In this document: positions 1 through 64,000 of the stretch, piece by piece
How positions within the stretch are numbered: the first letter of the stretch is position 1
Layout: the number at the start of each line of letters is the position of its first letter
NCBI GenBank assembly: GCA_025602915.1
Contig: JAHLJZ010000026.1
Location: 212,399 to 276,398, forward strand
From: Paraphysoderma sedebokerense
Taxonomy: Eukaryota; Blastocladiomycota; Physodermatomycetes; Physodermatales; Physodermataceae
Direction: 5' to 3'
Length of the DNA stretch: 64,000 nt
Notes under the pieces: model-generated
What the model was told of the DNA's origin: nothing
Seen by the model: only the letters and a program-made list of their open reading frames with translations
Databases searched by the model: none
Position numbers and translations under genes: made by a program

Positions 1-3000
1 CCGTCAGTATTCTTTGTGACTCCAAAGGACAGCGACATACAGCCAAAGTCGGTGGCAGAATTTCGAGTTATTTTTCGACCGACGGCAGACAATGCATTCT
101 ACGGAAATGAATTGGAGTGCTTTGCTCACTTCAAATCGATGAGAAATTTTAGATTGGTCAATGAAGGTACCTTCACTCCGCCCTGGTGTCTTACTCTCCA
201 GGTGGCAGGGTAAAGTGTCATCCCCATGGTGTTGCTGTCTTTTTTCGTGCCAGCCTGTAACAAAATTGAATTGGATCGGTTATCTAGAAACACATTTTCT
301 GAAGGGCAAGAGTCTTTCATTCCCAAACTCCAATTCCCAGCCAACCGTCTCGATTTTCCAGCGTGCCATGTCGATGCATGCGTTTATCGTACTGTTCGAG
401 TAACCAATGCTGGTGACACTCCCGTCAAGTTTATTTTTCAAGATACCAAAGATTCCTTCGCACCCAGCACGAAACAAATTGAAAATTTTGAAAGAAAACC
501 GAAAGATAGCGAAAGACACAAAACCGAAAGTACTTCTGTGTTTGCTGTAAAACCACAGCACGGCACACTAGCACCAAACCAGAGTCAGTTGTTTGTGCTA
601 AGGTTTTCTCCCACTGAATCCAAATTATATGAATGGCCTTTGAAATGCCTCTTTAATAATTCTCTTAGCAATATCTACGTACGTCTCTTCGGTCTCCTTT
701 CCCTAGATGCTAAATCGATAAGATATAAGGCTAACTGTTGGATTATGGAAATTACGAACAGGAAATATTGATGAGAGGAGTCGGTTCATTACCTTCGCTA
801 TCAATAGAGGACGAAAACCGATTGTTTCTGAAGCCGACATGTGCCGACTCTTATGTTTCACGAAAATTCAGGATACGCAACAACTCGAGCATTCATAGCT
901 ATTTTAAGGTTTTCATTCATATCGCCATTTTGTTACTCCCTTATCTGAACGTAACGGTGTTCTACTACAGTGGAAAATTCCAGAGCAATTCGCCGATTTT
1001 ATTCAAATCGAACCCGCGCAATGCGCACTACCGCCCAATTCGCTCATGGAGTTGGATTGTGTATTCAAGCCACAATCGGTTCGAAAATGGATATTCAAAA
1101 TACCTTGCTTTTTCAGTCATACTTTACATGGTACGGCCCTTTCCTTGGTTCTCCTATTTTTTTTTCAATTTCGTGAGTGGCGATAATCAAATTCAATGTC
1201 ATCATGGGATTGACAAAACCGTTTCAAGATCTATCCTCGACTGGCCAAAAAATCACACTCACTGTTATTGCCGAATCTGTATCCGGTCAATTGACAATGG
1301 AACCCGAGAACCTGAATTTAGGGACATTGTTGGTTAATCGCTCACATGAATTCTCAGACTTGACATTGCTGAATCAAAGCGATTGTGATATTCATTATAA
1401 AATTTCTGTGTGGAAATGCATGGATGATGCAGGTGAAATCATGCTGGATAGCAACGACGGTTTGTTAATCGATGTCTTAATCCATTCCATGTCGCCTCGA
1501 CAGCGGGTTGATAATGAAGTGACTGACCATCATTTGACTTCAACTTCGGGTTTGAATGGCAATTAACCATTGCATCTACGCTATTGACTATAGAAGTCGA
1601 ACTGAAAATTCTTGAACCCGCTTCAACAGTTTCTGCACGCTCTCAGCAAAATGTACGATTCCACGTAGAGTTGAAATCATCAGCCCCGTACAAGTTTAAA
1701 CTCAAATATCAGATTCAAGGTAAACATCCTATTACCTGCTCTTTCCGCTTTCTATTCTAGATTTCAATCTGACATGATTCATTCTTTGCACAGCACAGCA
1801 AAACTTACATAGTGGATTGCCCGAAGAATCAACCCAGCAAGTTAGTTAATTCCCTCAATTCTACATGCAGACACGTAGCCTTGATCTGGTTATACTGATT
1901 TTGAATTATCTGATGATCCAAAGAGCTCCTGGACCCAGCTGTGCGATATTACTACTTTGGGTGTTTATCCGTGCATCCAAATTACGGATATCAAAGAATC
2001 TGGAGTCACAAAATCACTTCTGTGGGAATCTTTTAGTCTATCGAGACTAAATGAAGGATTAAGGAACTTGTACAGTCGCGACGAGGTGCGTTGAATAGCA
2101 TATTTTGAGATTATTTGTGGAGTATGTCGCTCAGACCAAGATTTTATCATTGAAGATGGTATCCTCCTCGGAATCTGAATCGTATCGCACAGTCAATTTT
2201 GAATTTGCAACTAAACCTGTTGGGTCAGTTCCATTTCTTTACCATTCCTGTCTCTGGCACATTCGAGTATAGTGGCTGACATAGTAATCAACCCAGATCT
2301 GATCCGGCAGTTCTCTTGTTAAATCTTACTAACACCGGAGTGGTACCGGTAGAATGGAGCCTCCTTTTCCCGCGTGATTTGCAAGTCGAAGTTGAACAGT
2401 GGGCAGAAAGCGGTGATTGTACTAACGAGCAACTTAACGAATCATTGATATTAGAAAAAGGTATATTCACCATAGAACCCAAGGTATCTGAGCGTTCTCG
2501 CTTGGTTGGCTACTTCAGAAACTTCTCACCCAGTAGAATTTTAGGTTGGACAACTTGACATCGGACAATCTCAAAGCGTCACCATCACATATAGCCATGT
2601 TCTGTCTGGGACACATCGGTTGCCAGTGTACTTCAGAATCAAAGATTCCGTCCTCTCCCCAGGAAAAGATATACATCTTCTGTTTTCCGGCATTACGATG
2701 CCATCTGGGTCACCGCATTTACATTTCTATTCGAAAGAGTTTGTGCTAAATGACGTTTCCATCGGCACTGCGAATCCACCTATTCAGGTTAGTTGATTTG
2801 GCTTTAATCTGCGAACAATTTTTTTGAACTCAAAGTTGGTATAATCAAAATTGGAGTTTAGATGTATCGCTTGATAAATACAAGTACCGTGCCTATCAAA
2901 TTCGAAATTGATCAACGTCCTTTGGACAAGGTTTGCATACTCCCATTTACACTTCGTCTCTTCTCAAATACTGACTTTGCCGAATTACTCAGCTGAAAAC

Positions 3001-4775
3001 GGACAATTACGATTTTGAAATTTTATCATGCCGCAACACCACAGGATCGATCGAACCAGGCAAGTCGGAATTCTTGGAATGGATTTTTCATCCATTAGAA
3101 GAAAAGTTATATGAAGTCGACTTGCCAATTATCGTGAATGCTGAACAAGCGACGATCATTAAGATCAAAGGTCATGGTTTTCTTCAACCGGTAATCTAAT
3201 TTTGGTTCAATTTGGCTCTTAAATACGGCTTGACTAAATGTATCACATATAGCGTCAACTGGATGTAAAGTTGGATCCACACGAAACTTGGGATGTGATT
3301 CCACCGGTGCAGAATGTCTTTTTCCCAGGACAAATGATGACTCTCTCAATGGTAGGCTTCCCGGTTCAAGGATTTCCTGTGTTAGCACCATTAATTCAAT
3401 CAAAACATTAGGAACGTCTGCTACTCGGTCATCTTCCATTAACTGCTTGCTTACGTGAAATTATAACCGTCCGCAACCAGTCAGAAAAGATTGTATCTTT
3501 TACATGGAAACTAGAAAATCCGAAGTTCGAGAATGGTACCGTACACGTTCACTTCAACAAAGAGTTGACCCGAATTAATCAAGCTGTACTCATCTACATC
3601 AAAAGTCCTTTCCATTGAACCCAGTTCGGGTCAATTACAACCAAACGAGAGCCAAATATGCGAGATTATATTCTCTCCTCTTCCGGAGCCAGTGATATAT
3701 GAAATCAGTGCATTCTGCGAGTCTCTGGACGTTGAAGAATGGGTTTGATATCTGTTTTTTACTTCCTCCGATCCATGCTTTTTACCCAATAGCACGAATT
3801 CTTTTGTGTAAATAGCACGAATTTGAACAAAAGAGGTCGTTCTACGAAAAAATAAAAGCAGAGAGAAGACAATCAATGGAAATATCTGATCTTTCGTCGA
3901 AAGATGAATTATCCAAGAAAGCAGAATTTAACAATAAGTATAGTCCATTACCGCCGATCACCGGCAAATCAAGCAATAATGGTTTGTTGGACAGTTCGGA
4001 GATTGAACCGGAGAGTAACGGTGCGTCTACTCTATATCTATGTTTCGTATTTTTAATGGGAAATGCTGAAATTTAAATTAAAAATATGTTTTCTTTGCTA
4101 ACAGATGATGATGGCCCAAGACCTCCTCCAGTGCAACGCCTTGAATTGGCTGTTCTGGCTAGAACTTATGCACCAGATGAATACAAAGTATTGTTTAAAG
4201 ACAACAGAAAATATCATTACAACGACCAATTGTCGTCTACAGGCAGGATATTGGAGCCAATTCCGGTATGCTCGATTGATAATATTGGGCATCACATTTC
4301 TATCTCTTACAAAGTTCAAATAATTAGGATGAACCCGCAATGGATGACCCAGTATGTCAATCAATAATCACCAATGTTCTACTTGACATTGTCGACGATA
4401 TTATGAAAGACCCTGAGATTCAGCAACTACCCAAAAAGCTAATGGCAGGACTCAGTAACATTGACAAAAACGCGGTTTTTCCAAGACGAGTAGACAAAGC
4501 GTTAGAGTCACTTAAGGAAGAAGAGCAAAAAGAGCCAGAAGATATTGAAGAGAGGCCGAACTTATTGCAGTACGTGCATTTTAAGTTATTGTAGCACTTC
4601 GTGCGACTGAATATTTATAGTTAGATATCCCGATGTCCAGGATGTGACTGAATCAATTTTAGAGAATGCTTTATTCGATGCCATGCAAGAATTCGAATAT
4701 GGAGACCTTACTCCTTCCCAAAAACCAATAAAAGCGGAAGATCAGGAAGCCCGCAGATCGAAACTTAATAATTAA
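1..4775 (+). CDS. CFAP65: CFAP65-like ciliary ASH/MSP-domain protein, 3' part
   Basis: This is the 3' part of a gene that starts upstream of the window. The exons encode repeated immunoglobulin-like ASH/MSP domains, with phrases such as 'EFRVIFRPTADNAF', 'YRTVRVTNAGDTPVKF', 'GTLAPNQSQLFVLRFSP' and 'ALPPNSLMELDCVFKP'. The C-terminus is different: a proline-rich strip (PRPPPVQ near 4118), then helical segments 'CQSIITNVLLDIVDDIM' (from 4355) and 'VTESILENALFDAMQEF', ending at TAA 4773-4775. At least a dozen short introns interrupt it; one begins at about 211 (GTAAAG). ASH proteins of this layout belong to the motile axoneme. The Cys-bearing 'TPPWCLTL' and 'FPACHVDACVYRTVRV' segments and the C-terminal tail fit CFAP65, a central-apparatus protein also needed for sperm flagella. 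DLEC1, CFAP47 or CFAP74 are alternatives. The ASH family is certain; the exact orthologue is not. Confidence 0.62.
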
Positions 4776-5080
4776 TATTTTGGATAAAAAGTGCAAATGA
4801 GAAAAAGAATGAATCATTTTTGTAAATACTTCGCAATTGCTATATTTATGGCTGAATATGACTGCCAATAAAAGACGTAGCGCTTTTGCATATCTCTGTT
4901 TGGTTAGATATTCCGGTTTCCTTACTTAAGAATCAAATTTTGGCTGAGAATCATATCCATGCCCGCGTATTACAAATCTCATATCATTATAATTTAGTTA
5001 GTACATAAAAGATAATCTAAAATCTTCGTCTTCATTCCGTTTCTTTCTCTTCTGCGATTCAAATCTATATTAGCTGCAAA
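4776..5080. other. Convergent spacer between CFAP65-like and CUE-Smr genes
   Basis: This 305 nt AT-rich spacer lies between two stop codons that face each other. It should hold both 3' UTRs. I see no gene, RNA or repeat in it beyond the AATAAA at 4867. Confidence 0.6.
4867..4872 (+). terminator. AATAAA poly(A) signal of the CFAP65-like gene
   Basis: A perfect AATAAA lies 92 nt after the stop codon at 4775. It is the likely cleavage/polyadenylation signal for the upstream gene. Confidence 0.5.
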
Positions 5081-7755
5081 TTATTTCCGCCCCTTCACTA
5101 CAATCTTTCCGTCATGTTTACTCCCATCAGCGATCCAGCCTTTTTCACGAAGAACAGGAAGTAGTTTTTCAAATAACCGTGATCTATTGTCCACGGAATG
5201 CAATCCTCTCCCAGTGATTATCTGAAGCGGGATGCTTGGACGAGCTTAGAACACAAAAGGATAGACACCAGTAACGTTATCTGTTAGGTATAGTAAAGCT
5301 CAATAACGTAGGCCAGAAATAAAGATACTTACAACTATTCTGCGTTTGAGTGCGGTACCAGTGATCAATGTAAGCGGGAACAACAACAAGAGCCTCGCGA
5401 ACATGAAAATGATGCAAATCGAGGATATTTCCATTTTCAGACATTTGCCTATTGACATGAACCTCGTTAGATAAAACCCTCTTTAGATGATTCAATGCAG
5501 AAGACGATATAAATGTACCGTTGAATCTCAACGAGAGCCACGTTCAAACGCGCATTATGGAGTTTGTTTTGGTAATGTCGATTCTGGTAGATGCGTACAA
5601 GAACAATGCGAAGGTGAATTCTCTAATATGTTGAAGATTATTTGAATCAAACAAACCTTTTCTTGATAGTAAGCAGCAATACCACACATTATAACAGATT
5701 TGTGAGTTACGTTTCTATTTCGTGCTAATTGAACGCGGGTCCCAGTATTTAGTAAGTTAGATCTTTCTTTCTCCAGATCATCTAATTCACGTCTGTATTC
5801 AGCAGACGATTTTGTTAATCGGTTAAACAGAGCCACCAGGGAATCCGATGATGCTGACAAAGTAGAATTAGAGACTCGTTTCTGGAGATGCGGGGGTTCT
5901 TTCATTTTCAATACCCGATTTGTGGCGTAGACTGTTTGCGGAGGAAGATCAGTATGATCTTGGGCGAAAGCAGTTACAGTATCGGGCGTAGAGTTATTGG
6001 TAACATTAACTAATGCAGATACGGCGGTTTCCTCTGCACTCATATCAAGTAACTCCGTAGCGGCATCAACAACATTATCTGAAATCGCCATTACTTCACG
6101 AATCAAGGTTTCAGACATGTCCGGACACATGGCTTGAAGAATCAAAAATTCGTTTTCAGTATTTACTCTTGGCGGCGTTGGATTCGACAACTGGGACGTT
6201 GCATTCAACTCCAAAGTTGCAGAATTGACAAACGTAAGACAGTCCACACAATCTGCAAGATTATTGTACGTCGTTAAAATATAACGGTAAAAATCAATTT
6301 CATGCGTGTTACCGAAGAGTTGGATGAGTGTACCCAGCTCTGGCTCCTCATCAATGTCGACATTGTAAGTAACGGGATTGTTGGGGTCATGCTTTGTGTC
6401 ATAGTCGCTCTTCTCGTCAGTTGCTGGCCCCAATACTTTTGTGGTAACCATTTCCCGTTCTTCTCCATAATTTCGCTCATATAGTTGTTGTTCTGAAAGA
6501 TAGAATGACGGAGGGGCAGTGAACTGTTCATCAACGCGACCGTGATGCGATCCTTCATCATCGTCCTCTTCCCATTCATCATCATCATCGCTTTCATACT
6601 CTGCATCAGCAAAGTCTACATCCGCTTCCCTTTCACAGTCATTATTGTCTTCATCTTGGGACCCCTCGTTTGAAATTTTATTTGTCTCTTGATCCTTTTC
6701 GTAAGCTTCGAGTGACACGAAGGCAGTATTAAAATCAGCATAATGCGTGTTATAAACTTTGTTGATGAAATCGTGAGTAAAGTTAGAAAATCTGTCAGAT
6801 AATCGTCGAATATCAGCTATCATATCCTCTGGGGAAGGTAAAACTCTGGTGACCCCGGCGTCAGCGAGAGTGGGCTCAGTTTTCAACCTCTCTTGTATGG
6901 GCCCGTTTGGTTGAATAGGACTCACAGATCCTCCGCCGGTATACGCACGATTGGTTCCCAGTAAGTCTCTATCAGGGACAAGATGAGCCGGGAGAAAGCT
7001 GCGTTTCTTTGCCTTAGAGCCAACTCCCTTGCTTCCTCCACCGCCGCCTCCACCAGGGCCTCCTTTTTTCTGTTTCTTTCTTTTTTCCTGCGATACTCCA
7101 CGAAATTTAACAGGACGATTAGACGGTGCCTTCTTTCTCTGTAGTCGAGGCGGTTCTTTTGCCATCTCAGTATCCTTTTGCTTGTAGTGCTCACCAATTT
7201 TGGGCTCTTGATCCTTCAATTTCCGTCGAGCTTTATCCTCTTCTAAATTATGTCGATAATTTAAAAAAAATTCAGATAAGTCATCCGCTTGCATGAACCT
7301 CTTGAAGAATCGAGCAAAGTGCCGCTCGACCGATCGGCTATCACGTATAATTCGGGTTGAAATAAAGGCAGGTTGAATGTCGGGTAACCAGAATTGGATG
7401 AGATGATAGTACTTTTTCTGAACATCGATAAGCTTATGAAGATCTGGATTAATACTTGTGTCTTCACTATTAGTTAAATGCCGACACTTGAATTTCTTCC
7501 AAGACTTGTAGCTGGAAGGTAATGCTTCTGATTGCGGTTCCTTGTGTTGTTGTTCCTTGCTTCGGATTGTGTTTAATATCTCGTCCGGATGACGGTATTC
7601 AATTCCTTCCTTCAAAGAAGCGACTTCGGTAGTAGGTTGTGAATGCACCTGCTGCTCGACGGGGACCTTGATAAGTTGAATTAAACCAGTGACATAGTGA
7701 ATTTAAAACACAAACTGACCTCAACAGGACTGTCCGGTCCCACTGAGCCATCCAT
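5081..7755 (-). CDS. CUE/DUF1771/Smr-domain endonuclease, Cue2/N4BP2 type
   Basis: Family members cut mRNA at stalled or collided ribosomes (no-go decay). The start is the ATG at 7755: a short first exon (MDGSVGPDSPVE) splices in phase 0 across an intron to 'VPVEQQVHSQPTT', giving one frame. The N-terminal third is charged with an uncharacterised helical block ('HFARFFKRFMQADDLSEFF'), Lys-rich runs and a seven-glycine run. An acidic stretch follows, then a UBA/CUE-like helix set ('LGTLIQLFGNTHEIDFYRY') and a CUE-type segment ('LQAMCPDMSETLIREVM'). A DUF1771-like segment ('YRRELDDLEKERSNLL...IAAYYQEK') leads to the Smr domain, with 'ILDLHHFHVREAL' and 'IITGRGLHSVDNRSRL' and the end 'GKIVVKGRK' at stop 5081-5083. 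The DxH and GxG catalytic motifs of Smr are present. The exon borders between 5460 and 5660 are uncertain. The protein should be about 800 residues, much longer than yeast Cue2. Confidence 0.85.
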
Positions 7756-8189
7756 AGCTAATGATGAACAATCAACTATAGAATGAGATAAGGCAAGGTT
7801 GTTTTGGAAAAGGTGTGCATGAAACGGGGGATATTTTGTCTATCGAAAGATACTATTTGCGGCGTCCACAGTCCACCCGGGTTTGGCTTTCAAAAGATGC
7901 GCACTCTCAGATTTGTTACCTCTATCCACTCTCGAGACAGAAATACACATTTTGCAAAAAGAAAAGTTCAAACGTCCCCTCTCTTTGTGCACCTGATTCA
8001 TCACCTGAAGAATTATTAAGTCTTCGGCACCTCTGATCGGCCTCCTCGCCTTGAAGTGTATACTCCGTTCCAATTCTCCAGGGGCCGCCGTAGGATAACC
8101 TTCCACAATCGTATTTTGCGGCTTCTTTCCTACTTATTGCCATTCATAATATCAAACACATTTTTTATTAATTATTTCTCTCATCAATA
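7756..8189. promoter_or_regulatory. Divergent promoter region, CUE-Smr gene / ERG8
   Basis: This 434 nt stretch lies between two start codons pointing away from each other, so it should hold both promoters and 5' UTRs. Overlapping open frames of 60-90 codons occur on both strands but show no family resemblance. I see no clear TATA box or repeat. Confidence 0.55.
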
Positions 8190-10405
8190 ATGCTGTACGT
8201 AACAATCTTCGGTGCCCCCAGATCTTCACCCTCTGCGGCCGGTGTAGTTAACACTGGAGGTTTTGGTTTTGATTTTTCAGCACGGCTGTATCCGCCCCAG
8301 GCAAAGTCCTCGTGACTGGAGGATATCTTGTTCTGGATAGGGAGTATTCTGGTATCGTTATTGCCACAAGTTCACGATTTTATTGTATCATCCAAACGTC
8401 CCAAGAAACGCCTTCGGTAAAGTCGGCCGCGACATTGAGCGACATCACCTTCAAAATCCGACTGACTTCCCCGCAATTCTTGGATCCGCCTAGAGAGTAT
8501 GAAGTAAAAATTAATTCTAAGGGCATAGTGAATCTATGCACTTCGTATGTTACTAATTCCATTCTTCGCTTTTGCGAATTCCCCCCTCAACTGAACGCTA
8601 TTCCCCTTCAGGTCGGAGACGAATCCATACATCGACCATACTTTAAAATTCTGCCTTTCGCTCATCACGGGACAGTATGCGCAATTCAGTGACTTTTCCA
8701 GACTTGTTGAAAATGGTATCATAATTACCATCGTAGGGGATAATGATTTTTATTCTCAAAGGAAAGAAGTATGTCGGTTTAGATACTTCTGAGTTTTAGC
8801 AACGTGGCCAAATTTTTACTATCATCAACAGATCTCCAAACGTTCTCTTCCGCTCACTTCACATTCCCTGGCTTCTCTTCCACCTTTCGCCCCGACTCAT
8901 GGGAGCTTAAAGAGCGTTCACAAAACCGGACTAGGAAGTTCGGCTGCCCTCGTCACATCTCTGGTTTCTGCATTATTCTCGTTCTTCGGTGTGGTGGATA
9001 TCCCTACAGAACATGTATCAGCTTCGGAACAGCCTCAAAAGTTGGAAGAAGATAAAACATTAATTCACAATATGGCGCAGTTTTGTCATTGCTTCGCTCA
9101 AGGAAAGATAGGAAGTGGGTTTGACGTTTCCTCTGCTGTCTGGGGAACGCACGTATACCAAAGATTCTCACCGAAAGTTTTGGAGCCTCTTCTCGCAAAC
9201 GTGAGTAATCTTCAGATTCAACGAAGCAGGTTGCCGCTGTTCATTTCGTGTTCTAACATCCGCTCTGTTAACTGAGTCTGAATGTCGAATAACACCAGAA
9301 TTCATCTTTAGCATCATTGACCCTCGGATCTCAAAAGACAGGTAAATGCGATCATTCAAACGTCTCTGAGGTCGCAATCTCACCAAACATTTCTCCTACA
9401 AGGTGGGATAATGAGATTCGCCCGTTCCATCTCGCCCCGGGATTGTCTTTGGTGCTCGCAGACATTGATGCTGGAAGCAACACTCCAAGCATGGTGAGCC
9501 AAGTACTCAACTGGAAGAAAACAAGACCAGAGGAAGGTAATTGTTAATTTAGGCTTTCATCCAACCTTTACGTCGTCCAACACAATCTTCGTTTGAAAAT
9601 TTAAAGCCCGACCGATATGGTCCGTTTTAAATGACTGTAACCAACGCATCGCAAAGCTCTTTGACACATTGTGGACTCTTTGGAAGCAGTCTGGTGATTC
9701 GGATTCCGAAAAGGGCACCCAGTTGTCCTTGTACTGGAGTACCTTAGGTTTGTGTTCAGAGCTTCCGGCTTCAGGATGGGGTACAATTACCGACACAGAA
9801 GTGAATGGCGAACTTGTAAATGTGCTAAAGCAGATTTACGAAACTTCACTGGTTCGTCCTCCAATTTTACTTTGACAAAATTGTATCCGGTATATTAATG
9901 CATCGTTGTTAGGTGCTGCGCCGGACGTTTCGATTATTGTCTTCCAAAGCCCAGGTTCCTATAGAACCGCCGTGCCAGACTGAACTCCTTGATGCGTGTT
10001 TGAATTGCCCTGGCGTAGTTATGTGTGGTGTTCCTGGCGGTGGGTATTTCGTCCCATATTTTTATCCTCTTTGAGGATTGACATTATTGCTGTTCATATA
10101 ATGGTTTTCGACTTCCTTTTCCTGAACGTAATTCAACTGACATCCAATTATTGTCCCGTTCGGTCCTAGCTGGCGGGTTTGATGCGATCTTCGTTGTTTA
10201 TTTAAGCCCCGCTAAGCAATTGTCGTTGAACATAACCGCAAAACATTCGGATAAACCTGGAGGCAGAACTCCACGACAACACTTGGAAGACTTGTGGCAG
10301 AATTATAATGGATTATCTGTGTGCCCTTTACTAGCGGAGTGTAGTCACGGTGGTCTCTCAAAAGTTTCTGACACTGAAATGGAAAGGCTTAGGCATATTT
10401 TGTGA
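8190..10405 (+). CDS. ERG8: Phosphomevalonate kinase
   Basis: It phosphorylates mevalonate-5-phosphate to the diphosphate with ATP, in the mevalonate route to sterols and isoprenoids, and is a GHMP-superfamily kinase. The N-terminus reads 'MLTAVSAPGKVLVTGGYLVL': the ATG plus two bases (8190-8194) form a five-nt coding exon, followed by an intron 8195-8280 with the donor GTACGT and acceptor TTTTTCAG. The ATP-binding motif 'VHKTGLGSSAALVTSLVSA' lies near 8920-8975, preceded by 'LPPFAPTH'. 'TRLVENGIIITIVGDNDFYS' lies near 8700-8750. Later exons give 'GSGFDVSSAVWGTHVYQRF' (about 9115-9165), 'LVLADIDAGSNTPSMV' and the C-terminal GHMP segment 'VVMCGVPGGG' (about 10018-10045). The stop is at 10403-10405. 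It reads the same way as the next gene, PES1, 349 nt downstream. Confidence 0.95.
8195..8280 (+). other. First intron of ERG8, after a 5-nt coding exon
   Basis: The donor GTACGT follows ATGCT directly. The acceptor TTTTTCAG precedes CACGGCTGTATCC. Joining ATG-CT to C-ACG restores the conserved N-terminus (M-L-T-A-V-S-A-P-G-K). Without this splice the conserved 'AVSAPGK' has no start codon in frame. Confidence 0.8.
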
Positions 10406-10754
10406 ATGAATATATAAATATATTATATAGAGTATTGAGTTGGTTTTCCGCATTACAAGTAGCCAGTGAGGTTCTTGTCCTTGCTCATAATAGAACGATT
10501 GTTGCATCCCTGCCGTCCATCATGCAAATTTTGTCTCTGATAAATGGTTGACCGTCAAGTTACGTTAACACATAATACAGGAATATGCGTTATTAAAGAT
10601 TGTCTGTATTGTCCTCTGTTTCATCAAAGATTAACCCAAGACAGGCGTTACTCCAGCAACATGTCACGTGAAACCAAATAAACTAAAGTGAATGTTCGTC
10701 TGCTTCATGCTTTGCCCGGTCCATTACTGCCGATACTTTGCTAAAATCATAATT
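10406..10754. other. Spacer between ERG8 and PES1
   Basis: This stretch holds the ERG8 3' UTR and the PES1 promoter and 5' UTR. An AT-rich run (ATATAAATATATTATATAG) starts a few bases after the ERG8 stop. I see no other feature. Confidence 0.5.
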
Positions 10755-13014
10755 ATGGGCAAAATCAAGAAAAAGGTAAAAAGCTTGTTATCCTGATGCT
10801 TATACCTTTGTCCTGTTGTACTCAACGCTAACCTTCTTCCGTCTTTCAGGGACAGGCTGGCGCTGCCACCAATTACATTACTAGAAGCCAGGCGATCAAG
10901 AAATTGCAAGTTTCATTGCAGGATTTTAGGTATGGGTCTGTTTACTTGCAACAGTTATAGTAATGCTAGAAGTACTAACGATCTGAGCAATGCAGACGAC
11001 TATGTATTCTGAAAGGCATTTATCCCCGCGAACCTCGCAACAAGAAGAAGGCCAACAAAGGATCCACTGCCCCGACCACATTCTATTACACTAAAGATAT
11101 ACAGTATCTCTTGCACGAACCGCTTCTTGCAAAATTCAGAGAATTTAAGACTTTCGCCAAAAAATTGGCAAAGGTTATGGGTAAAGGGCAATGGAGCACC
11201 GCAAAAAGCCTGGAAGAGAACCGACCTGTGTACACTTTGGATCACATCATTAGAGAAAGGTAAATTCATTGTTACCGTTGGTAGCTGAGTAAATTAGCAT
11301 TAACCTGTCTTCTTAGATATCCCTCATTCACCGATGCCCTTCGAGATTTGGACGACGCTCTTTCAATGGTTTTCTTGTTCGCCACTATGCCGGCGACAGA
11401 TCGGATATCATCGATGGTTGTCTCTAAATGTCAGCGTTTGGCTGCTGAATTCCAGAATTATGTTATCTATACTAGATGCATGCGGAAGACGTTTTTGTCG
11501 ATTAAAGGAATTTATTACCAAGCAGAAATTAAAGGTCAAGCTGTTACATGGATTACCCCATACCAGTTCAGCCAACATGTATGTCCACTTTGTTTGTCAG
11601 AATACGGTAGATTGCATTAATGATTGAATTGCCGCTGTAGGTCCCAACTGATGTGGATTTGAAAGTCATGTCGACATTCCTTGAACTTTACGAAACATTA
11701 ATGGGATTTGTCTTGTTTAAGCTTTATTCTGATGCAAATCTCAAATACCCACCTAGATTAGATATCGAAAAGGATAGCCAAGCTGCCGGTTTGAATGCTT
11801 TGATTCTGGAATTGAATAGTGCTACTCCTGTTGTTGATACGGATGAACGAGTTTCTGGTGATGACACAATTCACAATGTGAGTAAAGAAGCTTCATGGAG
11901 AAGAGTTTAAATCGAACATAGAATTTCTGACTGTTTTTAAATGTCCTAGACGAGTCGAACGGAAAGTCAAGAACGCCTTAAAAGCCTCTCTGAAAAAATT
12001 AAGGAGATTGTTAAAGAAGATAAGTCCCAACCAGAGGATGTTGATGATGAATTTGTGAAAGATGATTCGGAAACGTTGGATGAATTTCCCCGCATCCAGC
12101 AAACGAGCGAAGACATCTCAATTTTGCCTTCCTACAAATCTCTCGCTACATCTTTGACGACATTCCAGTCTCTTTTCAGCAACCTCAAGTTTTATCTGTC
12201 GCGTGAAGTTCCTCGGCACTCTCTTGAATTTTTGATTAAATCGTTCGGCGGTCAAGTCGGCTGGGATGCTGTGTTAGGCGCTGGCTCCGCTTTTGATGAA
12301 TCTGACCCGAGTATCACTCATCATATCATTGATCGACCCATTCTTCCGAATCAGATTTCCGGTCGTGTTTACATCCAACCACAGTGGATTTACGATTGTG
12401 TTAATGCTGGAAAATTACTTAAAACTGAAGGGAACAGACCCGATGAAGGATATTGTCTTGGTCAAACTTTACCGCCCCATTTAAGTCCTTTCGTTGAGTC
12501 TAGAGAAGGTGAGTATGTTCCACAAATGGAACTCGAAGATACAGATCTAGAAAGTGAGGCAGAGTCTGAAGTTGAGGCCGACAAGGAAGCGGAAGGCGCC
12601 AACGAAGCTGACTCGGAGGAAACTGTGGACATGAGGGATCAAATGGAACTGGAAGCAGAATCGGCTGGTGTCAATTTCTCAGAATTTCAGCAGCGATTTA
12701 AGCCGGTTGGCAATGAAAATAAAAAATCAAAGAAAGCAGGGCCCGCAAAGGGAGGGAAAGTGATGACTAGAGAAGAGAAAGAAGCAATTGAGAAGAAGGA
12801 ATTGGCAAAGGTTATGATGTCCAAGAAAGAGCGACATTTGTACGACCGAATGCAGTACGGCATCAAAAAGAAGCAAGATGAGGTGTGTATATTCAAACAT
12901 GTTTTCCATGTATTGGATGCTAACTAATGTAATCCCTGTCAGGTTCAAAATCTGAAGCGAAAGCGAACTGCCATTGAGAAGGAAAAAGTGAAGAAAGTGA
13001 AGAGCAACAAGTAA
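10755..13014 (+). CDS. PES1: Pescadillo homologue (PES1/NOP7), ribosome biogenesis factor
   Basis: A nucleolar protein that joins BOP1/ERB1 and WDR12/YTM1 in the PeBoW complex for 27S pre-rRNA processing and 60S assembly. Seven exons: 10755-10775, 10850-10929, 10996-11259, 11317-11578, 11641-11877, 11950-12882 and 12943-13014, all joining in frame. The N-terminus '[20 protein letters not shown]' and '[12 protein letters not shown]' are typical of the pescadillo N domain. '[20 protein letters not shown]' is its most conserved strip. A BRCT domain follows ('[14 protein letters not shown]' to '[14 protein letters not shown]', about 12220-12420). Then come an acidic Glu/Asp-rich segment (12530-12660) and a Lys-rich C-terminus ('KKVKSNK'). 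Length and order match the family. The mini first exon ends right after the lysine run. Confidence 0.97.
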
Positions 13015-13101
13015 ATTGTAGGAACGGGATCCATTTCGATTATTCTATGAGTATTGATTTTATAATAAGAACTATAATCTGTTTATTATTTTATGGTGTT
13101 T

Positions 13102-13107
13102 AATAAA
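13102..13107 (+). terminator. AATAAA poly(A) signal of PES1
   Basis: A perfect AATAAA lies 88 nt after the PES1 stop codon, in an AT-rich 3' UTR. Between it and the next start codon (13305) sits a GC-rich patch at about 13195-13240 with no recognisable gene. Confidence 0.5.
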
Positions 13108-13304
13108 GAAAAAGCAGAATTGAATCCGTACATCGAAACTGGTGTCGAAATTATCGCAGTTAGAACTGAATCAACCTGATCGTTCTAGGAGTGGTCAGAG
13201 CGCGAGCGCGGCCTCAACGGGGAAGACCGTGGACACCAGCTGCACTTCAACTTCAAAGTAATAATTGATCTGGCAATCGACCGCAAGGAAATTGTCTTCA
13301 TAAC

Positions 13305-14669
13305 ATGAAATATATTGCATTTTATGTTTCAGGTAGGCGGCTGTTGCTTTATTCTGATGTCCCTCTTGACTTGTGTTAACGAGCCTTATTTTATCTGAAT
13401 TTTAAGGCCACGGATTTGGCCATGCAACTAGAGCTCTGCAACTGTGTGTGAGGTTACTCTCCTCCTCTCATGTGAGTAAAATATGGATTATATCAGCTGC
13501 CCCAGAGTTTATATTTAAATCGGTATTGTCGAATAGATGTATTTACCGGTATTTCGTCAATTCTTTCTGCTACTTATTTGTCCATGTCCTAATGACCTTA
13601 CCCGAATCACAGAAATCGATTGATAGATTCTGGAGTTATCCAAACTGATGCCGTCACGGTTGATCCGGATAAATCGTTTGAGGATTTACGCTATGTGATG
13701 GAGAATAAAGATACATATATATCAGAGGAGATGGATTTTCTGAAGAAAAACGACGTTAGTTTGGTATTGACAGATGCCAGTTATATACCCATTCGGGCCG
13801 CAAAATTGCTTGGAACCAAGAGAGCGGTTGTATCAAACTTGTGTGTATTGTGTTACTATTTAAATTATCCTCTCAGCAGCTAAATTTCTGGTTCTTGCTT
13901 GGGCCGATCCCTTACAATTAGTACGTGGGACCATATTTACAGTGCGATGCTACCTTACGTCCAAACAACAAATCAACCACTCATGAAGAATTACATAAGA
14001 TCAATAACATCAGATTATTCCGATGCTAATATATTGTTTCGACTCCAAGGTGCCGCCCCTATTCCTTTTGAGAAGTCGGTGCCGATAGCGGATATCCCGA
14101 TATTCGGTCGGAAATCAGTCACTCCTCGTTCGACACTTTTATCACAGAACAGTATCGAGCCCGATACCCGCATCCTATTAGTTTCATTTGGAGGACAAGA
14201 GGTGAATTGGGGAAAATTGGATACACATATAGCTTTGCCTGCTGGTTGGGTCGGCGTTGTCTGTGGATTAGATGAATCTTCGTCAGAGAAATTGCCACAT
14301 ACGTGGAAGGGATTGCCAAAGCATGCTTATATTCCTGATTGGGTGAACGCTGCTGATGCTGTGCTGGGAAAGTTAGGGTACGGTACTTGCTCTGAGGTGA
14401 TAATTCATAAGAAACCGATGATATATGTTCCTCGCATGTTATCTGGTGAAGCTGAACTATACGGTGAGGAAGCCGGCTTATATGAACTGATGATAGATCA
14501 AGGTTATGGTTTAGTCGAAATGAAGAAATCCGAGTTTTCTCTTGGTGCGTGGAAGGCATCCGTTTCGCAGGCAATGGAGCAATTAGAAGTAATGCGACAC
14601 AGACCGCTAAACGAGAATGGGGACATTATATTTGTACAAAGTTTAGAGAATTGGTATAATGAAAGCTGA
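13305..14669 (+). CDS. Stand-alone glycosyltransferase-like (GT-B) protein, arabinokinase N-terminal type
   Basis: Four exons (13305-13332, 13407-13548, 13613-13840, 13922-14669) join in frame to about 381 residues. The N-terminus 'MKYIAFYVSGHGFGHATRAL' carries the HGFGHATR signature of the nucleotide-sugar transferase-like domain that opens plant L-arabinokinase and related bacterial proteins. Other family landmarks are 'LIDSGVIQTDAVTVDP', 'NFTWDHIYSA', 'ILLVSFGGQ', 'PDWVNAADAVLGKLGYGT' and 'SEVIIHKKPMIYVPR'. In ARA1 this domain is followed by a GHMP kinase domain. Here the protein stops after it, with no kinase part. No signal peptide is visible, so it is probably cytosolic. The substrate is unknown. 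Its stop lies only 15 nt from the stop of the opposing RlmN-like gene. Confidence 0.78.
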
Positions 14670-14680
14670 TGTGTTAAATA

Positions 14681-14686
14681 TTTATT
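14681..14686 (-). terminator. AATAAA overlapping the stop of the RlmN-like gene
   Basis: On the minus strand the stop codon TAA (14687-14685) runs into TAATAAA, so a poly(A) hexamer overlaps the stop codon. It also lies within 20 nt of the end of the opposite gene. Confidence 0.35.
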
Positions 14687-15959
14687 ACAACCGAGGGAAC
14701 TCGAAAAATTGTTGGATTGACGCTTTAATATTGGACAATTCTAATTGCTTAGTGAAGTAATGGAGAGTCTCCACATCCGAGGCTTCTGCAGTAATATCGG
14801 CACCGTCCGCATCATCAAATTTATCGCCCAACGGATGAAACTGTTGAATGATTAGCCTATACATATCCTTGCGATCCTTCAGCAATCGCAATAATCCATC
14901 TAGGTGTCGTTTATCGTCATTTATACCTTTGAGTAATAAATAGGAGAGGTTCACATCCTTTCCAGTGACACGGGCGTGATGATCCAGCATTTTAAATACT
15001 TGTGACAATGGATAATCCTTTGAAACACTGGGCGCCAACATTTCACGCACCTCTTGAAACGGTGAAAGCAGTGAAAAAGTAAGACTTGTATGGGGAAATC
15101 GATCTGTCAGTATATCGAGGTGATCGAGGGAACCTATCGTTGAAACTGAAGTGAGCGGCGGATGCGGTTGATTGTACTCCTTTGGGTAATGAGAATTCAA
15201 AAATTCAAGCAGCTCGAATGTCGCTGGATTATCGAGCGGTTCACCGATACCGTGAAAAGATACTGAATGAATATGACGATGACGATCGGCGCTATCTTTG
15301 ACATAATGGAAGTAAAGAATTTGGAAAAGGAGCTCTTCCATCGTAAGGTTTCGGATCAGGCCAAATCTTGAATTGACACAGAAAGTGCAATCCCTACAAC
15401 ATCCGACCTCCAGAACCGTTTTGTTTAGACTAAGTTTATGTACCAGTGAAATAACATTCAAGTACCTGACTCGATATACAGACTGTTGCTGGCACCATTT
15501 TGTCACTCGGAGCAGTCGTGCGGCCCCTTCCGCCATCTTCAATATTGGAATGATAATCCATATCGTGATCATAATCCTAATTTTGAGACATGTGACAAAG
15601 TGAGTTGAGAGCTTCTACAGGTCTTCTACGTATATTAAAAATAATACCAGACAGACTGTTTCAATAGTATGGCCGTCCATTGTTTTAAAGACCACCTTTT
15701 CAGCTCTACGTAATATCATTCCCCCAACTGATTCATACCAAAAGGTCGAATCTTTTAGCTTCGTCTTATTTCTATATAAGTTTGGGATGTTATTTGATAT
15801 CGTTTGACGCACAGTATGAGTCGAACTCTCCCAGGTGTGGGTTGAGATTGGGGTAAGAAGGGAAGGGGAGGAGAAATGACGGTGGAGTGGGCAGAGAAAA
15901 TGTCTCCTGGCAGGAGCAGCTATTATGGATAGTAACTGTTGCGGTAGGCGAGTAATCAT
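14685..15959 (-). CDS. RlmN-family radical SAM protein, probably mitochondrial
   Basis: Three exons, read from 15959: 15959-15648, 15576-15466 and 15407-14685, giving about 381 residues, the usual RlmN length. The N-terminus 'MITRLPQQLLSIIAAPARRH' looks like a mitochondrial presequence. Exon 1 ends 'KTMDGHTIETVCL', exon 2 ends 'VPATVCISSQ' and exon 3 opens 'VGCCRDCTFCVNSRFG'. Together they rebuild the RlmN core with the CxxxCxxC cluster ligands and the upstream Cys of 'TVCISSQVGC' (equivalent to E. coli Cys118). 'HGIGEPLDNPATFE' and 'VSTIGS' match the SAM-binding motifs, and 'LLLKGINDDKRHLDGL' is also typical. RlmN methylates C2 of adenine in 23S rRNA and tRNA. The C-terminus ends 'IKASIQQFFEFPRL' and lacks the usual AACGQ block with the second catalytic Cys, so activity is open. 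The helical N-terminal domain is weakly conserved. Confidence 0.85.
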
Positions 15960-16240
15960 TTTCAGTATGTCCCATGTACTTGATTGACGGGAAGTAATCT
16001 TAAAGAAAGTTTAATAAGGAGAATCGGTTCACTCGTTCACTGCTGCGAACTTCACTCACCAGATCGCGTTCCCTTTCCCGTGTTCCCTCTATGCCAAAGC
16101 TCGCTTCTCCTCTTGTCCGACGGATTGGCCCTTCCATTACTATTGCACATCATTCAGGCAACATCACACATTGTCCTTTCTCTGATACATACTGCATTCT
16201 CTCCTCAATACCTTCTGAAGGCTTGGTCCGATAGTCGAAA

Positions 16241-17172
16241 ATGCTAACTCCCCAGTCCGAATCGGCTGACAATAGCCTCCACATCCAAACAATCCCACCC
16301 GCCACACTCAATTCTCATATCGAATTGCCGTTCTCTTTATTGCGAAACTCATGGCAAACAGACAGTGAATTATCATTCGAAGAAGCTATACTGGAAACAG
16401 GATACAACACAACCGATCTGCAAAATTCTTTCAATCGGCTTAGGGAAGAGGTGTCGCATTCCTTGTACAACCTTGAGAGCGACGATGAATACGATACCGA
16501 CGACGAGAATGATTTTCACACACACCAGGTGCTTACCTTTTCGACAGAGCTCATATATATATATATTAGTAACTAATGCTGTTTTCACTTCTATGATCGA
16601 TCCCATAGAGATTCTCGGGTCCCCGTGATGACGAGGAAGAGGAAAACCAAATTTCCCTCCCGCTCCGGAATGATATCAGGGAATCGATGCAGTCGCTTTC
16701 TTTGGTGAACGTTTCCAATATTGCCGATCCCGCTAATGCAAGGAAAGAATTGAAATCTATTCAGCATTCAAATGAAGTTCTTGAAAATGGAATGGGACAA
16801 ATTCATTCGACTACGCAAGAAGCTTTGACGAAAATATTCTTTGATCGATTAGAAGAGGCAAATTTGATGATTCGGCTGGCTTTGCATGCAGTGGGAAGAG
16901 ATGAAAGTCATTATCAATCAATCGAACTGGAAAACAAAGATATCGAACCGGAGACTGTAGTCTCAGTGGCTGAAAACGTACCGGATTCCGATAAAGAGAA
17001 CCAATTCATACAAACTTCCGAGAAAACTATCCTCACTAAAACTCAGAATCCGGTAGCTCACATATCCGAGGCGTCCAAAAAATATTCTGCCTTCATTCCA
17101 TCGTTGGCCCCAAGTCTTACTTTCAGCGACGAGAGATTGGACTCTATTCTAACAAATTTGGAAATTGTATAA
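16241..17172 (+). CDS. Uncharacterised acidic protein, two exons
   Basis: Exons 16241-16528 and 16609-17172 join in phase 0 (donor CAG|GTGCTT, acceptor CCCATAG) to about 283 residues. The first third ends in a very acidic strip ('LESDDEYDTDDEND'). The middle has a helical segment ('TTQEALTKIFFDRLEEANLM'). The tail is Ser/Glu-rich and ends 'LDSILTNLEIV'. There is no signal peptide or membrane segment, and I do not recognise a family. The intron holds an (AT)n run. The start could lie further upstream, because another frame is open from 15984. It is divergent from the RlmN-like gene and convergent with BLM10, 129 nt apart. Confidence 0.65.
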
Positions 17173-17301
17173 TATTCTTCTCCAGATATCAATATCATAT
17201 TATATATTGCATGTAATGAAAATCAACTAAATCAATGTACGGTTTAATTAAAGTTTATACTACAAATACGACGATCACAAGGACACAAATACCCTTCCAA
17301 C

Positions 17302-20300
17302 CTATGCGTAGTAAGATGGGGATATGAGCAAATCAGACAACAAATATAACTGATCTTCAGTGAACTTTTGCGAATCTTCGTGCCAAGTGTCTTGATGGGT
17401 TCTTTTAAAGTCTGCAAAAGTGTTCTTCACAGTAGTCTGTAGAACGGGGCGATGTAAGCATTATACGGAAAGTTGGTTTTATAATGGTACAGAGGAAGTG
17501 TGTAAACAAAAGGTCAGAAAAAATATCGAGAAGAAAAATTCGACGAGACAATAGAAGAGTTGAAGTACGCACCGATATAGGAACCGGATCCGAAAGAAAA
17601 TCCGCCAGCTGCACTAGTACATCTGGTAGAAATGTCGGAACTTCGTACGGAAATGCTTGGACTATACATGACAACCCAAGAACGCCGGCATGTCGTTTTA
17701 AGACTGCTTCGTTAAAACCGGCCGGTAATACGGATCTGGATCCATCTCGGGACCGCTTTGGCAATGTGACCTTAAGATACTCGCTGGAATGTTTCTACGA
17801 TACGTACAATAGAATTGTCAGAGCGAAAATTTAGGATGGCTTAATGCCTTTATAAAAATACCTTGAGCATTTCAATGACATCACGCTGCGAACAACGAAT
17901 TAGACCGGCAAGTGTCACGGCCGCCAAATGCCGAACCTACGTACGATTCAGCGTATCATCAGTACCAGCCCAAATGCGGCGACATTATATGCAATAAACA
18001 TACCTCAAGTTGAGAATCCGTCAGTAAGCCCAGTACCTGGTCCACTACGACAGCCATCAAACTCGTTGGCAGCAAGAATAAGTTACGAAAGAACAAAACT
18101 TGCAACACAGGCAACACTTTGATTCTAACATGCCAAGAGTTTTCTGACCCCAATACTTTCAATAAAGTTTGAATCATGACCGGCTCCATCGGAATCGTAT
18201 ACATAAAATGACCGGTGAAGTTTACGACTTGGGTAGCAATTTGTTGTAAATCAGGATCATCTGTGTCTTGGATGGCAAAAATCTCAGGTAAGAGGATAGG
18301 GACAACTGGGTAAACCCCAGCAGATCTGTAGTAACGAAGTCCTTCACCAAACCAGGACAAAACTAGGCAATATACCACAGTCAGTCAAAAAAAAGCGAAG
18401 TAGTTTCATGACAACAAGATAAATACCTGTTCGGCAAGCGTTACTGTAGTCAGAAGCCCCCTGCGCGGCCGGGACATGTTCGGCCTTGTACATCTTCAAC
18501 TTAGTGACGACGTCTTTCACCAATTCCATAACATCACCCTCTAGCTCCGTCGGAACTCCACTCAAATTATTACTTTGGGAGTTGGCGGATATCAAATCTG
18601 AAACAGAGACAGCAGAAGGATGATGTAGCAATTGTAAGCATTGATTGATGTTGCTTCCAAGCATCTCGCGTACAAGTTGATAAGGGTGGGCGATGAAGGA
18701 CAGAAATTTCGGCAAGAGAGACCGCGCAAGGAGGTTCAGCCTCCAACTTCCTGCGAGCAATGCTGATCTGCAGATATATAACTTTTTGGACTCGGCAAAG
18801 GACTCTTCACCAGTGAGACTGAAATTTGTAACGAGTTGAATCAGCGGATAGAGACGTCTAGGGTCACGTTTGTCCTAATGCAACACTCATTAAATCTAGG
18901 AGTATAACCGGCTAACCATAATGCGAACTCGAACTTACCAACGAAACTTTTACAAACTGCTCCCAAAATCCAAGTGTATCGGGAGTTGTAGCATCAAAAG
19001 CCGCCGTCAAAACAGGTATCAGAAACTTCCAAAAGTGATCCAAATCATTTAGACTCCAGTGTTTAGTACCCCGAACCAAGCCAGCACACAATTCAGCTGC
19101 AGCGCGTTGTTTGCTTTTACTGTCTGCTGCCTGTGCTAACGAAACCAGCATCGGTTGGACGGCATTGAAAAAGCTCATACCGAACATCTGCGCAAAGCTT
19201 TTGTAGAATATCACCGTAGAAATGCCGAATGTTTCGTGACTTCTCGCTCCGGAAGACTGCTCCTGCGAGGAATAATCGATTACTTTTTGCAAATATTCGG
19301 GACTTGTGAATTTTGACAGCAAATATTCAAAAACTGGTTTGTCTTTTGGGTTGATTGGAGGCGCTGTTTCTCCGACCTTGTATGCCTTTATTTCCTGAGG
19401 CCAGGCAAGCCAACCGACTTGTTCATCGTCGATCAATGGACTAGTTTCGAAGGATTTGGTAAGCTATCGAATTGGCATATTGACAATGAATGGAATTACT
19501 TACTATTGATCGATAGAGCTTTCAGTTAGGGGCAGCATAAATTGCTTGAGTAGATTCTCAGTCCAAACTCTATCGCGAGGTGCTTGCAGTTTAAATTTAT
19601 TCGGACTCGAATTGTGGCTGCGATTTTTTAGAATGGTCAAAATTCGCATGAGCATAATGTTGCCTGCGCGTCGTAGCGCTGGTAATTCCGCAATGGCGAG
19701 GTTGCAATAGATTTCGGCAATCTCTAATGTAATTTCAGCGTCCTCCAGTGTTAAATATTCCAACACAGTGCCCGCCATTGAATGAAATCTCCAATGGAGA
19801 TCTGATTGTTTCAAAATTCGGACAAGGAAGGCAACCTATCACAAAAAGCATGAATCAGATGTGGCGATCTTGCAATCAAAAGCAATTAAAGAGATTTAAA
19901 CATACAATCTCCAACTTGTCATTATTAAATCTTTCGAAAGATTCGTCAATCCTTTGTTTCTCTCTTTCCACAATATTATTGTCGATAGTTCGGAGGAACG
20001 ATTCAACGGACACGTTAACCGAAGATCGTTTCAAATTTAAGTTAGAGAACGACGTAATGAAGTCGGCAAATAATCTCCTCGATAGTTTTTGAATGGAAGC
20101 TTTGTCTTGATGCTGCAACTCGATGAGAGATGAAATAAAATGTTTCAAAAATCGCCAATTCCGGTGGCAGACATTGAAAAACGTTTTTGATTGAAGCAAA
20201 TGCAGACATCCTTTTATTTTGGCTTCAAACGAGTTTCGAAATTGGCCGTCGACAGACGTAGAAGATTTCGACTGTGAAAGAGCGGAATCCAATATACCAA

Positions 20301-23300
20301 AGATTCGGGGAAGGAGGTCGTACTTCATGCCTATGATCCAAAAAGTTAAATTTTGCTACTGGGATCAGTTTCCGTAGAGAAGTGTTACCAGAGAAACACC
20401 GAATAGAAGCTAATAGTCCCGCTTGGGCAATCCTAAGAAGCATAAACTCAGGAATAATCTACAAAGCCCAAATTTAGGTTGCACTTACTTCCTAACAGCT
20501 GCGTAATCCGAGACGGAAAGATCTAACAAATCGCTCATCAGAGCATCATGTATCGGTAGCCTTGGTAAGTTGGTCGAATTGTACTTTAGGCGATAAACGT
20601 GCTGTACGTATGCCCGTTTTACTAGCATAGATGAGTGCATCAGATAGGGCAAGAAGGCACAAGAAGTCGCATTGAAATACCTTGAATGAAACGAGGATAC
20701 TTATTATCTTTGGAGCAAACTTTCAGAAGTGCCTTCAGGTACTGAATTTCTCGAGCCATTCTATCGAACATCGATTTTTCGATTCCACGATCGTACAAAA
20801 ATGATTTAATCGACTAACAAATGAATCAATAAGAACGGATCCTGGAGATAGAAATTAGCTACGGATCCAAAATATACCTTCACGATTACAGTTAAACTTT
20901 CGATATCATCTTCTCTATTCGCCACAAAAAATGCCACTAGGGCATGCAGAAGCTCGCCAAGGTCGTGGCGGTATTTCTTGACCTGATCATATTCTGGGTC
21001 AGAATCTGTAAAGCACAGACCGACGTTGAGTATTCGGGTGGACTGAACGTTTGAATCAGTTCTTCCGCCATTAGACCTCGTTGGCACATTAAACGAATCG
21101 TCGAGACACCAATTCGCCATCCCCAATATTCCATTCCTCAAAATGGTCAAATGCTTCAAAAATTCGTGCTGAATCATAAATTTCCCTTCTTTGTTCTGGG
21201 CATTATGGCGATTATCGATCAGATCTTTCAGTTTTTGTATAGTGGTCGGCAGGAATAGCGATGCAATGCGGATTGCCATCGCCTTCTCCTCCGGTGACGG
21301 AATGTGCCTTGAAGCTGTATGTCAGTTGACCGTAATTATAGAAGACAACAAATAAGCGAGCAAACCAGTCAATCGTTAAGTCCCGACGATCCATGCGTTC
21401 ACCCCATCGCTTGTATGCATTTTGCTTAAAAGCCTCAGAATGCCAGACTTCAGGGTTAACGCTAGAAAGTATCGAGCGATCAGTCAACATGACTCGTCAC
21501 GTATTTCCGGAACTTATTTTTTAAGATTACCTTCGATAATCCTTCGGGTATACACTTGTCAGTGTTAATAGAACTTTCCGAAAACATTTCGCAGCGTACT
21601 TGTATGTTCGGCGATTTTGGCAGCCATCAATCATTGATTTCAACACTTGGGTGACCTCTCGCTCGAAATTGACAAGAGCAATACCGCTGCCACCAATAAT
21701 GTTTTGCAGTATACTTTGATACCAGTGCAGAGTCGAAGTCGATGCACTGATGGATGACGATGTTGTGATGGTCGGTGTCGATGCTACACCATGTTGGATC
21801 TCTGCCTCAATTACTTCGACGCAATGTGGTAACAATTTACCCAATGCCTTCTCAGGGTTGGCAAATGAAATGCTCAGTGCCAAAAGGCCCGAGGCTTTTG
21901 TAGCGTTTGGAATGACATTACTAAATAGCCAGTTCTGAACGGTTGACAAAGTCGTCTCGAAGAGTTGTTCCGAAGCAATCTGTTGAAAAATTCGATGGCA
22001 AACTTGCTATAAATAAGAAGAAGGAAGAATTTTAGTTCAAATAATAATATCAAGTTATTTCTCAAAACACTACCATCATGGAGAAGACCAATCCATTTTC
22101 AACATTACGTCCAATATTAATATCTTGTTGCGGTAAATTCTCGAGCTAAGTTTACGAGCAGATCGAACGTCAGCTCCCTGAATAGTTTAAATTTACTCCA
22201 AGGATAAACTCTAACCAAGTTGAATACTCGTTTCAAAAATTTTATGAGCCAATCTTCGAACTGTGATGTAGATAATCTGACTATTTCCTCCTCGTCATTA
22301 TCTAACTCCATTTCAGTTGCGCTCACGGATATTTTAGTGTGATCACGAATCGGAACTGTGCAAAGAGCGTGAGAAACAAACATCAACGAAGCGAAGGCTT
22401 TCATGGGATCATTCATATCGATACCCGGTAACGTTAAATGCAAAAGTGGGATGAGATGTTGTCCGCCGGACGGGTAGTGTTGGCGATCAACGAGGGAAAG
22501 GCCGGACATTGACAGAGATGCAAGGCACGACATTGTGCGATGTGTTTCGGTTAAAGTTTCGAGTGCAGGATACGAGTGTGCAAGGAGGGAGGGAAAAGAT
22601 AGATCTGGTTTGATCCAGTTCAAGCATTTTAGCGCAGAATGTGTCGCAGCAACAGCTCCTGAGCGGTAAGTCAGTTTACGACGGATTTCAGAAAGAAAAC
22701 TAATCCTGCCTGTACCTTGATCCTTACTAAACAATGATAACAAAGCAACATTTCTGGTAGTCTCAACGAACACTGCTATAGCATCTTCTTTCAGACAGTA
22801 CTTATCCGGAAAAACGCATTTTTCGGAATTTTCTATTTTCAATCTCTCCAGAAATTCGTCGGCCAGATAATTCAAAAATTTGGTAAGTTGGTAAGACCAC
22901 TTCCCATGATTCGAAGGATGGTAGAAATTCTCAATCGCTTGAAATAAATTTTTTAAATGGTCTAGAGTAGACATCTGCGAGAAGGGCGTGTTTTGCTGCT
23001 TGCTTTTGTGAGGAGGCTCATAAATCGTATAAATGATGAATTTAGCAGCCATGCGAAGTTTGTCGTGCTAGAAAAACGTCGAGTATAGTAGGGAGATTAG
23101 CTTTCAGCAACTAATGAAAATCACAATGAAAAGCAAACCTTCTTTCTCTTCATTAACAACAAATTGTTAATCCCAGCAACGTCGACTTTTGTCGGCCTCC
23201 CACTGTTGTCAGAGCTCCCGACTGGAAGATCCAGCAACCTCATAATAGCAGTGAAGACCCATCGAACTTGCTCGTCGGTCCATTCGAAATGACCAATTTG

Positions 23301-24286
23301 ATCCTCGGCAATTCTTGAAAGTATATCTATCATGCCAGAGTCGAAAGATGGACAATTTGATACATATGACCAGATCGAAAAAAGAGTGGAGATGTGCGAA
23401 AACTGTAGACCAGGTTCAGTCCCCGGTGACAGAGTGGTGGGGAGGAATATCGCAAGAAATGTTTGGGCGACGATGCATTGATTTAAGGAATGAATGGATA
23501 TTTTGGGGATGAATTCCTCTAAAATCTCTCGTGTTGCATCCGGCCCAAAGAACCTTTTTCTAACGGTTAGGCAGAACAATCAAACGTCACTGAACGGAAT
23601 ACAATATACCTCCGAGAATGCTCAACTAATTTGGCAACAGTAGCAGCATACTTGGCATCACTTATAAATACTTTTTGTCTCTGTTTTGTGATAATAATGG
23701 ACTCGAGTTTCTTCAGAAGCGGTCGCCAGGGTAACGTCAAATCGTTCGGTGTCAAGGCATCTTCTTTTCTGTAAAGGATTCAGTGAAAAGATATTTAGGA
23801 GAACCAATGTGGCCATAAAAACATTAATTTACTAACTTCAATAAACGTATACAAGCAGCTGCAAATGTTTCCATGATTGGAAGTTCAACATCTTTTTGAA
23901 CAGTCAATTCAAAGAAAAGCGTCGTTAACGTTATACGATCGACTTTTTCAAGCGGGTATTTCAAGTCTAGATAACTAATGAATAAAGAAGGATACCACAT
24001 AGTTTAGATTACAGGATTACAGTAACCAGCGCTTTGATTGAATAAATCGAAATAATCTTTGATACCTATTCAACTGCTTAATCCAAAATACAACGGCGGG
24101 TGTGTAATTCCCTGATTTCACGGCGATAGCAAGATTGGACTTGATGTCGGCAAGGAAAGGGCCGGGTTCAGAAGAAGTGTCGTATGGCAAGGGAAAGACA
24201 TGGTTTTTTGACATTTTTAATTTAGATATAGAAATTCCGTGTATGGCGGAGGTTGTTTCTACTTCTTGCTCCCCTAACACCTTCAT
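17302..24286 (-). CDS. BLM10: Proteasome activator BLM10/PA200 (PSME4)
   Basis: A giant HEAT-repeat solenoid that caps the 20S proteasome and opens its gate, acting in the nucleus and cytoplasm. More than a dozen exons on the minus strand encode roughly 1,900 residues. The N-terminus has 'FPLPYDTSSEPGPFLADIK', 'NYTPAVVFWIKQLNRYQ', 'YLDLKYPLEKVDRITLTTLF' and 'LTPNDLTLPWRPLLKKLESI', all typical of the family. The middle has 'YSFKAHSVTGGEGDGNPHC' (about 21,290). The C-terminal third has 'KQRAAAELCAGLVRGTKHW' (about 19,060-19,110). The last exon, joined at GATCCGGTTCCTATATCG to ACTACTGTG, gives 'FTEDQLYLLSDLLISPSYYA' and a TAG at 17302-17304. The terminal Tyr-Tyr-Ala is the HbYX-type tail that docks into the alpha-ring pocket, so the activator is complete. 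It shares a promoter region with HYDIN. Only the first and last exon joins were traced base by base. Confidence 0.95.
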
Positions 24287-24731
24287 CGTGCTACTGCTGA
24301 CGCGTGTGGCTGCGTGATCTACGGCCTACGTAATACATATACACTGACTTTTTGAGCTGGAGTGGTGTGTACATGGACAGGACATCACGCAGGGGAATAG
24401 AAACGACACCAAACTAGTACTTGGATGATATACTGAGAGCTGACTGCTACATAGATATGCCAGGAGTGCTGTCTGTCAAGAGTGCTGCGCTCTGGGTTCG
24501 TGCGCAGGGCCACAGCTCCGTCGTCGCAATCCACAGCAGATCCAAATGCACAGCGCTCCATCATCGCACCCGCACTCCTTCCACAATCCCGATCGAGTGG
24601 AACCCTCCCTCTATCCCACCTCCTTCCGACATCCACCTCCCTTGCTCGTCCTATCTCACTCCTCTCTCTACACAGTCACTCCTCATCTGAAGCATTTTCT
24701 TGATACGAAAATTTCTTCATCCTTCCATCCC
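24287..24731. promoter_or_regulatory. Divergent promoter region, BLM10 / HYDIN
   Basis: This 445 nt region separates two genes pointing apart. The HYDIN side is C- and CT-rich (for example 24570-24690), as in many fungal 5' UTRs. Reading frames in this stretch are open in several phases but the conserved HYDIN protein starts at 24732, so I treat them as leader sequence. Confidence 0.55.
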
Positions 24732-27700
24732 ATGGCCTCCACCGAGAAGGATGCGCATTCGCGTCCTCATCGGCCGATGGACAACCGTACCAAACTGAAA
24801 TCGCAATCTAATAGCTCGAAATTAGTCAGAGTCAATCCCTCCATGATCTCTAAGCAGAGAGTGAGAGATGGAAGTCCTTCGGTCATTGACAGAATTAAGG
24901 CAAATTTGTATTCAGCCTCTCGTCCTCCACTTCGCCCGTCAGAATATGCACGAATGCTTTCCCTTTCAACGACTGATGCCCTCGTCTCTCATGATACAAC
25001 ATTAGTCCCTTCAAAAATTGTTCAGCGAATGAATCGTTTTGACGGGCAGAAAGTTGTCACATCAACAGTGCCTGACGATCAACCTCTGTTTTGCCCTACT
25101 CCTGCCGAAATCACGCTTCAAAACTATCGACCTTTTCAAACGTATGAAGTCGTCCTAACATTTAGAAACGCGGATGCGGTACTTTGATTAGTGTTTTAGT
25201 TCCTCCCAGTATTCAACTTGCTAAAGTGTATTGTTTCCCTTAGTCTCCACGCTGGATGCGAGTTGAGCCGATCGACCATCCTTGCTTTAACATCTTGGGA
25301 TGGAAAACTGAATCTTTGCAGTCGGGTCGCATCGCCGCCGGCATGGATGTTGCATATATACTTCAATTTACACCCGAAGAAGAGCGCGATTATAACCTGA
25401 ATGTAGTGTGTGAAACCGAGAGAGAGAGGTTTTTAATACCAGTTCGAGCAGTGGGAAGTCGAGGTTGGACTTAATAGTTTACATCTGCATATTGTTTCTC
25501 CATTTTTATCTCATACTTTCGTTTAGCTATTCTTGACTTGCCCGATCAAATATTGTTTGGCAATTCTGCCGTGAAACACATTACGACCACGACAATTTTG
25601 GCGAAAAACATGGGCAAAAGAAGAGCGAAAATTGCGATGAAAGTTGATCCTCCTTTCGCAATATCACAAAATACAGCATTAATAGAAGCTGATAAAAGTA
25701 TACAGCTTGAGCTTACATTTAAGCCCGAGGTTATCATCTAATTTGTAAACACGGGGATTTTGATGTCAGAATTACTGACTGTTTTCTTTAGAGCGTAGGA
25801 TCCTATTCCCGCGACTTGATCATTAACTTTGACAACGGTGATGAAATAGCTGTTCAGTTGATTGGAATTGCCGATGATGTGAATATTTATTTGGACCGAA
25901 GTGAAGTCCGATTGGATAATACATTTCTGACAAGAGTGTCCTACAAGAAGATCAAAATATATAATAACAGTGATATTGTGGTATGTACTGTCATAGTATT
26001 AAGTACTTTATAACTTTCGGCTAATATGTTATTGTTGTAGGCCGATTTTCAATGGAAACGTTTCTCGTCTCCGGCCGATGAGCAAACTTACCGACAACGA
26101 CAGAAACATTCTCTTGATCAACTAGAAGTTGAAGAATCCTTGCTATTTTCTGTCAATAAAGTAGACGTATGCTTTTATTTACTCAAGTTCTTCAATCTGA
26201 TAGCTTTCATAGTAACAGTAATACGAATATAGGGCCTTCCAACATCTGCCAACGATCGCCTTTTATTAGCTCAAAAATTTGAACGGAAACGGCAATTAGT
26301 AGAACAAGATAATTTAGGATTCACAAATGAAGCTTTCTTGATTGAGCCTATTTCTGGGAGAGTTTGGCCAAAATCACATATCGATGTTTCAATCGGATTC
26401 AAGCCATCTATTGCTGGCCCTCAAAGTACAATTGTCTTCTGCGAAGTGTCGGGCCGTGAAACTCGTTTGCCCCTACAACTGAAGGTGGGTTTGGAGGTAA
26501 CGCTCAACTTAACTAGTGCACTCACTCAACTATATCCCAAAATAGGGCGAAGCGACTGGTCCCAAGGCCAAATTATCGTATGATATGCTCAATATGGATG
26601 ATATATTTGTGAAGTCTTCTCATGTTTATGAAGTGATTTTGGAAAATATTGGCCATATCGATGCCGAATATCATGTTACTACACTATCGACTTTATTTGG
26701 CTCAAAATTCGGTTTTAGTCCGGACAGAGGTATTCTGGCTGGCGGGCAGAAGGAAGTGATCCAGATTACTTTCCAATCTGATATTCTTGGAGATTTCTAT
26801 GAAGAATTTATTTGGAATATCAAGGTAATACCTCCTCGTAAATATTAGAGTTTCCTATTGTATATTAAGGTAGATATGTTGCCTTGATAGGGTGCGCCTA
26901 CACCATTGCAGCTTGCATTTAGTGGTCGTGTCATCGGCCCCACATTTCATTTTAACGTTTCTGAGATTGAATTCGGCGAATGTGCCTACGGATTTCATGT
27001 CCAGAGGATGTTTGATTTGGTAAATACTTCGCCTATATCGATGAGTTACCAGTTCCACATGGATGAGGACAGTGGCGACTCAAAACAATTTTCAATCATA
27101 CCTCGACGCGGCGAGGTCGGCCCAATGAGTACTCAAGTGGTTGAGGTCCACTTTATGCCTTCCGCTACAAAGCAATATAATACTCGGCTCAATATTGATG
27201 TTGAAAATGTCGGTTTAGCTGTTTCAAGCATTGCTGTGAAAGCACTCGGCACCGTCCCAGAGGTTAGTAGTTTATTCAAATCCACAATTCTTAAATATAT
27301 ATGATATCTTGCTGACAGACAAAATTGTTGTGTAGATACAACTTGAAACGCCATTCGTGGATCTCGCAGAATGTTACCTTAACGTAACCTACAAAAAGCA
27401 GATCGTACTTAGTAATAATACCGACCTTCCAGCCAAATATTCGGTCATCCAGCAATCAGGATCCAGCCAACTACTATACAACTTTCAAGTGGACGAACCA
27501 TCGGGCGTACTGGAGCCACAATCCACCAAGTCTATTGCACTTGACTTCATCACTAAAAGTCTAGGGGAATCGAAGTGTGGCATTACTATCCAAATTCTGG
27601 GTATGGAGGACTATCCTCTCTCGGTTGAGGTCACATGCAATGGTGTTGGTCCAAACATCAGTCCATCTGTCACTGAGCTCGATTGGGGGAAGATATCTGT

Positions 27701-30700
27701 GCTCAAGAACCATTCCATGAGGATGACATTGCGGAATGATTCACCAATACCTGCTGACTTCAGACTCACACTTGCCTCAGATCAGACAGTATTTGCAGTG
27801 GAACCATCAAGAGGCATACTTTTACCATATCAAACTGCAGAAATTACTGTAAACGCTTTTTTGGATGACGCTCAAAGAGTGGTTGATATTCTCAAAGTTC
27901 TTGTCAAATCTGGCCCAACTCGTGAGATCACTCTTTTAGCAAGTGGGAAAGGGTCGACAATTGTTTTTGACGATGATGTAACACACATTGACTTCCGGAA
28001 TGTTTTCACTCACCAATTCCTTTGCCGCGAATTTACCATGACAAACAAAGGAAGAAAGAGTCAGCTCATATCTTGGGCATCATCAGAGAATTTGTACATA
28101 TTGAAAGCCGGCGAAAATAATCAGACTAAAGCAGTGTCATATTTTGAAGTGACGCCTTCGAGATTCGTTCTAAACTCAGGAGAGAAACAAATTGTCACTA
28201 TCAAAGGTTTCTCAGGTGTTGCGAGACATCATCAGGAAAAATTAGTGTGCCAGGGAACAGTAGAAAAAGATTCTATCCGTAGACAAATTGTGGAAAGCCA
28301 TATTTCAGCAAACTTCATTGATCCCAAGATTGAGGTGGTGCCTTCCGTTCTTAACTTTACATGCGCTTTTGTTGATGAGAAGCAACTGCCATTGATACAA
28401 ACACTGACATTAAAGAATGTCACACCTCTATCTTTCTCCGTACAATTACGGTGTCATCAACCATTTCAGATATTAAACGAGTCATCAGATATTGCATTTG
28501 AACCTGAGAAGGAGATAAAAATACCTGTCCAATTTGACCCGTCATTGTTATTGAAAGATCCGTCAATGAAAGGAAAGTCAAAATTGCTCATTAGCTACAT
28601 GGGACATCCTCAAAGATCATATATTGATCTCAAAAGTCACGTATCATTCCCTGAAATCAGACTCGAAAAGTTGGAAGTTGACTTTGGATGGGCTCCTCCG
28701 AATGTGAAAATTTGCTCTTCCTGCAGTATCACTAATATAAGTGATCTGCAGTTGAGCTATTCTTGGTATTTCTTGTCTGACGAAATTAACATCGAGACTC
28801 AAGACACTGAAGAACAGACATTCGATATTCTGCCATCTTTGGGAATCCTGGCACCGGGCGAAACACAAACTCTTCAGCTCACATTCCACAGTGGCAAGAA
28901 TGGCCGATACCGGCGAAAGGCAATCTGTGACGTTTTGAATGGTCCAAAGTACACATTAACATTGCAAGGAGGAACATCAGCAGTCGGATATGATCTGAGT
29001 TCACAAGAACTTGACTTTGGATCTCAACAGTATCAAACAGTAGCTGAGAAAACCCTTGCACTTTCTAACAATGGGACAATCACATTACAGTACAGCATTG
29101 TGATACCGAGGAACTCTGACTTGTTCCATAAAGTTCTAATCTCTCCACCAAATGGTAATATATTGCCAGGGAACAAACAAATTTTCAAAGTCTGGTATGC
29201 TCCATGCATTCCTGAAGTAACTGATGCTTACTTCTATATCGTTATGAAATACTTGGAACCCATAGAAGTAAAAATTAGAGGAAAAGGATTTGCACCTTTT
29301 CTTGCGATTAATTTGCCTTTGGAGACAAATGAACCACCTAAAATAACAAAATTGGTGACCGGATCAAAGGATATCTCCAAAAGGGTGCCATTGGAAGGAA
29401 ACCACACAGACACTGATGTTTTTGAACCACATATTTTGACAGAAGAGCAAACAATTGAAGATGGAAATACAAAATTAATTGCAATGACAAAAGCACATAT
29501 ATCTGGATTAAATTTGAAGATGCACTACAGTCACAAACATACTTCAAACTATGTTGGATCTCGCCTGATATTGGATGCACTTACACAACAAATTGAAGAC
29601 TCTCAGAGAAATCTCATCATCAATTTATCTGCCATTCAACTTGCCACTTATACAATTAACTTTGGATTTGTTACCAGTGATACAGTCTTGACGAAGGAGT
29701 TCACTATTCAAAACATTACAAATTCATCATTGACGATATCTCCTGTCAAGAATCTCAATTCTGCCTTAACAATCAATGCAGAAAAAATTAAATTTTTGCA
29801 ACCGATGGAAACAATGAATATCCAGGTTTCTCTTGATACTTCTAAGATTCCTGTTGACAATTGTTACTTTCAAGCTGATATTCCCTTTAGTATTACTGGT
29901 GGTCCAACCAGTGTGGTCAAGGTTTCTGCAATAGTCACTTTGCCTAATCTCAGTGTCTCAGTCTCAGACATTGATTTTGGAAATGTTCTATGTGGCCATC
30001 GCAAAGCAATGAATATATACATTCAGAATTCATCTGCTGTTCCTTGTGATTGGAATACTATGTTGTTGGCACAAGGACCTGACACAGCTGACAGAAAGAG
30101 GCCTAAAAGGAAATATAGTTGTGATTTTGAGATTATACCGAACATGGGATACTTGAAGCCTGGAGAAAAGATGATTTTGACTGTAAGATTCACGCCATCA
30201 ATGAGCAAAAATTACCAATTTTGTCTAGCATTTCATGTTAAATCAAACACTAGACCAATAACACTCCCTGTGTATGGCAATGGTGATAAACTTGATTTAC
30301 TATTTGAGCCTGAGGTTCTTGACATGGGCAGCATTTTGCCATGGACTGATGGAACTGAGTGTAAAGTCAAATTGCATAATCCATCAGATTATCAAATTGA
30401 AGTGTTTTGCGCTGATTTTGATCTGCAGTACCACAAAGAGCAAGAAATACTGGCCGAACTTGCTAAAAGCGGTGAAAAAATCATCACACTCCCACCCCGC
30501 CAACCAGGACAAAAGATGGTTGGAATTTTTAACTTTACCAAAGATAAAGCTAATAAAGATGGCATATCTTCTGGTGAAGTCTTTGAAAATGTATCCAAAA
30601 CTGAAGAGGAAGTGAAGTTGCCATTAGAAAGCAATGAACAAAATCAGCTAATTGTTGTTCTCTACGGTCCTCCATATTCAGGCAAATCAAGTATTGCAAA

Positions 30701-33700
30701 TATGTTGGCGCAGAAGTATGGATTGTGTATATTGAAATTTGATCAGGTGATTGATATATTGATGTCATCTGTAGATTCAAATCATCAAACACTTGTATCC
30801 AAGATGAAAGATGTCTTTCACACTGACCTTGATTTGCAACTGCAACTCACTAGTAGTGGCAAGCTTTCAAGTGCAGGTGAAACCGAATCAAGAACCACAG
30901 TGACTGAAAGTGTGGGAGAGCCCAATGAACATGTCTCAAGCATCCCTGATGAAGCAATTGCTGAGATTCTAAGACTATGCCTGGCAAAACCTGAATTTAA
31001 AACTGGAGTAATTATTGATGGACTTGATTCCAAATTGTGCAGGAATCAAGTGACGTTTATGAAAGGATTATTGCGAGTGTTGTCAGAGAAGAGGACATGT
31101 CATTTTGTTCATATAACACTGGATCCCTCACAAGTGTGTAACCGAGAGGCAGAGTTTAAAAAGCAATTATATGAAGTTGAATTGAGTAAGTTGCCTCCAG
31201 TGGAGGTAATATCAGAGGAAACTTATGATAGTATGAGTGAAATGGATGGATATCATTATGATGAGAGAGTGAAAAATCACAGAAAACAATTACAACATTT
31301 CCAGCATCAAAAACTGTTGGAGAAAAAGCAACTGGAGGAAGATATTATTGCGCGTTTGGGTGAACGTAAACTGGAGGAAGAGAAATCCAAAAAAAAAGAC
31401 AAAAGAAAATTAACAACAAAAACTAATTCAGATAAACAAGACAAAAGTTCACAATCTCTGATATCACCAGGACGGAGCGTCAAAACTAACAGCATTGAAA
31501 GGATTGGCTCACATCACAAAATGAAGTTTGATGAAATAATAATGAAGCCTGAAATACTGAATGAGCTACCACCAGAAATAATGCTATCTGAAGCAGCATA
31601 CCGGCAATATGAAGTTTATAAATCATCATTGGAAGCAGTGATTAATTATGCCAAGGAAGGAGTAAGGTCCATTCCAACAAAATCTGCAGTGACCTCAGAT
31701 AAAAAGAAGTTAAGGGGGTATCTGTCATCAGACAGTACCTCATCTAACCTGAGCCATCCACTTAATGAGGTTGAATCAAGTGGAGATGAAAACTTCATAC
31801 ATTTTTATGAAGTCAATGGTGTTAAACAGAAAGAATTATTATTTCATTATATTGCAGACTTAATTTCCATATCACCCAAGCCTGATTTGAATGAAGAGAC
31901 AGCACTTCCTCTTGATGTGCCAACAGTTGAGCAAATCATATCACTAGATCAATGTCATGCCAATTACAGTGAACAGAGTAGAAAATTTACAATTGTTGGG
32001 ACTAAGTCACCGCTCACATTGCATGAATCTACTTCAGTATTGAATGACACAAACCAGAATTTGCAATCTTTAAGATCAGACCATATACTCAAAAAGACCA
32101 AAGTTGTCGGCAAACAAGATGATGCAGATCATTCTGACAACACGCCCAAGGAACAATTTAGCTCGCATAGATGGATAATTGACCCAAGAAGTAGAAGAGA
32201 AGTTGCAGTGAAGTTTTCAACAAATGAAGTTGGCAAATTTGAAGAAACCATACAATTTGGAGTTCTCAGTATGAATACATTATTCCCACTGAAATGCCAT
32301 GGTGAGAGCACTTACCCACAAATATTAATGGATCACAAAAAAGTTTTTAAAAAGTACAGGTGGGATACTGTAGGGCAACAGCTCATCAAAGGGGAGTATA
32401 TAGGGAAACTCTCACTGTTTGATTTCGGTCCTCTAGTTATCAACAAATTCAAGGATAAAATGGTAGATAAGGCAGCGGATAATGTGGCAGAACTTAGACT
32501 TACTAACCCAATGGATTCAGACATCAAGCTGTCTTTTGGATTCCTCCATGATTTAAAATCGGAATATCTTGGTGTAGAGCCTCTGTCTGTTGATATTCGC
32601 CGTGGAGAAACACAAAGTATCCATGTTCAAATTTTTCCAAAAGTAGTTGGATTGTTAGAGGATACATTGGTTTGTTGTATCAAAGATAATCCACAACCTT
32701 ATACATTTAAATTTAGGTGTATTGGAGTTCGACCTGAAATAGAAATTGACAAGAAGACTTTATCATTTGAAAGAATATTGGTGAATAAAACTGACAAAAA
32801 GGAGATTAAGTTAAGAAATACTACCCTCATACCTATTCTGTGGAGGTTGTCCGGTATAGAAAACTTGGGAGAAGAAATTGAAATTACACCTTCAGATGGT
32901 GCAATTCTTCCAAATGAAGAGTGCATAGTGGTGACTAAGTTCCTCGCCTTGAAGCCATGTCTAATTAAAAAAGGTTTACGTCTAGAAGTGGTAGACTCTG
33001 AAAAGAGTAATGCTGTGATGCAAACTGAGACTATCACTATCACCGCTGAGGTTTATGATGTGTCTGTCGATATTATATTTCCCAAAGGAAATGACAACAT
33101 TCTTGATTTTGGAATTATCCAGGCCATTGAAGAAAGCAAGCAGACCATATATCTTAAAAACAAGGGAAAGTATGATATATCATACAAATTTACATTTGAA
33201 ACCAAAGAGTTTCTGAATATCTTTGAGATTGTGCCTTCTCAAGGTATATTGCAACCTTCTGACAAGTCTCATCCTGTTCAAATCACTTACAAACCTGGGA
33301 GGGAAATAGAGTATGAAAGTGCTCCCATATTGCGATGCCTACTAGTGGATACCAACAGTGAAAGTACCACAAATGACATACCAATAAAGGTGTCAATCAA
33401 AGCAGTGTTTAGCCAATTCACCATATTACCAGTTCGTGACCTGAATTTTGGTCCTATTTTAAATAGTACTAAAGCAACAAAATCATTCATAATTGAGAAC
33501 ACTGGTGATTTTGAATTCAACATCTCTATCTTCAAAATAGAAACAGAGCAAGTAGGAGCCAAAGATTTGAAGCATAAACTCATGCAGGGCAAAGGTCCCA
33601 AGGACACTAAAGGCAGGAATGACAAACCATCACCTCAGTTGTCAGTGAAAGCAACAAAAAAGGATCAGATAAAACAAGCTGATGCGGTAATTTTTGGACC

Positions 33701-36700
33701 ATTCACAGTTTTTCCTACAAATGTAACAGTCACTCCTGGAAGTAAGCAGCAAATAACTGTAGAATTTCATCCAGAATCTTCAGGCTCTTATGCTGAACTC
33801 ATTGCAATTGATGTATCAGACCACAATCCCAAAGAAATGGATGTAATTGAATACCATTTGTTAGGAGAAAGTTGCATCCCTGAGATCAATACTTCAGATT
33901 TTCTCTCAATTTTTGAAGAACACACTGTTACAAAAAGACTTGAACTTTCCTACATGCATGGGAATGTGTATGCCGAGGATGATCGTGTATTCTTTTTTGG
34001 AGCCCATGTTGTGGGCCAGCAGGTGCAGGCCAGGTTCAAGATATCAAATCCTTTAAAGATTAGTTGTGAAGTCAGTTTATCTGTTAAACCCAGGATGAGA
34101 ATGACAGCACAAGATTTTGCATTTGAGATTGAGCCTAAAAAGATGATACTACTGAGTCATGAAGCGCAGTATGCTACTGTAACTTTTCATCCTTCATCCA
34201 TACAGTCCTATACTGGTGTATTTGAAGCCATCGTTGAAAATTCATCAGAAGCTCAACCATGTATGCTGACATTTGACTTAAGGGGAGAGGGCACTTTACC
34301 ACGAGTGTCTGTTGAATTCCCAAATGAACAGAACAAACAAGATTTATTAATGAAGTTCAAGCGAACGTTGGTTGGAAAGTCTCGCACCCTGCCCTTACTT
34401 GTTAGGAATGATGGCATTATACCAGCCAAGTTCACTGTAGAATGGAGTGGAGGAGTTCCAAATGCTTTTTTGTGTGAGGGGTTGAATCGATGTTTGAGCT
34501 TGAACCCTCAAGAATCTCACACTTATCACTTCGAATATAAACCACTGAACAGTGGGAAGATGGAGGCAGATGTTCAGCTCAAAATCATTGATAATATGTT
34601 TGAAAGCAGCACATTTCGACTAATTGGAGAAGGGTACATGGATTATATTACATTTGATGAATTGCCAGATGATACTGGAAATGAAATCAATTTTGGAGAT
34701 TGTATGATGGGTGAATTGAAAGAGAAACACTTCACCATTACAAACCATTGTAAAGAAACTGTTAAGTTCTCGTGGGAGAAGTTGTCTGATTTTATATTTG
34801 CTCCAAGCGATGGTACAATTGAACCTTGCCAATCTAAGATGATTTTGGTCAGATTCCAGGCAAAGCAACCCATTGTTCTTCAATCAGTAATTGCCCGTTG
34901 CAAACTGAATTCTAGTTCTGTCAACGGCATTGCAGTTGCGGATAAGATGCAAAATGATCAATCCTTGCAATCCAAGAGTATAACTGAAGGCAATTTACGA
35001 TCCCAGATTTTTGATGAAAAGGGGCTGGAGAAATCACTGATTCTGTCAGCGTTCTCTGACCATTCCTCATTTTTATGTGAGATTTCCAATATCAATTTTA
35101 AGACAACATTAATGTTTCAGTCTCGCATTTACCAGTTCCAAATTCAAAATACTGGAAAAGTTAAACTTCAATTCTCTGCTCATTTTTCTCCTCCTAGACA
35201 TGAGGATACGCCCCCCTTCAAAGTAGAGCCCCAAAATGGGATAATTCAACCAAAAGAATTCTGTACTTTCACAGTCAAATTTACTCCAATGGATGCAATT
35301 GATTACACTGCGCAGCTGAATGTTGATATTCCAAATTTAGTTTCACACCAGAAATCAATAGTTATAGAGGTCAAGGGAAGTGCAGTGAAGCCATTGTGTC
35401 ACTTTGAATTGGAAGAAAGTGACTATTTAAGTGGCGATAGAAGAACTTTGGAGAATCAGTTGCTTGCAAATGGCCAACAAGTGGATCTGCAGACTAGGGT
35501 GATAGAGTTTACTGCATGTGGGATAAATATACAAAATGTTAAGAGGTTTTACATAATGAACCCAACTGACACATCCTATGAATTTGAATGGACAAGAATT
35601 GACATGGGAGATACTTCCAAAATGTTTAAATGCTTGACACCAAAAGGTATTGTTGTTGGGGGCAAAAAATTTGAATTAGCCTTTGAGTATTTTCCAACTG
35701 CAACTGAGATAGTGGTAAGTTTTTTTTTCAAGTTAATAGAACTTGGATGCACGCCTTTCTAATGTTGTTTAATTTAGGAGTCACTATGGCAATTCCATAT
35801 TCCATCTCACAAAATTACTGTTCCTTTTCTCTTGGTTGGCCAGGCAACAGAACCAAGTATTTATATTGACAAGCCAAACATACACTTTAAACCAGTACTA
35901 GTTGGAAAGCAGGCCAAAGAAACTGTGCGACTCATTAACAATGAATTGATGCCATTTAGCTTTAGTTTAAATGAACCATCATTAAAGACGAGAAATGGAA
36001 CTAAATCTGCTCTGCAGTTCAGTCCTGTTTCAGGAACAATTGAGCCAAAATCTGAAGTCTCAGTCGACATAATATTTCAACCCGCCACTGAAAGAGTATT
36101 CAATTATAGCCTGATGTGCAATATAAAGAGGAAGTCCAACCCTGTGGCCATAAATATTAAAGGGGAAGGTTACATCATACATGAAGTGTTGCAGACTGAA
36201 GGGGTTAATGGTGATCTAAGTCCACTAATACCCAACAGTGGTGAGAACCTCATAGAGTTTGGCCATGTTTCGATTGGCGAAAACACCATTAAGAGGATTA
36301 TCATACAGAATAATGGCAAGTTCATGTTTGATTTTGTTTGGAAAATAAGTGATAATGCGAAACAGGTGGTAGCAGTAAAACCAGATAAGGGGACAGTTGG
36401 AAGAAAGGAACAGATGATCTGTGAAATGATATATTCACCGGTTAACACACAAAGCCTTCACAATGTGACTGCTATTTGCCACATCACAAATGGCAATTAT
36501 TATGAGACTAGAATCTTGGGTAATGGAGTGAAACCACATTTGAAATTTTCAAATTACATACATGACTTTGGTCTTTGCTTCCTCCATCAAAGTGGAGTTA
36601 AACCACCTAGCACTATATTTGAGATTAGAAATGATGAAGTCAAGCACATATCATTTGATCTCACCTCTTCATGCCAGAAAGTCTTTGAGATTGATCAGAG

Positions 36701-39104
36701 TTCAATTACCTTGGCCCCAAATACAACAGTTGCAATTCCCATAAATTTTTACCCAATGGAAATCAGAAAGTATTCAGGCACCATTACAGCTTTAGTAAAC
36801 AAATTGACTAAATTTGACTTCCAAGTTATGGGTGAAGGAACTCCTCTAAAAATTGACCTACTGAATGTACCGTCTTCCATGCTGAATTTAGGAGCTGTAA
36901 GACCTGGTCAAATATCCAAGCGAGCTGTAAAGTTAATCAACAGAAGCGCTATTCCAGTAACATTTTCGATTGGATCAGCAGCAAAGCTAGAAAAATTAAA
37001 GTCTTTGAATATTACTCTTGACCCATCCACAAATATTACACTACAACCTAAATCTATTTGTAAAGTGGCTGTTATCTTTGAGCCTAAACAGAGAGTCCCT
37101 TCATTTGTGGAGGAAGTTACACTCAATTCAAGAGGTAAATCCCAACCGTTATTCAGTATAATGGGGGTATGTCATGGAATAGGTGTTAGTCTTGAGAGTG
37201 AGATAGTTCCATTTGGTTCTGTTATAACACAGAGCTCAACTACCAAGCGCATTCAATTACACAACACAGGTGATGTTGGAGTCAGATTCAAATGGGATGA
37301 CCAAGCTTTTGCTACTGATTTTACTATATTTCCAACTGAAGGATACATATCACCTAATATGGCTGTATCCTTACAAATAACCTTCCATCCTACGAAGATC
37401 TGCCCTGATATAAGATATGAAAACATTGAATGTACTGTTGAGGGAGCTGCCTCTGTATTTTTGACCCTGACTGGGTCATGCATACCAGTCCCAGGGCCAG
37501 TTGATACTCTTCGGTTTTCAGTTCCTGTGAGGCAGTCAGAAGTTAAAAGCATCAGTTTGATCAATCGTGGGACCAATGTTTGGTGTATTAAACCAATTAT
37601 TGACAACAAATTCTGGTCAGGTGCTGATATGATTATTGTTGAGCCGGGGGTTTCAAAATCATATGACATTACATTTCACCCAATGACAACTGTAGGACTT
37701 GGCGAGGGAGGTCGACATGAAGGCATCATCTTTTTTCCTTTGCCGGATGGAGGAGGCATTTCATACAAACTGCTTGGGGTAGCAGAGAAGGCAATTGCCT
37801 CAGGGAACATTTCAAGAGAAATAGCATGCAAGACGGTCTGGGTGGAGAGCATATCAGTAACTAATTGGCTCATGAAATCACAAAGATTTAAGGTCCAAAT
37901 TGAACAGGCTCGTCCAGATCCAACAGTTAACTTGAAAGGTCATGATTATCTAGATATAGCTGGATGTGCCACAAGTGAATACCGTCTGACAATATATGCA
38001 TATAAGGAATGTGTGGTGAATGGAAAGATCACTTTTCTCAATGAAACAACAGGGGAATACTTGTTTCATACATTTTGCTTTAAAACCACACCACCTGGTA
38101 CAATTGGCTACATTGATTTTAGCACAACTGTTAGGCAATCAATCACAAAAGAAATTGTTTTGCAGAATCCTCTCAGTTTTCCTGTTTCATTCACCTCGAT
38201 GTGTTCATCGCCTGAAATCACTTTAGTTTCTGGGTTCATTATACAACCAAAGTATGCTTTTTTGTCTTCTATTATCTTGCGCCAACAATCTGGTTTCTAA
38301 CAATTGACATTTACAGATCAGATTATACACTGCCAATAGAATTTCTTCCACTCCATCCAAAAGATACAACATCACAAATTTCACTTATTAGTAATGACCT
38401 TGGATCATATCAGTATGACCTCAAACTCTTCGCATCTCCACCTGGGCCAGAGCGTGCACTACATTTCAAAGTTGGACTTGGTGGGAGTCAAATTCAGACT
38501 TTCAGATTTGTGAATATGTGCAAGTCTAAAGCTGAGTTTAACTGTAAAGTAGAGTCCTCTGAGTTTACAGTGGAGAGATCACAAATTACTGTGGGAGGTT
38601 TGTATTCCAATACTTTCATTTATTTCTATCTTAAAGCTGTTCACTAACTATAAACTGAACTCAGGCAACACAGAAGTGTGTATTGAGATAACATATGAAC
38701 CTTCAATATTAGGTAGCACCCGAGGTTATTTGTTGGTTACCTCGTCCCTTGCCGGTGACTATTATTGCCCACTGCATGGGTATTGCTTGGCACCTGCTCC
38801 TCAGGGACCAATAACTATCAAACCTGGTGCAGTTGTGTCAATTCCATTCAAAAATATCTTCAATCAAGCAGCTACATTTGGTATTTCGGTAGATAGTCCT
38901 GTATTCAGCGTTAAGTCCAGTGAGACAATTGGCCCAAAGAAAACTATCAACATAGGTGTTGGATGCAAACAAAATACTAGCGGAGAGAAGGATAAACAAA
39001 ATTACATAAAATCAGGTGACATGACTGCAGCGAAAACCGCTAAATTGACTGTAAGTCATTCCAGTGGGATATCATGGATCTATTACTTAAAAGGTACAAC
39101 ATGA
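24732..39104 (+). CDS. HYDIN: HYDIN, central-pair apparatus protein
   Basis: Hydin is a giant ASH/MSP-domain protein of the central-pair C2 microtubule, needed for ciliary bending. The start 'MASTEKDAHSRPHR' is followed by the conserved N-terminal block ('LVPSKIVQRMNRF', 'QPLFCPTPAEITLQNY'). The 5' part has about eight short introns (25179-25243 and others, the last 27263-27335). One exon then runs 27336-35714, followed by 35778-38251, 38317-38597 and 38666-39104. I estimate about 4,600 residues, near the family's usual 4,900-5,100. Dozens of ASH repeats follow one pattern: a strand ending in 'DFG', 'NTG.' and later 'GEG'. A P-loop 'GPPYSGKSSIANMLAQKYG' (about 30,664-30,720), with a charged coiled stretch after it, is the adenylate-kinase-like insert known in HYDIN. 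The stop is at 39102-39104. The middle exon is visibly richer in A and T than the intron-rich 5' part. Confidence 0.94.
30650..31180 (+). other. P-loop (adenylate-kinase-like) insert inside HYDIN
   Basis: 'LIVVLYGPPYSGKSSIANML' is a Walker A motif on a beta strand. 'EFKTGVIIDGLDSKLCRNQV' (about 30,990-31,050) has the shape of the 'GfilDGfPR' strand of adenylate kinases, but without the arginine. This position, between ASH blocks and ahead of a Lys/Glu-rich coiled stretch, matches the ADK-like domain known in HYDIN. Catalysis is uncertain, because several kinase landmarks are not visible. Confidence 0.75.
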
Positions 39105-39149
39105 AGCTTGACAGACAGTGGTAGTTTTGGCCATTGGCAACCTCAATGT

Positions 39150-39155
39150 AATAAA
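39150..39155 (+). terminator. AATAAA poly(A) signal of HYDIN
   Basis: A perfect AATAAA lies 46 nt after the HYDIN stop codon and before the convergent unknown gene. Confidence 0.5.
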
Positions 39156-39233
39156 GAAATAGGCGATATGTGTGCCGATTGCTAATATTAATGTACTTTG
39201 TAAATAAATACTCTCACTGTTCACTCCCATCAA

Positions 39234-39858
39234 TCATATACAACCATTAAAAATCAGGCTAGAGGTGTAAACAAATCTGTGATATATTACAATACTTTCC
39301 CTAAATGCATGAGAACCAATAACATTATTTTTGGTTTCCCTGGACAATTCTTTGAAGTCGGGGCATTTTCCATATGCCTTCTCAATCTTGCAGCAAGTTG
39401 AACATCCACTGTCTGTATTCAAAGTTACCTCATAAAGAAGGTAGATCCTATCATTTTCCACCATAATATTCTCTGTGTGATAAATAATATTTTGAGGCCT
39501 TTTGGTTCTACCCATTCCAGTCAATCTGAAATAGCACAAACGGTAGATATTTCTTTTGTTTCGGGCGCACTGGAAGGTGGTGAGGTCAGCTCTATCCCGT
39601 CCATTGCCCAAACTGCTATTGTTTACCGTGACTAGGGAAAAATTGTGATCCCTATGTTAACTGTCATTTCAAATAATATTAAGTTTATGAATAAATAAAA
39701 GAGAAACTCTTATACCTCCAGGGTATAGTTGTGTGCTGGAGACTGACCATTTGCAGAGTAAGTAGCAATTGAAAATAAGCATTATGTTCGGATAAATTCA
39801 TAACATAGTTGGCCCTATTAATCACAGATGTAGCATAATAGTGATATTGTAATATCAT
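39234..39858 (-). CDS. Uncharacterised small protein, two exons
   Basis: Exons 39858-39716 and 39651-39234 join in frame to about 186 residues. The intron between them is 64 nt, with donor GTATAAG and acceptor AACATAG. The second exon carries several cysteines ('SGCSTCCKIEKAYGKCP') and basic patches ('CARNKRNIYRLCYFRL'). There is no signal peptide at the chosen Met and no family I know. An upstream exon may be missing, because the region 39860-40080 is AT-rich and hard to read. The evidence for a real gene is the long open second exon plus a consistent splice. Confidence 0.42.
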
Positions 39859-40090
39859 AGTAGCTGTCAGAGCGGTGTCTACTCAAACAAGCATATTTTA
39901 ATATCAATAGTACGGTATTCCTGTGATAAGAATCAGAGGCCCTTGATCGTCTGAGTCAAAGATTCGACTTACGACACGAATTACGCGAACAAACTGCAAC
40001 ATTATTCATGCAGAATCACAGAAAGTTCAGCCATCTCTTTATTTCAGATAAAAGAAGTAGGAGACTCATATCAATGATCACTCAGTAATT

Positions 40091-40666
40091 TTGAATAAGG
40101 ACAACAGATTTTGTATGATTAATTTCCATTTTTCTGGTTGTGATTTTGCCAGCTATAGCCCTTCCATTAATGAAAGCTGTTACCAGTTAAAATATTTTCA
40201 GATTAGTATACCACAAATTGCTTTCTTTATTGAACTACAGCAATTTGGTCCCAAAGGGTATTCTTGTTTTTATCTCTTTGCCATCTCTATGTCCGCGATC
40301 TATTGCTTGATCTTACAATTTCGATCATGTCACTTTATGTATACATGTATGTCATCGTTAAAGCGGCAGCACTTATTTCGCAAACATTTAATAGCAAAAT
40401 TCCATTACACATCACATAGGATGATTCTACTACCCGATGTGACATTCAGACTTTCAGCAGATGCAAATTACTTCAGTCACATGGTTAGTATGTCAATAAG
40501 CGACTCCCCTAAGGAACCAAATTTGATTGATATCAAAACGACTTTTGACAGCTCGACCAATTCGGACTTTGTAAGAGTTACCCGTCTCGATATGCATGGG
40601 TTTGGGTGGAAAAGGACGAATGAGAGAATTTGGTCGAGGACAGTGAGTGTGGTTAATTCGGAATAA
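40091..40666 (+). CDS. Doubtful open frame, 191 codons, no recognised family
   Basis: This single open frame in an AT-rich stretch begins 'MNKDNRFCMINFHFSGCDF' and ends 'WSRTVSVVNSE'. The first half is rich in Phe, Tyr, Ile and Cys, as expected of translated non-coding AT-rich DNA. The second half ('SPKEPNLIDIKTTFDSST') looks more like ordinary protein and could be an exon. No competing frame of similar length lies on the other strand. Real status is open. Confidence 0.25.
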   Translation: MNKDNRFCMINFHFSGCDFASYSPSINESCYQLKYFQISIPQIAFFIELQQFGPKGYSCFYLFAISMSAIYCLILQFRSCHFMYTCMSSLKRQHLFRKHLIAKFHYTSHRMILLPDVTFRLSADANYFSHMVSMSISDSPKEPNLIDIKTTFDSSTNSDFVRVTRLDMHGFGWKRTNERIWSRTVSVVNSE

Positions 40667-40850
40667 ATTGATAGATGAGTTTGAGATGTCCTAAATTCTG
40701 GGCGGATATTCCGTTATGAAGTATTAGAATAAAAAAAGGCAAAATTTCATTAAGGATTCAGTGTTCTACCGGCTATTGCTACAAAATTGATAGACTCATT
40801 ACATATATACATTCAAAACTGCTCTCAGTCCTTCGGAATACTATTTAATA

Positions 40851-43800
40851 TCAACATGGATGGCAATAGACGCTAAAAGAATCTAACGGCACCAATTTTT
40901 GCAGGATCAAACATTGTATAACCCAATCTTTCGTTACAATTTTACATTTCGGATGAAGCCCTTTCAAGGTGGTGCTTCTGGGTTTGGACGAGGATAAAAT
41001 ATAATTGACTTGATCTGTCACCTTTGGATGGATCGTTGCACCCGTGCTGTCATATAAAAGCAGTGGCTCAATCAATTAAGAACGGCATGATTAAAGAGTA
41101 CATAAGAAAACAAACCCGCGAAGACAAAGCTCCCAATCGAGCTAGAAAGTGAAGAACGATAACGAAACTTTAAGTCAGACCAAATATTAACAGGGGGGAC
41201 GGAGGAAATGATATTACTCTAAATTTACTTTCACCCATCACACAGAATACACAATCACGGAAAAACTCTTTGAACGTAATGTTTCCTACATAAGCGTTTA
41301 CTTGAAAAGAAAAACCGTTCGATAGAAGGTAGTCTTTATGGTCTAACAATTTGTTCTGAATGAATCTTAGTTCTCAGAACGAGCAGACATGATCAGCCAA
41401 AAATATAATTACTTCCGTAGCACAATCCAGAATCCACTGACAAGAAACCCTGTTATTGACGAAGCCAACAAAAGTCAGAATAGAGCAAGATTAATGGGAT
41501 CCCCAATTCAAATCACTTCACCTTGGAATATTTAAGGCCAAACATTGCAAAAACTTCATTGTCCGAGTTGGGGCAGGAGAAACACAAATGAGCTCCTTGG
41601 AAGATAAAAGATTTCTTCGTGTATTGTCGTAGACGTCGCGAAGATTGCTAACTATCACACCTCCATGCTCTGTGATAAGTTGAACAATCTTGCTCCGGTT
41701 ATAGTCTATTTAATTATGTTATGAATTGCACACGCATGTTGGTTGGTCAATTGAGAACTTTAACAAAAAAGGAACTTTGAATACATACCAGTTACCTCCT
41801 CTTCGATTCCGTATTTCTTAGCATAGGCGTCTTTGCTGTCCGACCTCATGCTAGTAACGACGAATGCAATTTCGGCAAACAAAGCTACTGAAGCCTCTGC
41901 TACAGCGATCCTGGACGCACTTCGGGTGAGCGGAGAAGCAATTCGACTACTTAGCTGACGGTCCTTTGACTTCACATTCTCTCGAGAGATATTTCTTGGT
42001 GCAGAGGAAGCCGGCACCATAGTACTCGCTCGGGAACGTGATCGGGTAACATGTGCAAAGGTGAGATTGCTGCCCTGCGAAACGCCACCAGAACTTTTGT
42101 CCCCACAATTACCATCGTCATCGCTAGTAATAGATGAAAGGTCAGATTCGGTTTCCAGAACTGAATTGAAAGACTGTGCGTGTCGATGAGAAGATGTCGA
42201 CGTCGGGGATGCATCAAGAGGGATTTTCGATCTAACACGATTTCTCGTCATTACTCCAACTTCGGAACGGCCTAGCTTGGTTGGTCCATCCCCGTCGTCT
42301 AAGTTATCTTCTTGCATTGATTTCTTTCTCCGCTTCGGGTTTTGAATTCCTTCACCGTCTTTCTGGTCGACAAATTTTCTTTTCAGACAAGATAATTCTT
42401 GGGTTGGTTTTGATGTGACATCGTCAGGTTGAATTTGGGCAGATACAGATATAGAGTGCTCAAAGCCAAGTTCGACAATGTTCGCTTCGGGATTCGGAGC
42501 CACATCGTCGTTGTGTTCGTCAGATATATCATCATTCTTCATTCCTAGCGATTGTTTTGATCGAGTACTGTAGTCTTGTTGCGATTTTAGTTTTTCGGAT
42601 TGCTCAGAAGCTATCCCCTGTTGCTCCTTTTTATGGTCATCTCCTGAACTACGCTCCTTGGCTTGATTCACAGGGTCCACTCGCACTTCCATTTCCGACA
42701 GATGAACTTTCATTGCCGCCTCACATGAGGACTTTTTAGCATCTATCGAACAGTTATTATGAACGTTCGCAGAAACATCCATAACTGCATTCTGCTGGAA
42801 TGATGCAAGTTTACTTTTCTCTTCATACTGAGAGTTCTCATCCAGAGAATCTTGAAACATAGCATCCTTCCAAGCCAGTCTTTCCCCTTGCCCCCCTTTG
42901 GCGCGAACGACACGGCTCCATTTACTTTCCGCGCGAACGCCTCGGGTAGTGAATGCTTGTTTCTGCTTGTCGATGTCTTTGGAAATTAATTCCTTCGGGT
43001 CTGCCTTCCTCATTGTCATTTCCATATCTTCATCGTCTTGTGCACTTTCAATGATTGATGGCATACATGTATCAACCTTATCATTCATTTCATCTCGATT
43101 CGAAATACATATCGAAGGACAATCATGCTGCGACTGCGAATTTTCGGGCGTAGCAGAACAAACCTCTGATATCTCCGCCGTTGCCATGGTAATTCCATTT
43201 ATAAGATCCTGCGGCGGTGGCGGCGGCACGAACTGAATGACCCTTTCCAGAGGAAGGGAAGAGGAAATATCTTGAGTTTGCGAGCCTGAATTCTTTAAAG
43301 GCTGAGAATTTCTATCTTGCACGTATGAAACTGTTTCGCGCGATCCACCGGACATTCGAGCTGATGGATTCGGCTCACTGGGTATCTCTGTCGGTGTGGG
43401 ATTCAAATCTGGGGGCATACTTGTCGTATTACGTGATGGAGGGCGCACTGAGGGCTCCTTCTTGCTCGGAACTTGTGGAGGCACTAGACAATTGGCTTGT
43501 CAGTATAGCGATTTAATTAATGGCTACTCCATGTAACACTTCTTACTAACCAGGCATAACCCAAGCGCGAACATTGTTCCTTCTTAAATTATCCATAATA
43601 TTCTGTGTTTCGGTCTTATTTGTCTTCCTTGATTTATTCTCTCTCTCCAACTGCAATAAGTAACGCAATTCGTCCGATTCTGTGACCACCTTTTTGCGAT
43701 GATTAGATGCAGCATTCGAATGTTTTTTCGCCGGTAGAGACGACTCTTCTGATTGCGATAGATGTAAAAAGATAGGTTCCTGACTTTCTAAGTCTTCGTC

Positions 43801-45075
43801 CTTTCGGGGTTCATTCTGTGGGAGCTGCAATGAGTTGTGATTCTGCGGCTGAGAAGGCGATGACGAGACAATGGGTAAATTCTATGGAAAGAAAGGCAAA
43901 AAATAAAAATTGATTAGGAAGGCAGAAATATGAGAACGCACATAGAGAAAGCTCGTACATTGGAGAGTGCAGGCTCTATGAATTGTGACTGAGGTCGTTC
44001 TGGTAATGTTTCAGTCATAACTTCATTTCGGTTTTCTTTTATCTCTTGTCTCAAAAAGATCATTCCGTCAAAGTCTACCTGGCTGTCCAACACTATTGTA
44101 TTGTCAGCATCTACTGAATTAAAGGATTCTAAAGGAACGGTGTCGGATATGTCGTCACTTAGAGGAAAATGAAAGTCGGAAGACTCTGTAATTTGATCCA
44201 CGTTTTTTATAATTGAAGGAGAGTTTGATAATATTGGTGGTGTTGTTTGTAATTCAAGTAAATTGGAAGCGTCGTCAGTGTCATCAATAGAGTCAATCAG
44301 GTTCTGTGATTCTACATGAGGTGGCATCGAGTCATCTGAAGAGAAATGCAATTAGACTTAATAGAAGGCATAATTGTTCATCCAATAATTTAAATTAGTA
44401 TCAACCTTTTGCTTTTTGAGGCCCAACGGTCTCGTTGATCATTACTTTAGGGGTAGCAGCGATCAGGTCCACCTCCAAGAAAGCAAGTGAGGACTGAAGG
44501 CTTACAGTGGTGATGGACAATAGTTTGTCTTTTTGTTCCCTTTCCATGATATCACGGGAGGACATTCCGATCAATTTTTCGGCTTCCCATATTGTGCCGA
44601 GATTTTCGCTACTATCTGGCTCAATAGGATTGCTTTCAAAGGATTCGTCGTTATCTAATTCGGATTCGACGACGGCTTTCCCAAAAAGTGACTTTTGTGA
44701 AATTGGAATTGGGGAGATACCAATACTGTCCAACTCTGGCTGAGGGTGCAGTCCAGAAGAAACTAGATGGCTTGTTGTGTTTTGCGACGAATCTCCTGAT
44801 AGAGCAAATACTCCTAACTTAGTTGGAACTAGCGGAGGCCGGAAATTTGATTTTAGAGACTGAGTCGGGGATACCGAAGGAACCAAATTCTTTTCAGAAT
44901 ATGAACTTACAGAATTCGGAGAGTTTATTGGCTTGACAGTTGTCGGATCGGAGTTGTTTGAAGATGAAATGTGAAACGGACTCGGGATGGAGGACTTCGC
45001 TATTTCGGCCGAGGACGGGGCAGCAATGTCATATTTGTAGAACCTGGGTAACGGAGGAGGCATATCTTGATTCAT
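40851..45075 (-). CDS. BRCT-domain DNA-damage mediator, Crb2/Rad9/53BP1-like
   Basis: The protein starts 'MNQDMPPPLPRFYKYD' (ATG 45075). Long Ser-rich, disordered exons follow (to 44406, about 44343-43914, 43830-43546, about 43484-41790). They carry scattered SQ/TQ sites of the kind phosphorylated by ATM/ATR kinases ('SPTQSLK', 'ISQKSLF', 'ESQNL', 'GSQTQDI'). The C-terminus is a tandem BRCT pair split by introns. BRCT1 runs from 'AEIAFVVTSM' through 'YGIEEEVTDYNRSKIVQLI', 'TEHGGVIVSNL' and 'LALNIPRVSCQWILDCATE'. A linker 'LDHKDYLLSNGFSF' typical of Crb2/53BP1 follows. BRCT2 includes 'NAYVGNITFKEFFRD' and 'IVTKDWVIQCLILQKLV' and ends 'VYCHPC' at stop 40851-40853. Such proteins bind modified histones at DNA breaks and activate the checkpoint kinase. 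I saw no Tudor domain. It is roughly 1,150 residues. PTIP- or MDC1-type proteins are alternatives. Confidence 0.75.
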
Positions 45076-45269
45076 AGACGAGGTTACAAGTATCTCCGCA
45101 TATTACTACCATGCTCTGCGGAATGAAGAAGCAGTAGGCACTGTTGAGGTCGGTTCAGATGAGGAATGGATTGAGGAAGCGCAGACAACGCACACGCTCG
45201 GTCGTTCTATTTCTACTATTACGATAATACATATGGTGATACATCTATTCTGAAGCTCAACTCAATCAA

Positions 45270-47519
45270 ATGCCCACCTCGCTATCTCCCACACCCCTTC
45301 AATGGCTGGAGTCAGATTCCGCCACGAAACATCCTGCAGATATTGAAGAGATATATCGCCATCCGCCACTTCGTTCATCTAGTTCCATCCCTCGACATAA
45401 GAAAGCGACGCACCCAGCTCGATCCAACAAAGATCCAGGAAAAGCGGCTACATCCGCTACATCCACCATGTCCAAAGATCAATTGCATACTGTCTACGCA
45501 TTAATTCGCGAATTGGCAGCCTCCGGGAAGAAACAGAAAGAGACACAAGAGAAATTGCGACTGGAAAGGGTAAAATATGCAACTAAACTGCAAAATCTGC
45601 AAGCACATCAAAGTGACCGTCAAATAGAAGTGCAAGGTATCTGGTAATTTAGATTCAATCGTGCAGGTTATCAGAAATTAAACAGATATGTCTGGTATCC
45701 ATGAAAATTAGAACTCCAGAGAAAATTGAAGAAAGCCATCACTCGTCTGAAAACTTATCGAGATCACATCAAACTATTATCGAAAGAGAGAAAGAACATT
45801 TTATCGTCGGCTGGCCTAATGAATATGCGACCTGGCAGCGCTTCCAACCCTGAAGTGACGTCAATACACGGACTTGACCCGCCGCAAGAGAAACCATTAT
45901 TATCCAATCTCAAACAACATCACCATGAAGCCCTACTACCGTCAGATTCTAAGGGGATGGATTTGAATGGACTTAAGGTTCGGATGATATTTGTGGAAAT
46001 TTGGGCCGCTTTGTATCTAATTATCCGTTGGCGACAGGGTGATATCGACAGGTTGGCCACATTGCTGAATCCGTTGTCAGGGAAAGCCAATCGAGCCGAA
46101 ACCCTAGCGTCACATGAATCTGCCGGTACAATTCCTGGGAAATCGAAAACTGAAAGTACAGATATTGGCAAAAGAATCGTCCCCGCTGATTATCCTTCAG
46201 ACAAGTGTGACTTGTCCAACAATAAACAATCGATTTACAGTCCTCTTGGTCAGTCATCATCAAACCGCCCAAGCGTTCAGTCGAATAAGGATAAAATTAT
46301 TCCAGCTTCAGTAAAATCAGTTGATTCGACTGGAAGCGTCTCTGGCATTTCGATCCCCGAGACGCATACAGAGTCATCGGCCCAACCATCATCTGATCTT
46401 CTCCCCCTTCTCAAAAAGCTTCGATTACAACACCATAGAAAGGGTAGACATCGATTATCCGCTGCTTCCACGTCGGATATTCAACAGTCGCGTAATATAG
46501 AGCATCGAGACCATGTCCAGACGATGGCAAATGTAGGAAAACCGACTTCAGGCAATGCGATTAGCGAGGATGATGATGCTTGGTCAGCAATAACGCCCGA
46601 TTACGAAGGGTACGAATTAGATGAAATGCTGATGAACTCTCGCCATAAAGAAGCAGATAGCGACAGCACCCTTTCAAGCGATGATACAGACAGATGGATT
46701 TCGGAATTGGAAAAGTCAGGAGATCCGACCAAAGGTATTGGAGGTAGGCGGAAACCAGAGTCGAATCTACTGGTGAAGCAATTGCTGCGAGAAAGTTGGA
46801 AATGCGCCGATGTGACGATATCTCAGATGAACGATACCCTTGATACCCCATTCTGCGAGGATGTGGCCACATCGCATGATGTCAGTGTAAAAATTTCCCA
46901 GGATACACCATCCAAAGAACATCATACACATCCGTCTGTACGTCAATTTGATATGCACTTGAATTCTACCATTTTCAATAACCCATCAGATGAAGTAGCA
47001 GACGACTCTGCTGGTCTACGATCTACTACTTTGTCGACGTCGCCATCGGATAAAATTACACCTAAAGATCTGCTACCTTGTGCCTTGAATTCCCAGCATT
47101 CTGATTTAGACGAGTTGGGTGAAATCTGTTCTCTCCTGTCTGCTCAGCCACCGGTGTTCCAGTCATTTCCATTATCAAGTGTCCCGCCTTTCCCATTCAA
47201 GTCATATCCAGTCTCACGTAACAGAAGTAGTGCCAGATCGACTTTGAAGTCCGAAGATATCAATGAATCAGGCATAGATTTCATCATCCAGTCAAATCTT
47301 CATTCCTTCGATCTATTGGATACATCTGACGCTGGCTTGAAGCGATATGCTACTGGTGTTCAGCAAAATGAAAGAGTAAATATCGAGGATCCAGAATTAT
47401 CAAAACCTGGAAATGATGGCTCCCATAATCTTTCTTATTTGTTGGATCGTGAAACATCAATGATGGTATCTTTGCCGAGTTTGGTTGAGATGATCGAGAG
47501 GCATGATGTCATGTCTTAA
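45270..47519 (+). CDS. Uncharacterised coiled-coil protein
   Basis: Two exons (45270-45636, 45712-47519) join to about 724 residues. The splice (donor CAAG|GTATCT, acceptor AAAATTAG) keeps a coiled coil running across the junction. The coil spans about residues 68-155 ('LIRELAASGKKQKETQEKLR' through 'LKTYRDHIKLLSKERKNIL'). The rest is Ser/Asp/His-rich and looks disordered, with repeated short acidic strips such as 'DDDAWSAITPDYEGYELDE'. There is no signal peptide or membrane segment. This build (N-terminal coil, long disordered tail) is common in scaffold proteins of spindle poles or septa, but nothing in it points to one family. It shares a 194 nt promoter spacer with the BRCT gene. Confidence 0.7.
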
Positions 47520-47647
47520 AATATTTAATCCATTTTGAAGCGTGAATTTTTGTTTTGAAGTATTCCGGTCAAGCTTTGCATTAAGACCTCTGTTAATAGC
47601 CGGGACCATGTAAATATTTCTAGATTCATAATTGAACTTGTATATAT

Positions 47648-47653
47648 AATAAA
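47648..47653 (+). terminator. AATAAA poly(A) signal of the coiled-coil gene
   Basis: A perfect AATAAA lies 129 nt after the stop at 47519, in the spacer shared with the convergent LAA1/HEATR5 gene. Confidence 0.45.
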
Positions 47654-47756
47654 CACTCGTGCTTGAGCTGTTGGAAAACTAGAAGTGCGTGCCTGCCTCA
47701 TATCTCAGGAAGACGGATTTTACAATTCAAAATCAATCGATTTTCGTGACATTCGC

Positions 47757-47762
47757 TTTATT
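47757..47762 (-). terminator. AATAAA poly(A) signal of LAA1/HEATR5
   Basis: TTTATT on the plus strand reads AATAAA on the minus strand, 52 nt after the LAA1/HEATR5 stop codon. Confidence 0.45.
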
Positions 47763-47813
47763 AAACTTTTGAGTGTATTTATTTAAAATGTTAATATACT
47801 CTGCACTCGCGAT

Positions 47814-50800
47814 TTAACCAAAATTCGCAAAATCCATTTTTAATTGAATCGTTGGTTCCTTTTTCTCCACGACTCCGCCAACACCTGTTCCTACCACACT
47901 GACACCCCCAGTAGTTGCCGCCTGATATCTATTGTTGACGACTCCGACTCTGAATGCATTTTCCAATTTCGTTTTAGATTCGTTGGAAAGTTGCGAAATA
48001 ATCAGTTTAAATGATTGAGTGTAGAGGGGCGACGCGGCAATCGTCAACAAATTCGTCAGAGATAACGAATGAAGATAGGATGGTGCGTCAGATATCGTGT
48101 TGTCCAAGAGTGATACAAACGTAGGAATCACAACTAAAAGGAGGGCTGGCCCTGAACGAAAGCAATAGCAACGAACATGTCAGTAAATGCGAAACGGATA
48201 AATGAGAAAAGCCGGATTTAGATTAAAAATCTTACTTTTGGGTTCTTCGAGAACAGCGGTAGTAGTCAACATTGTCATGATTGCTTCTTCAATCAAAGCG
48301 GTGCTTTTGTCACCTTTGACGAAAGGTTTTGTGTGATTGACTTTCCCTTTATGTTGGAGGAAGACTACAACGTGGGGTAGGCATCCTGCAACATAATTTT
48401 TTCCAACTTCTTTGCAAGACTCTTCTGGCTTGATGCATAACTGAACTAGTGACCTCATGCATTGCAGCGATGTCAAAGCAACCTAGATGTTGCGAATTGT
48501 ATATAAGTTGAACATAAATCAACAGGATAGAACGGAGGAATGCATCACAATACCATATGCGATCCTTCACGAAGACATTTTTGAAGCAAGTCAATATGTC
48601 TTTGCTGGAGTAAATTATTTCGCAAGAACTGTGGGCAGGCGGTAACGAGAAGTGTTGCAGCCAATAGAGTATTCTTGATATGTGTATCGAATTCGTCTGT
48701 CGATCCGTCACCAGAATCCAACCTTCACACGACAGGTTATATCGTTTAGCATGCATTCAAAACCTACCATTAGACAGAAGACATTACCTCAAATCAGCAC
48801 CGTAATCCAGTAATGATTGACAGGTGGATTGCAGGAGTGTCGGTAGCACGTGTAAAAGCTTGTCATCCACGGTTTTGTCTAAGCCATCAATTATGCATTT
48901 CAATGCCAGTAGAATTTTCGGTGCAACTTCATTCGGAACATGTTCATTTTGCAAAAGGGCTAGAAAAGGAAAGGTTAATATCATATATAATGATGCGATG
49001 ACCGTATTGACGCCTGTTCAAAAGTACTCACTAGTGTAAAAGAAAAGAATGAGTCCTATAACGTCTCCTTTATTCTGAGATGGTGCGTGTGAGATAATTC
49101 CATTGAAAGTCTCGACAATCAATTGAACAATTTCGATTGTTTCGGACGTTGATTTCCTCACGGGAACTACAGAAACACATCTTGTTAACAAGCCCCACGA
49201 TTATCGATCACCATTATTATTCTTACCAATTGCAGCAGATATGTCGGGGACATGGAATATGATTGCATGAATTAAAAGCTTCAGAACATTGTATAATTTT
49301 GATGTCCTGTTGTAAACGCCACTAGAGTTGAGGATTAATAACAGTTCACGAGAAGTCACGATTACAGGAAATCAATTACTCAGATATTACGTCGTCTGCG
49401 TATAGGCTTTCCGCGAAATCTGAGATCAGTTGATGCAGAGTTTTTATCAAGATTAAATGTATCGGAGATTCTTGGGTTTGAAGTAAACGATCGAATACAT
49501 TCATCAACTCGATGACCAGGTTCTAAAGCAAGAACAAAGTGTCAGTATCAGCCGCAACGTTATACCTAGATAATGTCCGCACCTTATCCATGAATGCTCC
49601 GCCCACAATCTGAGGCCGCAGAAGCTGCTTCAGACAGAGCAGACACGTGGTCAAAGTCTCCGGCTCTGTACTGCCTAACGTACTCGATAAGGGTTCCATG
49701 ATCAATCCGTACAAGGTATAGAACATTTTAGGTGTATCGATATCACATGCAGAAGGAGCAAATCCAAAACTCTTTATCGCTGGAACAATAAGGTCGTTAT
49801 GAGTATCGATAAGAGCGGTGACAGCACGAAGGACAACAGTCCAAGATTTAAGATAGAACTGCAATGGGAAAAAAGTTTAGAGATCTTTTGTGAAGTAACA
49901 GGAAAATAGCAACTCTTCTTACCGGCAGAACAACTTCTTTCGTTGAAACCGCGTACATAGCGTCTAATCCAGAATTATTATCAAGTCCTCCGTTCATCAT
50001 CGCCAAAATATCGGAATCAAGTTTAACTTGCGCAAAATCACGCAATGTGGAAAGCCAGAGCGGTACGAGGGCGGGAACGTTTCTACAGACAAATAGTGTG
50101 TCATCTTCACTGAAAATGCTACGTGAGTAACAAGTCAAAAAGTTCATACGGTTGCACAACTTCCACTAAATAACTTTTCGTTTGGCTAGCCAAATGCAAC
50201 TCCGCCCAAGAGGTCAAAACAGCAACTTTAACCATCACTTTAGCATGATAACTTAAATCGGCAACCTCCGCAACCGTCGAGTCATCTAAACAGCAGAGTC
50301 AGTCTCCCGTAATTAATGTATGTCAATGAAGGTTAATGACCACCTTTGCATTTATCGAGCGCGCTAATGAGTAATTTCAAGACTCTTCCAAGAGTATAGA
50401 GTTCGTCCGTAATGCCGCTCGCGACGTAACGAGCACAAACATGACAGGCGGTGCAAAGGATTTCTGGTGATGAATCCGGAGAAAATGCTGGAGTCAAGGC
50501 AGAACTGAATTGGGCCTAATGTCGATGTTAATGGACAATGACTGATATAAAAGAAAGGAAAAGAAGGTATGTATACCTGATATTGTTCGAGTAAAGCGTG
50601 CCCTTCATAATCTGGATCTTTCGCATCAGAGAAATTCTAAAATATTATGTTGTCAGAGATGAGTCTTCCCTCAACACATGAAGCTCAACAAGATACTGAC
50701 ATCCAGTACGTCCTGTAATACATTAAGGCCTTCGGAGCGCATTTCATGGGCAGCCGCTGTGGCAGCAGTAAAGGCCATTTTTATCAAGTCGGATACTCTA

Positions 50801-53800
50801 AATACTAAGAAATCAGCCGACCCGCTGGACTTTCCGCGCGTCACTCTGACCTGCTTTTTCATTTTTCGGGCAGAAGCCAAATCTAAATGTATAGCCGCGT
50901 CTACTGACGACTTAATTATAGCAACGACTTGACGCAAGCAAACCAATGCGAGTAATTGTGTTCGCCATCTTGGGAGCACTTTAATGGTAGAATTTGCGTT
51001 GAAAGGATTTGATTTCATCCTGACTTGACCGCCTGCTTGTTCAATTTGAATTGTATCTGCATCGTCATCAGTTTCCCCACCGCTTATCGCGCCAGTGGGT
51101 GAACTTGCTTCTACCACGGGAGCATTCGATTTCGTTAAAATGAATCGACAAATGTCTAGCCATTTTGACGGTGCAGTCGGTCCGGTGAATTCGACAAGAT
51201 CAGTCAACACTTTCTTGACACCATCATGGAGATTAGCGTCGTTGTCAGTATCTAATAAACTGAATAATTGCTCTTCTAAGCACCCAACGCAACAGCTCAA
51301 GACAGTTGAGACATCCCGCTGAACCAGTTGCCACAAGCATGTTAATGATGTCTTCTTCAACTGCAGATGAGTTGTCGGTGTAAGATGGCTTTGGAGGAAA
51401 GGGACTAGCGAAACAGTGTCGACAAGACTAGGCGCTACAAGGATTAGATGTTGGATGCACCGGATCGCTTCGACCACAACAAACTGCTCTGAATCATTCT
51501 TTAGCACTTCTATCAAATTGAGAACAAGTTCACTGATCTTTTTGGACGACTGGAGTTCGGGGCCCAGAGTACCGATTAAAGCATATAGCACTCGCCCAAG
51601 GCTCTGATACACTACATTCAGACCGCTATAACCGGCGCTGATTCCGTTCATCCCGGCACCTGGTTCATGAGCTTCCGACATCAAGATTTTTGTTATAATG
51701 CCCAATGTTGAATTTATGTAGGGTCCAAACATCAATCCGGCCGACTCGATTAATGACCACAGCGAGTGTAAACTCCAAGAGTGGACGACGGGATGTGGAT
51801 CAACCGATAGTGAATGAACGATACCAACAATTGATTTTAAATGAGTATTGGCTGCCAGACCACCTGAGTGACTATGGATTGACGATAGAGCTAATGCGCA
51901 GCCGGCTCGAATTTCTGGGTCACGATTTTTTACGATTTCGTCGACGAGGGTTTGTACATAGGTGTTAAGAGCATTCGAGGCTGAAACTGACGCCAGTCTG
52001 CCGACAACTTCGCTAGCACAATTCCTGACAAAAGGATCACCATTACCAAGTAAAGGCTGTCGTTGCGTTAATACATATTTCAACATTAATTCATTCAAAA
52101 GACGATTAGAATTACCTGGACTAATTCCCAAATGAACGCTGTCGATTTAGAAGTAAGCGAGGTATTTGAAGAGCTTGGATTATTCTTCTCTCGCCCCTTC
52201 GCCATAGTGCTCATCATTGACTGCAATATGCCCAACGAAAGTAAAAGTGTATTCAGTTGAAATGCGACTTTTTTATTCACTTTATCGAACTTCTGTTTCG
52301 CCACTTTGGAAAACTGTTCCAATGTGCCCTCCTGCAGTTGAGGAGACACGTACGGAATTATCATAGCTAATATCTCGATCGCTGCATCGACGAGTGCAAA
52401 TGGCGCTGGCAAAGGGAGAGGTCGGCCCAGTCGATGGTAGTTGGACGAAACCGAGGTAGCCGAAGAGTAGGTCATGTATACAGTGACAGGGTCGTAATCT
52501 GGCGCTCCAATTATCGGATGGTGAAGCTACGAAATGTTAATATCCAAGTCGTTTAGTCAGCTCAGTGTAATAGTCTCGCACTTACTTGAGCTTCAATTTT
52601 CTGATTGTAACCGAGAACCCAGGTCTCGTCTTCAATACTAGAATTGCGGCCGGGATCATTTGCAGGGCTGTATCTTCCGGTGACTGCAACAGAAAATCCA
52701 CGTAACAAACCAGACACGCCAAATTCCACAGAATTCCAAACTCCGGAACCGGCTAATACATTGGGATTGCTGCCGAGAGTGTGGTAGGTGTTGTAAGGAG
52801 TACCGACAGAAAATGTTGATGATGATTCGACGGCGATTATTTCAACCGCGAGTTTCAACAACAATGGGAATGAAGTATCACAAGAGGTAATTGGGTTGAC
52901 GAGTGCGAAACACTGGAAGAGGCGCTTGCGTGTTAAAAAATCAAGTTCGTGCAGTTTCAGGGTACTTGGATAGGTCGGTGACGCAGGAGAAATGGTATTT
53001 GATAAGACAGATGACATCGACTGCAACGGCACAAGTGACATTGTAGTTAGCGTATTGTTCAACAAAGCAATGATCCGCTTGCTGACATCTGAGATGACGA
53101 GTTCTCGATTGTTGAAAAGAAAGCTGTACAGACTAGCTAATGCTGCCTCACGATGGTGTAAAAACATGAACATTTCCAAGTCATTCTTTGGTAAGGCGTC
53201 CTTGACAGTGGCGGCAGAGAGTTTTGGTAAAGCATTCTTCCACAGCAGCAACAACTGAGATAAATGAATCTTAACAAAGCTTGGACCCAGCGACATTAAT
53301 CCACCGATCAGGTTCCATGCCACACGAGTTTGTGTCATTATGCAACGAAGGTCCTTCGAGGTCGACTTTAGCAATTGAGAGGAGAGTGCAAACACTTTGG
53401 TGGAAATTTCAAAGGATACGTAAAGTGGGCGGCAGGGAATAACGGTCATCATCGCAGCCAAGCCGTAGGAGTAACCAATGTGCTTTTTGAATTCGTACGG
53501 TTGCTGATTTGTGGAGTTACACAGCTTCGGAAGATCATTCGACAAAAAAGAATGGAGATGTGAGATGAGTTTCGACAGGGTGCTCGGCAAGGATAAAGTA
53601 AAGCATCGAAGGCACCAAGCTGCAGCGACCTGAACAGAGTGGGAAGGATGTGCCAACCACTTCACTAGAGGATCCACCAACAAATCCTGAACAGCTGTTG
53701 CTAATCCGCCAAGATCCAAAAGTAATCCGGCCAATTCATTTAGAACTGCGACCATTACTGATTTGGGAGGGGTCGGGTAGCTGCTGCTTGGTACTTTGGA

Positions 53801-55293
53801 TAACCAATTCTCTGAGAGCGATCTGACAGCAAGAACTTGTCCTTCCTCACTTAATATCCGCTGACCAATAACATTCCTCAGGACATACGTCACAAGTTCC
53901 CTTACAAAAATGTATTCGGGTTCGACAAGAGAGACAATTTTCGGATTCGACAGAATGTCGACGGTAAAGTGTCTGACGATTTGAGTATACTTGGCTTCGA
54001 CATAACTTGTTCCGAGTTGGATGAACAAGGCAGCATAAGTCTCGGCAATCCCCACACGATAGCAGCGGCCGACGTACTTGATAAACGCTGCAGAAAGGTA
54101 GGACAGCATCTCATCGCCAGAAAGAAGTGATTTTGCTTCTGCAGCTGCCGGAACATCGGTTTCATTTGTCCCGTCCGTTGATTGCTTCGAAGATGATTTT
54201 CCCTTTTTACCTGATGTCGACGGGGCTATAGACACTAGATTTGTTTGAGTGTTAGCAAGAATTGATGCTATAACGGCCGATGCGGAACGACGGACAGCGT
54301 AATTAGAGGCATCGAAGGCTTTAAACAGAGGTGAGAAGATGGCATCAAAATCGTTTGGCGTAGCTGGGTTAATCAAATTTGTGTTCCGAACAATAGCTTG
54401 AAAGCACTGGAAAATACAATTAATTATCGGGGATCATAAAGTGCACTATATAAATACGACGTACTTCTGCGTATGCCACACGGACGCTTAGAATTTTGTC
54501 ATTGATTCCAATCTTCAACATTTTCATCAACTCTTTAACAGTCTGCTCCGAGACACCCTTTCCAGCGCCTTTAAATGCTCGGGCCAATGAGTTTATAGTT
54601 TCAATCTTGACGGACAATTCGGAAGACGTCTTGAGAATCTTGGAAAATATTGCTACAGTTTCTGCGAAAAGCGAGAGTACACGTCCTCCAAACTCTTCAG
54701 TCAACGCACCTATAAGATGTACGGCCACCCTAGAACACCAGTGTTAAACAACACATAAAGTATAGCTTAAGGGAGAAAGGGCAATATACATTTTTGTGGC
54801 ATTGTTCATCTCTACGTCTTTATTGAGTTTATCTTTTGCGTTGAGAATATTTTGGGCCGCAACCAAAGTGTCGAAGACACTTCGGCTTTCTCCCCTTGAA
54901 TATATCTGAGCGTAGCATCGAGCAATCAATTGGCGTATCGGCCGGGTAGGTTTCAAAAGGGCAGTTTGCGGAGAAAGAAATCTGATGAGAATTTTCTCGA
55001 GTTGAGTTTGATTCGTTTTGAGAATATCCTGTAGTATAGGGTTAAGCTCTGGTCGGGTGGCTGCACTGGTATTATTAAGATGAAAGTACTTGTTTGACTG
55101 TTTTTAAATCGGCTAGCAGATTGCATAGCCATTGAAAAAGAAATAGCTCCTGCTTTTCCGGAGCGCCAGCATCTTTCAACTTTGATTCATCGAGGGAAAA
55201 TGATCGTGGAACAACATCAACGATTTGCTGTGTGTCTTGGAGGGGTTGCGGTTGGGAAGTGGAGGGGAAAGCTCCGAAGTTTGCAAAGCTCAT
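47814..55293 (-). CDS. LAA1: LAA1/HEATR5-family HEAT-repeat protein
   Basis: Members bind the clathrin adaptor AP-1 and help traffic between the trans-Golgi and endosomes. Many exons on the minus strand encode about 2,000 residues of HEAT repeats. The family core is clear at 51,500-52,100: 'GNGDPFVRNCASEVVGRLAS', 'DPEIRAGCALALSSIHSH' and 'VDPHPVVHSWSLHSLWSLIE'. The N-terminal segment 'QELFLFQWLCNLLADLK' matches the family's 'FIFEWLRFLDKVL' region. 'LLDLGGLATAVQDLLVDPLV' and 'PSHSVQVAAAWCLRCF' (53,570-53,720) are HEAT helices also seen in HEATR5. The C-terminus 'EPTIQLKMDFANFG' fits too. I chose ATG 55293 ('MSFANFGAF'). An exon at about 55,440-55,340 beginning 'MRTILSDRVVL' could be an upstream start or leader, but its splice phase does not fit this frame. 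Most internal introns were not traced base by base. Confidence 0.87.
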
Positions 55294-56540
55294 AGGGAAA
55301 TCAGTGAGCAAATAACATACAGTACGACAATTCTCACTTGGTGATTTGATTTGAAGCGTTCAAGAGAAACACGACCTTCATCAGATTGATCAGAATGCGT
55401 AGCGGACAAGACCACACGGTCAGATAAAATCGTCCTCATCTATGATTCACTTATTGATAATTTGTCAGGTTGGTATAGGCAACTCAAATGTCACTGATTG
55501 TGTATGTTTTGTCGCTACATATACCACTCAAGAAGTTGAAAACCGAATCCATCATTAATTGGAAAAGTGTCCAAGTCAAATGAATTTCTATCTTTTTATG
55601 TCACTGGTGCAAGGCTTTTTGGTGAACTCAAGATTTGTACTGTTAAGGGTTGCCTGGTTGATCGACAAGCCTCTTGTTTGTGCCGCCGTGCGTAGAAAAT
55701 ATCCGAACTGCATTTGCCGTCCCAAAGAAGAAGTAAAAGCCCCGTTGGTATATGCAGGCACGGATGAGTGTATCTTTAAGACATTGCAGAAGTGATCCCA
55801 CAAATTGCACTGCCTATTTGTGTCCAGTATATTATTATTAGTAATTAATCATTTTGGAGACTTTGAATTCAATCTTGGCAACGTCTCAGTAGGAAGGAAC
55901 ATCAGGGTATAAGCATCCTCATTCGGCCAACGCACGGAATGAAAATGACAGATTGAGAAGAAATCGCTCAACAGACGTGGCATAAGCTCAAGTGCACGGT
56001 GCAATTCGCAATGTGGAATGTGGAATGAGTTCGGAAAGAGTTCGGAACTCCGGATATGTAGAGATTGCAGTCCCATTACCCGCTGCCGTGGGCCCGATAA
56101 GGCGGCAGGCAGCGGGGGAACAGGGAACAGGGAACAGGCTGGAACAGGGAGTGAACAGGGAACAGAGGACGCGGGCTTCCAGTTGGTGCCGGTGGACAGG
56201 GAACTGGGAACAGACCCGAACAGCAGACCGGAACAAGAGGGCGCAGGCTCTTGGTTCACTCACTGTTCACTCACTGTCCACCCGTTCCTCACTCGACACA
56301 ATCGCAGGCTCGCAACACCCTTGACAGTCGCACCCATTGTATTTGTGATGCACTCACACTTCTTTCTGATCAATGCGAATCCTTTTCCCATGAGAGCCCA
56401 TCCAAAAAACACACTCCCAACACAAATACTTCCTCCTCCCCTTCCTCTTTCCCCCATCCTCTTCCCTCTTCTCATCTTTCCCAATCCCCCCTCTTTCTCT
56501 CCACACTCAAGTGTTGCTTCGCTTCAATTCATCTTCACCA
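55294..56540. other. Divergent spacer between LAA1/HEATR5 and the secreted modular protein
   Basis: At 1.25 kb this is the largest gene-poor stretch in the window. Its first part is ordinary AT-rich sequence. It holds a GGAACAG-type repeat cluster (56115-56235), a duplicated TTCACTCACTG (56254-56277), and then a C/T-rich leader (56395-56510) just before the ATG at 56541. Pro- and Ser-rich open frames here come from the repeat and the pyrimidine tract, so I do not call them genes. Confidence 0.55.
56115..56235. repeat. GGAACAG-type degenerate tandem repeat
   Basis: The unit GGGAACA(G) or close variants recur about eight times between 56115 and 56235, at first back to back and later spaced. 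It is a small degenerate minisatellite in the upstream region of the secreted protein gene. GAGTGAACAG (56149-56158) is the exact reverse complement of CTGTTCACTC (56263-56272), so the cluster could pair with the repeat downstream. Confidence 0.75.
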
Positions 56541-59500
56541 ATGCAAAAACTGTCCGCATCCTTCCTTGGATGGGTGCTGTCCGTCCTCGGTTTCTTTTTA
56601 ATTGCAGCTTACGCTCAAGTATCCGCGCCCAACTGGGTTTTCGGTACAGCTTGGGAAAACCTTGATCAGCCAATTTCAGTCAAATTTGCGCCAAATGGCC
56701 GCGCTTTTATTAACCTTAAAGGCGGTATGTAAGCCCTAAACTCGGTATATCATTTGTCAACTAACTAAAAAGATAATTTCGCCGATTCATTTGTGCAGGT
56801 GTGCTTCTTACCACCTCTTCATCGAACGACCCAATTGTCAGAGAATCTTGGGATCTTAGTCAGGAAGTCTTCAATAACTTTGACAAAGGTAAATAGCGAA
56901 AATCTCACAACGGATGATGCCAGCGGCTAACCGACGAGTTATTGTTGTAGGGTTTCTCGGATTGGCCATTCCTCCTAATTATGCTGCGAGTCCCAGAGTT
57001 TATGGTCTATTTACAGCGGATAAAGGACCAAATCAAATTTCCCCGGTTTATAATGATCGCTGCGCGTCGAACGTAAGGCAATCCAGTCTCATTAAAGATG
57101 TTGTTTGATTCTGTCATACTAACGGTTCCGCTGGACAGATCTGTGCAACAACTGCTTCATTGGTTGTGATTTACGTTGACGAAAATGGAATTGGCCAGTC
57201 GCAACAGGTAATTCAGTTAAACTAGTACTTTGTAACCTACAATCCCTTATTCCTGCTTTCCTTCGTCAGACTATCTGGTCCGATTCTACCTGCGTTCATT
57301 CGACCACACACGATGTTGGACAAATCAACTTTGACAGTGCCGGCAATCTTTATCTCACTAATGGCGAAGGGTCTTTTTTTGATCCCGTTCTTGATTTCGG
57401 CCGCCCTCCAGCGACATGTGAGTATTGTATTTTGTAAAATCTGAAGCTCGGTCTTTATTAACACCATTGCAGGCCCAAATGTATCTGCATCTGACACCTC
57501 GATCGACCCGGCTTACCCCGGTGGGGCTTTCCGCTCTCAGGCAAACAGCTCACCTCAAGGAAAAGTTCTACGCTTTAGCGCTGCTTCTTTAGCGACCGCG
57601 GAGTCTAGTCGTACTCGTGCTACTCCGGTAATGATTGCTAAAGGTTCGAATCAAAACATTACAATTGATATGCTACTTTCCGTGCGTTGATTAATCATCC
57701 ATTTTTAGGCTTTAGAAATCCTTACAGAACATACCTTGACACTGCAACCAACGAACTTTGGATTGGTGCGTTGTTCTACATCATAATCATCGATAAAGCG
57801 CTTGCTAACGCGCTGTTTTAAGGTGATGTCGGTGGAGGCACTTTTGAGGAGATTAATCGCTTAACCGGTATCAATACATTACCTGGTAATGCCGCCACGC
57901 CACCAAATTTTGGATGGCCTTGTAGAGAAGCTCTTCTTGTCAGGGATTATGCTTCATTCGGTACAACTTGCTCCGCTGCCCGCTTTCAAAATGTTCAAGC
58001 CCCTGCCTTCGCCTTCCAACACGGCCAGCCGCTTGGCGTAAACCCTCAGACCGTTCCAGCAGATGGTCAATCAGGTACCTTGTTTCATCTCCATTTCGCA
58101 AATGCGAATCCTCTTTAACCCGTATACTATTTTAAATAGCTATCTCCGGTATCTTGGTTTATAAAAGCCCAACGAATTTCCTTCGAAACGGGTTGTTTTT
58201 CTCTGATTATGCTCGAGGTGGCATTTGGTATTTCCCAGCGCCTTACAATTTTGGTGCCCAGCCCCAAACGATTTTGACTGCAGCTCCCGGCATTGTCGAT
58301 ATGACCGAAGGTTTGCCTCTCTTCATTCGTTCTTCCATTTCAAATTCGTTTCTAAATCAGAACTCTTCTAGGCCCTGATGGATTTATATACGTAACACGA
58401 CTTCAGTCTGGCAGAATCAGTAGACTTTTCTATACGACAACTTCGCTTCCACCCGTTGTCGCAGTTGTTACTCGCAAATCCGGAGCAGATTCTAGAACTA
58501 TAACTTTTGATACTACTGGAACATATAACCCAACTGGAGGCGCACTGACTTATTTCTGGGACTTTGGTACGCGTCTCTTATTTTATGACCCGGGTTACTT
58601 GCAAATAGGCTGATCAATCTATTCCCAGAATCCAACGGTAGTCAAGACAGCGCTGTCGCTTCTCCGACTTTCACCTATCCCGCCCGCGCCATTCTGAATG
58701 CCACACTCCGTGTGACGAATTCAGCTGGTCAATCCACCACAAGAAGTATTAGAGTCACCCCTGGATATTTCATCACTGTTACCATCACGACAACCATCGC
58801 AAATAACACCTGGAAAGTGGGAGATACATTCGGATTCAGTGGTACCGCGAGAGATCAAGATGGTACGGTTATGCCAGCCAGTTCTTTTGTATGGCGTACC
58901 ATTTTGAATCACTGTTACTTCCAATCTGCTTGCGACACCGATTTGGCGTGTCACCAGCACGGTTTAGAGACGTATCGAGGGGTTACATCAAATGTTACAA
59001 CTGCTCCAGGTACCCCGATTTTTCACAGAACTTTAGATCTAAACTGAATTTAACAATTTCCGTCAGAACACGAGTACCCTGCGTATCTCACCATTCGAGC
59101 GATCGTCACTCACCCGACGGTTGAAGGCGTTGAAACTACTCAGGACTATGATGTTCATCGTACGTGCATTTGATGTGGTTCTGCCTGCGAAGTCTACTTG
59201 TTCTGACAATTTTATTGAATCCGTAGCTCTCACCTTTGTCAACTCATTCGCCACAGTTCCTAATGGGTTGGATGTCTTCTTTGGCTTGACTCTTTGTCAG
59301 ACTCCTTGTATGTTGCTCATAGTCCTTTTACACAATGTATATATGTTCTGACATCCGTCTTTTGTTCAGGTGCTTATCGGGTCATTGCCAACTCGGCTTA
59401 TACCTTCAACACCCGCTCCCCTCAGATGTCGCTGGACGGAGGTCTTTTCACCTATGGATCATGGTCCACGGGAGCACCCATTTCTCAGACTGTTCAGGCG

Positions 59501-62500
59501 ACTTCTTCAAGAACATTAACTGCAACATTCAATCCTGTCACATACACTCGAAATGCTGTTGCTGCCCCTGGAGGTACAGTCTTTGACTTGGTTTAAAATA
59601 ATATTTGTTTATTGACAAAGTTCTCCCCCGCTGTTAGGTCTGGCTTTCTCTTGCGGTTTTGATGTGTGTACTCTGTCGTGGACAGGAAGTACAGCCGCAG
59701 GCTTAGCAGGTTACATAATCAGATTCCGTCAAGTTCCATTTGGAGTATCCCGCGCATCCGTCCCCTTCTCCTTCTACTTATCGCCTGCTAGCGCTGCTTC
59801 TGAAACACTTCGAAATCTGGATTCTGGTGTTGAAGTTGATGTTCAAATCAGTGTGTTGACTTTTACTGGAGGTGCATATTTTGAAGGAACACCTAGCGCA
59901 ACCGTCACTGCGCGCACATCTATTACTCCGCCTAAAGGAACTGCTATTTGCGATTGTAAGTGATACCAACCTGCTAATATTTTTTGATAAAGCTAATCTA
60001 TCTTTTCAGTCTCTTGCAAAAATAAGACTATCCTTATTGATGATTACACGGATGATACGCTCTTGCAAAACGCTGCCGGATTCGGTACCAATGTCGGCGG
60101 TGGCGCAACCCTTGGTAAAAATGGAGCGGCCCAGGGCACTATTACAGGTATACACTCTTTTGTATTCACGCCATACTATATTTATATTCTAATATTTCTC
60201 TGTTCTATTAGTTTCGCGCGCTGGTGGCGGCGGAGCTTACTGGTTTACCAAGGTTTCCGAGAACTCTTGCTTTAATTCATCACAATATACAACTCTCAGA
60301 ATGGATGTTATTGTTCCCACCGGAATGACTTTTAATATGAAGTTGGATTTCCTTGATACTGCTTGTAATAGTGCGTATCGATGTTTTTACACTTTCCGAT
60401 TGTCGCGGAGTCTAACTCCGTTTTAATTTCTAGCTTTGGCTGGAAGCAGTGGTTCTGTCTCATCTGGCGACTATGTCCGAACATTTGGCAGTCTGACTAC
60501 CATCGAAATTCCTCTTGCGGCCTTCGGACCATTCCCTCGTGATAGACTGACAGCCATCGTCATCGATTTCTTCTCCATCACTGGTACTCTCACCGTTGAT
60601 AATATTGTCTTAATCAATCGTTGTTCTGGCAGTCCCATCTGTCCTTCATTGGTAGTCGATGCTTTTGAGAACAGAGCCGCCTATGCAAACGGTGTCAATT
60701 CGCTTAGCTTTGCAACCAATGATATCGGAATGGGCAGTGACGTAGTCGGTTTTGCTGGTCTGGAGCTGGTCCCACTCTCTGGTTCTAGTTGGTTTTCCGA
60801 AGTTCAAGCTCCTGGAGTTTGCGGTGTTGTTACCGGCTATACTCATTTGGAATTCGACTATTCGGGACCCCTCGTTGCGGGAGCCTTGCCGTTCAACGTT
60901 ATTCTTCAATACTACACTGGTACCGGTGCCTGCAGTGCAACGAATGTTGCCCAAGCTGTCGTTCCTGGATCAGCTGTCACTTATGTAGTCGGAGGAGCGT
61001 CCGTTCCTCTTTCGTACTTCCCTGGAGCGAATTTAGACCGAGTTTGGAGGATTATCTTATCTGGATTTGACCCTTCGTCAAACGATGTTGCACATGACTT
61101 CAAGAATCTCCGTTTCGTGAATCGACAGTCTTGTCGCTGTGACAGCAGTAAGTAAATTTTTCATAATGATGTATTCTGTTCCAATGATTTACCCCGATTT
61201 TTCGTAGTATTCCTTGACAATTTCGACTCGGCTGCTCAGTTTGGCACGAACTTCAATCTTCTCGGTGGAGCGTTTGGATCTGATGGAATGGCTGTTGCAA
61301 GAACCGCTGCAGGACAACTTTCCCTCACCGCCAATGTCCCAACCGCCTACTTCTACTCAAATTTCGCTCGTGCTGGATGTTACAATTCCTACTCCCGTCC
61401 CATCCTTACCTTCAGTGTCAACGGACCAGCTGGTGCTGCTTTCACTTTAGAAATTCAAATCCGATCTCCGGATTGTCTCACTCCGGTTGCTGAGATCATC
61501 CCGTATAGAATCTCCACTACTGGTGCTGCTATCGACATCACGATTGACCTCCGAGAAAGATTGACCCCTCAGCAATTAACAAGGCTCCAAGTTTGTTATT
61601 TCACTTTTTTCCTTTGCCGCTTTCTCTTATTTACCTATGCCTTGTAGTCATTCGTTGTCGATGGGTTCAGTGTAACCGGTCAGGCTTTCGTTTTTGACGA
61701 CATTCGTCTGAACTCTGAAGGATGCGGATCTTATAGTCCTCCCCCAGTTGTGTGCCTCCCTGGTATGTGAAAATTTGCTTCTCTATATATACCCCCAACT
61801 TACTCTAACTGTTACTTCTATAGTGGTCATCGATAATTTCGATACCCCCGTTCAGTTTGCCACGTCGAAGAATCTTCTCGGGGGATGGTTCGGATCTGGT
61901 TCCATGACTGCCACTCGTACTGCTGCCGGAGCTTTGTCACTTGTGTCTTCTCCGACGGGATACTTCTACACGAGTACGTATCAGATTTAACCAGACTTTC
62001 CTTCCAGATATTGACTTTTTAATTGTACTAGATTTCCTGCCAAGCCCCCCTGGTGGATGTTATGATGCATCAAGAACTCCACTTGTCAACTTCACAGTTA
62101 CTGCTCCTGCCGGTGCTACTTTCCAAGTGGAAATCCAATGGCGGTCAGCCGATTGTGCCACCGCTCGAGCTGGTGCCGCAGTTTGGACTTTTACTGCTAC
62201 TGGTGCGCGACAACAGTTATTTTTCGACATGAGAGATAGAATTGGTGCGGCCGAATTACGTCGTCTTCAAGTAACTTTGATTCTTTTCGCTCCAAAATTG
62301 TTTCTCAATATTAATACAATTATATTATGAAGGCTCTTGCTCTAATTGGCTTTTCACAGAATGGGGTCGCATATGTTTTTGATGATTTCTCCTTTAATAG
62401 TGTATCATGCACCGCATCGTGTCCTTCCGGTTTGTTTCTCCCATTTCGCATGTGTCCATATAAATATCTCATTACCCTTTTTTCTAGTTCTCATCGATGA

Positions 62501-64000
62501 TTTCAGTAATGCGGCGAGATATACTACCGCCAATCTGAATGCACTTGGATTTAGAACCGAAGATGGTGGCATGTTGGCTGACACCATTGACGCTGGCCGA
62601 TTACGATTAACCGCTCCGGCAACCGGGGTATGTATTCTCCTGACTTTCATTATTTTATTTGTGGTCGCACAACTCATGTTCGGTTGTTTAGGGTTCTTGG
62701 TGGTATACCAACTTGTCCCCAAATACTGGCGTTCCTTCCGCTTGTTTCAACGCTACCTCCTTCCCCAATTTGACTATCACTTATTCTGGACCCGCTGGTG
62801 GATCATTTTCAGCTGAAGTTCAAATCCACGGCCCCCTTTGTGATTCTACTATCGCTAGACGAATTACTATTCCTCTCACCACCGACGGAACTGTCCGAAC
62901 TACAAGTGTGGATATCAGGACATTAGGCGTCACAGCCACCGAATTGACTCGAATCAAGTCCATCGCCTTGATCGCTTTCGCACCTGGTGGAGGCGTGTTC
63001 TTCATTGACAGTTTATCTCTAACGGCTGCTACTTGTTCTGGAACTGCACCCCCTGTGAGTTCGACTACCTCCGCAACAACCACTACAGCAGTCACGACCT
63101 CGTCCTCAGTAACGACAACCACCACTTCCACACCAGTAGCTTGCACAACTGGTACTGTTCACTATTTACCTCACTTTGCTTGAAAAATACTAACTCTCTG
63201 GCAATCAGTCTTGGTCGATGACTTTAATTCCGACACCCGATATAATTCACAAAATCTGTAAGTGCTTTTACTCTAGCATTTAGTTCCCATGATTGCTTAT
63301 TGATGAGTTTGTTTTACAGCAATGATCTCAGCCTATGGACTGATGATGGCGGAAGTACACGTAACTATTTTTTCTGTTGTCATTGAAACTACCGTTATGT
63401 GATGTCCTAACTATCCCTTCTTTAGGTGGTGATACTGTCGCTGCTAGCGTTCTGAGCCTGAATATTGCCGTAAGTTCAGATTTGTATACGACTCACCTCG
63501 TTCTTGAAAACTGACTTATTCGTGTCACATAGGTCCCGAATCCAGGCTACTGGTATACCGTTTTGGCTGGTTCTACGTGTTTCGACGGTCGAGCCTTCCC
63601 TATACTTGAGATTGTGGCATCCGGTCCTGCAGGCGCTACTCTCCAGGTAATTATTGTGTCTGCTCATAAACATCATTCTCTCTGTATTCACGTCTTCATT
63701 ATTTTGTTTAGGTTGAAGTCCAAATAAGAGATACTGCTTGTACTTTTGCCTCCATCGCAAGAAGAGTCTATTTCCCGGTTACTCTTACCGCCAGCTATGC
63801 AGTGTACAGATTTAACCTGCTTGCGGCTGGGGCATTTAGCCTCGATGAACTTGCCCGTCTTCAAGTAAGTCACTTGCCATAGATTCTATATAATTAGTAT
63901 CAATTTTGAGTTCTGACACTTCCTTATTAGGCTGTTGCTATTGTCGGATTTTCTCAAACCGGCATTTACAATATTGACCGCATTTCATTGCTGTCGACTG
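56541..64000 (+). CDS. Secreted sorbosone-dehydrogenase-like / PKD / modular repeat protein, 3' end cut
   Basis: The start ATG 56541 opens a signal peptide ('MQKLSASFLGWVLSVLGFFL'...AYA|Q). A six-bladed propeller of the glucose/sorbosone dehydrogenase type follows ('VKFAPNGRAFINLKGG', 'GFLGLAIPPNYAASPRVYG', 'VGQINFDSAGNLYLTNGEG', 'GFRNPYRTYLDTATNELWIG', 'NFGWPCREA', 'GPDGFIYVTRLQSG'). Next come a PKD domain ('FDTTGTYNPTGGALTYFWDF', about 58,500-58,770), two beta-rich segments and a fibronectin III-like domain ('CTLSWTGSTAAGLAGYIIRF', about 59,670-59,730). At least six related modules run from 60010 to the window end, the last two joined by a Ser/Thr-rich linker (about 63,050-63,150). More than 25 short introns cut it. 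Fungal relatives of the propeller include PQQ-dependent pyranose dehydrogenases (AA12), so an oxidoreductase acting on sugars outside the cell is possible but not shown. The modules look like carbohydrate-binding beta sandwiches. Confidence 0.85.
60010..64000 (+). repeat. Six tandem protein modules, mostly bounded by phase-1 introns
   Basis: Modules begin at about 60010 ('ILIDDYTDD'), 60641 ('LVVDAFENR'), 61208 ('IFLDNFDSA'), 61824 ('VVIDNFDTP'), 62488 ('VLIDDFSNA') and 63209 ('VLVDDFNSD'). Full copies share a pattern: [VI]-x-[VI]-D-[DN]-F, a small-residue loop, 'YFYT' or 'YWYT', a Cys, 'GPAGA.F.VEIQ.R..DC', a polar strip, 'R..L.RLQ' and 'G.....DDI'. The modules are closest at M3 and M4 ('NLLGGAFGSDGM' against 'NLLGGWFGSGSM'). 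M1 and M2 are the most divergent. M6 runs off the window. Confidence 0.85.

Follow-up and report, generated by a model that had tools for sequence, protein, structure and literature searches.

How an array of similar modules grew inside one gene, and whether the phase of its introns had a part in this growth, is the question raised by the end of the 64,000-base stretch of DNA analysed here (the window). The initial annotation had noticed that phase-1 introns recur ahead of the modules of a secreted protein, and had proposed an array grown by tandem exon duplication, on the grounds that symmetric modules can be copied without breaking the frame. The host looks like a flagellated fungus.

The gene in question, gene A (Table 1), encodes a protein of 1897 residues. 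A signal-peptide-like start (judged by eye) is followed by a GSDH domain (PF07995, 68.5 bits versus a cut-off of 25, a profile match above threshold), a PKD domain, an FN3-like stretch and six modules of about 160 residues. The final 92 bases lie on contig C125, outside the window; extending the sequence, as the initial annotation had advised for counting the modules, closes the array at six, and a longer, open-ended array was discarded since the gene ends there.

Table 1. Gene A, its domains, modules and introns, and the patches it shares with copy B.
Feature	Position	Strand	Remarks
Gene A	56541..64000, then on to 64092 on contig C125	+	30 introns
GSDH (PF07995) region	56661..58418	+	residues 41-437; Pfam E 7.9e-19; coordinates via gene model
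First patch, near-identical to copy B	57590..58935	+	includes five introns
PKD domain (PF18911)	58449..58759	+	residues 448-530; Pfam E 1.4e-10; coordinates via gene model
FN3-like stretch	59638..59955	+	single exon, 318 bases, phase 1 at either side
Intron before M1	59956..60009	+	phase 1, displaced upstream; at most 1 codon from place of intron before E1
Module M1	60010..60642	+	gene model
Inner M1 intron	60371..60433	+	phase 1; E1 has one at this alignment position
Module M2	60646..61140	+	inside one exon; structure predicted
Boundary intron before M3	61148..61207	+	phase 1
Module M3	61208..61762	+	phase 1 at both edges
Second patch, identical to copy B	61216..62981	+	1766 bases; six introns of M3-M5
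RLQ intron of M3	61591..61647	+	phase 0
Boundary intron before M4	61763..61823	+	phase 1
Module M4	61824..62429	+	phase 1 at both edges
RLQ intron of M4	62271..62332	+	phase 0
Boundary intron before M5	62430..62487	+	phase 1
Module M5 and Thr/Ser-rich linker	62488..63151	+	phase 1 at both edges
M5 intron before WW motif	62628..62691	+	phase 0; D1 and D5 have one in this column of the alignment
Boundary intron before M6	63152..63208	+	phase 1
Module M6, last	63209..64000	+	end beyond window
M6 intron in loop before W-Y motif	63470..63532	+	phase 0; near, not at, M5's column
RLQ intron of M6	63865..63930	+	phase 0
Overlap with C125	63885..64000	+	116 bases identical to the beginning of C125 (reversed), the contig with the gene end

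Gene A belongs to a family of four genes. Copy B is a tandem whole-gene copy of A (about 86% identical), and two paralogs, D and E, are located at other places in the genome; searches of the genome with the module proteins and the enzyme part gave no further family gene among the best-scoring candidates. A PF07995 profile search of the genome gave no match, because introns break the domain. In A, B and E the modules follow a GSDH-PKD-FN3-like enzyme part, while gene D consists of modules alone behind a signal-peptide-like start, which is the only difference of context among the family genes. Pfam fn3 is not among the matches for residues 1-845 of gene A; the stretch of copy B that matches the FN3-like part of A gives an fn3 E value of 0.058, and the FN3-like part of gene E reaches 4.4e-5, yet with 24 bits versus a cut-off of 25.

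The enzyme part is like that of bacterial GSDH-PKD proteins, 16 of 33 loci matching through the PKD part too, at roughly 25-31% identity; unlike A, these 33 loci gave no module in a search at E up to 0.1 (several loci are cut by contig ends). As for the modules, their profile matches CBM30 and CBM11 with E values of 0.0028 and 0.014. Pfam CBM30 is found at E up to 1 in three of the 17 modules of A, D and E (best E 2.4e-4), with no CBM30 match for M3 and D5, and NCBIfam gives no match for any of the 17. M2, the one of the six A modules that was modelled, is predicted to be a beta-sandwich (pLDDT 78.8, pTM 0.79, residues 18-28 poor), whose best PDB matches are CBM11 and CBM30 (TM on the query 0.50-0.58, fold E 4.6e-5, identity 13-15%, rmsd 5-9). 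The fold of CBM11, CBM30 and CIA30 is a galactose-binding-like beta-sandwich. The modules are like these families in giving weak profile matches, to which the CBM11 and CBM30 fold matches add, and unlike CBM11 and CBM30 in staying below threshold in Pfam where a cut-off is shown (E6: 19.6 bits versus a curated cut-off of 27). These weak profile and fold matches suggest that the modules resemble CBM11/CBM30 sugar-binding domains, sugar binding itself being putative.

The splice sites of gene A were placed by sequence comparison, without RNA. The first automatic model was changed by hand in four places: two donors were moved (58329 to 58311 and 60365 to 60371), and two introns were dropped, 62300-62359, which clashes with the RLQ and boundary sites, and 63059-63109, whose sequence is the Thr/Ser-rich linker. 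A gene finder recovered 29 of the 30 introns (54-74 bases long), missed 58311-58371, added three and started the gene too early, at 56018. Its splice tables came from A, D and E and its codon tables from 58 long open stretches of other genes, since training on A, D and E only, with stricter penalties, yielded no other gene above threshold.

Comparison with copy B bears on the model as well. The GT and AG of all 30 introns are kept at matching places in B, but 11 introns fall within the two near-identical patches, where conservation between A and B is no test. The identity to B of the 19 others is 41-65% in 16 cases and 75, 83 and 91% in the remaining three; exons entirely outside the patches are 72-93% identical. 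The changes there amount to 9.1, 4.3 and 33.6% at codon positions 1, 2 and 3: the gene A model shows coding-type divergence from B. For four sites that a patch encloses, namely the boundary sites of M4 and M5 and the RLQ sites of M3 and M4, the support comes from the recurrence of the same positions in D and E. The patches themselves suggest gene conversion between the tandem copies as their probable cause. Copy B was excluded from the counts, as its guided model has errors, and its modules M3-M5, equal or nearly equal to those of A, were excluded from the trees.

With this model, what the initial annotation had read from the letters mostly holds. The five acceptors it had named ahead of M1 and M3-M6 are all present, all in phase 1; the phase-0 introns after 'RLQ' are found in M3, M4 and M6, and M2 indeed has no leading intron and M5 no RLQ intron. 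The position directly before the motif is right for M3-M6, where the split codon lies 3 residues upstream of the first Asp, but not for M1, where it lies 10 residues upstream of the first Asp of IDDY, a displacement of 7 codons similar to that in E1. The motif [VI]-D-[DN]-F is itself looser than had been written (LDNF in M3, VDAF in M2, IDDY in M1). Module edges coincide with introns in part of the modules only: phase 1 is found at both edges of M3, M4, M5, E3, E4 and E5, and, provided that its first intron exists, of D1. Ahead of the W-W/Y motif, the loop of M5 and M6 holds an extra intron in phase 0, which the initial annotation does not mention.

The introns of D and E are known with various degrees of support. 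Whichever of the three penalties was used, the finder reproduced 9 of the 11 introns of D exactly; it missed that of D1 and the donor of that of D2, an intron of 117 bases that exceeds the finder limit and whose acceptor was found. The D1 intron (12101-12190, reversed C64 coordinates), which the finder does not predict, is open in frame and of a length divisible by 3; it was set by hand, as were the donors of 12869-12985 and 15037-15113. Out of 15 module introns of E, 14, 13 and 11 were predicted at penalties -6, -8 and -10 (the leading intron of E1 at -6 only); the boundary intron of E4 was given a revised donor, and the first intron pair of the N-terminal model of E is doubtful.

Two sites recur across these genes. 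The phase-1 boundary site is common to nine of the 17 modules (ten with the unproven D1 intron) and the phase-0 RLQ site to nine; the boundary site is missing in M2, E2, D3, D4 and D5 and displaced in M1 and E1. When introns were placed at random, or weighted by exonic context (5000 runs each), four modules at most had a position in common, which argues that intron-bearing module DNA was duplicated. Parallel insertion at preferred sites into modules already duplicated would also yield shared positions, and intron turnover is high (3 of the 14 non-module introns of A are at the same place in E) and no similarity is left among the intron sequences: the 45 boundary pairs have a mean z of -0.07 (best 2.8) and the 36 RLQ pairs a mean z of -0.12. 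We nevertheless hold parallel insertion to be very improbable, considering that the two sites coincide in 9-10 and 9 modules, whereas even the context-weighted placements never exceeded four. Segment-wise module identity gives no clear sign of breakage at the RLQ intron.

The explanation that we prefer, with a probability of roughly 0.7, is that a CBM11/CBM30-like module was copied at the level of genomic DNA, introns included, separately in the A/D and E lines, and that some introns were lost later. The starting unit would be a module of about 160 residues with one intron of phase 1 where it begins and one of phase 0 ahead of its last strands, serving as the tail of the GSDH-PKD-FN3-like enzyme in A, B and E and making up the whole of gene D after the signal-peptide-like start. 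If the direction of events is as we infer, the ancestor of A and E would already have had the enzyme part, M1, M2 and then boundary-intron modules, and each line would then have multiplied or homogenised the latter separately, while the tandem copies A and B probably exchange sequence by gene conversion, as their patches indicate. The modules may tether the enzyme to a glucan.

The module tree modifies the initial proposal. Five of 17 inner branches are starred and the deep branches are weak; the boundary site requires 7 changes on this tree and the RLQ site 6, so that intron loss or gain must be frequent, loss being the probable direction for some module introns. Copies had been expected to group with their neighbours rather than with modules of distant genes, and this is only partly so. 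A single clade is rejected for all six A modules (p-AU 3.6e-10) and for M3-M6 (p-AU 1.9e-62), M5 pairs with D5 (90/87), and M3 and M4 as nearest neighbours are unsupported (72/9.8); on the other hand D2/D3 is a starred pair (97/94), and an exclusive grouping of M3 with D2 is rejected (p 0.013). The shared sites and the D2/D3 pair thus support the duplication of module units together with their introns, the part of the tandem-duplication proposal that stands; the part that does not is a single local amplification, M1 and M2, judged by their introns, standing outside the history of boundary-intron duplication.

With the long-branched D4 omitted, M3-M6, D1-3 and D5 of the A/D side form one starred side (98/96) versus E, M1 and M2; with D4 included the support is 69/76. 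Mean identity is 0.35 within E3-6, 0.35 within A3-6 and 0.26 across the two. It may be, conversely, that all six modules of the array were in place before A and E separated and that later conversion made within-gene neighbours alike: A and E have six modules each in the same context, M1 and E1 have an inner intron in common and similarly displaced leading introns, the boundary intron is missing from M2 as well as from E2, and the A/B patches suggest that conversion does occur. In the tree M3-M6 do not pair with E3-E6 position by position, although homogenisation would erase such pairing too. We consider an array completed before the split somewhat unlikely, and keep to separate multiplication or homogenisation in the two lines.

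Whether phase symmetry drove this duplication is another matter. In gene A, 12 of the 14 introns ahead of the modules and 21 of 30 overall are in phase 1, compared with 43 of the 153 introns of 20 predicted non-family genes, and exonic context alone leads to an expected phase-1 share of 42% in A. Since phase 1 dominates the whole gene, its 5/5 phase-1 module boundaries (versus 16/25 elsewhere, p 0.14) prove little. The background shifts with the penalty: phases 0/1/2 are 68/43/42 at -8, 60/31/34 at -10 and 132/135/97 at -6, the last including gene A, merged there into an upstream prediction; a filter left out a gene starting at 73159, and a strict subset of 17 introns gives 13/2/2. The symmetry may then be incidental, unequal exchange or conversion having multiplied the modules and carried phase-1 introns along in a phase-1-rich gene; the identical patches, which suggest homologous exchange, also point this way. 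Against this, the boundaries of E are in phase 1 in 5/5 cases versus 5/25 in the rest (p 0.0018), the five sites being homologous and not independent, and the modules of gene D stand behind a different start, with an unproven boundary-site intron at the junction. We place incidental symmetry a little below even odds; it is compatible with the duplication part of our preferred explanation. Phase symmetry would be permissive for duplication and is not its demonstrated cause, because in-register exchange of homologous modules keeps the frame at any intron phase.

Animal extracellular proteins contain class 1-1 modules spread by exon shuffling (PMC8001218). Such shuffling of phase-1 modules has been argued to be practically confined to animals, and PMC8001218 asks for the reason. 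PMC6547436 reports for 87 of 88 eukaryote genomes that domains and exons align above expectation, with some fungi among the significant cases. Our search of titles and abstract openings in one literature library found no such array in a fungus. Compared with the animal modules, the present family is alike in having extracellular-type domains, phase-1 introns at both edges of some modules and tandem arrays; it differs in its apparent fungus host, its short introns and the second intron inside the module, as well as in the four genes found, any mobility into unrelated proteins being hypothetical. True class 1-1 exon shuffling in a flagellated fungus, in which the module multiplied in two lines and moved behind the signal-peptide-like exon of gene D, next to an FN3-like class 1-1 exon in gene A, so that the process would not be animal-only, is in our opinion unlikely.

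Last, the family is small and well bounded, comprising the distant copy E, the tandem pair A/B and the enzyme-less member D, so the question of a restriction to animals may be tested in a few related fungal genomes. It also offers a probable example of conversion patches extending across introns inside modular genes.

The genome searches, in which only the best candidates were scored, returned four module-bearing genes: A, its whole-gene tandem copy B (next along contig C125), D (C64) and E (C12). Gene E encodes GSDH, PKD and FN3-like parts and six modules (E1–E6), as A does, with M1–M6 lying downstream of its FN3-like stretch. Gene D has five modules (D1–D5) behind a signal-peptide-like start judged by eye; GSDH was looked for in D and not found. 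Pfam recognises GSDH (E-value 7.9e-19) and PKD (1.4e-10) in residues 1–845 of A. No fn3 entry was returned for the FN3-like stretch of A itself, while the matching part of B gives 0.058 and that of gene E 4.4e-5, one bit below the cut-off.

The intron sites were compared in 17 modules (6 from A, 5 from D and 6 from E); B was left uncounted because it duplicates A. The boundary site, a phase-1 intron at the module start, is occupied in 10 of them (M3–M6, E3–E6, D1 and D2), of which 9 are firm, since the D1 intron was placed by hand, is absent from the gene finder output and could be coding. A phase-0 intron right after RLQ is found in 9/17 (M3, M4, M6, E3–E6, D2 and D3), and a third phase-0 site, before W-W/Y, falls in one column in M5, D1 and D5; the corresponding introns of M6, E3, E4 and E5 are close to that column, not exactly in it. 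In 5000 random intron placements, at most 4 modules coincided at one position, and weighting by exonic context gave the same result. M1 and E1 have an inner phase-1 intron in common. In both, an extra cysteine follows the leading intron, which is thereby 10 (M1) and 11 (E1) residues away from the motif's acidic residue, against the usual 3. The boundary intron is absent from both M2 and E2.

The model of gene A (1897 residues; 30 introns, distributed 8/21/1 over phases 0/1/2) is based on the comparison of A with B, four introns having been removed and four added by hand. It runs beyond the window, which ends exactly where its contig, C26, ends. The last 116 bases are all identical to the reversed start of C125; the join looks unique, since the corresponding place in B, also on C125, does not match this overlap exactly. 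Overlapping by 116 identical bases, the two contigs probably belong together in the assembly.

Features of the window and of gene A
Feature	Positions	Remarks
Gene A, start to stop	56541–64092	stop on C125
Gene A before the modules	56541–59637	14 introns
Near-identical A/B patch	57590–58935	introns included
Identical A/B patch	61216–62981	1766 bases, six introns
Overlap with C125	63885–64000	
Long open stretch	27336–35759	2808 codons

A and B are 85.9% identical over 7746 alignment columns, and GT and AG are kept in B at 30/30 introns of A. Outside the two patches, exon identity is 72–93% and intron identity 41–65% in 16 of 19 introns (75, 83 and 91% in the other three); exon gaps are all multiples of three in length, and changes at codon positions 1, 2 and 3 amount to 9.1, 4.3 and 33.6%. 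Divergence is no test of the 11 introns inside the patches; there, the boundary and RLQ sites are supported by the same positions in D and E. Of the 30 introns, 29 were also recovered by a gene finder that took its splice tables from A, D and E and its codon tables from genes outside this set; it added three extra introns and placed the start too far upstream. The flanks of the patches are strongly diverged, the flanking introns being mostly about half identical between A and B. Judged from the sequences, gene conversion would be the likeliest cause of the patches; an assembly artefact, in which one sequence was copied into both places, is a less likely source of the same pattern.

The initial annotation had reported phase-1 introns before five of the six modules of A, and the boundary introns of A are indeed in phase 1 in 5/5 cases, against 16/25 elsewhere in the gene (p 0.14). 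Before its modules, A has phase 1 in 12 of 14 introns (p 1.2e-5 against 153 introns of 20 genes outside the family, whose 68/43/42 distribution over phases 0/1/2 comes from unverified predictions and shifts with the intron penalty); exonic context alone predicts 42%. In gene E, phase 1 accounts for 4/15 introns before the modules, and for 5/5 at the boundaries against 5/25 elsewhere (p 0.0018, for homologous and thus non-independent sites). Since A is rich in phase 1 before its modules and E is not, the boundaries are unremarkable in A and distinctive in E. Three non-module intron positions are common to A and E, every one in phase 1.

It had also been proposed that the array grew by tandem exon duplication. 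In a tree of 20 modules (B3–B5 excluded), a single clade of all six A modules, those of B included, is rejected (p-AU 3.6e-10), as is one of M3–M6 with B6 (1.9e-62). For gene E, the data are compatible with a single clade of all its modules (0.385), and one of E3–E6 is borderline (p 0.063). M3, M4, D2 and D3 form a group marked as supported (100/99), within which D2 pairs with D3 (97/94), whereas a pairing of M3 with M4 is not supported (72/9.8); the M5/D5 pairing (90/87) is not so marked. The deep branches are unsure, because the split of M3–M6 and the D modules from E, M1 and M2 has supports of 98/96 without the long-branched D4 and 69/76 with it, and because several alternative groupings, none present in the best tree, are not rejected: M1 with E1 (p 0.313), M2 with E2 (0.394) and all four together (0.124).

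Regarding the identity of the modules, a first Pfam search with those of A listed no family. Weak matches were obtained to CBM30 (3/17 members, best E-value 2.4e-4) and CIA30 (2/17, best 0.0025), the others being single, chance-level matches to unrelated families. Against structures, the module profile matched CBM30 and CBM11 (0.0028 to 0.015) and also an engineered repeat protein (0.013). An AlphaFold model of M2 (pLDDT 78.8, 13 sequences) has CBM11 and CBM30 as its best fold matches (E-values 4.6e-5 and 7.8e-5, TM 0.55 and 0.57, rmsd about 6). The modules would probably keep a sugar-oxidising enzyme at a glucan. Among 33 bacterial loci related to the GSDH–PKD part (16 of which match through PKD), several of them incomplete, the module was found in 0/33 at E-values up to 0.1, which fits, without proving, an addition of modules onto a bacterial-type core.

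Behind an arginine-rich stretch, the proteins end in REEL (A), RDEL (B and D) and HSDL (E). We take REEL and RDEL, not HSDL, to resemble ER-retrieval signals; with such C-termini, the protein may not be simply secreted.

The window also encodes a HYDIN-like cilium protein; this and a match to the Pfam family Chitin_synth_1, a fungal character, fit a flagellated fungus. The long open stretch, with many HYDIN/CFAP-type Ig-like domains, is uninterrupted in otherwise intron-rich surroundings.

According to one survey, domains and exons align above expectation in 87 of 88 eukaryote genomes, significantly so in some fungi (PMC6547436). True exon shuffling would be involved only if D arose by joining at the phase-1 site; the duplication of modules together with their introns is well illustrated in a fungus by the A/B/D/E family.
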